Of a stretch of DNA of 64,000 nucleotides, positions 1 through 64,000 are shown piece by piece. The stretch is from the NCBI GenBank assembly GCA_021292105.1, contig CM037869.1, positions 8,962,704 to 9,026,703 on the forward strand, in the 5' to 3' direction. Position numbers and translations under genes: made by a program. The notes beneath the pieces are model-generated. The model did not search any database. It was not told where the DNA came from and saw only the letters and a list, made by a program, of their open reading frames with translations. This DNA is from Anadara kagoshimensis. Taxonomy: Eukaryota > Mollusca > Bivalvia > Arcoida > Arcidae. How positions within the stretch are numbered: the stretch's first letter is position 1; the number at the start of each line of letters is the position of its first letter.

Positions 1-451
1 TTTGATAACAAACCGTCACCCTTGACCGACACTCGTTATGGCTTCCGTAATCAACACAGTTACAACCATACAAACACACGTTTAAAGAAAGTTATTATGA
101 TTTGGCCTGGGAAACAAAAGAAATAGACACGCAGCACGTGACTACTTATAAGTCCACAGGTATTTACTGATTAATAAACAATCACCTGATTATTAGATCT
201 TACTGTTGTTGACAGGTAAACGTGTGGTAAGGACAATACACTTAGTGAAGTCAGGTACAGTTTAAAAGACTGACAGACAGACTAGCGGTAGTTTACTTTT
301 GTCAGACCGAAAACTGATTTGTCCGTTTAACAATCCTGTTGTAAAATTGAAAATGTCCGAAAACAAAAAATGTCCGACTGGTGATTTTTCATGTCGGTCA
401 AAATAAATTTTTGTTGGACATGTCCGGTAAATATGACCTTTTCCGGACCTC
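1..451. other. Non-coding; possible DNA-transposon remnant
   Basis: No convincing exon is seen. From about 290 to 445 there are repeated short words of the type gtccg, gaccgaaa and tgtccggtaa. The same words crowd the ends of the inverted-repeat element at 43453-44227, so this may be a decayed relative. No terminal repeats can be paired here. Confidence 0.3.
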
Positions 452-741
452 TGATTCAGACGTCAAAAGCTATAGGTGAATGTGCAGAAATTTTGCCTGT
501 GCGTTGCGCTGATGTCATTATACAGCTGGATTCTTTATCATGCCTAGTACTTTGTGACATGGGACCTCATTCATTTTAAGTTACCATCCAAAAGAACTGA
601 CTTTCAAATGTCGAGTGCTTGGCAAAAGAACAGTCAATACCCACTTTCAAGTCTTGGGTCATATCAGGTTGGGGTTAGAACCCACAATCTCCCACTTACG
701 GAGGGAGCAATCTGCCAATTGAGCTACCGCAGTGATGAGAT
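452..741 (-). mobile_element. tRNA-headed SINE, family Q, antisense
   Basis: Read on the minus strand it starts with a tRNA-like head: A box at tagctcaattgg and a B box related to ggttctaacccc. The body shared with the copies at 9100 and 57544 follows (gggtagtgactgttctt-like block, cccatgtcac-like block, then the ctatagct segment). The first two thirds of the family consensus are well kept. The head is a SINE promoter, not a functional tRNA gene. Confidence 0.75.
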
Positions 742-832
742 TAATTTAAGAACAGGTTCATGTATACAGGAGATGTGTGATTGTGTTTTAATGGTCTGCC
801 TCTTACTAGCATGCACTCATTACACTTTAAGG

Positions 833-2660
833 TGCTACCTCAAATAGTCAATATGTCACAGACAAGTATACCACTCCCCATTCACATTATACTGATATTA
901 GGTAAACCAGTCACTGCTACCTCAAATAGTCAATATGCCACAGACAAGCATACCACTCCCCAGTCACATTATACTGATATTAGGTGAACCAGTCACTGCT
1001 ACCTCAAATAGTCAATATGTCACAGACAAGCATACCACTCCCCAGTCACATTATACTGATATTAGGTGAACCAGTCACTGCTACCTCAAATAGTCAATAT
1101 GCCACAGACAAGCATACCACTCCCCAGTCACATTATACTGATATTAGGTGAACCAGTCACTGCTACCTCAAATAGTCAATATGCCACAGACAAGCATACC
1201 ACTCCCCAGTCACATTATACTGATATTAGGTGAACCAGTCACTGCTACCTCAAATAGTCAATATGCCACAGACAAGCATACCACTCCCCAGTCACATTAT
1301 ACTGATATTAGGTGAACCAGTCACTGCTACCTCAAATAGTCAATATGCCACAGACAAGCATACCACTCCCCAGTCACATTATACTGATATTAGGTGAACC
1401 AGTCACTGCTACCTCAAATAGTCAATATGCCACAGACAAGCATACCACTCCCCAGTCACATTATACTGATATTAGGTGAACCAGTCACTGCTACCTCAAA
1501 TAGTCAATATGCCACAGACAAGCATACCACTCCCCAGTCACATTATACTGATATTAGGTGAACCAGTCACTGCTACCTCAAATAGTCAATATGCCACAGA
1601 CAAGCATACCACTCCCCAGTCACATTATACTGATATTAGGTGAACCAGTCACTGCTACCTCAAATAGTCAATATGCCACAGACAAGCATACCACTCCCCA
1701 GTCACAATATACTGATATTAGGTGAACCAGTCACTGCTACCTCAAATAGTCAATATGCCACAGAGAAGCATACCACTCCCCAGTCACATTATACTGATAT
1801 TAGGTGAACCAGTCACTGCTACCTCAAATAGTCAATATGCCACAGACAAGCATACCACTCCCCAGTCCATTATACTGATATTAGGTGAATCAGTCACTGC
1901 TACCTCAAATAGTCAATATGCCACAGACAAGTATACCACTCCCCAGTCACATTATACTGATATTAGGTGAACCAGTCACTGCTACCTCAAATAGTCAATA
2001 TGCCACAGACAAGTATACCACTCCCCAGTCACATTATACTGATATTAGGTGAACCAGTCACTGCTACCTCAAATAGTCAATATGCCACAGACAAGTATAC
2101 CACTCCCCAGTCACATTATACTGATATTAGGTGAACCAGTCACTGCTACCTCAAATAGTCAATATACCACAGACAAGTATACCGCTCCCCAGTCACATTA
2201 TACTGATATTAGGTGAACCAGTCACTGCTACCTCACATAGTCAATATGCCACAGACAAGCATACCACTCCCCAGTCACATTATACTGATATTAGGTGAAC
2301 CAGTCACTACTACCTCAAATAGTCAATATGCCACAGACAAGTATACCGCTCCCCAGTCACATTATACTGATATTAGGTGAACCAGTCACTGCTACCTCAA
2401 ATAGTCAATATGCCACAGACAAGTATACCACTCCCCAGTCACATTATACTGATATTAGGTGAACCAGTCACTAATACCTCAAATAGTCAATATGCCACAG
2501 ACAAGTATACCGCTCCCCAGTCACATTATACTGATATTAGGTGAACCAGTCTCTACACTGTCCTCATTGCTACCTCACATAGTCAATATGCCACAATGAC
2601 AAGCATACCTCTCCCCAAGTCACATTATACTGACACCGCATGAACCAGTCGCTAAACTGT
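833..2660. repeat. 82-bp minisatellite, about 22 copies
   Basis: The unit begins gctacctcaaatagtcaata and runs 82 bp to gaaccagtcact. Most copies differ at 0-4 sites. Variants (c/t in acaagcat versus acaagtat; acca versus accg) cluster in the right half, which suggests local unit turnover. The last two copies (about 2545-2660) are diverged and carry an inserted tctacactgtcctcat block. Because 82 is not a multiple of 3, short ORFs in it are not coding. Confidence 0.95.
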
Positions 2661-4105
2661 CCTCATAATATCAAGATTCCAATGAAAAAGCAGTATCTAA
2701 AATTTTAAAGTCTTGAGTATTTTACAAATGGAGTACATGATGATGGCTGTTATTAATGTATGTGTAAAACAATTTCATTCATAATATTTGTCAACATGTA
2801 AATAAAACAAGATTGTGTTATTTCTCAGCTATTTTAAAACTGTATTTTTCAAATTATCCAATCTACCGTAAATAATCAAAGTGAATTGGATTCATTTAAT
2901 AATTTGTTTAACATTTTTCTCTTATGCTATATGTTTCCATTGCCATTGGCTTCGTATTTATGAAAATTCTTTCAAGTAGTAGCCTTTTTAGCAAATTTGT
3001 GAATAAATACTTAAAAAAGGGCTATATTTTCACATTTTTTGGAAATTACTTTGTGGAAACGTAGTAATTATAATATTGATTGTACAAGTCAGTACAAGCA
3101 TGTTTATGTATATGATGATAAAATGATAAGTTTTATTCACATAAATCTCTTACATTAGTATTACTATAGCTTCCTGTAGTAACATATGGGAAGTTTGTGG
3201 TTTCCTTTGTCTCTCGATAGGTCACACGGGAGCATGCCTATTGACCTATCAACTTTGACCTTTACCATATATGGGTATGTGAACTCTGTTTACCTTTTGC
3301 CTTTTAAAATATAACAACCAGCTGAAATATAGGCAGAGTTTGATCCTTGTCGTATGTAATGTGTGCTATTTTTTGTGTGTCACAGACATAGACTGTGAAT
3401 AATTACAATTATATTTGTGTTGTATAGTTATAATTTCATTCTATTATTTGGATTATTTATGTGTTGATTTTTCTTTATTAACAAAAAAAGAAAAACAAAA
3501 GAAATTTTTACAAAATAAACTTTTTATCAGGATTTTTATATTAAACATTGACAAGGTAAGAAATTTTATGTTATTTTGAAGGTTTTTAAGCATGTTTATC
3601 TGTAAAATAATTTGACAGATATATTTGACCTCATTAGAACAGGCATTGCTACTTTGAGGGGTGTTTGACCTGGAAATCATTGAGCTGACAAAGAAGTTTC
3701 TAATTATATCTGACTTGACCTTTGACCTATATTTGGTATACATATTTAGTAGGCATCGGAGATAAGCACACATAACTAATCTGTAACTCTTCCTTTGTAC
3801 TCGCTCTCTTCTCTCTATCTCTGTTATGTGTAATTCAGCACGTACACACTACAGTCGTACAGAGAGAAAAAGAGAGTGAAAGAAAGAGAGAGAGAGATTC
3901 CATGTGGTAGACATTTATTATGTGTACCGGGCACATATAGTACACTGTGAAACTCGGATGTATGAAAAATAATAATAGTTATAATATAATAATCTAATAT
4001 TCATTTATTGCTCATCTTACAATGTTTTTTTTTTTTTTTTTGGCAATTTAGCCGTTATCTCAAGTACTTATGAAAAGGGCTTATAATTGCTGAAAATTAT
4101 TTGTA

Positions 4106-4136
<31 letters not shown>

Positions 4137-4389
4137 TTTCACAAACACATATGGTTATGGCCAAGCAAAGTATTGCACATGTATTTTGTAAAACAGATAT
4201 ATAAGAGATATATATTACATGAGATTTGACTTGAGGCATTCACAAAAACACCAAAAAAAATTTAAAAAAACCCATAAAACAAAAAAAAAACCATTATTTG
4301 TTAAGGATAAACTAATGATTTGAGTTATACTTAGTTCTACTGTATATAGTTTGAATGATAAAGAAACTTTCACATGCATACATAAACAC
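2661..4389. other. AT-rich non-coding stretch
   Basis: No exon recognised. It holds a 9-bp perfect inverted repeat gataggtca/tgacctatc (about 3217-3252), a GA-rich microsatellite (about 3857-3896), a poly-T run (about 4026-4041) and an aataatgataatg tract (about 4107-4135). Confidence 0.5.
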
Positions 4390-4497
4390 CCCTTCACACA
4401 CACACACACACACACACACACCACAAGAACCATCCTCCTCCTCACACACATGTGTCACACACACCACACACACACACACCACACACACACACACACT
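4390..4497. repeat. CA/CACACC microsatellite
   Basis: Interrupted (CA)n with ccacaca and tgtgtcac interruptions. Apparent ORFs on both strands (poly His/Thr or Val/Cys) come from the dinucleotide repeat. Confidence 0.9.
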
Positions 4498-5825
4498 GTA
4501 TTACGAGATAGGTATACATGTTACAGTGCTATTGTACCTTATTGTACAAGAATTATCATATTATTAGTCAGATTATGTAGTAGCGTTGGCGTATTATGGA
4601 TTTCAAATTACGACTCGGCTGGTTTTAATTCATTCTTAAGAAGATGATAATCCTGTGGTTATGACCATATATGGTTAATAAAGACGAGACGTAATATTAA
4701 CAAAATCAATACTAAGATTTATAAGATTTCATGATGCACACAAAGTGACTCTACAAACACAGGAAGGTGAAGGCTTTAAATAAAAATATTTTCTTATAAA
4801 TATCAGAAATAATGATAAATAACAACAATCGGGGGAGGAATTATTTTTTTCAATAACATTAGGGGGAGGAAATCCTTTTGAAATAATATTAGGGGTAGAA
4901 ATTCCTGTTGTAGCCCTTCCCACCATTACACATTCAAATCGAAAAAATTATTTTCAACAGAAAAGTGCAAAATGGCTTGATTCTGTTACATAAAGGCTTT
5001 TTCATTCAAAATTAAAATATTAGTGGAGGTTAAAAATGGAATTCTTTACACAACTAGGTGGTAGGTTAGTGGATGTCACTGTCTGTTCAAGTAGCTATAG
5101 TCAAATTTATTTCCCTTTTATAGAGGGAGTCAACTCTGAAATGTTTAGGAAACCAGAATGCCAGAAAATCTGGGACAGACAAGTTCTCAAACTGGTTTAA
5201 CCTTGGTGAGAATTGAACCTATACCAGTTGACAATATAAATTCAGTAAAATGTTTTGGTAAACAGTTGGTAAATCTTTTAACCCTAATTTCTTAATTAAA
5301 TGTCCTTTGCTGAAGTTACAAAAAAACTGTCCCATTACAAAACTGAGTGCAAATATTTGTTTATATCATTACAGTGGCAGATTGGAACCAAGTCACATGT
5401 CATAAATTGTGTTTTAATTATAAAATCAGTAAAAATGTGTAATTGGAGAGGTAGTTAAGTAATTGGAATTTTGTTGATTTTCTTTGACAGGAGAGTTCTC
5501 ATGGGTTAATATTAAATTCTGGGATACGTCATGCTGTGTCACCTTACCCCAGCAGACTCAGGGACTCTAACTTTGTAAATCTTTGAAGAGAAAAATTTCT
5601 ATCTCACATTAAGAAGAAATATCTTTTCCTTCATGCTTAGCTGTTTTCATCATAAAAATACTTTATGTGTTCTAAGTTAGTGGTGAGCCAAATGGTGATT
5701 CATGAATCAGGATTTGGGTTGGTTGTTGCATGGTTGTTACATGTTGTTTAACATCACAGCTATCTCTGACGAGAACAAGTTTATTAAATTCTGAGAATTG
5801 ATCTAAGAACGTGTATGTGTGAGAT
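4498..5825. other. Non-coding, with a dispersed AT-rich motif and a worn SINE piece
   Basis: About 4920-5040 carries a motif (aaaatggcttgattctg region) also recognisable near 17110-17170, 18930-19015, 40860-40920 and 47470-47580, so it is a low-copy dispersed repeat. At about 5125-5220 the words aaaccagaatgccag and tgagaattgaacc suggest a heavily decayed SINE. No exon seen. Confidence 0.35.
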
Positions 5826-6055
5826 GTACCAGTGTGTTTTATGGTTTGCCTTGTACTAGCACAAACTTAGGTGCTAACTCACAGGGTCTCTACTCTGTAA
5901 ACAAGCATACCACATTTTATGTGGGAGTTCATGGGTTTAAACCCTGGCAGAGTCTGACTTAAACGTGAAAATAGGTACCGGTAGTGACTTTGACAAGCAT
6001 TCAGCATTTAGAAATGAAAGTCACATGTGTTTTATGTTTTGCTCTATGGGATGAC
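5826..6055 (+). mobile_element. Degenerate family Q-like SINE
   Basis: The words tgggagttcatgggtttaaa (B-box region), gacttaaacgtgaaaatagg, agtgactttgacaagcattc and aaatgaaagtcacatgtg follow the order of the Q SINE body. Similarity is low and the 3' part is missing. Confidence 0.45.
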
Positions 6056-7518
6056 CTTATATAGAGGTGGCCTATAAGACATTTTTGACAGTGTTTACCG
6101 TACAAGGTAGTCTTTTACCTGATTTAAAATCTGCTTTAAATCTGATACGTTGTTTGATGTCGTCTGATGCAATATAATTATGATGAGATTACAGGTGATA
6201 TACAGGTGTTGTATTAACTTACAGGTATCGGTTATCCAGTCATATCAATTTAATTGTCAAATGTTACAGGTACGTCAGATGTTACTGTTACCGGTGGTTA
6301 ACTGTATAACCAGTAATACTCTACCAATCAGCTGATGTAATGAAACAGATGTCCCATTGATATATACGTGTTGTCTGTTGTGTGCGCGCCATGCATGTGC
6401 CACGGTTTCTAACCTTTTGTGACGTCTGCAGCATCCTACAGAAACATGACACTGCTTTGTGGAATTGAAGATGGTTCCCGGAAATTTAATAAATAAATCT
6501 TTTATCATTGAGGTTACATAACCGTAAATAATTACACAGCTGATGATGACAAAGGGGAAACTGTGGTTTCATTTCTTATTACATTGTTTAGCCATAAGAC
6601 TGGGCAGCCTGGTGGGGGGGGGGGATGGGGTGGGGGTCTAAGTGGATTTTACTGATTATACATCTGATAATGATGTTGCAATTGTTTACATTCTATACCT
6701 ACTATGATAGTTGTGAGAGAGAGAGAGAGAGAGAGAGAGAAACAGAGAGAGAGAGAGAGAAAGATTTTCACTTCTAGGATCTGTTACAATGTCATGCTAA
6801 AGTCACTAATTGCTGACTAGTATATTGATGATTTAGTATTTTATTTTTAGTATATAGGGTCACCATCGGTAACCATCGGTAACATAACTGGGTCCCAGTC
6901 CGTCTGGTACTATACAATGTAGCTGTAGACATTATTGTGTACTACCATTGTGTATGTTTAATCGTGCTGTATGTACGAGTGCATTATACCTTATACTGTT
7001 GTGTAAGAATTTATTCACGGCACACAGACAAACATTTGTTTGATAATAAATAACTCTGGATGATTGGTTTATACTTTGGTCTGGTGGGTACTCAGTTAAA
7101 TCAATTAGATATCATTGACATTTTCTTGTTAAAGAAATTATGTCAAAAAAATTATTTTAAGGTATTTTCCCCCACACAAGACTATGTTTTTGAATGATTC
7201 TTGATTTTGAGAAGGAAGCAGTGAGTTGTTTTTTAGGCATTTTGAAAAAAATTCTTGAAAGTCAAAGTTCAGAATTAAAATCTTTGAAGTCACATTTTGT
7301 CATATGTTTTAAACAGTTGGAATGATGGTTGATGGATCATGATCTGATTGAAAATCAGCATTAGTGATTGAGCCCTTCCAGTTAATTTTCAAGTAAAAAA
7401 CAAATTTCTTACAGTAGACAACTAGTATGGAGTAATATGTATTGTAAAACACATTTGAAAATTGTAAACTTAGTGGAAGTAGGTGACAAACTTAATCTAA
7501 ATCCTAGAAAGTAGCAGA
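6056..7518. other. Non-coding with poly-G and GA tracts
   Basis: Contains a G-rich run at about 6612-6640 (could form a G-quadruplex) and an interrupted (GA)n at about 6710-6763. No exon is seen, and the short minus-strand ORF at 6275-6508 has no family resemblance. Confidence 0.45.
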
Positions 7519-7701
7519 TACAATCAAACCTGTCTATAAAAGCCACCCAAGGGAACCGGTAAAAGTGGCCTTTATGGGCAGGTGGCCTTTATATACAGGT
7601 TCAAATAATATGAATAAAGAACAATAGGGATATAATTCTGCTGGCCTTTATAAACAGGTAGCTCTTTTGTAGAGGTGGCATTTAAGGCAGGTTAGACTGT
7701 A
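7519..7701 (+). mobile_element. MITE family M1, about 183 bp
   Basis: Ends are tacaatcaaacctg and caggttagactgta, an imperfect inverted pair flanked by TA, as expected for Tc1/mariner-type MITEs. The interior (aaagtggcctttatgggcag) is shared with copies at 14773 (opposite orientation), 19121 and 32469. No coding capacity; mobilisation would need a transposase in trans. Confidence 0.75.
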
Positions 7702-7929
7702 ACTTTCGTCACCTTGTTGGCTTTATTGAAACCACTAGTGATTGATTGACTGATTGATTGAGCAGGGTTGAACAAACACTACCAATGTGTATTTCAGCCC
7801 AACATCAGTGTGTAAAGGTTGATCACCCCTACCAGTGGCTGTTTTATTGATCTTTGTATCAGTTCAATGATCTGATTTGTTATTTATTAGTGGACTTCAA
7901 TGTTTTATCTCAGGACAATCACTTAGATG

Positions 7930-8712
7930 AACTTTATATGATAGTGTGAAAGTTATGACCTGCCATTTTAACCCTGATAGTGTGACCTGTTATTAATAAG
8001 GTCACATTTATTAGGTCATAAGTGTAAGGTTGTGTGACAGTTATAACCTGCCCCTTTAACCCTGATAGTGTGACCTGATATTAATTAGGTCACCAGTGTA
8101 TGATTTACAGGTATGGCAGGTCTTTTACTCTGATGGTGTGACCTGCTATTAATTAAGTTAGTGTATGATTGTGTGACAGTTCTGACCTGATACTTTGACC
8201 TTATTATTGTGACCTCTTATTAATTAGGTCACCAGTATATGGTTGTGTGAGAATTGAAACCTGTCGCTTTTACCCTGATTTTGTGACCTGATATTAATTA
8301 GGTCACCAATGTATAGTTGTGTGACAGTTATGACCCGATACCTTGATATTGACAGATGTAACCTGTCATTATTGTTGATTATTGATGTTGTGACCTGCTA
8401 TTGATAATGTCACCAACATATAGTTGTGTGACAGTTGTGACCTGATACTGTGACATGTGACCTGTTATATCAATCCTGATTTTGTGACCTGCTATTAATT
8501 AGGTCACCAGCATATAGTTGTGTGACAGTTGTGACCTGAGACTTTAACTTTGATAGTGTGACTTACTATTAATTAAGTCACCTGTATATGTTTTACAGGT
8601 ACTCTGATCATGTGCTATTAATTAAGTTAGTGTATGGTTGTGTGACAGTTATAACCTGATACTTTAAACTTGATATTCTCTTATTAATTAGGTGACCAGT
8701 GTATGTTTGTGT
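7930..8712. repeat. Degenerate tandem repeat rich in TGACCT/AGGTCA
   Basis: About nine or ten poorly conserved units of roughly 75-100 bp, built from gtgacctgatattaattagg, a gtcaccagtgtat piece, and gttgtgtgacagttatgacc. Many units hold an everted pair TGACCT-(about 10 bp)-AGGTCA around a ttaattaa-like centre. Confidence 0.7.
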
Positions 8713-8815
8713 GAGAGTTGTACCCTGTAATAATTTGGGACAGGAAAGATATTCATTCTTTTGTACAATTCGAGTGGACTATGCTCCCTATCATTATTGT
8801 GTGTTTGAGTGTTTA

Positions 8816-9004
8816 CCTCTATTTTATGAATATCATTCTGTTACTGATTTAGACATACAATCAGCTGGAAGATCATTGAACTAAGGTATAAATAAGAAAC
8901 TTGAGATTGTAGACCCCCTCTCCCACACCTGGGATGCTATAATAAGTGGCTGTTCAAATGTGTTTGATTTCAGGATGGTTTCAGTAAAATCTATTAATAG
9001 AACC
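8816..9004. repeat. Left copy of a direct duplication (pair at 9437-9616)
   Basis: The segment from ctctattttatgaatatc to aatctattaatagaac recurs at 9437-9616 with scattered substitutions and small deletions. The two copies flank a unique piece plus the SINE at 9100-9437, so the SINE insertion or an unequal exchange lies between duplicated blocks. Confidence 0.8.
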
Positions 9005-9099
9005 ATGTTGAAAATCGAGATTTCATACACAAAAATTGATATGGCTTTTTATCTATATAAAAGGTATATAATGCATCATTATCTTAACCTCTATTTTGG

Positions 9100-9437
9100 G
9101 ACCACTGCATTAGCTCAGTTGGTAGAGTGCTCGCTCCATATATTGGGAGGTTGTGGGTTCGATCCCTGGCCGGGTCTGATTCAAGACTTGAAAGCAGGTA
9201 GTGACTGTTCTTTTGCCAAGCACTCGGCATTACAAAATGAAAGTAACGGTTCTATGAGATGGGAACTTAAAACAAACGAGGTTCCGTGTCACGGTGGGCT
9301 TGGAAGGATAAAAACCCTGCTGTATAACGCCATCAGTGAAATGCACAGGCAAAATTTTTGCACCTTCACCTATAGCTGGTGATGTCTTGATATAAGTGAA
9401 ATATTCTTGACTATGATGTTAAACACCATTACTCAAC
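9100..9437 (+). mobile_element. tRNA-headed SINE, family Q, near full length
   Basis: Head: ccactgcattagctcagttg with A box, then B box gtgggttcgatccctgg. The body contains gtagtgactgttcttttgcc, aagcactcggcatt, aacgaggttccgtgtcacgg, gataaaaaccctgctgtata and ctatagctggtgatgtctt, and the tail ends caccattactcaac. Likely target duplication tctatttt(g/a)gga on both sides. It belongs to the tRNA-derived SINE types known from bivalves; the exact family name was not checked. Confidence 0.85.
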
Positions 9438-9616
9438 TCTATTTTAGGAATATCATTCTGTTACTGATTTAGACAAACAATCAGCTGGAAGATCATTGAA
9501 CTATAAATAAGAAACTTGAGGTCGTAGACCCCTCTCACACCTGTGATGCTATAATAAGTGACTGTTCAATTGTGTTTGATTTTAGGATAGTATCGGTAAA
9601 ATTCATTAACAGAACT
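9437..9616. repeat. Right copy of the direct duplication
   Basis: Pairs with 8816-9004. It shares atatcattctgttactgatt, cagctggaagatcattgaac and ctataataagtg with a few changes. Confidence 0.8.
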
Positions 9617-10150
9617 CTGTGGCTTTGGTCACTATATAGACATTTTTCATTTACATGTTATTGGATAGTTGTAAAAAAATGATAATAATAAAAAAAATTC
9701 AAAATATGAGAGTCAGACAGATCACATTAAAAGTACATGTACATGTTGTATACAGCCTGAGATTTATGTGTGGAATTTGAGACCATTGGCCTTAATTAAT
9801 TATTGATTTTTAAGACAAAATGTCTGTAGTTGTTCTGATTTTAGAGATTTATTGAGGCATTAAGGTGAATGCTCTGGCCCATTTTTAGGACAAATTATCT
9901 GGAATTGTTCCAGTAGCAGTAGGGTTAATGATCAGACCTGGAGTAGGTAGCAGACATCCTATCAGTAGGGAAGCAGACGACCCATGTCAGTAGGGAAGCA
10001 GACGACCCATGTCAGCTTGTTTTACTTGTACTTTCTGCTGATTTAAATCTGTACTGATTAAACTTTTAACTTAACTTCACTTAATTTACAATGGTTTGAT
10101 CTGTTTTCTTTTGTTTTGGAACATGCTACTGGTTTCTAGGGTGGAAAGAT
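9617..10150. other. Non-coding; 25-bp duplication
   Basis: Nothing coding seen. The phrase gtagggaagcagacgaccca occurs twice in tandem at about 9960-10010. Confidence 0.45.
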
Positions 10151-10412
10151 TGAGTGTGTAGTTTATGCCCCAGTCAAGATTCTTTCACTTATATCGAGGT
10201 GATCAATTCTTGGATGGCAGGGGAAACCAGAGTGCCCAGAGAAAACTAACAACCTGCAGCAAGGGAACTGACTTTCTCACATTAGGATTTGCCCAAGCGG
10301 GAATTCTAGAGCTGTGGTCTGTAAATGCGGGTTTCAGACCACTTAGCCTAGGCAGTGAGAGGTACTGTGATCCATAATCTTGTGCCTTACACCACTTAGC
10401 CAGCCAAGGTCC
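10151..10412 (-). mobile_element. tRNA-headed SINE, family V, antisense
   Basis: On the minus strand it begins with a tRNA-like head (ctggctaagtggtgtaaggc, then atcacagtacctctcac). The plus-strand right-to-left body holds the conserved words cagagtgcccagagaaaac and ccccagtcaagattctttca. Other copies: 29441, 30975, 49699, 51672, 55637, 62399. Unrelated in body to family Q. Confidence 0.75.
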
Positions 10413-11047
10413 ATTTTAAATTTAGAGTTTTCATCTCTTTTTCCATGCATTTTGGTAAAAACCAAACTAATATGATAGGCATACAAGTATATAAGTTGTT
10501 GAAACTTGTGGAACTTTGGTGATTGCACGTTTTATAAAGGTGGCATATAACTGTAGCAACTGTCCTTAAAATGTGATGATGGAGAGAAAAAACTGTGTTT
10601 TGTTACCATAGTGACAGGAAAGATCACATAAAAGATTTGATTAAATCTTCCATCTTGTCTGAAGTTGATAATACTTGTGCAGAAAAATTAACATGAAAAT
10701 AACTTGAACTGAAGTGTTCTGTTGGCAGATGAAGTGCTCTGTTAGCAGATGAAGTGCTCAGTTGGCAGATTTGAAAGACAGGAGTACAAAGCATACTTCT
10801 GGATTACAGTTAGCCCCAACCATGACATGAATTATTCAGACCTTATATACCCTTAGTCTATTTATATCACTTATATTGTAAATGTCTTCTGTAGCAGCCA
10901 CATGGGTAATTTTGTTTTCAAATTCTATAGAATTGTTTTAATGTTTACTGAGAGAGGAAATCAGTTTTGAGTCATTGTACTAGAAATCTTAGCTATTGTT
11001 AGCTTTACTGTTCGTTTTGTTTGGAATTGAATGCCTTACAGAATTAT
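10413..11047. other. Non-coding stretch
   Basis: No exon or repeat boundary recognised. A short local repeat gaagtgctctgttrgcagat occurs three times at about 10728-10770. Confidence 0.4.
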
Positions 11048-11324
11048 TATCCCCTTGCAAACAAAGTTTGGGGGGATATCAAATTTGTCCCGTATGTACA
11101 TACGTATTCTATACATTCTATACGTATTGTTGCATGTATGTTTGTATGTTACACTTTCCTTGTCGGTGCTCTATCAACTTTATTTTTTAACAGATTTTAA
11201 TCAAACCTAATACAAGAGTTTATCATGGTGATATCTCTGAACAAGTTTGTGTTTTGTAACTGCTGAACCTGATTTGGCATAGTAATTGCCCTTTATTACA
11301 CAAAACTTCATTGCGAGGGGGTAA
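11048..11324 (+). mobile_element. Short hairpin-led interspersed element
   Basis: Begins with the hairpin word ccccttgcaaacaaagtttg followed by gggggatat. It continues with a piece of the type aacagattttaatcaaacct and ends near ttgcgagggggt, which is inverted to the start (atccccttgcaa). The plan resembles the elements at 31604 and 44683. No coding capacity. Class uncertain; a non-autonomous Helitron/Helentron-type element is one option. Confidence 0.45.
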
Positions 11325-11720
11325 GTTGTTGTTTTTAGATTGTTGCCTGGCAGTGTTATTGTTCTTGAATTATTACTTATTTGATGTCTGGCTGAATAAC
11401 TGTTCCAGCAGAGTTCTTGTTCTTGAATTGCTGCCTAGTGGAGTTCTTAGATTGTTGCTTAGTGAAGTTAAAGTCCTTAGATTGAAAGCTTAACAGAGTT
11501 ATTGTTGTCTATCAGAGTACTTGTTCTAGTTGAGTAATTGTTCTTAGATTGCTGCCTAGCATAGTTATTGGTCTTGGATTGCTGCCTAGTGGAGTTATTG
11601 TTCCTAGTAGATTATTGCTTGGCAGAGTTGTTGTTCATTGATTCCTGATTGTTTGAGTTATTGTTCATCAATTGTTGTCTAGCTGAGTTGTAATTCTGTG
11701 ATTGTTGTCTTCCAGCTCTT
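11325..11720. repeat. Degenerate tandem repeat, roughly 33-40 bp
   Basis: About ten loose units of the form gttattgttcttagattgct gcctagcagagtt. Spacing and sequence vary strongly, so this is an old array. Confidence 0.6.
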
Positions 11721-12119
11721 GTTTTTAGATCAACAATATACATTAATAAAGAGTTGTTGACGTCTCATTTCAGGATTTATGCATTTGGTTGCCATTGTCA
11801 TGGTTACTTAATGTTATTACATCACAGAATATAGTGAAATAGATTTGATTTAGTTTATATTTATTGATTTAATTCCTGGTTACATGTACCACATGTCTGA
11901 GTTTATTGCACATATACAACCTGTCATGACCTAGTTTTAAGTAATGTCATGGATATATAGACAGAACAACAGATGGTTGACTCTCAATCATGTAAAATCT
12001 ATAATATCTCTCATTGTTTGATTTCCTAGTAGTATATATTGATCTCCAGAATACAACAGCTTCTGTATCACAGATTTTGTTGTGATTACACAGGTAGTCT
12101 GTTTATACAGGTTATATCC
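11721..12119. other. Non-coding stretch
   Basis: No exon, repeat or element ends recognised; ordinary AT-rich sequence. Confidence 0.4.
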
Positions 12120-13856
12120 CTAAAGTAGTGCAGTTCAGTTTAGACAGGTTTTCTGTATTACAGTTCAGTTTATACAGGTGGTTTTCATTAGTTCAGTTCA
12201 GTTTAGACAGGTTTTCTGTAGTTCAGTTCAGTTTAGACAGGTTTTCTGTATTACAGTTCAGTTTATACAGGTGGTTTTCATTAGTTCATTTTAGACAGGT
12301 TTTCATTAGTTCAGTTCAGTTGAGACAGGATTTCATTAGTTCAGTTCAGTTTAGACAGGTTTTCATTAGTTCAGTTCAGTTAAGGCAAGTTTTCTGTAGT
12401 TCAGTTCAGTTTAGGCAAGTTTTCTGTGGCTCAGTTCAGTTTAGACAGGATTCCTGTAGTTCAGTTCAGTTTAGACAGGTTTTCATTAGTTCAGTTTAGA
12501 CAGGTCTTCTGTAGTTCAGTTCAGTTTAGACAGGTTTTCATTAGTTCAGTTCAGTTTAGAAGGTTTTCATTAGTTCAGTTCAGTTTAGACAGGTTTTCAT
12601 TAGTTCAGTTCAGTTGAGACAGGATTTCTGTAGTTCAGTTCAGTTTAGACAAGTTTTCTGTAGTTCAATTTAGATAGGTCTTCTGTAGTTCAGTTCAGTT
12701 TAGACAGGTTTTCATTAGTTCAGTTCAGTTTAGAAGGTTTTCATTAGTTCAGTTCAGTTGAGACAGGAATTCTGTAGTTCAGTTCAGTTTAGATAGGTTT
12801 TCTGTAGTTCAGTTCAGTTTAGACAGGTTTTCATTAGTTCAGTTTAGACAGGTCTTCTGTAGTTCAGTTCCGTTTAGACAGGTTGTCTGTAGTTCAGTTC
12901 AGTTTAGATGGGTTTTCATTAGTTCAGTTCAGTTTAGACAGGTTTTAATTAGTTCAGTTTAGACAGGTTTTCATTAGTTCAGTTCAGTTTAGACAAGTTT
13001 TCTGTGGCTCAGTTCAGTTTAGACAGGATTCCTGTAGTTCAGTTCAGTTTAGACAAAATTTCTGTAGTTCAGTTTAGTTTAGACAAGTTTTCTGTAGTTC
13101 AGTTCAGTTTAGACAGGTTTTCTGTAGTTCAGTTCAGTTTAGACAGGTTTTCATTAGTTCAGTTCAGTTTAGAAGGTTTTCATTAGTTCAGTTCAGTTGA
13201 GACAGGAATTCTGTAGTTCAGTTCAGTTTAGATAGGTTTTCTGTAGTTCAGTTCAGTTTAGACAGGTTTTCATTAGTTCAGTTTAGACAGGTCTTCTGTA
13301 GTTCAGTTCCGTTTAGACAGGTTGTCTGTAGTTCAGTTCAGTTTAGATGGGTTTTCATTAGTTCAGTTCAGTTTAGACAGGTTTTAATTAGTTCAGTTTA
13401 GACAGGTTTTCATTAGTTCAGTTCAGTTTAGACAAGTTTTCTGTGGCTCAGTTCAGTTTAGACAGGATTCCTGTAGTTCAGTTCAGTTTAGACAAAATTT
13501 CTGTAGTTCAGTTTAGTTTAGACAAGTTTTCTGTAGTTCAGTTCAGTTTAGACAGGTTTTCTGTAGTTCAGTTCAGTTTAGACAGGTTTTCATTAGTTCA
13601 GTTCAGTTAAGGCAAGTTTTCTGTAGCTCAGTTCAGTTTAGACAGGTTTTCTGTGGCTCAGTTCAGTTTAGACAGGATTCCTGTAGTTCAGTTCAGTTTA
13701 GACAGGTTTTCTGTAGTTCAGTTCAGTTTAGACAAAATTTCTGTAGTTCAGTTTAGACAAAATTTCTGTAGTTCAGTTTAGTTTAGACAAGTTTTCTGTA
13801 GCTCAGTTCAGTTTAGACAGGTTTTCTGTAGTTAAGTTCAGCTTAGACAGGTTTTC
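12120..13856. repeat. 30-bp minisatellite with a 439-bp internal duplication
   Basis: The unit is agttcagttcagtttagaca ggttttctgt (30 bp) with frequent variants ending ttttcatt, or shortened to a single agttcagttt. A block starting about 12680 recurs from about 13119, offset 439 bp, and I see no difference between the two over the length read. Open frames in it are repeat artefacts. Confidence 0.95.
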
Positions 13857-14772
13857 AAAGATTCAAAACAAAAACTAATAATTAGTAGGAAAAAGTAATT
13901 TATTTTACTGGTAACAGAAATACATAACCTGTCTAACTGTTAAAACTTGTGATCTTGAACAACTAGAGGTGAGTGGAAAATTAGACCCAGGGTTAAAACT
14001 GGTGACCTTGAACCTTGCATGAGTGAACATTTAGACCAAGGGTTAAAACTGTTAACCTTGAACCAGAAGTCAGTAGGATTATGAGCCCTTTATTCAAATA
14101 TTTAGTCCATCCGCTTCTCATTATTAAAGCCTGTAGACTCAACTGGCTTTGGCTACTTCCAGTGTCATTGGGATGGAATGATTGAGATTATCCCTTGCTA
14201 TTCCATTACAAGTTTCACTCAAGCATCTGTGACATAACCTACCGTATTATCTTAATTCAGTTGTACTGGAGCAGTATGGAATTTAATGTTTTGAGTTCAA
14301 CACAACAAACCATAAATCATGAGTTTCTGACCTTTACCACTCTACCACTCATCTCAAACACTTTTAGTGGAGGAAACCAGAGGGCCAGAACTTCTCACAG
14401 TAGTTTTTTGTCTTGAGTGGAATTTAATGGCAATTACAATCAATATTGACCTGTTAGATAACAGTTTGGATATAAGTGTGGAACTAACAGTTTCAATATT
14501 TTCAGGTGTGGAAAAAAGGTTATTTTTTATAGAATTTATAAAGTGTTAAATGTGGAAAATAACAATAAACATATGGGATAAAAAATGATTGACTACCAAC
14601 ATGTAGTAGTGACCTTAGCCTGACCCATGTCCAGTCAGATATAGCTACGGTGAGGGGATTGACCGCTAGGTTGATGTATACAGTAGTCAGTAGCTGGTAA
14701 ATGAAACATGTTGATGTGATCAGATAAGAACAAATGTGGAATACAAATCATTTGTTATAGTTATGGGGTACT
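13857..14772. other. Non-coding with a 45-bp duplication and a SINE scrap
   Basis: About 13965-14065 contains two copies of a segment with agacc(c/a)agggttaaaact and gaccttgaacc. At about 14356-14412 the words gtggaggaaaccagaggg and cttctcaca match an antisense fragment of SINE family V. No exon seen. Confidence 0.45.
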
Positions 14773-14952
14773 TACAGTCCAACTGCCTTAAAGGCCACCT
14801 CTATATAAGGGCCACCTGCTTGTAATGGCCAGTAGAATTATAACCCAATTGTTCTTTATTCATATTATTTGAAACTGTACATAAAGGTCACCTTCCTAAA
14901 AAGGCAACTTTCACTGGTTACCTTGGGTGGTCATTATAGACAGGTTTGACTA
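14773..14952 (-). mobile_element. MITE family M1, opposite orientation
   Basis: Starts tacagtccaactgcct and ends agacaggtttgacta, with TA at both ends. The interior is the reverse complement of the copy at 7519, for example accttgggtggtcattatag. Confidence 0.75.
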
Positions 14953-15435
14953 TTTGTAATATTAATGTTGATCTGATATTGATGATAACACACATTATCA
15001 TCATCATTGGTAATTTGTGAAACAATAGTCCTTTTTAAGGATTTTTTTTTTTTTTTACAAATTTTCTAAAATAGGTTAATTTTATAAAGAATTTCTCAGG
15101 AATTAGTAGCCAATAGCCATTTTGGTTACCTGGAATGGAAACATAGTAGTACTTTGTAACGGTGACACTTTAAAGTCTGATGGACATCTTCTTGATTTGT
15201 AAAGGCCCAAGAGATTTACTGATCACTTTATCAAACGAACAACCCAGACTGCTACACTGTAATTGACAGTTAGATTTACTGTAGGATATTGTGCATCAAG
15301 TATCTATAGAAACAGTAGTTGCTAACAGGGAAACAAGGATAACAATTTAACAAGCCATTGTATTGTTTTATTCCTTCAATTTTCTTTTTGTTTGTTTACT
15401 TTTCCTGTTCCTATCTTTCCCTGAATGTCTCTGTA
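14953..15435. other. Non-coding stretch
   Basis: No exon recognised; a poly-T run lies at about 15042-15056. Confidence 0.4.
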
Positions 15436-15586
15436 TATGTTAACAATATTGACATGTCCGTTTGACCTTTTATTAGGAATATTCATATATGATGATCCAC
15501 ACATGCATGTATCCATGATGTAGACAATATAAACACATAGTCCCCATTAAAGGTCAAGCAGAAAGGTCAAAGTTGTTTGCCGCTAC
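15436..15586. mobile_element. MITE family M3, about 150 bp
   Basis: Left end ttaacaatattgacatgtcc with tttgacctttta; right end ttaaaggtcaagcagaaagg with tcaaagttgttt. The ends are imperfect inverted repeats of about 40 bp. The family is best seen at 42959-43194. Confidence 0.65.
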
Positions 15587-15699
15587 ATATCTATATGTGG
15601 GTGTATGAGGGAGTGAAAGACTGTATGTGTCCTTGTGTTGTTTTTTGTCACTTGTATATATATTGTAAAATGTGAAAAAATATAAATAATAAAAAAAAA

Positions 15700-15802
15700 A
15701 AAAATATAAACACCTGTGTTATCTATGCCTAAATGCACTGGTCTGTGATAAATATATGAATTAAAGGTCAAGCAGACAGGTCAGTGTTGTATACCTATAC
15801 CT
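15700..15802. mobile_element. MITE family M3, right-hand fragment
   Basis: The segment aattaaaggtcaagcagaca ggtcagtgttgtatacctata is the right terminal repeat of family M3. Before it, ataaacacctgtgtt resembles the interior of the 42959 copy. The left end is lost, replaced by an A-rich tract. Confidence 0.6.
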
Positions 15803-17400
15803 GGCTGCTGAGTTCAGGATGCATTACAAAAAAGATACCCTGTAAATTCAGATGTTGTGCTCATAATGATGAATTATATGCTAATTTAAAAAATAAAAAA
15901 ATAATAAAATAAAAAATCCATAGTCATTATGATATAAAAGTAATTTACATAACATTGATCACAGCTTTTATCATCAGGCACCCAATAACAGACTTATCAT
16001 CTGTCATTTAATAACATTAGACTATAGTCTGTTTCACAAAAGTTATCAGTAGCCCAGCCTGTACTTGTATTTATAGATTTTCTGGAATTCAGGAATGAGG
16101 TATAAGAAATGTTTGTATTGATCAGTACATAGGAGATTTGGTTTATACTACAACCAGCTGTAGTCAGGCATCTGATCTGACTGACTGGCTGTGTCGTTGT
16201 TGTGCTCGTTGAATGAACGAACGACACAGGGCTGGAGGAGTTGTGAGCTGTGTGGGTTGACAGGATTTGAGGGGGATTTGCTTTATGTTGAATACTGTGT
16301 GTTGGTGGGGCATTGGAGTAGGTGGCAGTAAGGAGGAGTATCCTCATTAGAGGGGAAAATATAGGTATGCATATTTATTTTATTTGCACTCTGAGTTTGA
16401 CAGTAATAATGCAAGTTGAATATGCATATTTAGCAGGTTTAGCTGTGTGATATGCCGTTTTAGACAGATATCCATGGTAACAGTTTTACTCATTAATTAA
16501 TCATTTAGATTACTTACATAAATCAGTATAGGTATAGTCAGTGGTGTGTTTATTTCTCTGTAAAATTTCTTAATTTTTGTTTTTATTTTCATAATTCATG
16601 TGGTAGACTCAAGGGAGATAATTATGTGTATTTTTGTCTTTTCACTGGTAAGAATTTCTAATATCGTTAATTGTTCAGTTTATTTACTAGTATTTATTTA
16701 TTTATTTATTGTATTTTTAGTCATAAACTGTACATGTATTTACAAACTAAAAATGTAAAATTTATGTTTTATGGTATTACTTTAAGTTTACCTCCCATTT
16801 TCACCTCCGCCCACGACAGTTTTTATGGTTAGAACATTCCATAGTTTATATTTGATTCAGATATCACATATACCTTACAGGTATGATATATGATATGGAT
16901 GGTTTTGCGTTTTTCTATTTTAATGAGAAATAATTCAAATTTTAATATAAAAAGATGTTGATATATTAAAATTTTGAACTTGACACAAAAACATTGTTAA
17001 GATTATTTACCTTCGGTTAGTCTTAATATTCACTGTATAAATAAAAATGAATTTAGTGGTAAAACACCTGGTGTATTTTGTTACAATTACACATTGGAAG
17101 GAAATTTTTAAAAAAATGAAAATGACAGAATCAAGCCATTATAAACATTTCTGTAAATAATTTTTTTCAAAAATTATATGGAATATAATCTAGGGGTGGA
17201 TAGGTGATGGGTTTCAATTCACATCAAATTTTATGGGTGGAGGGTATGAAATTAAAGTATAATGTCCCCATTTCCTGGGTTTGGATTTCATGGGTGGAGG
17301 ATATAAAATAGGAGTCTTATGCCCTCTATTTCCTTGGTTTTAACTTTATGGGTGGAGAGTACATATTTGGAGTCTTGTGTGCCTTTTCCTGGGTTTGTGA
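15803..17400. other. Non-coding stretch with a short tandem block
   Basis: No exon recognised. Between about 17175 and 17400 a loose ~70-bp unit with atgggtggag(g/a)gtat and cctgggtttg recurs three times, just before the 50-bp array. About 17110-17170 carries the dispersed AT-rich motif seen near 4960 and 47500. Confidence 0.4.
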
Positions 17401-18354
17401 GTTGTATACAATATAATATAAGCAGGATTTATATTCAATGTGTGCCTGGTTTTGTATACAATATAATATAAGCAGGATTTATATTTAGTCAGTACCTGGT
17501 TTTGTATACAATATAATATAAGCAGGATTTATATTCAATGTGTGCCTGGTTTTGTATACAATATAATATAAGCAGGATTTATATTTAATCTGTACCTGGT
17601 TTTGTATACAATTTAATATAGGCAGGATTTATATTCAATGTGTGCCTGGTTTTGTATACAATATAATATAAGCAGGATTTATATTTAGTCAGTACCTGGT
17701 TTTGTATACAATTTAATATAGGCAGGATTTATATTCAATGTGTGCCTGGTTTTGTATACAGTATAATATAAGCAGGATTTATATTTAGTCAGTACCTGGT
17801 TTTGTATACAATTTAATATAGGCAGGATTTATATTTAATCTGTACCTGGTTTTGTATACAATATAATATAAGCAGGATTTATATTCAATGTGTGCCTGGT
17901 TTTGTATACAATATAATATAAGCGGGATTTATATTTAGTCAGTACCTGGTTTTGTATACAATTTAATATAGGCAGGATTTATATTCAATGTGTGCCTGGT
18001 TTTGTATACAATATAATATAAGCAGGATTTATATTTAGTCAGTACCTGGTTTTGTATACAATTTAATATAGGCAGGATTTATATTCAATGTGTGCCTGGT
18101 TTTGTATACAATATAATATAAGCGGGATTTATATTTAGTCAGTACCTGGTTTTGTATACAATTTAATATAGGCAGGATTTATATTCAATGTGTGCCTGGT
18201 TTTGTATACAATATAATATAAGCAGGATTTATATTTAGTCAGTACCTGGTTTTGTATACAATTTAATATAGGCAGGATTTATATTCAATCTGTACCTGGT
18301 TTTGTATACAATTTAATATAAGCAAGATTTATATTCAATGTGTGCCTGGTTTTG
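17401..18354. repeat. 50-bp satellite-like array with 100-bp higher-order structure
   Basis: Nineteen head-to-tail 50-bp units (tttgtatacaatataatata agcaggatttatatt..., ending cctggt). Two main types alternate: one with caatgtgtg before cctggt, one with tagtcagta. A second variable site (atataatataagc versus atttaatataggc) is linked to type from about the fifth unit on, so the evolving unit is a 100-bp dimer. Period is exact, with almost no indels. Confidence 0.95.
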
Positions 18355-18501
18355 CATGTTTATAAGAGACCACTTTCCTGTTAATATCAGATCGTCTATA
18401 ATGTAAATTTGTCTTATTATAACTATATGATGGTATATGTACAGTAAACAAACTCACTGTATGAATCTACACTAGCCAGGAAATTTGATGTCTAATAGTA
18501 T

Positions 18502-18504
<3 letters not shown>

Positions 18505-18553
<49 letters not shown>

Positions 18554-18598
18554 GAGTTTGATATCTCTCTCTCTCTCTCTTTCTCTCTCTCCTAGGGG
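18505..18598. repeat. (CT)n microsatellite
   Basis: Two CT tracts separated by tgggagtttgata. The short Ser/Leu ORF across it is an artefact. Confidence 0.9.
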
Positions 18599-19120
18599 GA
18601 ATCTAATGTGTTCTGGTATTGATCTCTTAATTAGTCTCTGTCTTTTTCTCTCTCATTTGATTTCCAACCATTTGATTGAATGTATCTATAATTGGATATG
18701 GAACTATATCACCTCAGAGTTCCCTGTTAATTCAGTGTTATTCCTTGAATTTGGGCCATAAATGTCTCTACACAAATGTTAAGGGATATTTATCATGGTG
18801 TACAGCAGCAAACCCTATTTAGTAACATTTATTTATAAGGGTTTATGATACTGATTTACCTGTATGTATGGTGAACATGAAATAATAAAAAAAACTGTAA
18901 AACAGTAGGAAGATTGGAAGTATCAACTTTCATTTATACTTTCCACGTAAATTTTGAATTTGACTAAAAAACAAAATCAAGTCAGTTTGAACATTTCTGT
19001 GAAAAATGATATTTTAAATTTTTACATAAAAAATAATTAGTAAGTGGGTTTGATGGGAGGGTTTACAACAAGAAGTCTTACTAAACAGTATTCCTCTGTA
19101 AAGTACATACGCGCGGTATA
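18599..19120. other. Non-coding stretch
   Basis: No exon recognised; about 18930-19015 has the dispersed AT-rich motif (tttctgtgaaaaatgat region). Confidence 0.4.
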
Positions 19121-19302
19121 TACAGTCAAACCTATTGACAGGCCACCCAAGAGAATCAGTGAAAGTGACCTTTATGGGCAGGTGGTCCTTATATACAAGT
19201 TTAATCAACATGAATAAATACTATTCGGGATACATTTTTACAGAATCTCAAAAGCAGGTGTCCCTTATATAAAGGTGAGCCTTAAGGCTGTTTTGACTGA
19301 AT
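19121..19302 (+). mobile_element. MITE family M1
   Basis: Begins tacagtcaaacctattgaca, shares gacctttatgggcaggtgg with the 7519 copy, and ends ttttgactgaata. Flanking TA on the left; the right end is worn. Confidence 0.7.
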
Positions 19303-19738
19303 ATACTAAAATAAAAGTTATAAGAACATGATATGTAAAAGATGAACAATACAGATGTATTATCTTTATAGTGTGCCTTAATAAACAGAGATTTTAATAA
19401 ATTGTCTATTTTAATATTCAAAGTAGGAAGTACAAGTACATGCATATGTAGATGTGTGAGGATATATATATAAATACAAGGTAAACATGTTCAGGGTTGT
19501 CGTCCATCTGTTGACATGTACGGTGTTCATCGTGACTGGTGTAACACAGTGTTTTGAATTTGTGACATTATACGGATGTTATGTCACATAAACCTCGTAG
19601 GTGTTACATAAGTATATAAAATAGGTACACGCTTACATGTTACATCTTATACAGGATATATATATACAGAGTAAGTATGGATATACATATATATATTATA
19701 TGGATTGTTATACATGTATAATATCCATTAACAGCTTG
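19303..19738. other. Non-coding stretch
   Basis: AT-rich with tatata tracts; no exon or element ends recognised. Confidence 0.4.
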
Positions 19739-20350
19739 AAGGTGTTTGATGGATTAACGATTGATTGATTGATTGGTGGGTTTGTTGGTTTATCAGGTTT
19801 TGTCGGTGGGTCAGTCGGTTGATTGATGATTGATTGATTGGTGGGTTTGCTGGTTGGCCGGTTTTGTCGATGGGAAAGTCGATTGATTGATGATTGATTG
19901 ATTGATCGGTGGGTTTGCTGGTTGGTCAGTTTTGTTGGTGGGTCAGTCGGTTGATTGATTGATTTTTTAAGTATGGTTGATTGATTGATTGCCCAATACA
20001 TAAATTGTTGGATACAATGGATGGGTAGATAAAAGGTGATTGATTGATTGATTGATTGATTGGTGGCAGGTTGTCTGACTTTGTTATGGGATTGATGTTT
20101 GATTGATTTATTGATTTATTGATTGATCTATCTGTGGCAGATTGTCTGATTTTTTGATTGGATTGATGTATGGATAAAAATCTATAGGATTTATGAGTGG
20201 ATGGGGTAAAATGGCTTGGTGAATAGCTGGAGATGGATAGGCTGGTGGGTTGATGGATAACTGAATACATGTGGTTGTATGAAAAGATAGGTGGGTTGGT
20301 GTTTGGGTGGATGAAAACATAGTTTGAATGATAAGTTGATAGTCGAATCA
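19739..20350. repeat. GATT-rich simple repeat region
   Basis: Runs of (gatt)n alternate with ggtgggtttgttggt and gtggcaggttgtctga blocks. Minus-strand ORFs full of Asn/Gln/Pro/Ser are products of the tetranucleotide. Confidence 0.85.
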
Positions 20351-20800
20351 ATTGAAACCATAGTTGGAATGAAGGGATAGGATAGTTGTGTTTTTAGCTG
20401 CTACAGCTGATGCTAGAAGTAACTTTATAGAGAAGGTAAATGTACAGTGGTGTAGTCATCCTACCTGATCTATGTCTTATCCTATAATATTGATAGGTTT
20501 CCTACTAACTCAATCAGGACTGTAAAATATCTGAATAATGATTATAATATCTGGGTTACTGTATTCATGGTATATATAGTTTATGATTTCAGGTAGTGTG
20601 ACCTTGTTGTACCTATAATAAGGTTACCTAGATAGGCAGTAATAGAAATAATAAGCCAATACACACAGAGAGATAATAAGCTTTAAATTTTACAGTCTAA
20701 TACACATAAATATAATACATATATATTACAAAATAGCATCATTGTTTATATGATTTATCTGTCTGTGTATAGTGATACCCGCTCAAATGTTACCTGTATG
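20351..20800. other. Non-coding stretch
   Basis: No exon, repeat or element recognised. Confidence 0.4.
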
Positions 20801-20866
20801 TAGGTACAGGTAAACAACACTGACCTGTCTGCTTGACCTTTCATTAAGATTACTCATATCATAGTT
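20801..20866. mobile_element. MITE family M3, left-end fragment
   Basis: The words acaggtaaacaacactgacc tgtctgcttgacctttcatt match the left terminal repeat of 42959-43194. The rest is missing, possibly cut by the adjoining SINE. Confidence 0.6.
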
Positions 20867-20871
20867 AATTG

Positions 20872-21200
20872 GAATGGTGTTTAACATCCTAGTCAAGAAT
20901 ATTTCACTTATATCAAGACGTTGCCAGCTACAGGCAAAGGTGCAGAAATTCTTCCTGTGTGTTGAGCTGATAGCATTATACAGCAGGGTTTTTTATTGTG
21001 CCATGCCTATCGTGACATGGGACCTTGTTTATTTTAAGTTCCCATCCGAAAGAACCACAACTTTTATTTCGTAATGCTGAGTGCTTGCGAAAGAACAGTC
21101 ACTACCCACTTTCAAGTCTTTGGTCAGCCCCAGTCTGTGTTTGAATCCCAGACCTCCGACTTATGGAGCGAGCACTCTACCAACTAAGCTACCACAGTGG
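20872..21200 (-). mobile_element. tRNA-headed SINE, family Q, full length, antisense
   Basis: Plus-strand order is tail (ggtgtttaacatcctagtca), body (gtgacatgggaccttg, agtgcttgcgaaagaacagt) and head (gagcactctaccaactaagc taccacagtgg). Read on the minus strand it carries the tRNA-like A box and B box. Confidence 0.85.
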
Positions 21201-21407
21201 TCATAGTGGATGGGCTTTTATTGGCAACTCTGACTAGTGTCAAGTACATTCAGCTGCAAAATTCTTTATTTTTATTCAGTTGTTAAATGTGTAATAAAAT
21301 AAAATCAAACAACAAAGCAGGAACAAAAGAACAAAGAAATACTCAATTTATTATGATTAAAATATAACCAATTAGAGATTTCCTGTATGCTGAAAATAGA
21401 GGCTGGC

Positions 21408-21479
21408 ATAGTGAACTACATTTCTGGCTACTGATAACTAACATGGTGACCTACATTTCTGGCCACTCATTACTAACAT
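21408..21479. repeat. 35-bp minisatellite, left part, ending in LINE target duplication
   Basis: About two units of actaacatggtgacctacat ttctggctactaatt. The last 17 bases (21463-21479, ccactcattactaacat) are repeated exactly at 29171-29187, on the far side of the LINE. Confidence 0.9.
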
Positions 21480-21758
21480 TTTTTTTTTTTGTAATTGATA
21501 TTTTTTATTGGCCAGACTTAACTAATGGATGAATGATGCCAGGGTTGGAACCTGCCCTGGGTTCATCATACTTACAAATTTTAGCCACAAAATATTTTTA
21601 ACAAAAATTTACATAATATTTGTATATATACTAGGTATATTTAACATATACATACTTAATATATTGTCAAATTTGGTACTTTACATTTTATATAGCATTT
21701 GGCAAATAAAGCTATTTCATGCAGTCTGGTTTTTTAAATTTGTTTTGGTATGCATGCA

Positions 21759-21796
<38 letters not shown>

Positions 21797-22124
21797 CATG
21801 TTAGCATATGCATGTGTGTGTGTGTGTGTGTGTGTGTAAGATAGATAGATAAAATGGAGATTGAGAGATAGGTTACCAGAAAGAATGACAGTGTAGCATA
21901 ATAGCGAAAAAAGGAGAAAATCTGGTAACAGGACTAGAAAACTAGACTAAGGAAGGAAGGAGGAAAGGAAGAAGTACTTGTCATATATTTTGTGTTTGTT
22001 TATATGCATACATTATCAATATTAAGCACAAAAGATGGACAGTTCACAGCATTAATCTTAGAGTGACAACAAAAAAAGAGAAAAAACATATCTCATAATT
22101 TAAATTCTGTTATTACAGTTATAT
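21480..22124 (-). other. LINE 3' UTR with CA repeat and poly-A end
   Basis: Between the ORF2 stop and the poly-A end. Contains a (TG)n tract on the plus strand (21761-21838) and purine-rich sequence (about 21940-21980). The element ends in plus-strand poly-T at 21480-21490, directly against the target duplication. Confidence 0.8.
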
Positions 22125-25100
22125 CTAACAAAGCTTGAACCATGGGAACCACAAAGTGTAAAATTCATCATAACGACAGTTTTTAAAAAGGATATAACGT
22201 TCTATTTCCAAATTCTTTTTTATTATGTTTTGAAGAGCAAAAATATTTAACTGATGCTTTTGTATTTTAGTTCTATATATATATTGTTTAATATTTAGTA
22301 TTAGCCAGTTAAGCACTTTGTTTTGTTTATCTGTATATCCTAATAAAATTACTTTTTTACTTAATTCTATTTGTTCATTTTTTGTGTTAAAGATCCATCT
22401 TTGGATAGATTCCCATAGTTCGTACACTTTATAACAGTCATAGAACAGGTGTTCCAGTGTTTCAACTTCATTGTTACAAAATGTACACTTATCCGAGTCA
22501 ACATAATTGATTTTATATAAGAATGAGTTTGTAGCTAAGATTCTATGCAGGATCCTGTACTGAAACCATTGGGAAGTTGTATTTTTTGTAATTTTGAATG
22601 GTAGAATATAGTAATTTCTCCATTCTAATTCAGAGATGTTATAGTTTAAATTTGCATATTTAGTCTGAGCTTTTGGATGGATATCGGTCCGCTTCAGAAC
22701 CCCATAAATCTCTTTGCAACCTTTTTCATCTTTAAGAATGGATTTTAAATTATATGACATTTTAGGTCTATTGAGATTCTGAAATGGGCAGACATCCAAT
22801 CCCAAAACTTTTTTTTGGTATGATTTTACACTACTTATTAAAGAATTATACTCTAGAAAATTAGAGTCTACATCATATCTTGCAATAAAACTTTCATACT
22901 TTAAGAATTTTCCATGAACATCCATTAGATCATGTATCATTGTTATATTCTTTTCTATATATTTTGTATAAATAATTGGTTTAAAATCTTTCCTTATATT
23001 ACTGTTATAGAAAATATTAACACTTGCCATATCTTCAAAATTTTTTGGAATTTCTTTTTTTTGGAGAATTTTCCAACTTTGTAAAACATCATTCCAAAAG
23101 TTGTTTATGATTTTTCTCTGTTTTATATCAATAAAATAATCTCCACAATTGTAAATTTCATCCAGATTTATATTTGTTATTACTTTGCTAAGTTTCGCCC
23201 ATTTTGATTCACTATTTTTAATAATTCTTCTAATCCATGTACATTTCAAAGCTGTAAAGAATTTTGGTAAACTAATCATTTTTATGCCTCCGTAACCATA
23301 ATCTTGAATAAGTATATCTCTTTTTATCTTCTCTGGCTTGTTTTCCCAAATGAAATTAAAAAATAATTTCTCTAGATCTTTTACTAGTTTCTCATTTGGA
23401 TTCGGTAGGGAAATAATTAAGTGGGTAATTTTTGGAATTATTAGAGTTTTTAATACAGTATTTCTTCCTAACATCGTCAATTTTCTATGTGACCAATTTT
23501 TTATAGTACTTTTAATTTCTTTTATTTTTAAGTCATAATTTTGATCTGTGATCTGATCTAAATTTACTGAAAAATTTATGCCTAGTAATTTAAAGTTTGT
23601 AACTCCCCACTCTAGTTTCCATTTATCTCGGTGAAAAACTTCGGATGAAAATTTTTTACTCCCAATCCATATAACTTTGGTTTTTGTATAATTAATTTTA
23701 AGTCCAGAAACTCCTGCATAGTAATCTAAAACTCTTAGAGTATTGTCTAGGGAACTGGGAGACCCATCTAACATAAAACTAGTATCGTCTGCATACTGGG
23801 ATATTAAATATTCTTCCCCTTCAATTTCTATTCCTTTTATTTCAGGATTTGATTTTATCAAAATTGCTAGTATCTCTGCACACAATATAAAAATATATGG
23901 TGATAAGGGATCACCTTGCCTGCAACCTCTTTCTAATTTAAATCTTTCCGATATGAAACCGTTTTGTGTAACTGCAGATTCTGCATTATTATATAGAGTT
24001 TGAATCCAACACTTAATAGAATCCTTGAAATTAAAAATAGATAAAACTTTTTGTATAAATTCCCATGAAACTGAATCGAATGCTTTTTCAAAATCAACAA
24101 GTAATAATAAGCCTGGCATATTGTTAATATCAGTATATTGCATTATATCATATATTAACCTAATATTTTCTCCTATAAAGCGACCTTTTATAAATCCTGT
24201 CTGATCTTTTGAAATAAGTGTATCAAGTGTTTTTTTAATTCTGTTTGCTATGCAGCCTGATGCAATTTTGTAGACACAATTTAATAAACTTATTGGTCTC
24301 CAGTTTTTTAAGTATTCTTTTTGTTTATCCGGTTTTGGTATACAAGTAATTATGCCTAGTTTCTGTGTATTGGACATTTCTTTTATGTTGTAACTATAAT
24401 TTATTGATCTTACTATAAAGTAACCAATGTCTATCCAAAAAAATTTAAAAAATTCGGTGGTAAAACCATCCGAGCCAGGACTTTTGTCATTTTTCATATT
24501 CTTTAAAAAATATTTTGCTTCAGAATAGGTTATCTCCCCTTCAATCAGTTTTGCTTCATCATCTGAAAGTATGTTGAAATTTAAGTATTTTAATTTTTCT
24601 ATAATACAGTCCTCATTTATTTTCCTAGGTTTTGAATAAAGTGTCTGATAAAAATTTTTTGTTTCCCTTAATATTTCTTTTTGGTCTGTTATAATTTCTC
24701 CATTTTCTTTTTCAATTTTTGCAATTAATTTACTGTAGTAATTTCTTGACTCCATATTACAGAAGTAATTTGTGGGTTTTTCGCCTTCTTCTATCCATTT
24801 TGCTTTCGCCCTTATAAAATGTCCCTTTAATTTTTCTTTTCTTAAATTCAAAAGTTCATTTTTTTTATCTTCTAAAATATCTATATTATTTTTGTCTTCG
24901 TTTTCTTCTAAAGTTTTAATATCTTCATTTAAGCACTGTTCTAATTTATTTTGTTCTTTTTTCTTGAAAGATGAATAGGATATAGTTTTGCCCCGGATTT
25001 CCATTAATAAGGTTTCTAAAAAAAGTTGGTCATTTACAGTTAATTGTAAATTTTCAGGATCTATAATATTAATCTGATTGATGTTATAAATGGGCACGGC

Positions 25101-25924
25101 ATATTGTAATTTAGTATTTTTTATTACCTCTTTAATACAATCAATATATTTGGAATCTTTTAGTAAAGAATTATTAAATTTCCAGAGACCTGGTCCTTTT
25201 TCTATATTTTTAAACTTCAAATTTAATACCACACCAGAATGATCAGATCTATAACTGTTTTCAACTGTTACTTTTTCTACAAATTGCATTAAATTTTTTG
25301 ATATTAAATGGAAATCTAACCTGGCTTGTTTAATTGGATTTTTTTTCCTCCATGTATATCGTTTCAATTTTGGATATAGTTCTCTAAAGGGATCTACTAG
25401 ATCGTATGTATCTAAATTGTCTAGTATACAACTCTGCGATTTTGGATTGTTAACATGTAAATAATAATTTGTATCTAAATTCTGATTTAATACAAGATTG
25501 AAATCTCCACAATTAAATATTTCTCATTTTGGAATTCCTCTAATTGTTTGAAAACATCGAGATAGAATTCTGCATTATCCTCATTAGGCCCATATATATT
25601 AACAATAGTAATTTTTTCCCCTTCTATAGTCATATCTGCTAATATTAAGTTTCCATTATTGTCACATTTATATTTATGAATTTCACACTCGAAATTATTG
25701 TTTATCATAATTGCAACGCCTCGTGCATTCCCTCTGTATGAATTAAAAATACACTTGTACCCCCATTGAGCTTGAATGTATGGTTCCATTTTCTCAGTAA
25801 AATGTGTATCTTGCAGACAATAAATATTGTAACATTTAGATTTCAAATATGAAAACAAATCTGTACGTTTGTGTGCGTCTCCCAGTCCCTGACAGTTTAC
25901 GGTCATGATCTTAATAGAAGTCAT
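22125..25924 (-). pseudogene. LINE ORF2: endonuclease-reverse transcriptase, one frameshift
   Basis: Encodes the enzyme that nicks target DNA and copies the element RNA into it (family knowledge). The first in-frame ATG is at 25924-25922, giving MTSIKIMTVNCQGLGD, the usual start of an L1-type AP-like endonuclease. RNARGVAIMINNNF and IVNIYGPNEDN are also seen. The frame breaks at about 25497-25510, where the conserved GGDFN site should be; one missing base explains it and the second frame stays open to the stop at 22125. That frame has the reverse transcriptase: DFEKAFDSVSW, RQGDPLSPYIF and the catalytic YADD (codons 23784-23795), then a C-terminal Cys motif CTFC...EHLFYDC (about 22438-22495). 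Total near 1270 codons, normal for L1. As it stands the copy should not make full-length ORF2 protein. Confidence 0.95.
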
Positions 25925-26877
25925 TAATATATCTATCAAATTTTAGTACACTTTGTAACATATTATTTATGCGATACTTATCACAATAAGTTATGCTGTA
26001 AGCATGGTAGAATGAATGGCAAAAAAAAGATAACAGGGATAGTATTGTTAAGCATTTAAAATTACAATTAATATATAAATCATTATTACTTCTTTTCTTT
26101 ACATTTGTACCTAACCATAGACAGTTACTATCCCTGTGATGAAAAAAGGGACAGAGATAATATAGAACAACACAATTTATGTAACATATAAACAGCACTG
26201 AATGCAACCATATATATTGAAACGTGATTAAATATAGAAGAGAAAAGAAAAAGATAGCAAGAATGAGAATAAAGTATAAAACAATCATTATTTCCAGCAT
26301 TGGTCAAACTGCAGCACCTGGCGATAATATGTTCATATTTAAAATGTCATGTCTTACAGGTTCTCACAGTATGTACATGATGTATGTTACATGTAATATG
26401 AAAAAATTCTAAAAAAACATCCTTGTTTAGCATAAATTCTCAAAATTATCTTTATCTTGTTTTCAAACACAATGAAAACTCTGTATTGACACAGAGGCAT
26501 ATAAAACCCGAGATACTTGACTGTCTGAAATCCGTAACATTGATTTAAATAGGTGTTACCAATCTCTGTTTTATATGTCTCTGATTGACATAAACATGTA
26601 TCAAGTGTCAGATTTTACCATTTAGAGGGAGACAAATCTTACGTCTCTATCCCAGGCAAATAGATAGGTTAGTAAAGATTATCTCCCTTTCCTTTACTAT
26701 CAATACCCAATACATATTTTTTTTTTTTTTTTTTTTTTTTTTAAATGTGACAAATACTTGGGGTTACATATAATATACATAGTGTTATAGTAAGAAAAAA
26801 TATTTTTTGGACAAATAATTTATCCAACTTTACAAAAAAGCTATATATATTTTTGTATGTTTTTGTTGTATACATTC
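25925..26877 (-). other. LINE spacer between NADAR ORF and ORF2, with A-run
   Basis: No supported coding sequence; a 129-codon open frame at 25911-26300 is hydrophobic AT-rich noise overlapping the ORF2 start. A plus-strand run of nearly 30 T (about 26719-26743), A-rich on the element strand, lies about 135 bases past the NADAR stop. It could be an internal A-tract of the element or the fossil tail of an inserted transcript. Confidence 0.6.
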
Positions 26878-27321
26878 TTATACATTTCTGTCTCTCAGTT
26901 TTTCTAATATCTTGCCCATCATATTTTTTCCGTCATAATAAAGCCCTGTTCCCCAAAATGGATTGGGGTCATCATGTATTATTACTTTATTTTTACACTT
27001 ACTATTTAAATAAGTATAAAATTCTGGGCACTGTTCTAATTTTGTTTCTAAAATTTTTTCCATTACTTTTACTTTATTATTATACCAGGCCGGAGCAGTG
27101 GCGATCTGTAAAGATATATTTTTCACCTCTCTGGCTGTGCTTGCCTGCATTATTTTATCTAATATATCATAAGCCTTGTGGAACTCTGCCTTTTCAAGCT
27201 GGTACAACTGTTCAGCAGACTGAAATGTTTTGCCTCTACTTTTTAGAGTACACTTGTAAAAGTTAGACAAAACACAGCCTTCACTACGAAAATAAATAGC
27301 CTCTAGATCCTCTAGATCCAC
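26878..27321 (-). CDS. NADAR (YbiA-like) domain protein encoded inside the LINE
   Basis: The 147-codon open frame reads as one whole NADAR domain. Landmarks: LSNFY (18-22), FQSAEQLYQLEKA (33-45, with the family Glu and Lys), APAWYNNKVKVMEKIL (76-91), TKLEQ (93-97), FWGTG (122-126) and DGKNMMGKIL (130-139). These match in order the core of E. coli YbiA as I recall it. Family knowledge: YbiA cleaves an N-glycosidic bond in riboflavin-pathway intermediates, and other NADAR proteins remove ADP-ribose from guanine. There is no in-frame ATG: the frame opens near 27403 and the first start-like codon is GTG at 27321. A splice-acceptor-like tract (tttctgtctatttatag) lies just upstream at about 27338-27354, so this may be a spliced exon, or the ATG may be lost. 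It lies between ORF1 and ORF2 on the same strand with no stop or frameshift. The domain call is firm; a role in retrotransposition is inference. Confidence 0.88.
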   Translation of the reverse strand: MDLEDLEAIYFRSEGCVLSNFYKCTLKSRGKTFQSAEQLYQLEKAEFHKAYDILDKIMQASTAREVKNISLQIATAPAWYNNKVKVMEKILETKLEQCPEFYTYLNSKCKNKVIIHDDPNPFWGTGLYYDGKNMMGKILEKLRDRNV

Positions 27322-28128
27322 CTGGCATTGATCTATAAATAGACAGAAACCATAAGAATGTATACAAGGGAAACTACTTCTTGTATTAATAATATAGTGA
27401 CATCATAAACTATCACATTTCGTCTCAACACTGACAAATAGAGCAATCAATTTCTTTAAAAAAATATATTACGCCTGGCAAAACACTATTCAGGGGAGGT
27501 CAGTTTTTTTTTTTTCAAGACTACATGTACCTGTCAGTGTCCTACCAAACATTTAACTCCAAGATTTAATGTTTGTACTCAAAGTAAATAAGATAGATAC
27601 CCTCTCAGATCATTACTTCCTCCCAATCCGCTGGACAAGTTCAGCAAACTGGGGAAAAACAAAAATCTGCGAGTGTATCTACCCTATTCAATTACAAACT
27701 ATACAGATCTGAGTATCCAAAATGATTCTAAATGTACCAGTATATAATGCAGGTTGTTAAGACAAAAACATTAACTGAGTGTTTTAATTAATACATTTTC
27801 TAAACGGTTAAAACAGTAACTAGACCACCTTCTTACAGTCTAATATCATCCAGTAGAGAGCATAATCCCTCTACTGGCCTAACTATTTACTGACTGTATG
27901 ATTGTATTTTTCTAAATCTGATGCGACCCGATAATAGGTACTTAATACCGGTCAAAAAGGAACCCCCTTTTTTTTCTACGAGCCTCAGATATACATATTT
28001 ACAGTACTTATAAACACCAAAAAGTAAAATTTCTCAGTCACCCATCACCATCTGTAAACTTATTGTTACAGAACAATATTCAAATTCAAATATTCAAATT
28101 AGAGTTTATTCGTCTGAAGATAGTTGAG
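27322..28128 (-). other. LINE spacer between ORF1 and NADAR ORF
   Basis: No supported coding sequence. A small hairpin (ccagtagag...ctctactgg, about 27851-27879) and a poly-T run at about 27968 are seen. The NADAR frame stays open up to about 27403. Confidence 0.55.
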
Positions 28129-29073
28129 TTAGGCTTCATATCTTGACCATGACGTATCCCCTGTACTGTTTTTAAATTCTAGGAAAACATTTGGGCCCCT
28201 TTCACGAAGTCTGGTAACTTTACCCTCTTTCCTCATGTCGAATGCTACCCTTAATAGTCTATGTCGCAGTTGTTTCAAGTCTGCTGGGAGGTCTGTCACT
28301 ATTCTCATTTGTTTGCCTTTTAGCCTTGGACCTCTGGATAACACTAAATCACGATCTACTAACCGGACAAACTTAATAATCACAGGTGGAGGTTTGTTTT
28401 CTGAAGCACCTAATTTATTGGAGAAACTATCACTATGCCGGACAGGCAATATATGGGCATTGGCAATCACAATCTTGTCTGCTCTATCTGGATCAATTTC
28501 AAGCTCTTTCACGAAAAAATCATTCAAAGTGCTCATGATATCTTTTCTTGCCCTTACCCCATAGATAATTAAATTATATTTTCTTGATCGCCACTCATTA
28601 TAGTGCATCCAGTCGAGCGCATTATTTAAAGTTTCTTCAAGGACAGAATTTTTTTTCACACTTTCCTCTAATTTACCTTGCAAGTCACTAATCTGTCGGT
28701 CTTGGAATTCTTGTGACACTTCAATGTCGTTTACTTTTAAATTCACTTCATTTACTTCATTTCTCATTTTATCAATGTTCTCAAACAACGGCTTTACAGC
28801 ACATTCTATCGCATCTATCAGGTCTTTTCTTACAGTCGTCTCGTGAAAATCACTTAATAGTTGTTTTATTGCTGTTATTGTCAATGTTTCCTCTGTATTT
28901 GCACTTGTTTGTGCACCAACAGACGCAACTGCGTCATTGTTCATATCTAGGTCACCGGGGGGGTTACCTTCTGTGTTAGTGGACTGTGACATCGAACGGC
29001 CGGTCTGTGCCCTAGTTAATATTGTTTTTATGTCCGTCTGCTTTGTCTGTTTTGTTTTGTCACTTCTGGACAT
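28129..29073 (-). CDS. LINE ORF1 protein (coiled coil plus RRM-like RNA-binding)
   Basis: Intact 314-codon ORF starting at the ATG at 29073-29071 (MSRSDKTKQTKQTDIK); the longer open frame upstream begins only at GTG. Layout from N to C: a basic, Ser/Thr/Asn-rich disordered part; a helical heptad-like region (about residues 75-160, ENIDKMRNEVNEVNLKVNDI and EFQDRQISDLQGKLEES) fit for a coiled coil; then a globular part opening WRSRKYNLIIYGVRA, the usual entry to the L1 ORF1p RRM-like domain; then RGPRLKGKQMRIVTDLPADL and a C-terminal domain. L1 ORF1 proteins form trimers that coat element RNA and act as nucleic-acid chaperones (family knowledge). No CCHC zinc knuckle is seen. It is the first ORF of the element, 98 bases from its 5' end, with the NADAR ORF next. 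Confidence 0.93.
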   Translation of the reverse strand: MSRSDKTKQTKQTDIKTILTRAQTGRSMSQSTNTEGNPPGDLDMNNDAVASVGAQTSANTEETLTITAIKQLLSDFHETTVRKDLIDAIECAVKPLFENIDKMRNEVNEVNLKVNDIEVSQEFQDRQISDLQGKLEESVKKNSVLEETLNNALDWMHYNEWRSRKYNLIIYGVRARKDIMSTLNDFFVKELEIDPDRADKIVIANAHILPVRHSDSFSNKLGASENKPPPVIIKFVRLVDRDLVLSRGPRLKGKQMRIVTDLPADLKQLRHRLLRVAFDMRKEGKVTRLRERGPNVFLEFKNSTGDTSWSRYEA

Positions 29074-29170
29074 CTTTATGTGGTTATTCACACTGCACTG
29101 ACACTACCACAGCTTTTTTTTTACCAGAGCTGAATCTCACGTGTATTCAGTCAGCCATACTACCGGAAGT
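29074..29170 (-). promoter_or_regulatory. LINE 5' UTR / putative internal promoter
   Basis: Only 97 bases. The transcript strand begins acttccggtagtatggctga: an ETS-type core (cttccgg) at the very first bases and an atggc word close behind, similar in idea to the ETS/YY1 arrangements at TSS-defining LINE promoters. There is no TATA box. Function is inferred from position. Confidence 0.4.
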
Positions 29171-29428
29171 CCACTCATTACTAACATGGTGACCTACATT
29201 TCTGGCTACTGAATACTAACATGGTGACCTACATTTCTGGCTACTAATTACTAACATGGTGACCTACATTTTTGGCTACTAATTACTAACATGGTGACCT
29301 ACATTTTTGGCTACTAATTACTAACATGGTGACCTACATTTCTGGCTACTGAATACTAACATGGTGACCTACATTTCTGGCTACTAATTACTAACATGGT
29401 AACCTACATTTCTGGCTACTAATTACGA
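29171..29428. repeat. 35-bp minisatellite, middle part
   Basis: About seven units of actaacatggtgacctacat ttctggctactaatt. The first 17 bases are the right copy of the LINE target duplication. The array stops at the SINE-bearing segment. Confidence 0.9.
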
Positions 29429-29440
29429 GTACAGTGAAGT

Positions 29441-29690
29441 TGAATGAAGAAATGGTGTTTTATGCTTCAGTCAAGACTTTATCACTTATATCAAGGTGGT
29501 CAGTTCTAGAATGGGTGTGGAAACCAGAGCACCCCAAGAAAACTATGACCTACAATTAAACTGATGAACTTTCTGATGCTAGGAACTGCTCAAACAGGAT
29601 TCATACCTAGGTGGTGAGAGGCTCTATGATCTGTTTGTATAAATTTGTTTTAGACCACTTGGACACCAAAGACCCATACAGACTAGTATA
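29441..29690 (-). mobile_element. tRNA-headed SINE, family V, antisense
   Basis: Plus-strand words cttcagtcaagactttatca, aaccagagcaccccaagaa, ggtggtgagaggctctatga and tagaccacttggacacc follow the antisense order of family V. It separates two blocks of the 35-bp array. Confidence 0.75.
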
Positions 29691-29716
29691 CCATATATTT
29701 CTAACTGCTGATTAAC

Positions 29717-30506
29717 AAAACAGTGACCTATATTTCTTACAACTAGTTACCAGTACGGTGACCTACATTTCCTACAACTAGTTACCAGTACAGTGACCTA
29801 CATTTCTTACAACTAGCTACCAGTACGGTGACCTACATTTCTTACAACTAGTTACCAGTACAGTGACCTACATTTCCTACAACTAGTTACCAGTATGGTG
29901 ACCTACATTTCTTACAACTAGTTACCAGTATGGTGACCTACATTTATTACAACAAGTTACCAGTATGGTGACCTACATTTCTTACAACTAGTTACCAGTA
30001 TGGTGACCTACATTTATTACAACTAGTTACCAGTACAGTGACCTACATTTATTACAACTAGTTACCAGTACAGTGACCTACATTTATTACAACTAGTTAC
30101 CAGTACAGTGACCTACATTTATTACAACTAGTTACCAGTACGGTGACCTACATTTCTTACAACTAGTTACCAGTACGGTGACCTACATTTCTTACAACTA
30201 GTTACCAGTATGGTGACCTACATTTCTTACAACTAGTTACCAGTACGGTGACCTACATTTCCAGTACGGTGACCTACATTTCTTACAACTAGTTACCAGT
30301 ATGGTGACCTACATTTCTTACAACTAGTTACCAGTACGGTGACCTACATTTCTTACAACTAGTTACCAGTACGGTGACCTACATTTCTTACAACTAGTTA
30401 CCAGTACGGTGACCTATATTTATTACAAGTTACCAGTATGGTGACCTACATTTATTACAACTAGTTACCAGTATGGTGACCTACATTTATTGTTACTAAC
30501 AACCAG
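29717..30506. repeat. 35-bp minisatellite, right part, about 22 copies
   Basis: The unit is gttaccagtacggtgaccta catttcttacaacta. The gtgacctacattt core matches the array at 29171-29428 but the other half of the unit differs, so the two blocks have evolved apart. One shortened unit occurs near 30250. Confidence 0.95.
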
Positions 30507-30974
30507 CTGATATATTGACTTTCACATCTTGCTTCTGAAACACTGACATACTGACTGTCTTTTTTGTTTATCCTAGGATTTTTTCAGAAGGGACATTTTC
30601 AAGAAACTTTCCTGTAAAGCACTAAAACATCAATATTTTTGCTTTCTCATAATACTAAAAATATGGCTTCTGAAGACCTTAACAAAGGGGTCATTTGGCA
30701 AAATAAGTGACCAATGGTCCCCTGGTCGCATTATAGAATGAACACTGTTGCAACTTACCAGGTGACCTAATTCTGACTAAGTACAGACATACAGAATAAT
30801 TAACTACTTCTGACTACTAATTATGAGATGACCTAGTGCTCTACATTACTGATTATTAATTAATTTCCTGCAGATATTAATACTGACATACATTTTTACC
30901 TGTATTATTAGTGCATGTGTTGGGTTCTAGGTTGGGTATATACGGTGTTAAGTACTTGTAATTATTAAGACAAC
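30507..30974. other. Non-coding stretch
   Basis: No exon or element ends recognised. Confidence 0.4.
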
Positions 30975-31187
30975 TTTTGGTTGTCCAACCCTGGTATTTG
31001 AAGCTTACAGATCACAGTGCCTGTGTTCAAATCCCACTTGGGACAGATCCTACTGTAAAAAAAAGCTTGCCAAAAGTTGGTGGTTTTCTCCAAGCACTCT
31101 GATTTCTTTCACCATCCTTCCCTGACTGTATCAATAAAATTAAAAGAACCTCGACTGGGGCATAAAGCTCCAGTACTCCACTATTTG
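30975..31187 (+). mobile_element. tRNA-headed SINE, family V
   Basis: Contains cttacagatcacagtgcctg, the B-box-like gttcaaatccc, ttgggacagatcctactg, ctccaagcactctgatttc and gactggggcataaagctcca, in family order. The 5' end of the head is worn. Confidence 0.7.
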
Positions 31188-31603
31188 AAGGGTGCCTGAT
31201 AAGGTTTAGAACAGAAATTTTGGTACATACAGTATTAGGGTTTAAAACAGAAAGTATGGTACTTTTAGGCTCTTGGGACTCGTAATGAGTTTTGACAATA
31301 AGCCTGGCATTTTTAGGGCACCTGTTAGAGTTAGAAATATTCTTTACCAGACCTGTATCTTTTATCTGCTCATAAAACTATTTGCAGTTAATATACTGTA
31401 ATATGTTTATCAGTGTACAGTAAGTGGAACCAGAATTAAGTCACTGTAGAGATTGACAGGACTTGAAAATATTCATTATGTACCTCTTCTGTTATGATCA
31501 CCTTTTTATACAAACCACCTGTCCATTATAAAAACTACAGTGGATTTTTGCAAATGTTATAAAGGAATCCTAGGTTACTCTGAATTATATACTGGTACCA
31601 TTT
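31188..31603. other. Non-coding stretch
   Basis: No exon recognised; two similar ~45-bp pieces with acagaaa(t/g)tttggtac-type words near 31210-31265. Confidence 0.35.
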
Positions 31604-31860
31604 GTTATATCCCCTGCTTAAAAAGGGGGGGGGGGTATATAGTGATAGGGTGTCTGTCCTTCCGTTACACCTTAGGGTGCCTATCTCTTATCCGCAACTC
31701 CTCCTAAACCCTTCAATGGATTTTCATGAAACTTTCACACAATCTTTGTGATATAATGTAGATGTGCACCTCCTATTTAAAAATTTGATCCGATGGATTT
31801 TTTTTATATGGGGGGAGTGGGGGTATTTTTTATGAGCTTGTGGCTCACAGTTTTCTAGTT
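31604..31860 (+). mobile_element. Hairpin-led interspersed element
   Basis: Begins atatcccctgcttaaaaagg followed by a G run and tatatagtgatag, then gtctgtccttccgttacacc and a piece with ttttcatgaaactttcacac. Its layout resembles the element at 11048 and the start of that at 44683. The right boundary is approximate; a small hairpin tgagcttgtggctca lies near the end. Confidence 0.45.
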
Positions 31861-32468
31861 TCCATGGTGTTCTTTGTATGTTACTCTGAATTATATACCA
31901 TTTGTATATTCCGACCACCATCCAATGTTTAGATCTTTGTGGTAAGGGGATTGTCTCTGTAATTAAGACGAATGTAAAGTCTCATATGAATACAAAAAAT
32001 GTATATGATACCAGCCTTGGTTAGAGAAAAGATTGACATATTTCTATATTTGAGGTAAACCAATATTGATGAATTAATCATATTATGTACTACATAGTAT
32101 TTAGGGCACCTGTTTGGATAAGTATTGAGATGTATGGTATATATTACTCTATATCATCCTATGGGATAGGTCTTGTTTGAATTGTAAGACTAGGATAGTA
32201 AGAGGATTTAATTGATACAGGATTTACATTGCAGGTAAGTCTGTATTGGAAAAACTTCCATTTTTACCTGCCACTAAATTTTAATTTCAATAGAAAAGGC
32301 CTAAAAATGCAGAATCAATCCTTTTGAACTTTTCTTTGGGGCTTAATCTTTGGGGTACAAAAGGCAGTCTTACCTCTGTATCTAGATTATCATACAAATT
32401 GATGTGACTTTTGAAATTTGACGTCTACATGTGGGACATTGGCCAATTTGTAGACTGGATTGTATGAA
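31861..32468. other. Non-coding stretch
   Basis: No exon recognised; about 32236-32340 carries a variant of the dispersed AT-rich motif. Confidence 0.35.
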
Positions 32469-32650
32469 TACAGTCCAACCTGTATATAAGACCAACTAAA
32501 GATTCCAGTAAAAGTGGCCTTTATGGGCAGGTGACCCTTATATAAAAGTTCAAATAACAGGAATAAAAAGCATTTGAGATAAGTTTACTTTATCGTTAGA
32601 AGCAGGTGGCTCTTCTATAGAGGTGGCCTTTAAGGCAGGTTAATGTGTCA
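32469..32650 (+). mobile_element. MITE family M1
   Basis: Starts tacagtccaacctgtatata, shares aaaagtggcctttatgggca with the 7519 copy and ends near ggcaggttaatgtgtca. The right terminal repeat is diverged. Confidence 0.7.
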
Positions 32651-32804
32651 CTTTCAGTATCATTGAGGGACTGATATAGGTCAATAAGGATGATAAGGAT
32701 GCAATACAAAAACACTTATAAACTTTTAATCATGTTTGGATATTATGAATACAGAATACAGTGTTGAAATATGAAGCAAAGAGTCGTCTTATTGAACAGG
32801 TGAT

Positions 32805-32868
<64 letters not shown>

Positions 32869-33370
32869 GTAGAGAGGGGTAGAGAGGTGGTTGCTTATAC
32901 ACATGCATGTATAACATTTGTAATATTATATGTATGTTATATTAGTTATTTACTTGTGTTATATAACAATATGATATGAGTTATATAATTATACAATTCA
33001 TTCACAATGATAGATATAGTATTACAAGTAACAATTATAAATTGAATGTACGTAATATCCCTCCATTAAAACGTCATTACAAAATTCTCTTAACCTCTTC
33101 ACCCCACCCACACTATACATATCATGTTTAAATACAAACAGTTTGTAGTAATTTCCATGAATCTATAAGTGGTATAATATTTCCTAGTTCAAAAAGTATT
33201 CATTTAAATGATCAGATTTTACGTAATTACCCCACCCACCTTGTAAGTCTTACTTTACCCAATTGTCCTACCCACCCACCCACCATTTTATACTTTTTTT
33301 TCATAATAGTGTGTAAAATAAAGTTCCCCACATTTAGTATAGAGTGCAGTGAAGTGATCACTAATGGTAC
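32651..33370. other. Non-coding with GA microsatellite
   Basis: A (GA)n tract with small interruptions occupies about 32806-32880. A cacccaccc-rich patch lies at about 33228-33285. No exon seen. Confidence 0.5.
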
Positions 33371-33440
33371 TTTACAGGCACCTGTCAAGATTCTTTCACT
33401 TGTATCAAGGTCAGTTCTTTATTGGTGGAGGAAACTGGAG
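33371..33440 (-). mobile_element. SINE family V fragment feeding the 60-bp array
   Basis: The plus strand reads cacctgtcaagattctttca cttgtatcaagg and tggaggaaactggag, the 3' part of family V in antisense. It continues without a break into the first 60-bp unit, whose sequence is the next SINE segment. Confidence 0.75.
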
Positions 33441-34636
33441 TGCCCAGTGTAAACCACCAAACTCCAGCAAGTAAACTGATAATAATGCCCCTCAACAAAG
33501 TGCCCAGTATAAACCACCAAACTCCAGCAAGCAAACTGATTATTATGCCCCTCAACAAAGTGCCCAGTATAAACCACCAAACTCCAGCAAGCAAACTGAT
33601 TATAATGCCCCTCAACAAAGTGCCCAGTGTAAACCACCAAACTCCAGCAAGCAAACTGATAATAATGCCCCTCAACAAAGTGCCCAGTATAAACCACCAA
33701 ACTCCAACAAGCAAACTGATAATAATGCCCCTCAACAAAGTGCCCAGTGTAAACCACCAAACTCCAGCAAGTAAACTGATAATAATGCCCCTCAACAAAG
33801 TGCCCAGTATAAACCACCAAACTCCAGCAAGCAAACTGATTATAATGCCCCTCAACAAAGTGCCCAGTGTAAACCACCAAACTCCAGCAAGCAAACTGAT
33901 AATAATGCCCCTCAACAAAGTGCCCAGTGTAAACCACCAAACTCCAGCAAGCAAACTGATAATAATGCCCCTCAACAAAGTGCCCAGTGTAAACCACCAA
34001 ACTCCAACAAGCAAACTGATAATAATGCCCCTCAACAAAGTGCCCAGTGTAAACCACCAAACTCCAGCAAGCAAACTGATTATAATGTCCCTCAACAAAG
34101 TGCCCAGTATAAACCACCAAACTCCAACAAGTAAACTGATAATAATGCCCTCAACAAAGTGCCCAGTATAAACCACCAAACTCCAGCAAGTAAACTGATA
34201 ATAATGCCCCTCAACAAAGTGCCCAGTGTAAACCACCAAACTCCAGCAAGCAAACTGATTATAATGCCCCTCAACAAAGTGCCCAGTATAAACCACCAAA
34301 CTCCAACAAGTAAACTGATAATAATGCCCCTCAACAAAGTGCCCAGTATAAACCACCAAACTCCAACAAGTAAACTGATAATAATGCCCCTCAACAAAGT
34401 GCCCAGTGTAAACCACCAAACTCATGCAAGTAAACTGATAATAATGCCCCTCAACAAAGTGCCCAGTATAAACCACCAAACTCCAACAAGTAAACTGATA
34501 ATAATGCCCCTCAACAAAGTGCCCAGTATAAACCACCAAACTCCAGCAAGCAAACTGATAATAATGCCCCTCAACAAAGTGCCCAGTGTAAACCACCAAA
34601 CTCCAGCAAGTAAACTGATTATAATGCCCCTCAACA
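33441..34636. repeat. 60-bp minisatellite, 20 copies, SINE-derived
   Basis: Twenty units of tgcccagtgtaaaccaccaa actccagcaagtaaactgat aataatgcccctcaacaaag. One unit (ending about 34159) is 59 bp after loss of a C. The first two thirds match SINE family V antisense (gtgcccagagaaaaccacca, agcaagcaaactgataaac). The 60-bp period keeps several frames open on both strands (up to 454 codons), with no sign of a real protein. Confidence 0.95.
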
Positions 34637-35330
34637 ATTTTGCCACCTAGCTTATTGCTTAAGTATTTTGAGATCTCAAAATCAGTTTCTTCTATGTTTT
34701 TCTTTATACCTCTCCCTGGATATGTTGCCAAAATCCTTTTCAACACCAAATTTTGACTAAATCATTTATCTAAATAACATAAATATGTTACATAGACAAG
34801 CCCTGGGCTTACTATAAGGTATCTACTTATAGTAAATAAAGAATTACTGTCTTAAAGCTATACATTAAGTAAGGCTGAAATTTGATAAAAAATATCAATT
34901 TCTTATTGGTCTACGTGCAGTTACGCAAATATCTCTCACCATTTTCCTTGCTTTGTAAAGTGATTGGTTTTGAGTGGTCTTAGCACTATAATTTTTAATT
35001 TTATTTCCTTTTCCTTTAAATTTCCTTATTTAACTGAACAAAATATATAAAAAGAATTTTGTTGATAACATGATAATATTTTAACAATGGAAAAGGGAAT
35101 TTTTGTTTTGTAAAAACCACATTTTGATGTTGTTATTGTTGTTATCGTAATACACCATAAAAACCATGGTTTTCTAAAAATAGAAATAATTTTATAGTAG
35201 GGGAATTTAGTTTCGGAAAACCCACATTTTGACCATGTAGTAATACATCATAACAACACATGTGTGTAGTTGATCAGAACATGCGTTACACAGACAAAGA
35301 AAATTGAATATTTACAGATATTAGTACTGG
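34637..35330. other. Non-coding stretch
   Basis: AT-rich; contains the palindrome attttgagatctcaaaat near 34663. No exon recognised. Confidence 0.4.
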
Positions 35331-35460
35331 TAGGTATTTCATGTTATTTATTATTCTTCAAAACGTACTTGCTCTTTTTCATTGTTTTTAATGATAGGTA
35401 TTTCATGTTATTTATTATTCTTCAAAACGTACTTGCTCTTTTTCATTGTTTTTAATGATA
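35331..35460. repeat. 64-bp perfect tandem duplication
   Basis: Two adjacent identical copies starting taggtatttcatgttattta and ending tttttaatga. Identity implies a recent event. Confidence 0.9.
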
Positions 35461-35518
35461 GTACCTTTGAAATCTTAACTAGTTAATGTCAATTTTGTGT
35501 TCCTGTTATAAAAAAATG

Positions 35519-36170
35519 ACAGGTGTCTGTCTCACAGTTATATAGGAGATGATAGTTTCTGTTACTGGGTATATAGAGAATAGAGGTATAGGTGCCTGTT
35601 ATATGGGCAGGTGTCTGTTATATAGAGGTGACAGGTGTGTGTTTATATATATAGAGATGACAGGTGTCTGTCTCACAGTTATATAGGAGATGATAGTTTC
35701 TGTTACTGGGTATATAGAGAATAGAGGTATAGGTGCCTGTTATATGGAGAGGTGTCTGGTATATAGAGGTGACAGGTGTGTGTTATGTATGACAGGTGTC
35801 TTAAATTGAAGTTACAGGTGTTTGTTATATAGATAGGTCTCTGGTATATAGAGGTGACAGGTGTGTGTTATATGGAGGTGACAGGTGTCTGTTCTATAGA
35901 GATATAGAGATATAGAGGTGACAGGTGTGTTATATGGAAGTGACAGGTGTCTTTTATATAGATATGACATGTGTGTTATATTGAGGTGACAGGTGTCTGT
36001 TATAGAGACAGGTGTCTTGTTATTTAGAGGTGACAGGTGTCTGATAAATAGAGTATTATAGAAGTGATGGTTTCTGTTAATGGGTATATAGAGATGAAAA
36101 GTGTTTGTTATATAGAGATGACAGGTGGCTTTTATATAGAGATGACAGGTGGGTGCCACTGTATGTTCTT
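35519..36170. repeat. Degenerate ~24-bp repeat with a ~140-bp duplication
   Basis: Built of tatatagaggtgacaggtgt ctgtta-like units. A longer block starting gacaggtgtctgtctcacag at about 35518 recurs at about 35659, so there are two levels of repetition. Confidence 0.8.
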
Positions 36171-37028
36171 TATATATATAGATAACTATTTGAAATGCAT
36201 GGAGAGATATTGTCATGCCCTGGGGTGTGCATCAACATCAAAGTCCAATGTTTAGTTTTTAGGGCAACCAAGACATGGGTCATCAGTTTTCTGTTTTCGT
36301 GCTTTACGTGCTTCAAATCAAGTTTCATAGCAGTACATGCAAAATGGTAGACTTAGCGACTCATCATGGCCATGGGATTTTAAACATTTTAAAATCACTT
36401 TATTATGATATATTTATTTGAATATCATTCAAGTTTCTTATATATATTTACTTTTTCAATAATGAGTCATGTTTAAAGCTTTGTGTATTAACTGGTAGTC
36501 ACTTTGGCTACAAAACCATGGCTCACCTGCCGATAATGTAACATGATGGAGCCTGTCATAAATATTTGTGGTTTTTATCATGATTACCTCCCTTTGAAGC
36601 TTACACATACTTGTGTGGGTGTTATTTTAAACACATTTCTGAATTCTAAAAATTCTGTAATCTTCACAAGTAAAATTAATTTACATATTTTTTTCTTTTG
36701 ATTTACGATAATTGGGTTTTAAATTAAACATCTTTGATTTTACAGTGTGTCATGACATGGCTCATTCATTGAATTTGAAATATTTAAGATACATGTATTA
36801 CACTGCTATTTGCAATAGTAGTACAATTTAGGCATCAATAAGATGGGACCACCCATTAAGAACTTTGGGATGAATAGGTTGAAGAACCTGTATTTGATAT
36901 GTTACCTGAAGATTACCTTCAAAAACAAAGAAATAAAAGAAACATCACATCCAAAGCTGTAAAGTCTTAAAAACTACTAGTCCCATAAAAAAATATAGTA
37001 AATAACAGCCACAGATTAGTAAAACCAA
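36171..37028. other. Non-coding stretch
   Basis: No exon or element ends recognised up to the LINE remnant. Confidence 0.4.
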
Positions 37029-37159
37029 CAGCTAAAAAACAACAACTTCAAAATTCTCTATTTGTCAAAACTGTAGAAGACTGGAATCAATTACCAGACA
37101 AGATTGTCACATTAGACAGGTTCAAAGCGGTACTACAGGACTATTTGCACCAGAACTAA
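37029..37159 (+). pseudogene. 3' end of a 5'-truncated LINE reverse-transcriptase ORF
   Basis: The frame ending at the TAA at 37157-37159 reads SLFVKTVEDWNQLPDKIV followed by TLDRFKAVLQDYLHQN. The pattern (F)xRTVxxWNxLP with VxxxxxxxFxxxL and a stop is the typical C-terminus of CR1/Jockey/RTE-type LINE polyproteins (family knowledge). The RT core is absent, so this is a dead 3' fragment. It differs from the L1-type element at 21480-29170. Confidence 0.65.
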
Positions 37160-37400
37160 ATGCTCTCCCTACCCATCTCAAATATACCAGTATTAATCTC
37201 TAGACTTGTGATATTGTCATTGTTAAGGCTTCATTGTATTTCTTTCTTGTTAGTAAATGATTACAAAATCTGTAAACATGTAAATGTCCACATGCTGTTA
37301 CATGTATTATATAGTAATTATGACACATAATTACTGGTTACCTGTTTATTGCCTTATATAAATCAAAATAGAAAAGATGGAATCTTCAAGACCAGGCCCT

Positions 37401-37647
37401 GGTTTCACAATCATTCCTTAGCTAAGATTTTCCTTAACTTAAATTTAGCAAATTTTTGTAATCTCTTTTTAAAATTACTGGTAAATATTTTTGTCAAAAC
37501 TAAATACAAATATTTTAATCTAGAAGTGATCTTAAAAATGACACCTTTAATTCCTCAATATCTTGAAAATTAACAAAATTATATCAATTTGAAATTTTGC
37601 AAGATTTAAGTTAAGGAAAATCTTAGCTAAGGAATGATTGTGAAACC
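37401..37647. mobile_element. MITE with ~44-bp terminal inverted repeats
   Basis: Left end ggtttcacaatcattcctta gctaagattttccttaactt; right end is its reverse complement, ending aatgattgtgaaacc. The arms are almost perfect across about 44 bp and the 247-bp element has an AT-rich centre. The target duplication is unclear. No coding capacity. Confidence 0.85.
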
Positions 37648-38227
37648 GTTATTTTGAACACTGATGTATATACTTGTGATAGAATCCACTGGTATAGTAT
37701 TTTGTGTTGCAGAATGTATATTAGATGTTAAGGGAAAATGTCATTTTACAAGAAAAACAGCAATTAAATTGTGCAGTCATGTTATTATACAGTATGCTCA
37801 TGAAGCCTGTCACTCTAAAGTAATGTATGTAAAAAAAAATGAAATAATAAATGATATGCCAAAAAGTAAGCTAAACCTTAAAAGACAATTATGTCATTCA
37901 TTGGTGGTTTAAATAATATGATTAACCATTGACAGATTTTGAATCATCATAAACTCTGGTCTGATAGGGGTTGGTCAGTTTATTGGCATTATTCCTTTAC
38001 CCTGTTTGCTACTACAACCTTTATTTCCACTGTTAGTGATACTGACAGTAAAGATTCAACCAGAGGGTCAGTGCTCAATCCTGCCGAAATCAGCCCTAGT
38101 GATTGTCTAAGAAATGTCAGCATAATGTTTTTCTTAAATATATGTTTAATGTTATAGTGACATTGATACTAATCCATGTCCAAATCACAATCCCAAAGCA
38201 AAGTAAAAACTTTGAAAATGACAAATT

Positions 38228-38372
38228 TAGTTAAACATGTGAACTTCCACCAGGGGAGTGAGGCTGGGTGCTCTGGAAGGGTAAGCACCTTCATTTGGTT
38301 AAACATGTGAACTTCAACCAGGGTAGTGAGGCTGGGTGCCCGGAAGAGTAAGCACTTTTTGTTTAGTTAGCT
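38228..38372. repeat. 73-bp tandem duplication
   Basis: Two copies of ggttaaacatgtgaacttc, then accaggg(g/t)agtgaggctggg and gtaagcac, adjacent and about 90% alike. Confidence 0.8.
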
Positions 38373-41262
38373 ACACCAGTAATCAACATTTAGAATGAAA
38401 CGAACATTGAACTATGAAACGTCATAGGGAAATCATTGACACAGACATCAAACAAACTATAACTTTTTTTGCTATTAAAAGATATATTACAAATTGATGT
38501 TAATATAAACACACACCATAAATAACTTTTTTGGCAATAAAAAGAAAAAAAATCTCTCACAAAAATCATGTTGATATAAATACATATATTTTGGTCTTAC
38601 TTTAAGTATGACTAATGTTATAATAATTCCTTATGTAAGAGTGCATGTTGATACAGATTCATATTTATATATGTATATAATAAGATTGTGGTGTATTTTA
38701 CGTAATCATAAACAAATCTTTATTTTATACATTTTTTTGCAAAGGGGTTTTTATCATTACCTTTCTGAAACAGACTATAGTATATTTATATGCGTTATTA
38801 CTAAGGTATGCCATTACTATAATATATACTACTGTTTACTTATTTAAAGTCTATCATTGACATTTTTGTAACACCTTTGATCTTGCTCAGGTAAGATGTT
38901 TAGTCTATAGTTACCTGAAGTACAGGTGCAACAAGACAGGACAGGTACATACCCCATGAATACCTGGCTAGCTAAAGTCAGTAAGACCTTGTGGAAGATA
39001 TAAATAGCTGAAATAGTTTATAGCTAATGTCAGCAGAAAATGTAGTACTGTACAACATAGCTCCATACCACATCTGTCTGCTGAGGTCACTCGGGTTAAA
39101 ACTAAACACAGCCAGGACACAAAGCAAAATGGACAGTTAAATAATGGCCAGAGACAGCCAGTGGACAGTCTGAATTTTTGTGGTTTTTGTATAGTTTGTA
39201 GTGTTTAAATGGATATATTTGTGCATAGTGATAAGATAAAGTTTTTGTAGGATCTATATATATAGGCAGTGTTTATATTACCTTTACCTATATTATATAT
39301 ACATACTGAAGTTTTGGTGGTTACCAGATTGGATTTATTCATTCATTCTGCATTCTTTTAGTGGAGGTTTTAATTCTTGGAATTGTTTATTGGATTGTGT
39401 TGTATTGTTACCTTGACTTAAATACAAAAAAGTGATATTTACTGAGTTATTTATAGTCCTAACTCAATCATTAGTGTTACTATTTATATTATTCTAGGTA
39501 GGTATACATATACTAATGAAATGTTTGTTAAAAGAAAGACCTCCATTTGTACTATCCACAAAATTTTTAATTTCAATTGGAAAAGCTTAAAAATTACCAA
39601 ACAAAACAGTTTTAAATGTTCTTTAAAATTAATGGGTAGGTATAAGAAATATAATTATACCTCTGGGGAATTTTTTAGAAACAGTGTCATGAAAAACAAC
39701 AAGAATAATGAAAGTTTTATAAATTTACAAGAACATGCTGAATTAAAAAAGCCAATACCTGCCTATATTTAGGCTATAATCTTGCAAATAATATATATAT
39801 AAATCAGTTTGTATTTAGTACGGTGATTTGCAGTTCATGGAAACCTGCAAGCATGTCACCTTATAGGAATCTGAGAAAATTCCTGTCATTGAAGCCTTGA
39901 TCTTTGACCTGCAGATTTTGGATGTTTGAGCTGCTTTGTGATGAAGATAAAGAAATGGGTTATGTAAAACATCCGGTGATGGCGGCATCCCCCTCTCCCC
40001 TGTAGGCCCAAGGGTAATCTGACCATTATGTGACCATAGACACTTTAATTGACTGTTTAACTTGACCAGCCTTGTAGAAGATAATGCTGGAATTTTCATT
40101 CATGTTGAGATAGGCAGGGTCATTGATAAAGAGAGTTTTGTTGTTAAGGATATCATACAAAGCCTTTATATCACCCAGATTTATGACCTAGTCACAAAAG
40201 CTCTTTGATTTAGGGGACTCTCTCAGTAATTAATTTTGATGATGAACACTAATCCCATTGATAAACACAAGGTCACCTAATTGAATGACCTCTCTGTGGA
40301 TAGATAGCGTCATCATAGATCAGTTTTTGAAATCAGTTTGAGAAAATGTTCTCCAATGAGGACTTGAATTTTGGAGTGCATTCTGCATACATGTTTATGT
40401 CTACAGGTAATCATTGTTTATCAAACTCTTTATTCATCAGTAGTTTTTCCAACTCAGGTTAGAAATAATTTGGTATTCAATTTGGCTGCAAGCGAGAAAG
40501 GGGTTTTTTCCTACTGGTTGGTACGATACCAGTATAATTGTAGATGATCTGTGATGTAAATGATAACATATTTATGTAGCATGCTAAAGGTCCAAATAAG
40601 TGACCACAAGTAGATCAGGCGCACTTGTGGAAAACTTAATGTCCAACATATAAACTTATATTTAGATTAATCCTTGAGTTTGAAAGGAAAACATTGTCTC
40701 ATTGTGGATAGCTGAAAAATTCCTGATGTGACAATGTCACATATAACACCATTGATTTGACCAGCCTTATAATTATGTTGGTAAATAAGGGAAGGAATTG
40801 TCCAGTTAATTTCATTTTGAAAAGTCCATTTTGCATCTTCCAATAAAATTTTTTTATTTATATAATTCATTCATTGAATAAAGTTATTTGAACATTTCTA
40901 CAAAAAGTGATTTTCCAAAATGTCTTGTCGTAACCCTAACCCTATCCTTAATTCACCAGTCCTTGTAATAAAAAAGGTCTAAAGAACTTGATTTTGGAAC
41001 TTGAAAAAAATTGAGATGACAGGATTTATATGGTATTATGGGCGTAAGGATTAAGCCATTGTTTTCCTTAGCTGTCATTAGGAATGACATGTTAATTCTA
41101 TAAAATGTCACAATTTTCTGGGTCAAGAATTTCTAAAAATGAGGTCATGTATTAGTGTTACGGCATGCTAATTTAAAGAAGGAAACCTATACCACCCACC
41201 AGGGTTGATAAAAAAATGTTGATATATGATATAATTTTGTGGTAGTGCCTGCTGACTGACAT

Positions 41263-41590
41263 CTGGGGGAGAGATGCATGCACTCCTTGTAAAAAAAATC
41301 TTACTCACTACATGTCCAACCAAGACTGGGTTGGGGTTTCTACACCGAGAGAAATCTCTATATTTTGACCTATAAAGTGAGGGTCCTACATAGTTCACAT
41401 CTTGAAGATGTTGAGATATGCACTCCTTGTAAAAAAATCTTACTCAGGGTTTGATTTTTGTTTTCATTCACATTGACACATAGAGAACTCTATTTTTGAT
41501 CTACAAAGTAAAAGGGTTACATATTTGACCTACAGTATAATGGTTTACATCTGGGGAGAGATGCACTCCTTGTATTAAAAAAAAATAAAA
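41263..41590. repeat. Loose ~150-bp repeat, 2-3 copies
   Basis: The phrase atgcactccttgtaaaaaaa tcttactca and the later agagaa(a/c)tctatatttt-like and gacctayaaagt pieces recur from 41274, 41419 and 41560. Confidence 0.55.
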
Positions 41591-42958
41591 AATAAAAATC
41601 ATACTACTATGTTGGAGGCTGCAGTTTGATCTTAACACATAATGTGCTGCTTTGATATAACTGATTACGAAAAAGGAAAAGTCAAATCAGAAAAAGCGCA
41701 GGGCATAATGAACATTTTAAAAATGACAACAGGGCACTGGAATAAAAAGGGTGGGCACTTCATTCTGTGAAAACGGTCTAGCTAGAACACTGGCATTTCA
41801 AACTAAGAATTATATCTTCCTAAAAGTTGGATGTTTTTAGAACTCATGCACATGCTCATCGGCATGCAGATTCTAGTGTGAGAAAGTTTGTCAGTTTACT
41901 TGCCTTTGGTCAGTGTGCATTCCAGTTTGCGCCACCACCTTTAAACTAATGCCTCAATATTAGTGAAAGAATCTTGTCTGGGACATCCACTCCACAAACT
42001 TTAACATGCCATGAGTCAGGACATCACTTATCATCAGAGGGGGGTAATGTTATGATGCTTCTCCTTGCTGAGAGTGTAATACCTTATTGAAGTCAAGCAT
42101 TTTATATCTGCTACATAAATTAAAGTAAAATATTTGAAACAAATCTTTAACCTCATTGTAAATCAAATTAAATCTTTTTTATGTTTGTCTTTTTTATATA
42201 CTTTAAGCCAGGTGTAAAAAGATGTTTTTTACCTGGATCATCATGAGTCATAATTGACCCACCTGTACAGGTGACAAACCTAGTTTATTTGTTTGAAGTG
42301 GTGACAGCAAGACGACAACAGAGAGAGAGTGTGTGTGTTATGGTGAATTTAAAAATTCCAGTTACTGATAAAAAAATATCAGCAACGGATATCAGCAGTT
42401 CCGTTGTGACCTTTGAACTTTATCTGATGGTATTATGATGGGGGGTATATATGTCAAAGACCATGACAGGAAGCTGGGACAATATGATATGTGGATTACC
42501 TAATGTTACCAGATTATTTCAGGTTATTTCAAGCTGCACTTTACCTTCCCTTGAGAGGATATTGACCTACATACCAAATTAAACTCTTATTCAGGTGAAT
42601 TTTTTAAACTCTCTGACCCTATATCCATACAATGGGATAACTCATTCTGTATTAAAGTCGAAAATAGAAAGTTTTCCAGTCAAATAAGTTTCTCCAAAAT
42701 GACTAATGTTGTCTCAATTTAAAATTAGGGGAGGGGGAGGGTCTATGTGTGTGTGTATGTTTGCATTTGTGTGTACATACATGTAATTTTATGCATGTTT
42801 ATATGTGTACGGCGTGTAAAGACTGTACACATGTCTAGCTCGACACAAACTGCTTCCTACAGGGTTTATAATAACCCAAGTTTGAACCTTTGATTATTCA
42901 TTATTTATTCCACAAATCAGCTGTATGATTGCATAATTAGTATCATAAAAACTATTGG

Positions 42959-43194
42959 TATAGGCAAACAACATTGACCTGTCTGCTTAACCTTTAATTT
43001 GAGTATTTATCATGGCATAGTACATATATGTATAGAGAACACAGGTGTTTATTTCGTCTGCACCATGGGGAAACAATTCACTGTGAATCCTAACACTACC
43101 CATGTATTAGGGTGGATTATCATATAAAATATATGAATATTTGTAATGAAAGGTCAAACAGACAAGTCAACATTGTTTACCTATAATGCATATT
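42959..43194. mobile_element. MITE family M3, complete, about 236 bp
   Basis: Left end tataggcaaacaacattgac ctgtctgcttaacctttaat; right end is the inverted counterpart gaaaggtcaaacagacaagt caacattgtttacctata. Related pieces lie at 15436, 15700 and 20801. The terminal repeats carry AGGTCA/TGACCT words. No coding capacity. Confidence 0.75.
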
Positions 43195-43452
43195 TATATG
43201 TATCCCAATCTGCTTCCTGTACTGTCAGCCTGCCAGCCAGCAGTGATTTACTCTATAAATAAGTTTTAATGATAGACTATTTCCCAGTAACCCAGATTAC
43301 ATGACTTGGTACTGGTATTTAATGGAGCATACTGTATCAGGAATGTTCACCAGCAGAGTCTATACAACTGCCAATTATTGATCAAAATAAATCACTACTT
43401 ACCATATATACATGTCTGTATGTATGTACTTTTAAGTTTATATACATGAGTA

Positions 43453-44227
43453 CAGTGTGTGCCAAACTTCGTCGGACCGTCGGACAAGTCCGATAAAATT
43501 ACCGCTGGTCCGATAAAAAATCAGATTTTTCCGGACCGTATGTCCGGTAACCAGTTCGGAAAATAGAGAGCGCCAAAAATTCGGATTTATAGTTCCGATC
43601 CAATTCGAATTTTATTATTGCCATCCGACTTCCGTTATTACAAAAATGTTTAACCTGAAATATACGTTCCAGGAGCTATTCCAGGGAAACCAATAAAACG
43701 GAAAGCAACAGGAGGCACAAATTATGAAGAAAACGTGAAAGAAAATTTAAGCAGCATTGGATGGAGGGGCGACCATGGTTGCAATTTGACGAGGAGAAAT
43801 GTGTAATGAAATGCTTTGAATTTTACGGGTCGGGAGGCGCAGCACACAATAATAATTTAAAAGGCCAGAATACATTTATTTGTACTTCCATAAATAAATG
43901 TATTCTGACCTTTTAAATTATTATTGTGTGCTACGCCTCCCTAACTCGACCCGACCCGACTCGTTTCTCCTTCACGGTCAAATTGCAACCATGGTCGCCC
44001 CTTCATCCAATGTTTCTTAAATTTTCTTTCAAATTTTCTTCATAATTTGTGCCTCCCGTAGCTTTCTGTTTTAAAGGAGAAAATAAGTAAATATTTACAA
44101 AACTGAATAATTGTTTTCTTTTTATTGAAGAATTTTTGGTCCAGTAAAAAACTTTACGGTCTGGTAAAGTTTCTAGGTTTACCAGACCGAATGTCCATTA
44201 ATCATTTTGAAAGTTTGGCACACACTG
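43453..44227. mobile_element. Fold-back DNA transposon, non-autonomous
   Basis: Terminal inverted repeats cagtgtgtgccaaactt and aagtttggcacacactg, flanked by the direct repeat tgagta (43447-43452 and 44228-44233). Inside is a second, much longer imperfect palindrome: arms of about 180 bp (from about 43701 and back to about 44070) meeting near 43888 at gtacttccataaata. The termini are rich in gtccg words. CAGTG-type ends suggest the hAT group, but a 6-bp duplication is shorter than the usual 8. No transposase seen. Confidence 0.85.
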
Positions 44228-44682
44228 TGAGTACATGGTCATTTTGGATTGTTTATTTTCAAATATTTACAATTGCAATATCTTTGCTTTAATAAAGTAT
44301 TTGACATCAACTATACTTTGCAACATAATAAAGACATTGCTCCACGCGCTGACAGATGACAAATACTCTCGTTGACTAACAGGAGACGACCCATTTTATG
44401 AAAAGGTGCTTCACCTTTTATGCAATTTGTGACAGCCCATTATACTTTGCAAGTTCATAAAGACATTAGAAAATTACCTTATTTCTTATATAGTTAATGT
44501 GTTCGTGAAGGGCTACTTGTTGTAAAATAGATTCCCCAGTGGTACTAAAACCACACCACCTGAAACACAGGATACATCAAGTGCCTGTCCCAAGTTGAGA
44601 GGATTCTTTAGAGTACCATGCTGACCTTGACACATGGCATGTTTTGAAGGTCTCTTCCAAAGGCCTTACAGCTTTCATTTTT
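44228..44682. other. Non-coding stretch
   Basis: No exon recognised. Confidence 0.4.
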
Positions 44683-47137
44683 AGCTCACCTGACCGAAGG
44701 TCATGTGAGCTTATGGCATAGCGCAGCGTGTGTATGTGCGTGTGTGCGTGTGTGCGTCGTTAACACCTATTTTCGACTTCTCCTCTGAAACTACTGGACA
44801 GTTTTTAATGAAACTTTGTCATAAGTATATATGGGTCGGTGCAATTCAGATTTGTTCGTGGCGTTGCCATGGCTACCATAACTAGGTCAAGGTGACCTAG
44901 GGGTGCAAAAATCTTAAAAAATCTTCTTCTCCGAAAGTACTGATTGGAGAAAAAATCTGATGTGATATTTGGCTTCTCTAGGGTCTTAAGCCTATAGTTT
45001 GTTCATTTTGTGAAATTCGGATAAAAAATAGGTTACGCGTTTTTGCGTTTAATTTTGAAAAAATCGTAAAATAGCTTCAAATTGTTATAACTTGACTATT
45101 TGACCAGATAATGACATGGGGTTTTCAGTTTTGACATCTTCTTGTTAGTATCTTCAAATTGAGGTCAAGGTCAATTGTGAAGGTCATGACCTAATTTTTT
45201 TTACCTCTGATTATAATTATTATCTCGAAAACTATAAACTTTTTGTATAGGCATGTATATTAGAATGTTGTAGGTATTGATACAACGATCATTTTGATGT
45301 ATAGAAAAAGGTCATGGGTTCAAAGGTCAAGGTCACAGATGTGAAACAATACGAAATGGTTAATTATCTTGAAAACTATCAACTTTTTGTATAGGCATGT
45401 ATATTAGAATGTTGTAGGTATTGATACAACGATCATTTGATGTATAGAAAAAGGTCATGGGTTTAAAGGTCAAGGTCACAGATGCGAAACAATACCCAAA
45501 TGGTTAATTATCTCGAAAACTATAAACATTTTGTATAGGCATGTATATTAGAATGTTGTAGGTATTGATACAACGATCATTTTGATGTATAGAAAAAGGT
45601 CATGGGTTCAAAGGTCAAGGTCACAGATGCGAAACAATACCCAAATGGTTAATTATCTCGAAAACTATAAACATTTTGTATAGGCATGTATATTAGAATG
45701 TTGTAGGTATTGATACAACGATCATTTTGATGTATAGAAAAAGGTCATGGGTTCAAAGGTCAAGGTCACAGATGCGAAACAATACCAAAATGGTTAATTA
45801 TCTCGAAAACTATTAACATTTTGTATAGGCATGTATATTAGAATGTTGTAGGTATTGATACAATGATCATTTTGATGTATAGAAAAAGGTCATGGGTTCA
45901 AAGGTCAAGGTCACAGATGTGAAACAATACCAAAATGGTTAATTATCTCGAAAACTATAAATTTTTTGTATAGGCATGTATATTAGAATGTTGTAGGTAT
46001 TGATACAACAATGATTTTGATGTATAGAAAAAGGTCATAGGTTCAAAGGTCAAGGTCACATATGCGAAACAATACCAAAATGGTTAATTATCTCGAAAAC
46101 TATAAACTTTTTGTATAGGCATGTATATTAGAATGTTGTAGGTATTAATACACAATCATTTGATGTATAGAAAAAGGTCATGGGTTCAAAGGTCAAGGTC
46201 ACAGATGTAAAACAATACCGAAATGGTTAATTATCTCGAAAACTATAAATTTTTTGTATAGGCATGTATACTAGAATGTTGTAGGTATTGATACAACAAT
46301 CATTTTGATGTATAGAAAAAGGTCATAGGTTCAAAGGTCAAGGTCACAGATGCGAAACAATACCGAAATGGTTAATTATCTCGAAAACTATAAACTTTTT
46401 GTATAGGCATGTATATTAGAATGTTGTAAGTATTGATACAACGATCATTTTGATGTATAGAAAAAGGTCATGGGTTCAAAGGTCAAGGTCACAGATGCAA
46501 AACAATACCCAAATGGTTAATTATCTCAAAAACTATAAACTTTTTGTATAGGCATGTATATTAGAATGTTGTAAGTATTGATACAACGATCATTTTGATG
46601 TATAGAAAAAGGTCATGGGTTCAAAGGTCAAGGTCACAGATGCGAAACAATACCGTAATGGTTAATTATCTCGAAAACTATAAACTTTTTGTATATGCAT
46701 GTATATTAGAATGTTGTAGATATTGATACAACAATCATTTTGATGTATAGAAAAAGGTTATGGGTTTAAAGGTCAAGGTCACATATGCGAAACAATACCG
46801 AAATGGTTAATTATCTCGAAAAACTATAAACTTTTTGTATAGGCATGTATATTAGAATGTTGTAGGTATTGATACATAGGTCATATTGATGTATAGAAAA
46901 AGGTCATGAGTTCAAAGGTCAAGGTCACAGATGTGAAACAATACTGAAATGGTTAATTATCTTGAAAACTATTAACTTTTTGTATAGGCATTTATATTAG
47001 AATGTTGTAGGTATTGATACAACAGTTATCATGATTTAAAGAAAAATGTCATTGGGGTTTAGTATTTATGTTTTCTTAAATCTATCAGCTAGCCATTAGT
47101 TGTCAGGTGAGCGTATCAGGCCCATGGGCCTCTTGTT
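44683..47137 (+). mobile_element. Hairpin-ended element with internal satellite (Helentron-like)
   Basis: The 5' end forms a hairpin, agctcac...gtgagct with inner gacc-gaa-ggtc. The 3' end has gtcaggtgagc, inverted to the 5' end, followed by the perfect palindrome ggcccatgggcc (47119-47130) and tcttgtt. Between lie a unique leader of about 500 bp with a gtgtgcgtgtgtgcgtc tract and a 145-bp array. Inverted subterminal repeats, a 3' hairpin and internal tandem repeats fit the non-autonomous Helentron/pearl-like elements of bivalves (family knowledge); class is inferred. No helicase or transposase ORF. Confidence 0.7.
45206..47070 (+). repeat. 145-bp satellite, about 13 copies, inside the hairpin-ended element
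   Basis: Unit anchors taattatctcgaaaactata fall at 45361, 45505, 45650, 45795, 45940, 46085, 46228, 46373, 46518, 46663, 46808 and 46954, giving a 143-146 bp period. Every complete unit holds ttcaaaggtcaaggtcac. The first and last units grade into the unique ends. Confidence 0.95.
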
Positions 47138-47157
47138 AAATCCTGAGTACATGGCAA

Positions 47158-47271
47158 AAGAAGTTGCAACCTATTTCAAGTCTTAGTCAGACCCGGCCAG
47201 GGTTCTACATCCCCTAACCCCCGACGGAGCATATATTCTATCAACTGAGATACCATAGACTTTCATTATTA
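47158..47271 (-). mobile_element. SINE family Q fragment, antisense head
   Basis: The plus strand reads caagtcttagtcagacccgg, cagggttctacatcccc and ctatcaactgagataccat, the reverse of the tRNA-like head. The body is mostly gone. Confidence 0.7.
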
Positions 47272-48698
47272 GTGGTCCCCTATGAGACTTACAGACCCTT
47301 TTATTTAGGATTTCATACATTCTATATGGAACCTTTGCTTTCCAGAAAAAAATTACTCTGACATTATATACTGTTACATTTTAATGGAGTTTGTATCATA
47401 TATGAATGACATAATAAAGACAGTAATGTAAGCCATGTTATCATTTATTCAATTGTTAAGACTTCCCCACCCCCTTGTTAAATTCTATGAAAAAATAGTT
47501 GAAAAATTATCATTCACAGAAATGTTTAAAATGGCTTATATCATGATAATTTTTGATCCAAATTATACTATTATATTATATTATTAATGGAGGGTACAAA
47601 TGAAAGTCTTGAACATTTATTGTTTAGACTGAAGCATTGTAAATATACATCAACATTTCTGTACTATTTTTACACAAGTTAATTCCGGACGTGGAATTTA
47701 AAAAAGTGCTAAGTTAGATAATTACAAGTTTATTTTTGTCTTATATTATGATGGTATGTGTACTTTAGATTATTGTTGTGCTATGATGTACCGTGGTTAT
47801 GTCTTCTAAGTTCTTACTAGTGCATATGCTGATATTCAATCCAGAGATGATCATCCTGACCCAGAAATTGGAAAGAAACAGGGGCCCATGTGTCCAAAGT
47901 TTGACTGACATAATAACATATACTTTGAAGCACATTATTTGAAAAGATCAATATTTGGTTGAAGCAAAAATATATAAATGATAAAGAGGTAGATGTGAGC
48001 TTATTTAAAACTTGATCAAGACTAAAAAGATAACCCAGGCTTGGCCCAGACAGTATTTTTTGTGGGACAAAATTGTTATTCTCGTCAATGGCATCAGGGT
48101 TTCTTTCTAGATTGACTGAGCATGGCATATGGCTCAATCAGTCAAAAAAAATTTCTGATAGTCAGTCAATTACCAACTGACAGTTGGATTAATAATACTG
48201 CTGGGTATTTAGAATATATCAATGAAGTACTGTAGAAATGTTTTAAGTTGATACAAGATTCAGTGTTCACAGGTTGCACTGTAACATTTTAACTAACAAG
48301 ATTTAACTGTATATGTCCGTACAAGGGTAACTGTATATGTCCCTACAAGGGTATTACATTTCATCTTCAATCTTTGTATTTATTTACAGGATACCTGTCT
48401 ATCAGCTGTTTTAATGTTTTTAAGACAGGTGCCCCATTAATTACATTAACCTTTGACCTTTTAAGTGTCAAAATTGCTGTCAATTGAGGATTTTGTTTGA
48501 GTGTTATATAGGATTTGTCAATGATTAAAGAATAGACAAGTTGGCTTTTTGATATTGAATATTTAAATAGACAGGTGTTATATGAATCCAGTTAGCTGGG
48601 TGGTCAGATTTTATTTTCCTGTCAAGATTAGGAGTGGTACAATTAAAAAATAACTATATTTACGCACATTTTCCTTTGAAACCTTTATAAAACTAACC
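47272..48698. other. Non-coding stretch
   Basis: About 47470-47580 holds the dispersed AT-rich motif (cattcacagaaatgtttaaaa region). An 18-bp phrase aactgtatatgtcc(g/c)taca is doubled at about 48306-48345. The minus-strand frame at 47817-48137 has no family resemblance. Confidence 0.4.
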
Positions 48699-49006
48699 AC
48701 TACCTTGGTAGCTCAGTTGGTAGAGTGCTCAGTCTCGTATGTGGGCGGTTAGGGTCTCACCAAGACTTAAAAAGAGGTAGTGTCTGTTCTTTTGTCAAGC
48801 ACTTGTCATTTAAAGTCACATGAACCTTCAGAAGAGACTTTGAAAAGTATTGTCACATGTCACTGTAGGTGTGACATGCTAAGTAACACCCAAGCACATT
48901 GTTCTGCGAGTGCAAAGCTAAGGTCAAAATATCTGCCATTTCATCTATAGCTGGTGATGTCTCAATATAAGTAAAATATTTATGACTGGGATGCAAAACT
49001 GCATTT
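48699..49006 (+). mobile_element. tRNA-headed SINE, family Q
   Basis: The head accttggtagctcagttggt agagtgctc is well kept; the B-box zone is damaged (ggttagggtctcacc). Body words gtgtctgttcttttgtcaag, ctatagctggtgatgtctca and atataagtaaaatattt follow in order. It lies about 520 bases before the first recognised UTX exon. Confidence 0.8.
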
Positions 49007-49527
49007 CCATTTATGAAACTAAAACTTATCCCAGTTATTTTTATGAATTTTAAACATTATTTGTAACTCTAAAATCAAACAAAGCATGTAAAATAACACA
49101 TGTAATTTTTTCCTGTCGTGCAGATTTGAAAGAAAAATTCTAGTTTCATAGTGATATTGCAGTTAGATATTAACAAACACTATAATAGCTGTTTCTATAA
49201 AGACCTTTAAAACAGTTGCTATGTAGCACAGTAGGCAGTTACCATGAGAACGAACCTTTGCTAAACATTCCCATTAGTACATTGAAAAAGTGTGGGGTTT
49301 TTCTACTTGGCCTATATAGCACATGACATCTCAGTATTACCATTAGGACTCATTTCACTCACAGACCACAGTTACCAAGTGGTCAAGATGTTGGCCTTCT
49401 AATGGTTGATCCAAAATTTCTGGATGGTGGTGGACTTGTCTGTGAACAGAAAATAACTTTTCATTGTCTATATTTGACTTTGATTTCCAGAATATAAAGA
49501 GATATTTTGTCTTTTGTCTACTTACAG

Positions 49528-49648
49528 AGCCACGACAGCGTTTAAACAGGTATTATACATAGACCCAGGATTTAGCCGTGCCAGTGAAGTACATGTCCGT
49601 CTTGGTTTGATGTCTAAAGCCACAACAGATTATGACTCAAGTTTAAAG
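49528..49648 (+). CDS. KDM6A: UTX exon a (TPR 3-4 region)
   Basis: Acceptor cttacag, donor gtaacg. 121 bp, the first base completing a split codon. Encodes [15 protein letters not shown], then [18 protein letters not shown]. Corresponds to the exon that in human opens AIKAFQEVLY. Confidence 0.95.
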
Positions 49649-52600
49649 GTAACGTTTATAGTTTATCACTTTTATACCAGTTGGGGCTGTAATATTTTGT
49701 GGTCCAGCAGCTGAATGGTCTAAAACCCACTCTTACAGATCACAGAGCCTCTCATCTTCTTGGTTCAAATTCTACTTTTGACAGATCCTAATGTGAGAAA
49801 AAGATTGTCAGTTCCCTTGCCACTCTCTTAAGATTAGTGGTTTACCCCAGGCACTCTGGTTTCCTTCACAACAACTAAACTGACCACCTTTATATAATTG
49901 ACAGAATCTTGACTGTTGCATAAAACTATGTTATGTTTAACCACTCCTCAGTTATCAACCTTTCAAATTACTGACTATCGTGGGTTCAAACCCGTCAAGT
50001 CTGACCCAAGACTTGTAAGTGGGTAGTGATTGTTCTTTCGCCAAGCACTCTGCATTACGAAATGAAAGTCATAGTTTTTTCGGATGGGAACTTAAAATAA
50101 ATGAGGTCCCATGTCCCGGTTTGGATGGCACGATAAAGAACCCTGCTGTATAATGCCATCAGCACAATACATATGCAAAATTTCTGCACCTTCGCCTATA
50201 GCTGGTAATGTCTCAATATATAAGTGAAATATTCTTGACTGGGACCTTAAACACCATTTATGCTACTATAACCCATGTTTAATGATAGACCAAAAATAAA
50301 ATAAAAACATATTGAATATGTACCATCTATATTGATTAATGTTGCCTGATTTTAACTTTGTGAGTCTGTAAACATTTATTGAGAGTCAAGTATACATTCC
50401 TCCATACTACTTCCACCAGATTAATTTCACATTGTAATGTTTGAGATAAATTTTAAACAGTTTTATGTTTACATATAAAGTAGAGTTATGTTTTCTGGTG
50501 CCAGGTATGATAAGATATAGGTAAATTTACCTGGCCTAATTAATGGGCAGGTAAATATGCTTTGGCTCCTAGTAGGAATTTATGTCATTCTGTCTAGACA
50601 TATTAATTAGATTAACACACACACACTCACACATGCACACATGCACATACATACACACACATGCACACACAGGCACACACATGCACATGCAAACACACAC
50701 ACACTCTTCCTCTCTTATACAAATATGGGCATGGACATGATATACATATCAGCTGTCTTTTGGCTTATTTACCTGACGTTGGTACTCTCTCTCTCTCTCT
50801 CTCTCTCTGTATGTGTACTAACACATGGACATGATGTACTCATGAGCTGTTTTTTGTCTTATTTTACTGACTGTTAGTAGTTTTACTTTGATAATGAAGT
50901 AATTTTTTACCTGAAGGGAACATTAATTAACAACAACTATCCACAGGTAGATAAATTAGATTTTAATTAAGACATCCACACCTGGACATGAGGTCAACTA
51001 CCTGTACTTGTTATTTATCACACAAGGCCAGGTGATTGTTAGTGGTTAGTGGTTAATTGAATTTTCAAATAGAAGTCACTTGATACCCAAAAGGCAATTT
51101 TTAATTAGGTACATGTACCATCCAAAAGCCTAACAGTGTGGATAACCTAATTAAAAACATGAATCCATTTAAGTTCACTTTTCCCCTTAGGTTTGTGCAA
51201 TTTATTTTGAAACTTCTTTAATATGAAAGTACTTTTTCCTTGGGTATATAAAACAGTGACTCTTCTTATAGCTTGTAGAAAGGACAATTCCACAAACACA
51301 TTTACAAGAATTGCATGCTACACATTGTGTTAAATGGTTAACTCCAATTAAAACAAATTTGGAATGATGTGCTTACATTTTTATAAACAATTATGGATAT
51401 TGTTATTTCACATAGAAGTGTTTATATGTAATTTTAATTTTTTTACAGCATTTCCGTCAAGCCCTGGCAGACTCCAGCCATTGTACTTTGTCTAAATCTC
51501 AAAGTAAGTAGGGTGGATTTTGGGGTTTTTGTATAATATATGTATATAACTTTGTAAAAGTATTGCTGATATTGGGTTTTTGTTTAGTTGAATGGATTTT
51601 TTAAAACTGAAGGTATAAATGGACCTTGAAATCACCCTCAATTGTACTGCTATCACATCTAGAAGCTGTGGTTAGTGCCTTGTTGGTTGAGTTGTCTAAA
51701 GTGAGTGCTTACATGTGACAGTGCCTCTCACTGCCTGCTAAGCAAATCTTGCTCATGTCAGAACCCAGCAGGAAAAAGTTTGTTAGTTTGTAAGTTCGCT
51801 AGTCCACTGTCAATGGTTTTCTTGGGGTACTCTGGTTTCCTCCACCATTCATAGAAAGTTTGTTAGTTTGTAAGTTTGCTAGTCCACAGTCAATGATTTT
51901 CTTGGGGCACTCTGGTTTCCTCCACCATCCATGAACTGACCACCTCAATATAAGTAAAAGAGTCTTATCTGGAACATAAAACTTCATACATGTAGTTACA
52001 TTCTACTTTTCTGGGTTCTTGCTTTCCCAGTATCCTAAATCTCTAATTTACTGTTCACAGCCCCTCTCACTGCTAAGTTTGAATCAAATCCCACTTGGAC
52101 AGATCCTACAAGTTGCTGGTTACCTATAAACACTCCAATTTCCTCCACTATCCCAGAACTAACCACCTCAGTCTTGATTGGAACATTGCCCCTGTTTTTT
52201 CCTAGAAATGCTGTTAAGCTGTTTATTTATATCACACTCAGACAATGAACAGGTGTGTCTGTACTGTTGTATGTCATCAGTTGATGTTCACACATTTACC
52301 GATACTGTAGTGTAAAGAAAAACAGTAGGACCGAAATGACATATCAAAATATTTAAGTCGTGTGAGCAAACTCGTGTCAGCATTGAAATGACCCATTTTT
52401 GTAGATTTTGGAATCTAGAATTTTGTGGTGTATATGTTAAAATTTATAAAATGATGATCAGGTTATTGGGTTTCTTTTGAAATTAATTGAAATATTCAAT
52501 TTTATTTGGAGATTGTATTCATTAAATATTAAAATATGAATGACGCTTGGAATATTGGCGTTATAACAATAATAGACCATTATCGATATTTAGAATTATG

Positions 52601-55600
52601 ATACAATTATATGTACCAGTATTGGTACAGTCGCGGAAAAATCAAAATATCGGCACTTTGTATTCCGGATATTTCCTTGTTTGGTTTGACTTCTATAAAC
52701 AGCAGAAGCGATGATATATCATACATGTCATATTGCAAGCAGTGTTGTATTGTGACATGTTTGTATTGCCCCAGCCCTACAGATATAATATACATATGTA
52801 GATACATTGATAAATTACAGGTCAAGTTTGAATTTAATTATATTTAGTTAAGGAGTTCTGTGGTCATTACCATTATCTGTATGTCAAATCTGGTACATGT
52901 ATTGGTAATTCGTATGTTTACTTAGTATGTGCTACTCTTGTTTCAGTTTGTTTTACCTTTTTTTTCATTTTTCTATTTCAGTTCATCTACAGATTGCTCA
53001 TTTGTTAGAAATACAGGTATGTATATATAAACAAAAAGTCTGCAGACTGCTTATCTCACCTTAAATTATGAGTTTGAAATTGAAAAGTTGTGCAAAATGG
53101 TTGATGGATCCACTTGCCAAAATAACTATGTCAACAGTATCTGTAAAAAAAAATTTCAACTGTCTTGAATTTGAAGTTGCTGACATGTGATTGTTTTTTA
53201 AGAGAATTTGAAATCAAATCTTTTTATTTTTCAGGGAAAACACAAACTAGCCAAGGAATCTTATGAACAATTTGCTAAGTTAGAAGATATTGACAATACA
53301 GTCAAAGCCTCTGCTCTTAAACAACTGGGTAAGTATTGTTTGTAAGAATGACATAATCGGGTACAAAGTTTTAATTCTTTACCCAGATATTAAAATTTTG
53401 TCCAGACATTAGAGGTTTGAAATAGACTTTGTCATCAGTTAATTGGACTCAACAGTGTACAATGTGATAACCCATAAGATTTCTGTGGAACAACTTTTTT
53501 CATTGAAGATGGAATTGCTTCAGTTCATGTTTTCTCATAAAAATAATATTACTCTGGGAAATTTTAACATACCGGTAAACGATTTCCAAATTAGTCTGCA
53601 CAAATGTTAAGAGTATTGATCATCTTGTACGCTGGCAAACTCCATTAAAAGATTGTTTAATGGTGTCATTTTGCAGTTCAAAATTATGCTATAATGTAGC
53701 AAAACTTATACAACTTATTCCCATACCATGGTAGAAATAACAAGAAGAAATTCTGAAGACTCAGAATCATATCATACAATAGGTGTTTAGAACCACCATT
53801 GATTGTTGGATTGATTAGTTAGATGTGCTGACCTTTTAATAGCTCTTGTTTTACACTTTTACTCCTGTGGCAATGACATTTTAGCTCAGCTTCACAAAGT
53901 AAAAACTGCTATTGTTGTCATTAACCCTGCACCCACCCTTAAGAAGAAACCTCTTTAAAATGATGCATCTATACAGTTGAGCTGTCAGATGGCTTTCACT
54001 ATCCTTTGGCTCAAGAAGTATGTTTATACCCAGCTTCGAAGAGGAAGGGAGTATAATAGTTTACCTTTCCTTCTGACCAAAACAAAATTTTTGTAACAGT
54101 TTTCTCAGCAACTAATAAAAACACAGCCACTTTAAATTTTGTATGTGAGTTCAGTGTGAGGTTCCATGCCACAGTTACCAATTTCAAGTCTGCCAGACAT
54201 CTATTTCCTGTTTACAGACTTAGTTTATTTTTTGACATTTACGGTCAATGGTTGAAGTTAAAATCAGGGATATACTAAGTAAGCAGTGGCTTAAATATTT
54301 CTTGTTTAATTTTGCTTTCTGCATTTCCTTAAAAAAGTAAACATGAAATAAAAACTGTTTACCATGAATATCATTGGTTTGTTTGATTTTATATAATAAG
54401 ATAATGTTTTCCTTGAAATTGTGAAATGATGTAACAAAAAGTTTTATTCATTATTTTTTCACTGAAATATTTGTTTTAAAGTAATAAATAATGTTTCCTT
54501 AGAAAAATACAACACTACATTTCTGTAATATATTTTCACTGAAATTTGTAATTTATGAATAACTGTATATAATGATATTTTCCTTTAAATTGGGCTGAAA
54601 ACGTCAAGTCATTTGTTGATAAAATCGTGTTAAAAATTAAAGATTTTTAATATCGAGTTGTGACATCATAAGGAAATGTTAAAATTACCGGTACTACTGA
54701 CTCACATGAAGTACATACTTAATTGTTCTGAGTAACTTTGATAGTTAAGGACTTTAATACCTGACTTCATTATCTCGTTAAGGTTACACATTAGGGACAC
54801 ACACTACCCAGATTTTCTGACGAGATCGTTAAGGATACACACATGTTTTTTATCAGATATAGATAAGAAATAGGACCCATTTTGATACAAAGGAAATACT
54901 TATATGACACTTAACAAGGAAATGTGTATTATATCAGATATACTAAAGAATATATAATAAACATTTTAATTGATCATATTTGTCAACACAAGTTTTTCCA
55001 GAAGTGTTCAACTTTTTTCCCGACTTAAGGTAAGGGGAAGATTATGGGTCAAGATTTTGACATTATCTTCATGATTTTTGTCCTGACTGTAGATAGGAGG
55101 GAGGCCATGGGCCAGAACCTGGGCATGATCTAAGACTTTAAAATGAGTTTGCCAGCACCTCAAGTACAATATTTGCCATTTATCTTGAGAGAAATTGTAA
55201 TGTGACATCATATGTTCATTATGTATTTTGCTTTACAGAAAATTCATTGCATGTCACGGTAGTTTCTATGATTTATTTGTTACAGTAGGTATGTCATGAA
55301 AAAAAAAACCAAAAAAAAAAAAAAAAACAAAAAAAAAAACAAACACCACACTGATGGTCTTTTTGTAATATTGACTTTTTTAGAAGCTCTTTATTTCAGT
55401 ATTGTTTATTTTGTATTTTAGGTTGGTTATTTCACACTTCAGAACATTTAGGGGACAAAAATACTCGACAGGGAACAGCTATCCATTATTTAAACAAATC
55501 TTTAGAAGCAGATCCAACTAACGGACAAACCTGGTATCTACTTGGAAGGTATGTGTAATACTGATGGTAACGGTTATCCATTGAACAGCTTGACAAGTGA

Positions 55601-58600
55601 AAAACTACTTCTGGAACTGTTGGTCATCAGTTAGAGAGTGGAGTAATGGTGCTTTATGTCCCAGTCAAGGTTCATTCACTTATATCAAGGCAGTCTTTTC
55701 TGGGATGGTGGTGGAAACAGGAGTACCCAGAGAAAAATCCACCAAGCTTTGGCAAGCAAATTGATAAACTTTCTCACAATAGAATCTGCCCTGAATGAGA
55801 TTAAAACGTAGATGGTGAGAGGCACTGTGATCCGTAAGCTTGTGCATTCAGCCACTTGACCACTGAGACCCTCATCAAGTAAAGATTTTACCCCTAGTGA
55901 TGTTTTAAGTAGAACACTAGGCCTGTTGTAGATGAACTCTTTTTTTTATTTAAAAACATTTTGTTGATGTAATTGTGGAATTTTCAAATGGTCTATGCAT
56001 CTGGTAAGAAAAAATCTTAAACCATTGTATTGCCTCTTCACAATGTTGTACACTTGATTGTACAGGTATACAATATTCATTACAGGTGTTTCTCTGGATT
56101 AGGTAAAGTTCATGATGCCTTTGTGTCTTACCGTAACTCCATTGATAAGTCAGAAGCCAGTGCTGACACCTGGTGCTCAATAGGGTAAGTAAAAAGTCCA
56201 TGATGCTTTGTGTCTTACCGTAACTCCATTGATAAGTCAGAAGCCAGTGCTGACACCTGGTGCTCAATAGGGTAAGTAAAAAGTCCATGATGCCTTTGTG
56301 TCTTACCGTAACTCCATTGATAAGTCAGAAGCCAGTGCTGACACCTGGTGCTCAATAGGGTAAGTAAAAAGTCCATGATGCCATTGTGTCTTACCGTAAC
56401 TCCATTGATAAGTCAGAAGCCAGTGCTGACACCTGGTGCTCAATAGGGTAAGTAAAAAGTCCATGATGCCTTTGTGTCTTACCGTAACTCCATTGATAAG
56501 TCAGAAGCCAGTGCTGACACCTGGTGCTCAATAGGGTAAGTAAAAAGTCCATGATGCCTTTGTGTCTTACCGTAACTCCATTGATAACTCAGAAGCCAGT
56601 GCTGACACCTGAAGCTCAATAGGGTAAGTAAAAAGTCCATGATGCCTTTGTGTCTTACCGTAACTCCATTGATAAGTCAGAAGCCAGTGCTGACACCTGG
56701 TGCTCAATAGGGTAAGTAAAAAGTCCATGATGCTTTGTGTCTTACCGTAACTCCATTGATAACTCAGAAGCCAGTGCTGACACCTGAAGCTCAATAGGGT
56801 AAGTAAAAAGTCCATGATGCCTTTGTGTCTTACCGTAACTCCATTGATAACTCAGAAGCCAGTGCTGGCACTTAGTGCTCAAAAGGTTAGGTATAACATG
56901 TTATTGTTAACTGACATAGATAAGAGAACTTGTTTGCTTATGGTATAAAACTACTGATTTAATTTGCATGAACTTTATCTACAAGCATGTTGTAAGTCAT
57001 TTGGATTCATGTTGGTCCAGTATTGTCAGAGTAGATAAAAGTATTTCATTGACCTAGGAACAATAAATCACTTCTGAAATTACATGCATGTTGATTAGAG
57101 AAAAATTAACAAATTCAAACGAATAAAATAGTTCCTTCTTCTGTTGACATAGCACCAACAGTTTGGTGACAAATTGAAGGAGATTTATAAAGAAAAAAAA
57201 ATGAGACTATAAAAATGGCAACATGGAGGTAGCACTTTATTTAGAGATGACAACTACAGATAGGTTTAACTGTATTGATGTTGTTATTGTTTATTTTACA
57301 GAGTTTTATATCAACAACAGAATCAGCCTATGGATGCTTTGCAGGCCTACATATGTGCGGTTCAGTTGGACAAGTCACACACTGCAGCATGGACTGACCT
57401 GGGAATTCTGTATGAAAACTGTAACCAGCCAAAAGACGCTCTTACATGCTATTTGAATGCTACACGGAATAAAGGTTTGAATCTTACTTAGTTTTGATTA
57501 GCTATTATCATGTGGGAGGCGCGATATCTCACTCTGAGAACCACTGCGGTAGCTCAGTTGGTAGAGTGCTCACTCCGTAAGTGGGTTCGAACCCCGACCG
57601 GGTCTGACCCAAGACTTGAAAATGGGTAGTGAATGTTCTTTCGCCAGGCACTCGGCATTACCAAATAAAAGTCACAGTTCTTTTGGATATGAAGCGAGGT
57701 CTGTAGTGCTTGGCACGATAAAGAACCCTGCTGTATAATATAAGTGGAATATTCTAGACTGGGACTTTAAACACCATTACTCAATTCAACTCGCACTCTG
57801 AGGGCACTGTTCAGATTATAATTTTAGAAACTCACAACTTCACCTGTTGAGTTACCCTACTATGTACATATGCCTGATATAGTGATTTTGAGAACGCTAA
57901 ACCAGAATGCTGCTGTAGTTGTGATCTATCCCTCACGTGGGCCTCTGTGTCAGCCTACCTTTCATGTCGGCCTTTGTAGGACATAGAAGGTGCGAAAATT
58001 CAGGGCACCATTTTTATTATCCTCAGTGTGATAAGCGTTAGTAATGTCACCTTTTAAGTTATTCTGTTGTATGGTAATTCATATGATTGCCACCAGGTGA
58101 CTTTCCTTTGTCATTGTGGTTCATATGGGAATAGTTCCTCAATGGACAATTACAGTGAAATATGGATTCATTGCCATCATTTGTTCAGTCAGCTTTTGCA
58201 TAATAAAAGGGTTTTGCAATAAATAGACAATAAATAGAGATAGGTGTATATAGAAATACATAGGAGAAAGAATGGATTTTGGGACTTCAAATTGTGTCGG
58301 GGATTTAAGGTGGCAAAGTTATGGAGGGGCACTATAATGAGGTTTTACTGTACTTATAACATGGAGGACTTTTGCTTAGTGGTGCCTTTTTCTAGCTCGC
58401 CTGCAGGAAAAAGTGCAATAGTTACAGCAGGAACTGCCAGTATCTGCTTTATCAGTATCTAAATGTTAATTTTTTGGACAACCTTTATAAAATAATACAT
58501 TCATACAGGCAAGCTATCAAGTTGTTCCCCTCTGATTAATACCACTCCTTACATGGTAAAATCTGCAACATGAATTTGTTAAGTGGTTATCTGGGCTTCA

Positions 58601-58974
58601 TCAGTGTCCAAATGTTATATTTATACATTCATAGAGACAAGCTATCAACTTGCATGTGCCCCCCAAACCCCTTGGTTAAAACCATGCCTCATACTATTGA
58701 GTCTGGAAGTTAAATTGATTATATGGTATTCAAGCCATGGTACATTGAGCCACATGTATGATTTTGATTGATGGAACATCTTAAGGCACTGGATGCCAGG
58801 AAACAAGTGTATTACCCTGTTCTTATTGAATATATTTCTCTCTTATATATTTCAGGTGGAGTTAACTCAAGTTTAGCAGCTAAAATTAAATTTCTACAAC
58901 AAAACTTAGATAGTATTCCTATACAGCATCTAGCCAGCAAGTATGTATAACAATGAAGAGAGAGAGAGAGAGAG

Positions 58975-59009
<35 letters not shown>

Positions 59010-59046
59010 CCTATACAACATCTAGCCAGCAAGTATGTATAACAAT

Positions 59047-59092
<46 letters not shown>

Positions 59093-59198
59093 TCCTATAC
59101 AGCATCTAGCCAGCAAGTATGTATAACAATGAAGAGAGAGAGAGAGAGAGAGAGAGAGATCCCTATACAGCATCTAGCCAGCAAGTATGTATAACAAT

Positions 59199-59238
<40 letters not shown>

Positions 59239-59341
59239 TCCTATACAGCATCTAGCCAGCAAGTATGCATAACAATGAAAAGAGAGAGAGAGAGAGATCC
59301 CTATACAGCATCTAGCCAGCAAGTATGTATAACAATGAAGA

Positions 59342-59373
<32 letters not shown>

Positions 59374-62300
59374 GAGAGCGATTCCTATACAGCATTTAGC
59401 CAGCAAGTATGTATAACAATAAAGAGAGAGAGAGAGAGGGAGAGAAATTCCTATACAGCATTTAGCCAGCAAGTATGTATAACAATAAAGAGAGAGAGAG
59501 AGAGAGAGAGGGGGGGGAGAGAGAGAGAAATTCCTATACAACATCTAGCCAGCAGGTATGTACAACGATGAAGAGAGAGAGAAATTCCTATACAGCATCT
59601 AGCCAGCAAGTATGTACAATGATGAGAGAGAGAGAGAGAGAGAGATGCACACAGAACTTTGAGTGTCCCTATATACTTTTAAGCCTGCAAGGCCAGGGCT
59701 CAAATTAGATTTTGAAACAGGGAGAAGTGACTTCTCCCTCAGCCAAGATTAGGGAGAAGTTTTTCAAAACAGGGAGAAGTTTTTCTGCCGTGAGTGAAAT
59801 TTACGTGGCAACGCATGTTCCCAATATGTTTGACTTTAAATAATGGGAGTATCCCTACAGAAAACTTTAATATTACATAAATTGTAATATTACTTATTGA
59901 ATCCAAATAAATCATAATATAAATTTCTTCATAATTTTTTTTTTTTTTTTTTGCTACGTGCAGAATTATTATATGTATAAGCTTGGTGTAGCAGTACTGA
60001 AAATAATTCTAAAAAATTATTGTACTTTTTTTTTTTTTGTTATTGAAGCAAAATGCATTGATCATATCACATCACTAAATGCTAATGTCTTGATTTCAAT
60101 GTAAATTTGAAATACATGTACAATTTTCTTTAACACATTATTTTTTTAAAAATAATTTAAAGATTAACAACATATTAAGAAGTAAAAAAAATATATATAT
60201 ATGCACCATTATTTTTGAGTTATCCCCTTGTCAAACGTGTTGATGGCAACAAACATGGCTGCTGTGTCTGACTTCCAATTTCTAGAGATGATACTACTCA
60301 TTTGCAATCATTCTATCAGAAAATGCTTTTATTTATGGATTCCTTTGTGAAAAGGCAACATTCTGTGAGGGTCTGTTATTTTATTAAATTTTCATACAAA
60401 AAACGATCTACTATTTTGTTCAATACACCCCCCCCTTTTTAAAACAGACGTTTTTTATGGCAAATATCCGAGTTTCACCAAGATTGCTGTTAATTACATC
60501 AGTCAACAGGTTGATGAATCCATGACATGCATGGATGATCTCAGTTTAAGCTAATTATCGGATTAAAACACCTGGATATATCGGAAGTTACCTGTGTTTA
60601 CCGTTGAATGTGTGTAATAAATAAGAGGCGCCTTAGGGGTTAAATATACTTGTCAAAACTTAGGGCGACTAGAACTTCGCTTTTTGGACAGTTTAGGGCG
60701 AAGTTTTTGGAGACAGGGCGAAGATATCGCCCAACTTCGCCCTTATTTTGAGCCCTGAAGGCTATATAACTAATAAGAGAGAGAGAGAGCAATTTAAATA
60801 TAAAATTGCCATCTAATTGATTGCGTCATTTATTGTTTTTCAGACCTAAAACTTTACCAAGCATAGAAGAAGCTTGGGCATTACCTATACCTGCTGAACT
60901 TACCTCACGTCAAGGTGCTAGCCTAACAGCTCAGGTAAGACTTACCTGTAATTACTTAACATTTCATCAAGTTCATTAGATTGTCAAATATTTATTTGTA
61001 CTATGTACACTTATGTCGATACAGGTCACAATGCCTCTCACAACTTAGCTTCAGTTTGGACAGATGAGATGTTACCAGTTATAGGTGAAGTGGCACAAAG
61101 TTGTACCTCTGTATTGTACTCAGGGTTTTGCGTACTGTGACACGATACATAAGTTTTTTAAAGGCTGGTCCAAAGGACTGTTAGGATTGAATTTCAATCT
61201 AAATGAAGAATACTTGACAAAAGAACAGGTCAATGACTATTTTTAAGCCTTGGATAGACCCAATCAGGTTTGAACCCTAACATCCAACGTATGAAGAGAG
61301 TACTCTACCAACTGAGCTACCATAGAAGTTAGAGTGTATAATTTGTGTACACATGGAAGACTTTCATCAGCTATGTGTGTACAAACATGTATTTAACTAT
61401 TTGTATGTAATTTTACTTGTAGCACCTGTTGGCTAAACAGGCTATGATGGATGAAGAAAATGAAAAGAAAAAGCTTGCTACAAAGAGGGTAAGTCCGTTA
61501 CACTCCAGTATCCCAGTATCAATTGTTAATTTAATTTTATAATTTCTAGTTTTCTAGGTCTCTTTGATATGAAACAGTACATGATATTTTTAGAGTAAAA
61601 TAATATGACTATATTATCTTTGTCACAGTTGAGTCAAAATTTATCTAAAGTTTTGTTTAATGTTGTTAATAACTCTGTAATTGTGAAAAAATAGCATTCA
61701 AATAGCCAAAATTGTGAAAATGATAAGTTCCAATTTGTTACAAAACTCTAAAATGGAAAGATGAAAACTTGTTTAATGAACAAAGGGCTCATGACCGATG
61801 AATTACAGTAGAACTTTGACTGCTCGAACATCGATGCCTTGAATACCCCAGAGTCATCTGCTGGTTCCAACCAAATTCCTGTTAAATTCTATGTAAGTGA
61901 ACCTCGGTCGCCCAAACTACTATAACTAGAATACCCCTGCTTGCTCGAACATTAAATATTTCTCTGTGGCTCGAACATTTGGCTGAAGTACATGGGGACT
62001 TCGAGCCATCGAAGTTCGAAGTTCTACTGTATAAATTTGAGTCATTAGCTAGTCTCATGTAACTCTTAGTTTACAGAGTCGTGTATAAGTACATAATGGA
62101 AGGAAATTTAAATGACTTTATATATCTTTGTAGACATCGTCTGAAGCTCTTGATTCTGCCATGCCTCCTCCTATACAACTGACACAACAGGAAATGACGA
62201 TCCTTCACCATTTACAACAATCACAAGCCAACCTTAATCCACAACAACAGGAGTTGTTACAGACACTACAACATAAATATATACAACAACAACAACATCA

Positions 62301-63629
62301 CATGAAAATGCAGGAGTTACAAAAACAGGTACGTAAACAACAACAACATGATGATCTAGAAGAATTTTGACTGTGATCATAAAACACCAATCCATTCCAC
62401 CTTGGTGGCAGAATGGTCTAAAGCAAGCACTTATGGATCACTGTGCCTCTCAACACCTAGGTTTGAATCCCATTTGGGACAGTTCCCAGTGTTAGAAAGT
62501 CTCTCTAATCAATTGCCAAAGGTCAGTGGTTTTCTCTGGGAACTTCAGTTCCCTTCACCATTTCTGAGCTGATCACCTGGATATAATTGAAAGAATTGAC
62601 TTGTACATAAAACTCCATGACTCCATTTCATTCTTTGCCATATATATTTTAAGTATATTCTGTTTTGTATATTTCAGCATCAGGTAGGACCGATGCGTCC
62701 CCCAAAGATGAGTATGATGGGTAATGAGGATGGTACGCCAGGGATTAGCGGACCAAGATTCTCACAAGTTTTAGGACAACAACAACATCCATTCCAAATG
62801 GCGCCACCTGGATTTGACCCTCAAGGTCGAGGACACAAATTAGATATAATGAATGGAGTGCCTTTACGACCACCACCATCAGGGAATTTACCACCACATT
62901 CAAACATTCCAGTGAACTCTGCCATATCTCAGTCTCAGGTATCTGCCGGCATTATGCCGCCACACATCGCCAGTTCCACGTCACCGCTTTCAGCGATTAC
63001 TCCACAAACATCTATCTCATCAAGTATTAACGATCAACATCGTCTGTCCAATCCAAATTTAGGTCATCAAGGTGTTTTACAACAGCCATCATCTGCATCA
63101 ACTTTAACGTCCGATCAAACGTTGCCAAAAGACTTACAAAACTTTGTATCCGATCAGGACTTGATAGCATTATTATCAAAACACGATTTCTCTACCTCAG
63201 GTGAAGACTTGTTATCTCACGTCTCCAACTCACAGAATTCTGACAAATTTAAGTCGGACATCAAAACTGCTGATTTATCTAGTCATACACATGCTCAAAA
63301 TGTATTATCATCATCGAAGGAGAGTGCTTCGTCATCGTCTGCAGCAGCGGTAAAATCTAGTGCTAGTCCCGGTTGTATTGCGTCCAGCTCACATTCCACT
63401 TTATCTCAGGTCTCATCAACAGAAAGTAAAAATTGTGATGTTAAAAAGTCGGACTCGAATGTTAAAAGTGAACTTAGTAGTGATAGTATGTATAAAACTG
63501 CATTAGCTTTACCTAAGAATATATCATCATCATTATCATCGTTATCGTCAACATCGTCTGTATTAGCAGCTTGTAATATTGGTATTTCTATGAAAGGAAG
63601 GTCCATTATGGAGTCTTGTAAAGGCTTTG
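49528..63629 (+). CDS. KDM6A: UTX/KDM6A histone H3K27 demethylase, internal part (12 exons)
   Basis: UTX removes di- and trimethyl marks from histone H3 Lys27 and works in the COMPASS-like MLL3/MLL4 complex in the nucleus (family knowledge). Joined exons give about 697 codons in one frame with GT-AG introns throughout. The protein opens in the third TPR ([15 protein letters not shown]), runs through TPR units including [20 protein letters not shown], and continues to [20 protein letters not shown], a near-verbatim UTX linker. A Gln-rich exon and a long Ser-rich exon follow. I recall human KDM6A being closely alike up to the linker and unlike it afterwards. Missing: roughly the first 165 residues and everything after the Ser-rich exon, including the JmjC domain. 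UTX versus UTY/KDM6C cannot be separated and in a mollusc one orthologue is expected. Two introns hold amplified exon ends. Confidence 0.95.
49699..49940 (+). mobile_element. tRNA-headed SINE, family V
   Basis: Head gcagctgaatggtctaaaac with B-box-like ggttcaaattc; body ttgacagatcctaatgtgag, caggcactctggtttcctt, tcttgactgttgcataaaac. Sense strand relative to UTX, 51 bases into the intron. Confidence 0.8.
49975..50266 (+). mobile_element. SINE family Q, head-truncated
   Basis: Starts at the B box (gtgggttcaaaccc) and keeps the full body: ctgacccaagacttg, agtgattgttctttcgccaa, ggcacgataaagaaccctgc, ctatagctggtaatgtctca, tgggaccttaaacacc. Only the 5' half of the tRNA-like head is gone. Confidence 0.85.
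51449..51503 (+). CDS. KDM6A: UTX exon b
   Basis: 55 bp; acceptor ttttttacag, donor gtaagt. Encodes [18 protein letters not shown] plus one base of a split codon; human has the similar HFQLALVDCNPCTLSNAE here. Confidence 0.95.
51672..51990 (+). mobile_element. SINE family V with internal duplication
   Basis: The central part (agtttgttagtttgtaagtt to tttcctccaccat) is present twice in tandem, about 70 bp per copy. Another worn V fragment lies at about 52055-52205. The doubled region overlaps the segment that seeded the 60-bp array at 33441. Confidence 0.75.
52206..52981 (+). other. UTX intron b-c, remainder
   Basis: No repeat or exon signal recognised; AT-rich, ending in a strong pyrimidine tract (about 52957-52978) before exon c. 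Confidence 0.5.
52982..53016 (+). CDS. KDM6A: UTX exon c (35 bp)
   Basis: Acceptor tttctatttcag, donor gtatgt. With the base from exon b it gives [12 protein letters not shown], the first helix of a TPR unit (human IQFHIAHLYETQ). Very short, yet frame and splice sites fit both sides. Confidence 0.93.
53235..53328 (+). CDS. KDM6A: UTX exon d
   Basis: 94 bp; acceptor atttttcag, donor gtaagt. Encodes [20 protein letters not shown] and [11 protein letters not shown], the second helix of one TPR and the start of the next. Confidence 0.95.
53329..55421 (+). other. UTX intron d-e
   Basis: About 2.1 kb, AT-rich. An A-rich tract with scattered C lies at about 55295-55345. No element ends or exons recognised. 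Confidence 0.5.
55422..55548 (+). CDS. KDM6A: UTX exon e
   Basis: 127 bp; acceptor gtattttag, donor gtatgt. Encodes [20 protein letters not shown] and [20 protein letters not shown], then GR: TPR unit 6 into 7. Human has [20 protein letters not shown] here. Confidence 0.95.
55637..55871 (-). mobile_element. SINE family V, antisense in UTX intron e-f
   Basis: The plus strand reads gtcccagtcaaggttcattc, caggagtacccagagaaaaa, ggtgagaggcactgtgatcc and cagccacttgaccactgaga, the antisense order of the family. Confidence 0.8.
56086..56184 (+). CDS. KDM6A: UTX exon f (TPR 7; 3' part amplified downstream)
   Basis: 99 bp; acceptor attacag, donor gtaagt. Encodes [20 protein letters not shown], then [13 protein letters not shown] with the last Gly codon split; [13 protein letters not shown] is the same in human. 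The 3' 74 bases of this exon and its donor recur eight times in the next intron. The first copy is taken as the real exon because only it is preceded by an acceptor and by the CFSGLGKV coding part. Confidence 0.95.
56111..56900 (+). repeat. 88-bp tandem array of exon f 3' end plus splice donor, 9 copies
   Basis: Copies start at about 56111 (real exon), 56199, 56286, 56374, 56462, 56550, 56638, 56726 and 56813. Each unit holds 74 bases of exon f, the donor gtaagt and a few intron bases (aaaaagtc). Copies 2 and 8 lack one base in the coding part; copies 6, 8 and 9 have gataact for gataagt; copies 6 and 8 read cctgaagctc for cctggtgctc. The last copy is most diverged and has lost the donor. No acceptor precedes copies 2-9. 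Confidence 0.95.
56901..57301 (+). other. UTX intron f-g, remainder
   Basis: Ordinary AT-rich intron sequence up to the acceptor ttattttacag. Nothing else recognised. Confidence 0.5.
57302..57474 (+). CDS. KDM6A: UTX exon g (last TPRs)
   Basis: 173 bp; acceptor attttacag, donor gtttga (weak for a UTX intron but the frame requires it). Encodes [20 protein letters not shown] and [20 protein letters not shown], then [17 protein letters not shown]. Nearly identical to human across the first 20 residues. Confidence 0.95.
57544..57800 (+). mobile_element. tRNA-headed SINE, family Q, internally deleted
   Basis: The best-kept head of the family: cactgcggtagctcagttgg, then gtgggttcgaaccccgaccg. Part of the body (cccatgtc block and ctatagct block) is deleted. 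The flanking cactctgag at about 57530 and 57808 is a plausible target duplication. Confidence 0.85.
57801..58855 (+). other. UTX intron g-h, remainder
   Basis: No exon. Two similar ~80-bp pieces (atacattcatacaggcaagc tatcaa near 58493 and atacattcatagagacaagc near 58621) suggest an old local duplication. Confidence 0.45.
58856..58940 (+). CDS. KDM6A: UTX exon h (3' end amplified downstream)
   Basis: 85 bp; acceptor atatttcag, donor gtatgt. Encodes [20 protein letters not shown] and PIQHLAS with a split Lys codon. The human counterpart has SALAARIKYLQ. The last 28 bases and the donor are repeated in the next intron. Confidence 0.93.
58913..59655 (+). repeat. Tandem array of exon h 3' end, splice donor and GA tract, 10 copies
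   Basis: Units of attcctatacagcatctagc cagcaagtatgtataacaat gaa followed by (GA)n of varying length, so the period runs from about 53 to 95 bp. Copies start near 58913 (real exon), 59008, 59091, 59158, 59237, 59297, 59380, 59446, 59529 and 59582. Each keeps a donor (gtatgt, or gtatgc in one). Long ORFs of Glu/Arg or Leu/Ser on either strand come from the GA tracts. Confidence 0.95.
59694..60757. mobile_element. Non-autonomous DNA transposon, hAT-like, about 1.06 kb
   Basis: Ends cagggctcaaatta and attttgagccctg are inverted repeats. Subterminal motifs repeat on both sides: agggagaagt (three times on the left) and agggcgaag (several on the right). Flanking aaggc on both sides is a possible short target duplication. 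The interior is AT-rich with poly-T runs and no transposase ORF. Confidence 0.7.
60844..60934 (+). CDS. KDM6A: UTX exon i (conserved linker)
   Basis: 91 bp; acceptor gtttttcag, donor gtaaga. Encodes [20 protein letters not shown] and [10 protein letters not shown]. The human sequence reads [20 protein letters not shown], the strongest single match in the window. Confidence 0.97.
61195..61326 (-). mobile_element. SINE family Q fragment, antisense, in intron i-j
   Basis: The plus strand reads atacttgacaaaagaacagg, caatcaggtttgaaccctaa and tactctaccaactgagctac catag. Head and adjoining body only. Confidence 0.75.
61423..61488 (+). CDS. KDM6A: UTX exon j (basic, phase-0 cassette)
   Basis: 66 bp, 22 codons, both boundaries between codons; acceptor acttgtag, donor gtaagt. 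Encodes [20 protein letters not shown] with KR. The cluster KKKLATKR could serve as a nuclear localisation signal. Skipping it would not change the frame. Confidence 0.85.
61804..62031. mobile_element. Tc1/mariner-type (pogo-like) MITE
   Basis: Terminal repeats cagtagaactttgact... and ...cgaagttctactg, flanked by TA on both sides (61804-61805, 62030-62031). Internal words gctcgaacat are repeated. About 224 bp, no coding capacity. Confidence 0.85.
62134..62328 (+). CDS. KDM6A: UTX exon k (Gln-rich)
   Basis: 195 bp, 65 codons, phase 0 at both ends; acceptor tctttgtag, donor gtacgt. Encodes [20 protein letters not shown] and a Gln/His-rich helix-prone end with [15 protein letters not shown]. 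Occupies the place of the human LEQLRANRNNLNPAQK segment; [12 protein letters not shown] is the local match. Reading past the donor gives a short readthrough frame ending at 62370 that is intronic. Confidence 0.93.
62399..62618 (+). mobile_element. tRNA-headed SINE, family V, in intron k-l
   Basis: Head ccttggtggcagaatggtct aaagcaag, B-box-like aggtttgaatccc, body ttgggacagttcccagtg, tggttttctctgggaac, tgagctgatcacctggatat, tail acataaaactcca. A nearly complete copy. Confidence 0.85.
62678..63629 (+). CDS. KDM6A: UTX exon l (long Ser-rich disordered exon)
   Basis: 952 bp; acceptor atatttcag, donor gtaagt. The frame opens [20 protein letters not shown] and stays open to a split codon after ESCKGF. 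Rich in Ser, Pro, Asn and His, with no domain. The end, [20 protein letters not shown], aligns loosely with the human [20 protein letters not shown] region that precedes the JmjC half. The TAA a few codons past the donor lies in the intron, so the gene goes on beyond the window. Confidence 0.9.
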
Positions 63630-64000
63630 GTAAGTCATGTATCTAACTATCATCAATAAAAATTTACACTCAGTAAAACTCAATTTTAGCATCAAAACCG
63701 ATGAAATATGTTTTAACTACCAAGTATTATAATAAGCGATGGCAAATAGGTCTATAAGCACTTATCATTTAATGGTCAAACGGTATGGACGATTAATCGA
63801 TCAACCGCTTTGTATTGATTAAAAAAAAGTTTTTCAAATAAACAGCCCCCTGACTGTATGTATATTCAAGATATAGGGGGTACTCTAAAGGGGTACTAAT
63901 TAATTAATTATTAAAATAAGAACTTGATTAGAAGATTAATTGGTTGTCATCCCTAATTATAACTAATCTGCATATATTTTTGTGTACATGTACTTTCATT
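63630..64000 (+). other. UTX intron after exon l
   Basis: AT-rich with attaattaattatta near 63899; no next exon reached. Confidence 0.6.

Follow-up and report, generated by a model that had tools for sequence, protein, structure and literature searches.

A NADAR domain is carried by an L1/Tx1-type LINE of the bivalve Anadara kagoshimensis as an exon-like frame between ORF1 and ORF2, where it has been mobilised with the element and, to judge by comparison of copies, kept under purifying selection, and splice-like sequences of conserved phase in ORF1 and ahead of the domain suggest that the domain is fused by RNA splicing to the N-terminal half of the ORF1 protein. We hold it to be probable, although well short of certain, that such splicing yields a coiled coil-NADAR protein which counters a host ADP-ribosylation defence. 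The LINE lies in a window of 64,000 nucleotides, by which the whole stretch of DNA analysed is meant (Table 1). The first-pass annotation, which had pointed out the frame, knew of no LINE of this kind; NADAR in a LINE is already described, however, because PMC12477816 reports several Tx1 LINEs of Crassostrea gigas whose ORF1 proteins contain the domain. What is known is thus NADAR in LINE ORF1, and what is new is a NADAR frame without a usable ATG behind a splice-like site, with a matching donor in ORF1.

Table 1. Features of the LINE copy and of its NADAR frame in the window (a slash marks a putative exon border)
Feature	Positions	Strand	Remarks
Target-site duplication copy 1, CCACTCATTACTAACAT, 17 bp	21463..21479	.	
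Complete LINE copy, 7,691 bp	21480..29170	-	5' end 29170, A tail at 21480; based on target-site duplication and full-length copies
3' UTR and A tail	21480..22124	-	
ORF2 remainder, reverse transcriptase and zf-RVT	22125..25523	-	Pfam
ORF2 endonuclease part	25487..25942	-	broken near its end in the window copy
Internal A tract, 26 nt	26718..26743	-	3' of NADAR
16-nt perfect inverted repeat, other arm	26866..26881	.	overlaps NADAR stop codon
Putative NADAR exon up to stop codon	26878..27332	-	predicted 283-aa fusion from ATG when joined to ORF1
NADAR domain PF08719	26887..27282	-	Pfam profile, structure comparison
Putative intron, 1,344 nt	27333..28676	-	contains ORF1 RRM and CTD and the non-coding gap
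Putative 3' splice site TCTTATGGTTTCTGTCTATTTATAG/AT, phase 1	27333..27357	-	
16-nt perfect inverted repeat arm	27352..27367	.	flanks NADAR exon; arm inside putative intron
ORF1 from ATG (MSRSDK...), 314 aa	28129..29073	-	long helix, RRM, C-terminal domain; open frame 28129-29091
Putative 5' splice site AAG/GTAAAT in ORF1, phase 1	28671..28679	-	last exon base 28677
Target-site duplication copy 2, CCACTCATTACTAACAT, 17 bp	29171..29187	.	

The perfect target duplication that had been taken to fix the ends of the element is present and, together with the 3' A tail, gives the copy the ends of an L1/Tx1-type LINE; the NADAR frame (26878-27321) indeed shares the minus strand with ORF1 and with ORF2 (about 25942-22125) and sits between them. 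In the ORF1 model (mean pLDDT 70; residues counted from 29091) a helix at residues 72-170 is followed by an RRM-like fold, Foldseek ranks the ORF1p trimer of human LINE-1 first among PDB matches (E near 1e-5), and profile matches to LINE-1 ORF1p comprise 2ldy (E=7e-6) and 2w7a (E=0.002); the predicted order of coiled coil, RRM and CTD is that of the L1/Tx1 type, with the coiled coil represented by the long helix of a single-chain model. ORF2, searched at 22125-25367, matches RVT_1 (E=5.8e-34) and zf-RVT (E=4.1e-08) in Pfam, and a frame change near 25487-25523 breaks it inside the endonuclease part. The 150-aa endonuclease piece of the window has no Pfam match; the window ORF2 aligns with that of locus L045, the endonuclease of which matches Exo_endo_phos, and by sequence it appears to comprise APE endonuclease and reverse transcriptase, as in the L1/Tx1 type. 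Tx1 is counted among the LINE clades of bivalves (PMC10294476). A scan of the window with Rfam gave no match at gathering score. The target duplication is contained in a 35-bp tandem repeat, the other displayed units of which differ from CCACTCATTACTAACAT; such 35-bp repeats adjoin the insertion at 29173-29426 and 29723-30488, which places the LINE at or inside an array.

The identification of the frame as NADAR, made from landmarks in its translation, held in a search with Pfam PF08719 (E=1e-20, 75.1 bits, cut-off 35.1; the match spans positions 9-161 of the 163 in the profile). It is also uninterrupted as claimed, but the count of 147 codons begins at a GTG, and from stop to stop the frame has 174 codons (27402-26881, minus strand), with its first Met inside the domain and no in-frame ATG upstream of the domain in the window copy. 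An AlphaFold2 model (pLDDT 95.4), for which 16 NADARs of the same genome were aligned, has only two PDB matches at E<=0.001, YbiA (2b3w) and a Phytophthora NADAR with ADP-ribose (8bau; TM 0.86, 1.9 A in Foldseek), so that the modelled fold is that of NADAR and YbiA; nidovirus polyproteins appear among the structural matches as well. By sequence alignment, E37 and K44 of the window correspond to E88 and K95 of the E. coli C7 NADAR, with a spacing of 7 in both; the Glu is found in 16/16 aligned NADARs, the Lys in at least 90%, and W123 is likewise retained. The third catalytic position, a Glu in the last strand in the YbiA subfamily, is by alignment a His (H116) in 15/16 and Glu only in a CCHC type described below, so that the window NADAR appears to lack the mark of that subfamily. 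IMG/VR, searched with the NADAR protein, yielded no relative.

In the genome searched (1.115 Gb, G000, window included) five more copies (L031-L034, L037) align with the window LINE over its full length, with ends within three bases and at 97.6-99.5% identity, while L035, L036 and L038-L041 match it in pieces (BLAST of fetched loci). All seven copies tested begin with ACTTCCGG, in full or less one base, and end with AAAATATCAATTAC(A)n, and six of seven further copies (L032, L033, L034, L037, L038, L041) are flanked by their own, mutually different target duplications of 10-15 bp, some of which include As possibly belonging to the tail; the duplication of L031 has 7 bp only. When copies were chosen independently of NADAR, with its downstream flank (26300-26860) as query, 17 loci matched over most of the query, besides a fragment of 196 bases and a single match of 55 bases, and NADAR adjoins the match in 17/17 loci. 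Its frame is fully open in 12 of these (window included), open but short on the 5' side in two, broken in two and reduced in one to its final 43 residues, with a stop. The order ORF1-NADAR-ORF2 recurs in a 66%-identical family and in further families. ORF2 is split into at least two frames in each of 11 copies fetched, by assembly error or by decay, and no intact relative was therefore seen.

Counted per kb in 11 copies aligned to the window copy, which were picked by NADAR score and are biased accordingly, NADAR has 2.30 substitutions and 0.38 indels, the fewest indels of any region, compared with 3.72 and 0.93 in ORF1, 2.43 and 1.42 in ORF2, 5.41 and 5.41 in the gap from ORF1 to NADAR, 6.67 and 5.00 in the gap from NADAR to ORF2 and 10.51 and 8.14 in the 3' UTR. 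Between families, NADAR pN is 0.18-0.35 versus a mostly saturated pS of 0.66-0.83, and omega is 0.22-0.24 in the three computable pairs, while the values above 0.6 in close pairs (dN/dS 1.65 for L009/L014, 0.70 for L046/L027) come from very few changes. Within the family, NADAR has six synonymous and five non-synonymous changes (P=0.01, which is overstated because two synonymous changes are common to L034 and L038), and both length changes are multiples of three. NADAR distances correlate with those of ORF1 (Mantel r=0.75, 2/2000 permutations) and of the endonuclease (r=0.76, 4/2000), more weakly so inside the larger lineage alone (r=0.60, 69/2000). Full-length copies, separate duplications, linkage and the rate comparison bear out the proposal that NADAR is a genuine LINE part, repeatedly mobilised and selected.

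A NADAR profile search of the genome gave 341 candidates, of which 150 were scored and 150/150 exceeded the cut-off. Same-strand matches to LINE ORF1 and/or ORF2 accompany NADAR in 42 of the 51 loci read (the 30 best-scoring, 20 chosen and the window), including 24 of the 30 best-scoring, and fall into at least ten families; L001-L004, L023, L026, L042, L049 and L050 are without a LINE ORF match. ORF1 search matches that reach 140 aa and 49% identity number 59, of which at least 48, counted by eye, have NADAR within 3 kb downstream. LINEs of other make-up are found too: ORF1 of a CCHC type (CCHC read by eye) is fused directly to NADAR in L016-L019, which form their own 100/100 tree branch, and the LINE L044 (G000:C15:7515700-7524700) has a 672-aa ORF1 with a GDSL-like segment below cut-off, a NADAR ORF that begins at an ATG of its own right past the ORF1 stop, and then endonuclease and RT.

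NADAR also occurs in a DNA transposon, L049 (G000:C5:3147000-3156500), where a single 1592-aa frame (1092-5867) contains NADAR (E=2.7e-19) and a MULE transposase (E=1.5e-07); a 560-aa frame at C15:58960525 has the same NADAR score as L049, and a 507-aa frame at C3:13742915 a similar one. The 1598-aa frame of L050 (1219-6012; G000:C11:8400000-8409500) combines a GDSL lipase-like segment, NADAR and a weak, sub-cut-off DUF6589, and in L001, L002 and L042 a GDSL/SGNH-like hydrolase segment follows NADAR in frame or close to it (by Pfam in L001, by similarity to L001 in the others).

The candidate donor of the window is part of a 35-nt string identical in all nine family copies that retain the region, window included, and in the related family L047 the homologous codon is AGT, which gives AAA/GTAAAG although Gly became Ser. 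In the larger lineage the candidate donor is G/GTGAG, also in phase 1, and is written with the codons GGT GAG in 27/27 ORF1 copies and 11/11 distinct families; the remaining Glu codons of these segments comprise 36 GAA and 20 GAG, GGT accounts for 5 of 23 other Gly codons, and out of 15 invariant ORF1 residues compared over seven families a single codon is used only at this pair. The codon test took all 27 short stretches fetched for the larger lineage, nine of which have no NADAR within 3 kb among the matches listed; they are no NADAR-free control because they come from the same families as the rest. A more distant ORF1 clade (11 loci), with no GTRAG in the stretch and GTAAA in two loci, is a weak control, its site being unalignable. 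On the acceptor side, a polypyrimidine-AG in phase 1 precedes NADAR in 10/10 families listed (window, L047, L005, L008, L009, L020, L023, L045, L046, L048), with 11-17 of 17 bases pyrimidine in strings chosen by eye; left out were L003, with a similar site and flanks in which no LINE ORF was found, and L026, an L023-family member with a changed site. In copy L041 the acceptor is changed to TTTAAAG. Joining donor to acceptor gives an open, in-frame fusion in seven families. That of the window is predicted to retain some 67 helix residues (72-138 in the ORF1 model) and to drop RRM and CTD.

A donor at the ORF1 stop codon, where it had been expected first, was not found; the one inside ORF1 emerged only upon scoring all GT sites and was therefore chosen post hoc, with the codon tests run afterwards. 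Since the GTAAAT of the window is weaker than the donors of the larger lineage, falls below every threshold in that scoring and lies some 20 residues from them in the ORF1 protein alignment, the donors of the two lineages are not clearly homologous. Fused queries for two families recovered no spliced retrocopies, and two of their matches, over 1-77 and 1-78, are by position ORF1 reading on past the donor, and a stop is present in each. On the NADAR tree, much of which is poorly resolved, the spliced arrangement takes 3 changes (bootstrap 2-4).

Because the frame has no ATG and lies behind a 3'-splice-like site, a fusion of the ORF1 coiled coil with NADAR is the likely product, and not a stand-alone protein. 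Translation of NADAR as a third ORF from unspliced RNA, by non-AUG initiation, reinitiation or internal entry and with an incidental polypyrimidine-AG, would agree with a frame that is open upstream to 27402 and with L044, where the separate NADAR starts a few codons past the ORF1 stop; we judge it quite improbable, as the window copy offers no in-frame ATG before the domain, whereas the NADARs outside the spliced arrangement (L001, L042, L044) have one just ahead of it, and the phase-1 acceptors of the ten families listed and the codon-frozen donor in ORF1 likewise speak against it. It is hardly conceivable that NADAR arrived as a passenger, through the chance insertion of a host-derived or foreign retrocopy, with an A tract of its own, into a single LINE copy. 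Such an origin would suit the internal A tract (28 and 19 nt in two other copies inspected, L032 and L034), the ORF1-ORF2 gap of 2.2 kb and the inverted repeat around the NADAR exon, the length of which was reached in 0/1000 shuffles (shuffle maximum 14) and which is present in four family copies tested and absent from the related L047. Ten nucleotides shared by 26710 and 27991 might represent a nested duplication, but a match of this length is judged within chance, and no convincing second duplication was found for a cassette of A tract and inverted repeat. A private insertion is ruled out because the other genomic copies carry NADAR, in 17/17 cases and in the same order across diverged families, and selection on the frame points the same way; a passenger could still fit the first, ancient capture of the domain.

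In the mechanism that we infer for the spliced fusion, from splicing and trimer entry to catalysis, substrate and host defence, unspliced RNA would give ordinary ORF1p and ORF2p and be the form copied into the genome, while a fraction of transcripts would be spliced from the donor in the long helix of ORF1, before the RRM, to the acceptor just ahead of NADAR. The second ORF1 product would consist of coiled coil and NADAR, without RRM and CTD; the coiled coil may let it assemble into ORF1p trimers, which would deliver NADAR to the RNA-protein particle of the element, where it would most likely hydrolyse ADP-ribose off modified bases of the element RNA or cDNA, or off nearby ADP-ribosylated targets, and thereby counter a host defence by ADP-ribosylation. 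We know of no settled role for base ADP-ribosylation in clams, and no DarT relative was found in this genome. The most likely purpose is to free the RNA or cDNA of the element from ADP-ribose, because the Glu and Lys are kept, NADARs are known to reverse guanine ADP-ribosylation (PMC11543638, PMC11125620), and guanine ADP-ribosylation, which the first-pass annotation had brought up for clams, is reported in six edible clams (PMC11209040). Hydrolysis in vitro did not always mean protection in cells, and the physiological roles of eukaryotic NADARs, animals included, are called unclear (PMC11125620). The fusion may also be real and serve another end, with NADAR as a non-catalytic ADP-ribose-binding adaptor, a protein ADP-ribose hydrolase (acting for example on PARP products on ORF1p) or a YbiA-like small-molecule N-glycosidase, and the riboflavin intermediates on which YbiA works (PMC11543638) as well as the His at the third catalytic position, shared with phage NADARs (PMC11125620), can be read in its favour; against it stand the retained Glu, Lys and W123 and the hydrolysis of guanosine-ADP-ribose by every NADAR/YbiA protein tested (PMC11125620), and we regard it as rather unlikely, though credible.

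The C. gigas elements are Tx1-group bivalve LINEs with NADAR, as the window element, an L1/Tx1-type LINE, probably is too, and for them a role of the domain in processing RNA intermediates has been proposed (PMC12477816). There NADAR is inside the ORF1 protein, whereas the unspliced ORF1 of the window is without it and the domain sits in a separate, ATG-less, exon-like frame; in this respect L017 of the same genome is of the contiguous C. gigas type and the window LINE is not. Gypsy of Ectocarpus is likewise a retrotransposon with NADAR, but an LTR element of a brown alga in which a contiguous fusion places the domain at the Pol N-terminus (PMC12477816). Nidoviruses and annelid or bivalve picornaviruses are also RNA-based replicators with NADAR, which in their case is located in viral polyproteins and not in a retroelement (PMC9503650). 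The DarT1-NADAR antitoxins and YarT-YbiA (PMC11543638, PMC11125620) share the fold, the Glu and Lys and the ADP-ribose site, but belong to bacterial toxin-antitoxin operons and have Asp or Glu where most aligned LINE NADARs have His. Human LINE-1 likewise has donor and acceptor inside the element, with 5'UTR/ORF1 splicing that gives rise to SpIREs (PMC5860796); the products there are truncated or internally deleted mRNAs, whereas here the putative sites recur across families and connect ORF1 to a second domain without loss of frame, and a search of two families gave no spliced copies. In the available open-access text on NADAR in retrotransposons, LINEs or bivalves, or on LINE ORF1 splicing or accessory domains, nothing on a spliced NADAR exon was found.

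If the proposed splicing holds true, a LINE would use it as a conserved route to an accessory protein and not by accident. Selection maintains NADAR in many families of transposons, among them both classes and several architectures, which offers a testable link between host ADP-ribosylation of element nucleic acid and NADAR. With somewhat less than even confidence, we suggest that this LINE lineage conserves splicing which swaps the RNA-binding half of ORF1 for an ADP-ribose hydrolase, as a particle-borne counter-defence, and that the separate capture of the same domain by other LINEs and by DNA transposons would point to an ADP-ribosylation-based transposon defence in molluscs.

Elsewhere in the window, an 88-bp unit repeated nine times (56105-56893) contains an apparent coding exon with a GTAAGT donor, and the frames that flank this repeat resemble TPR repeats of KDM6A/UTX. 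Large minisatellites lie at 33439-34637 (60-bp units), 833-2551 (82 bp), 12125-13856 (30 bp) and 45219-47052 (145 bp).
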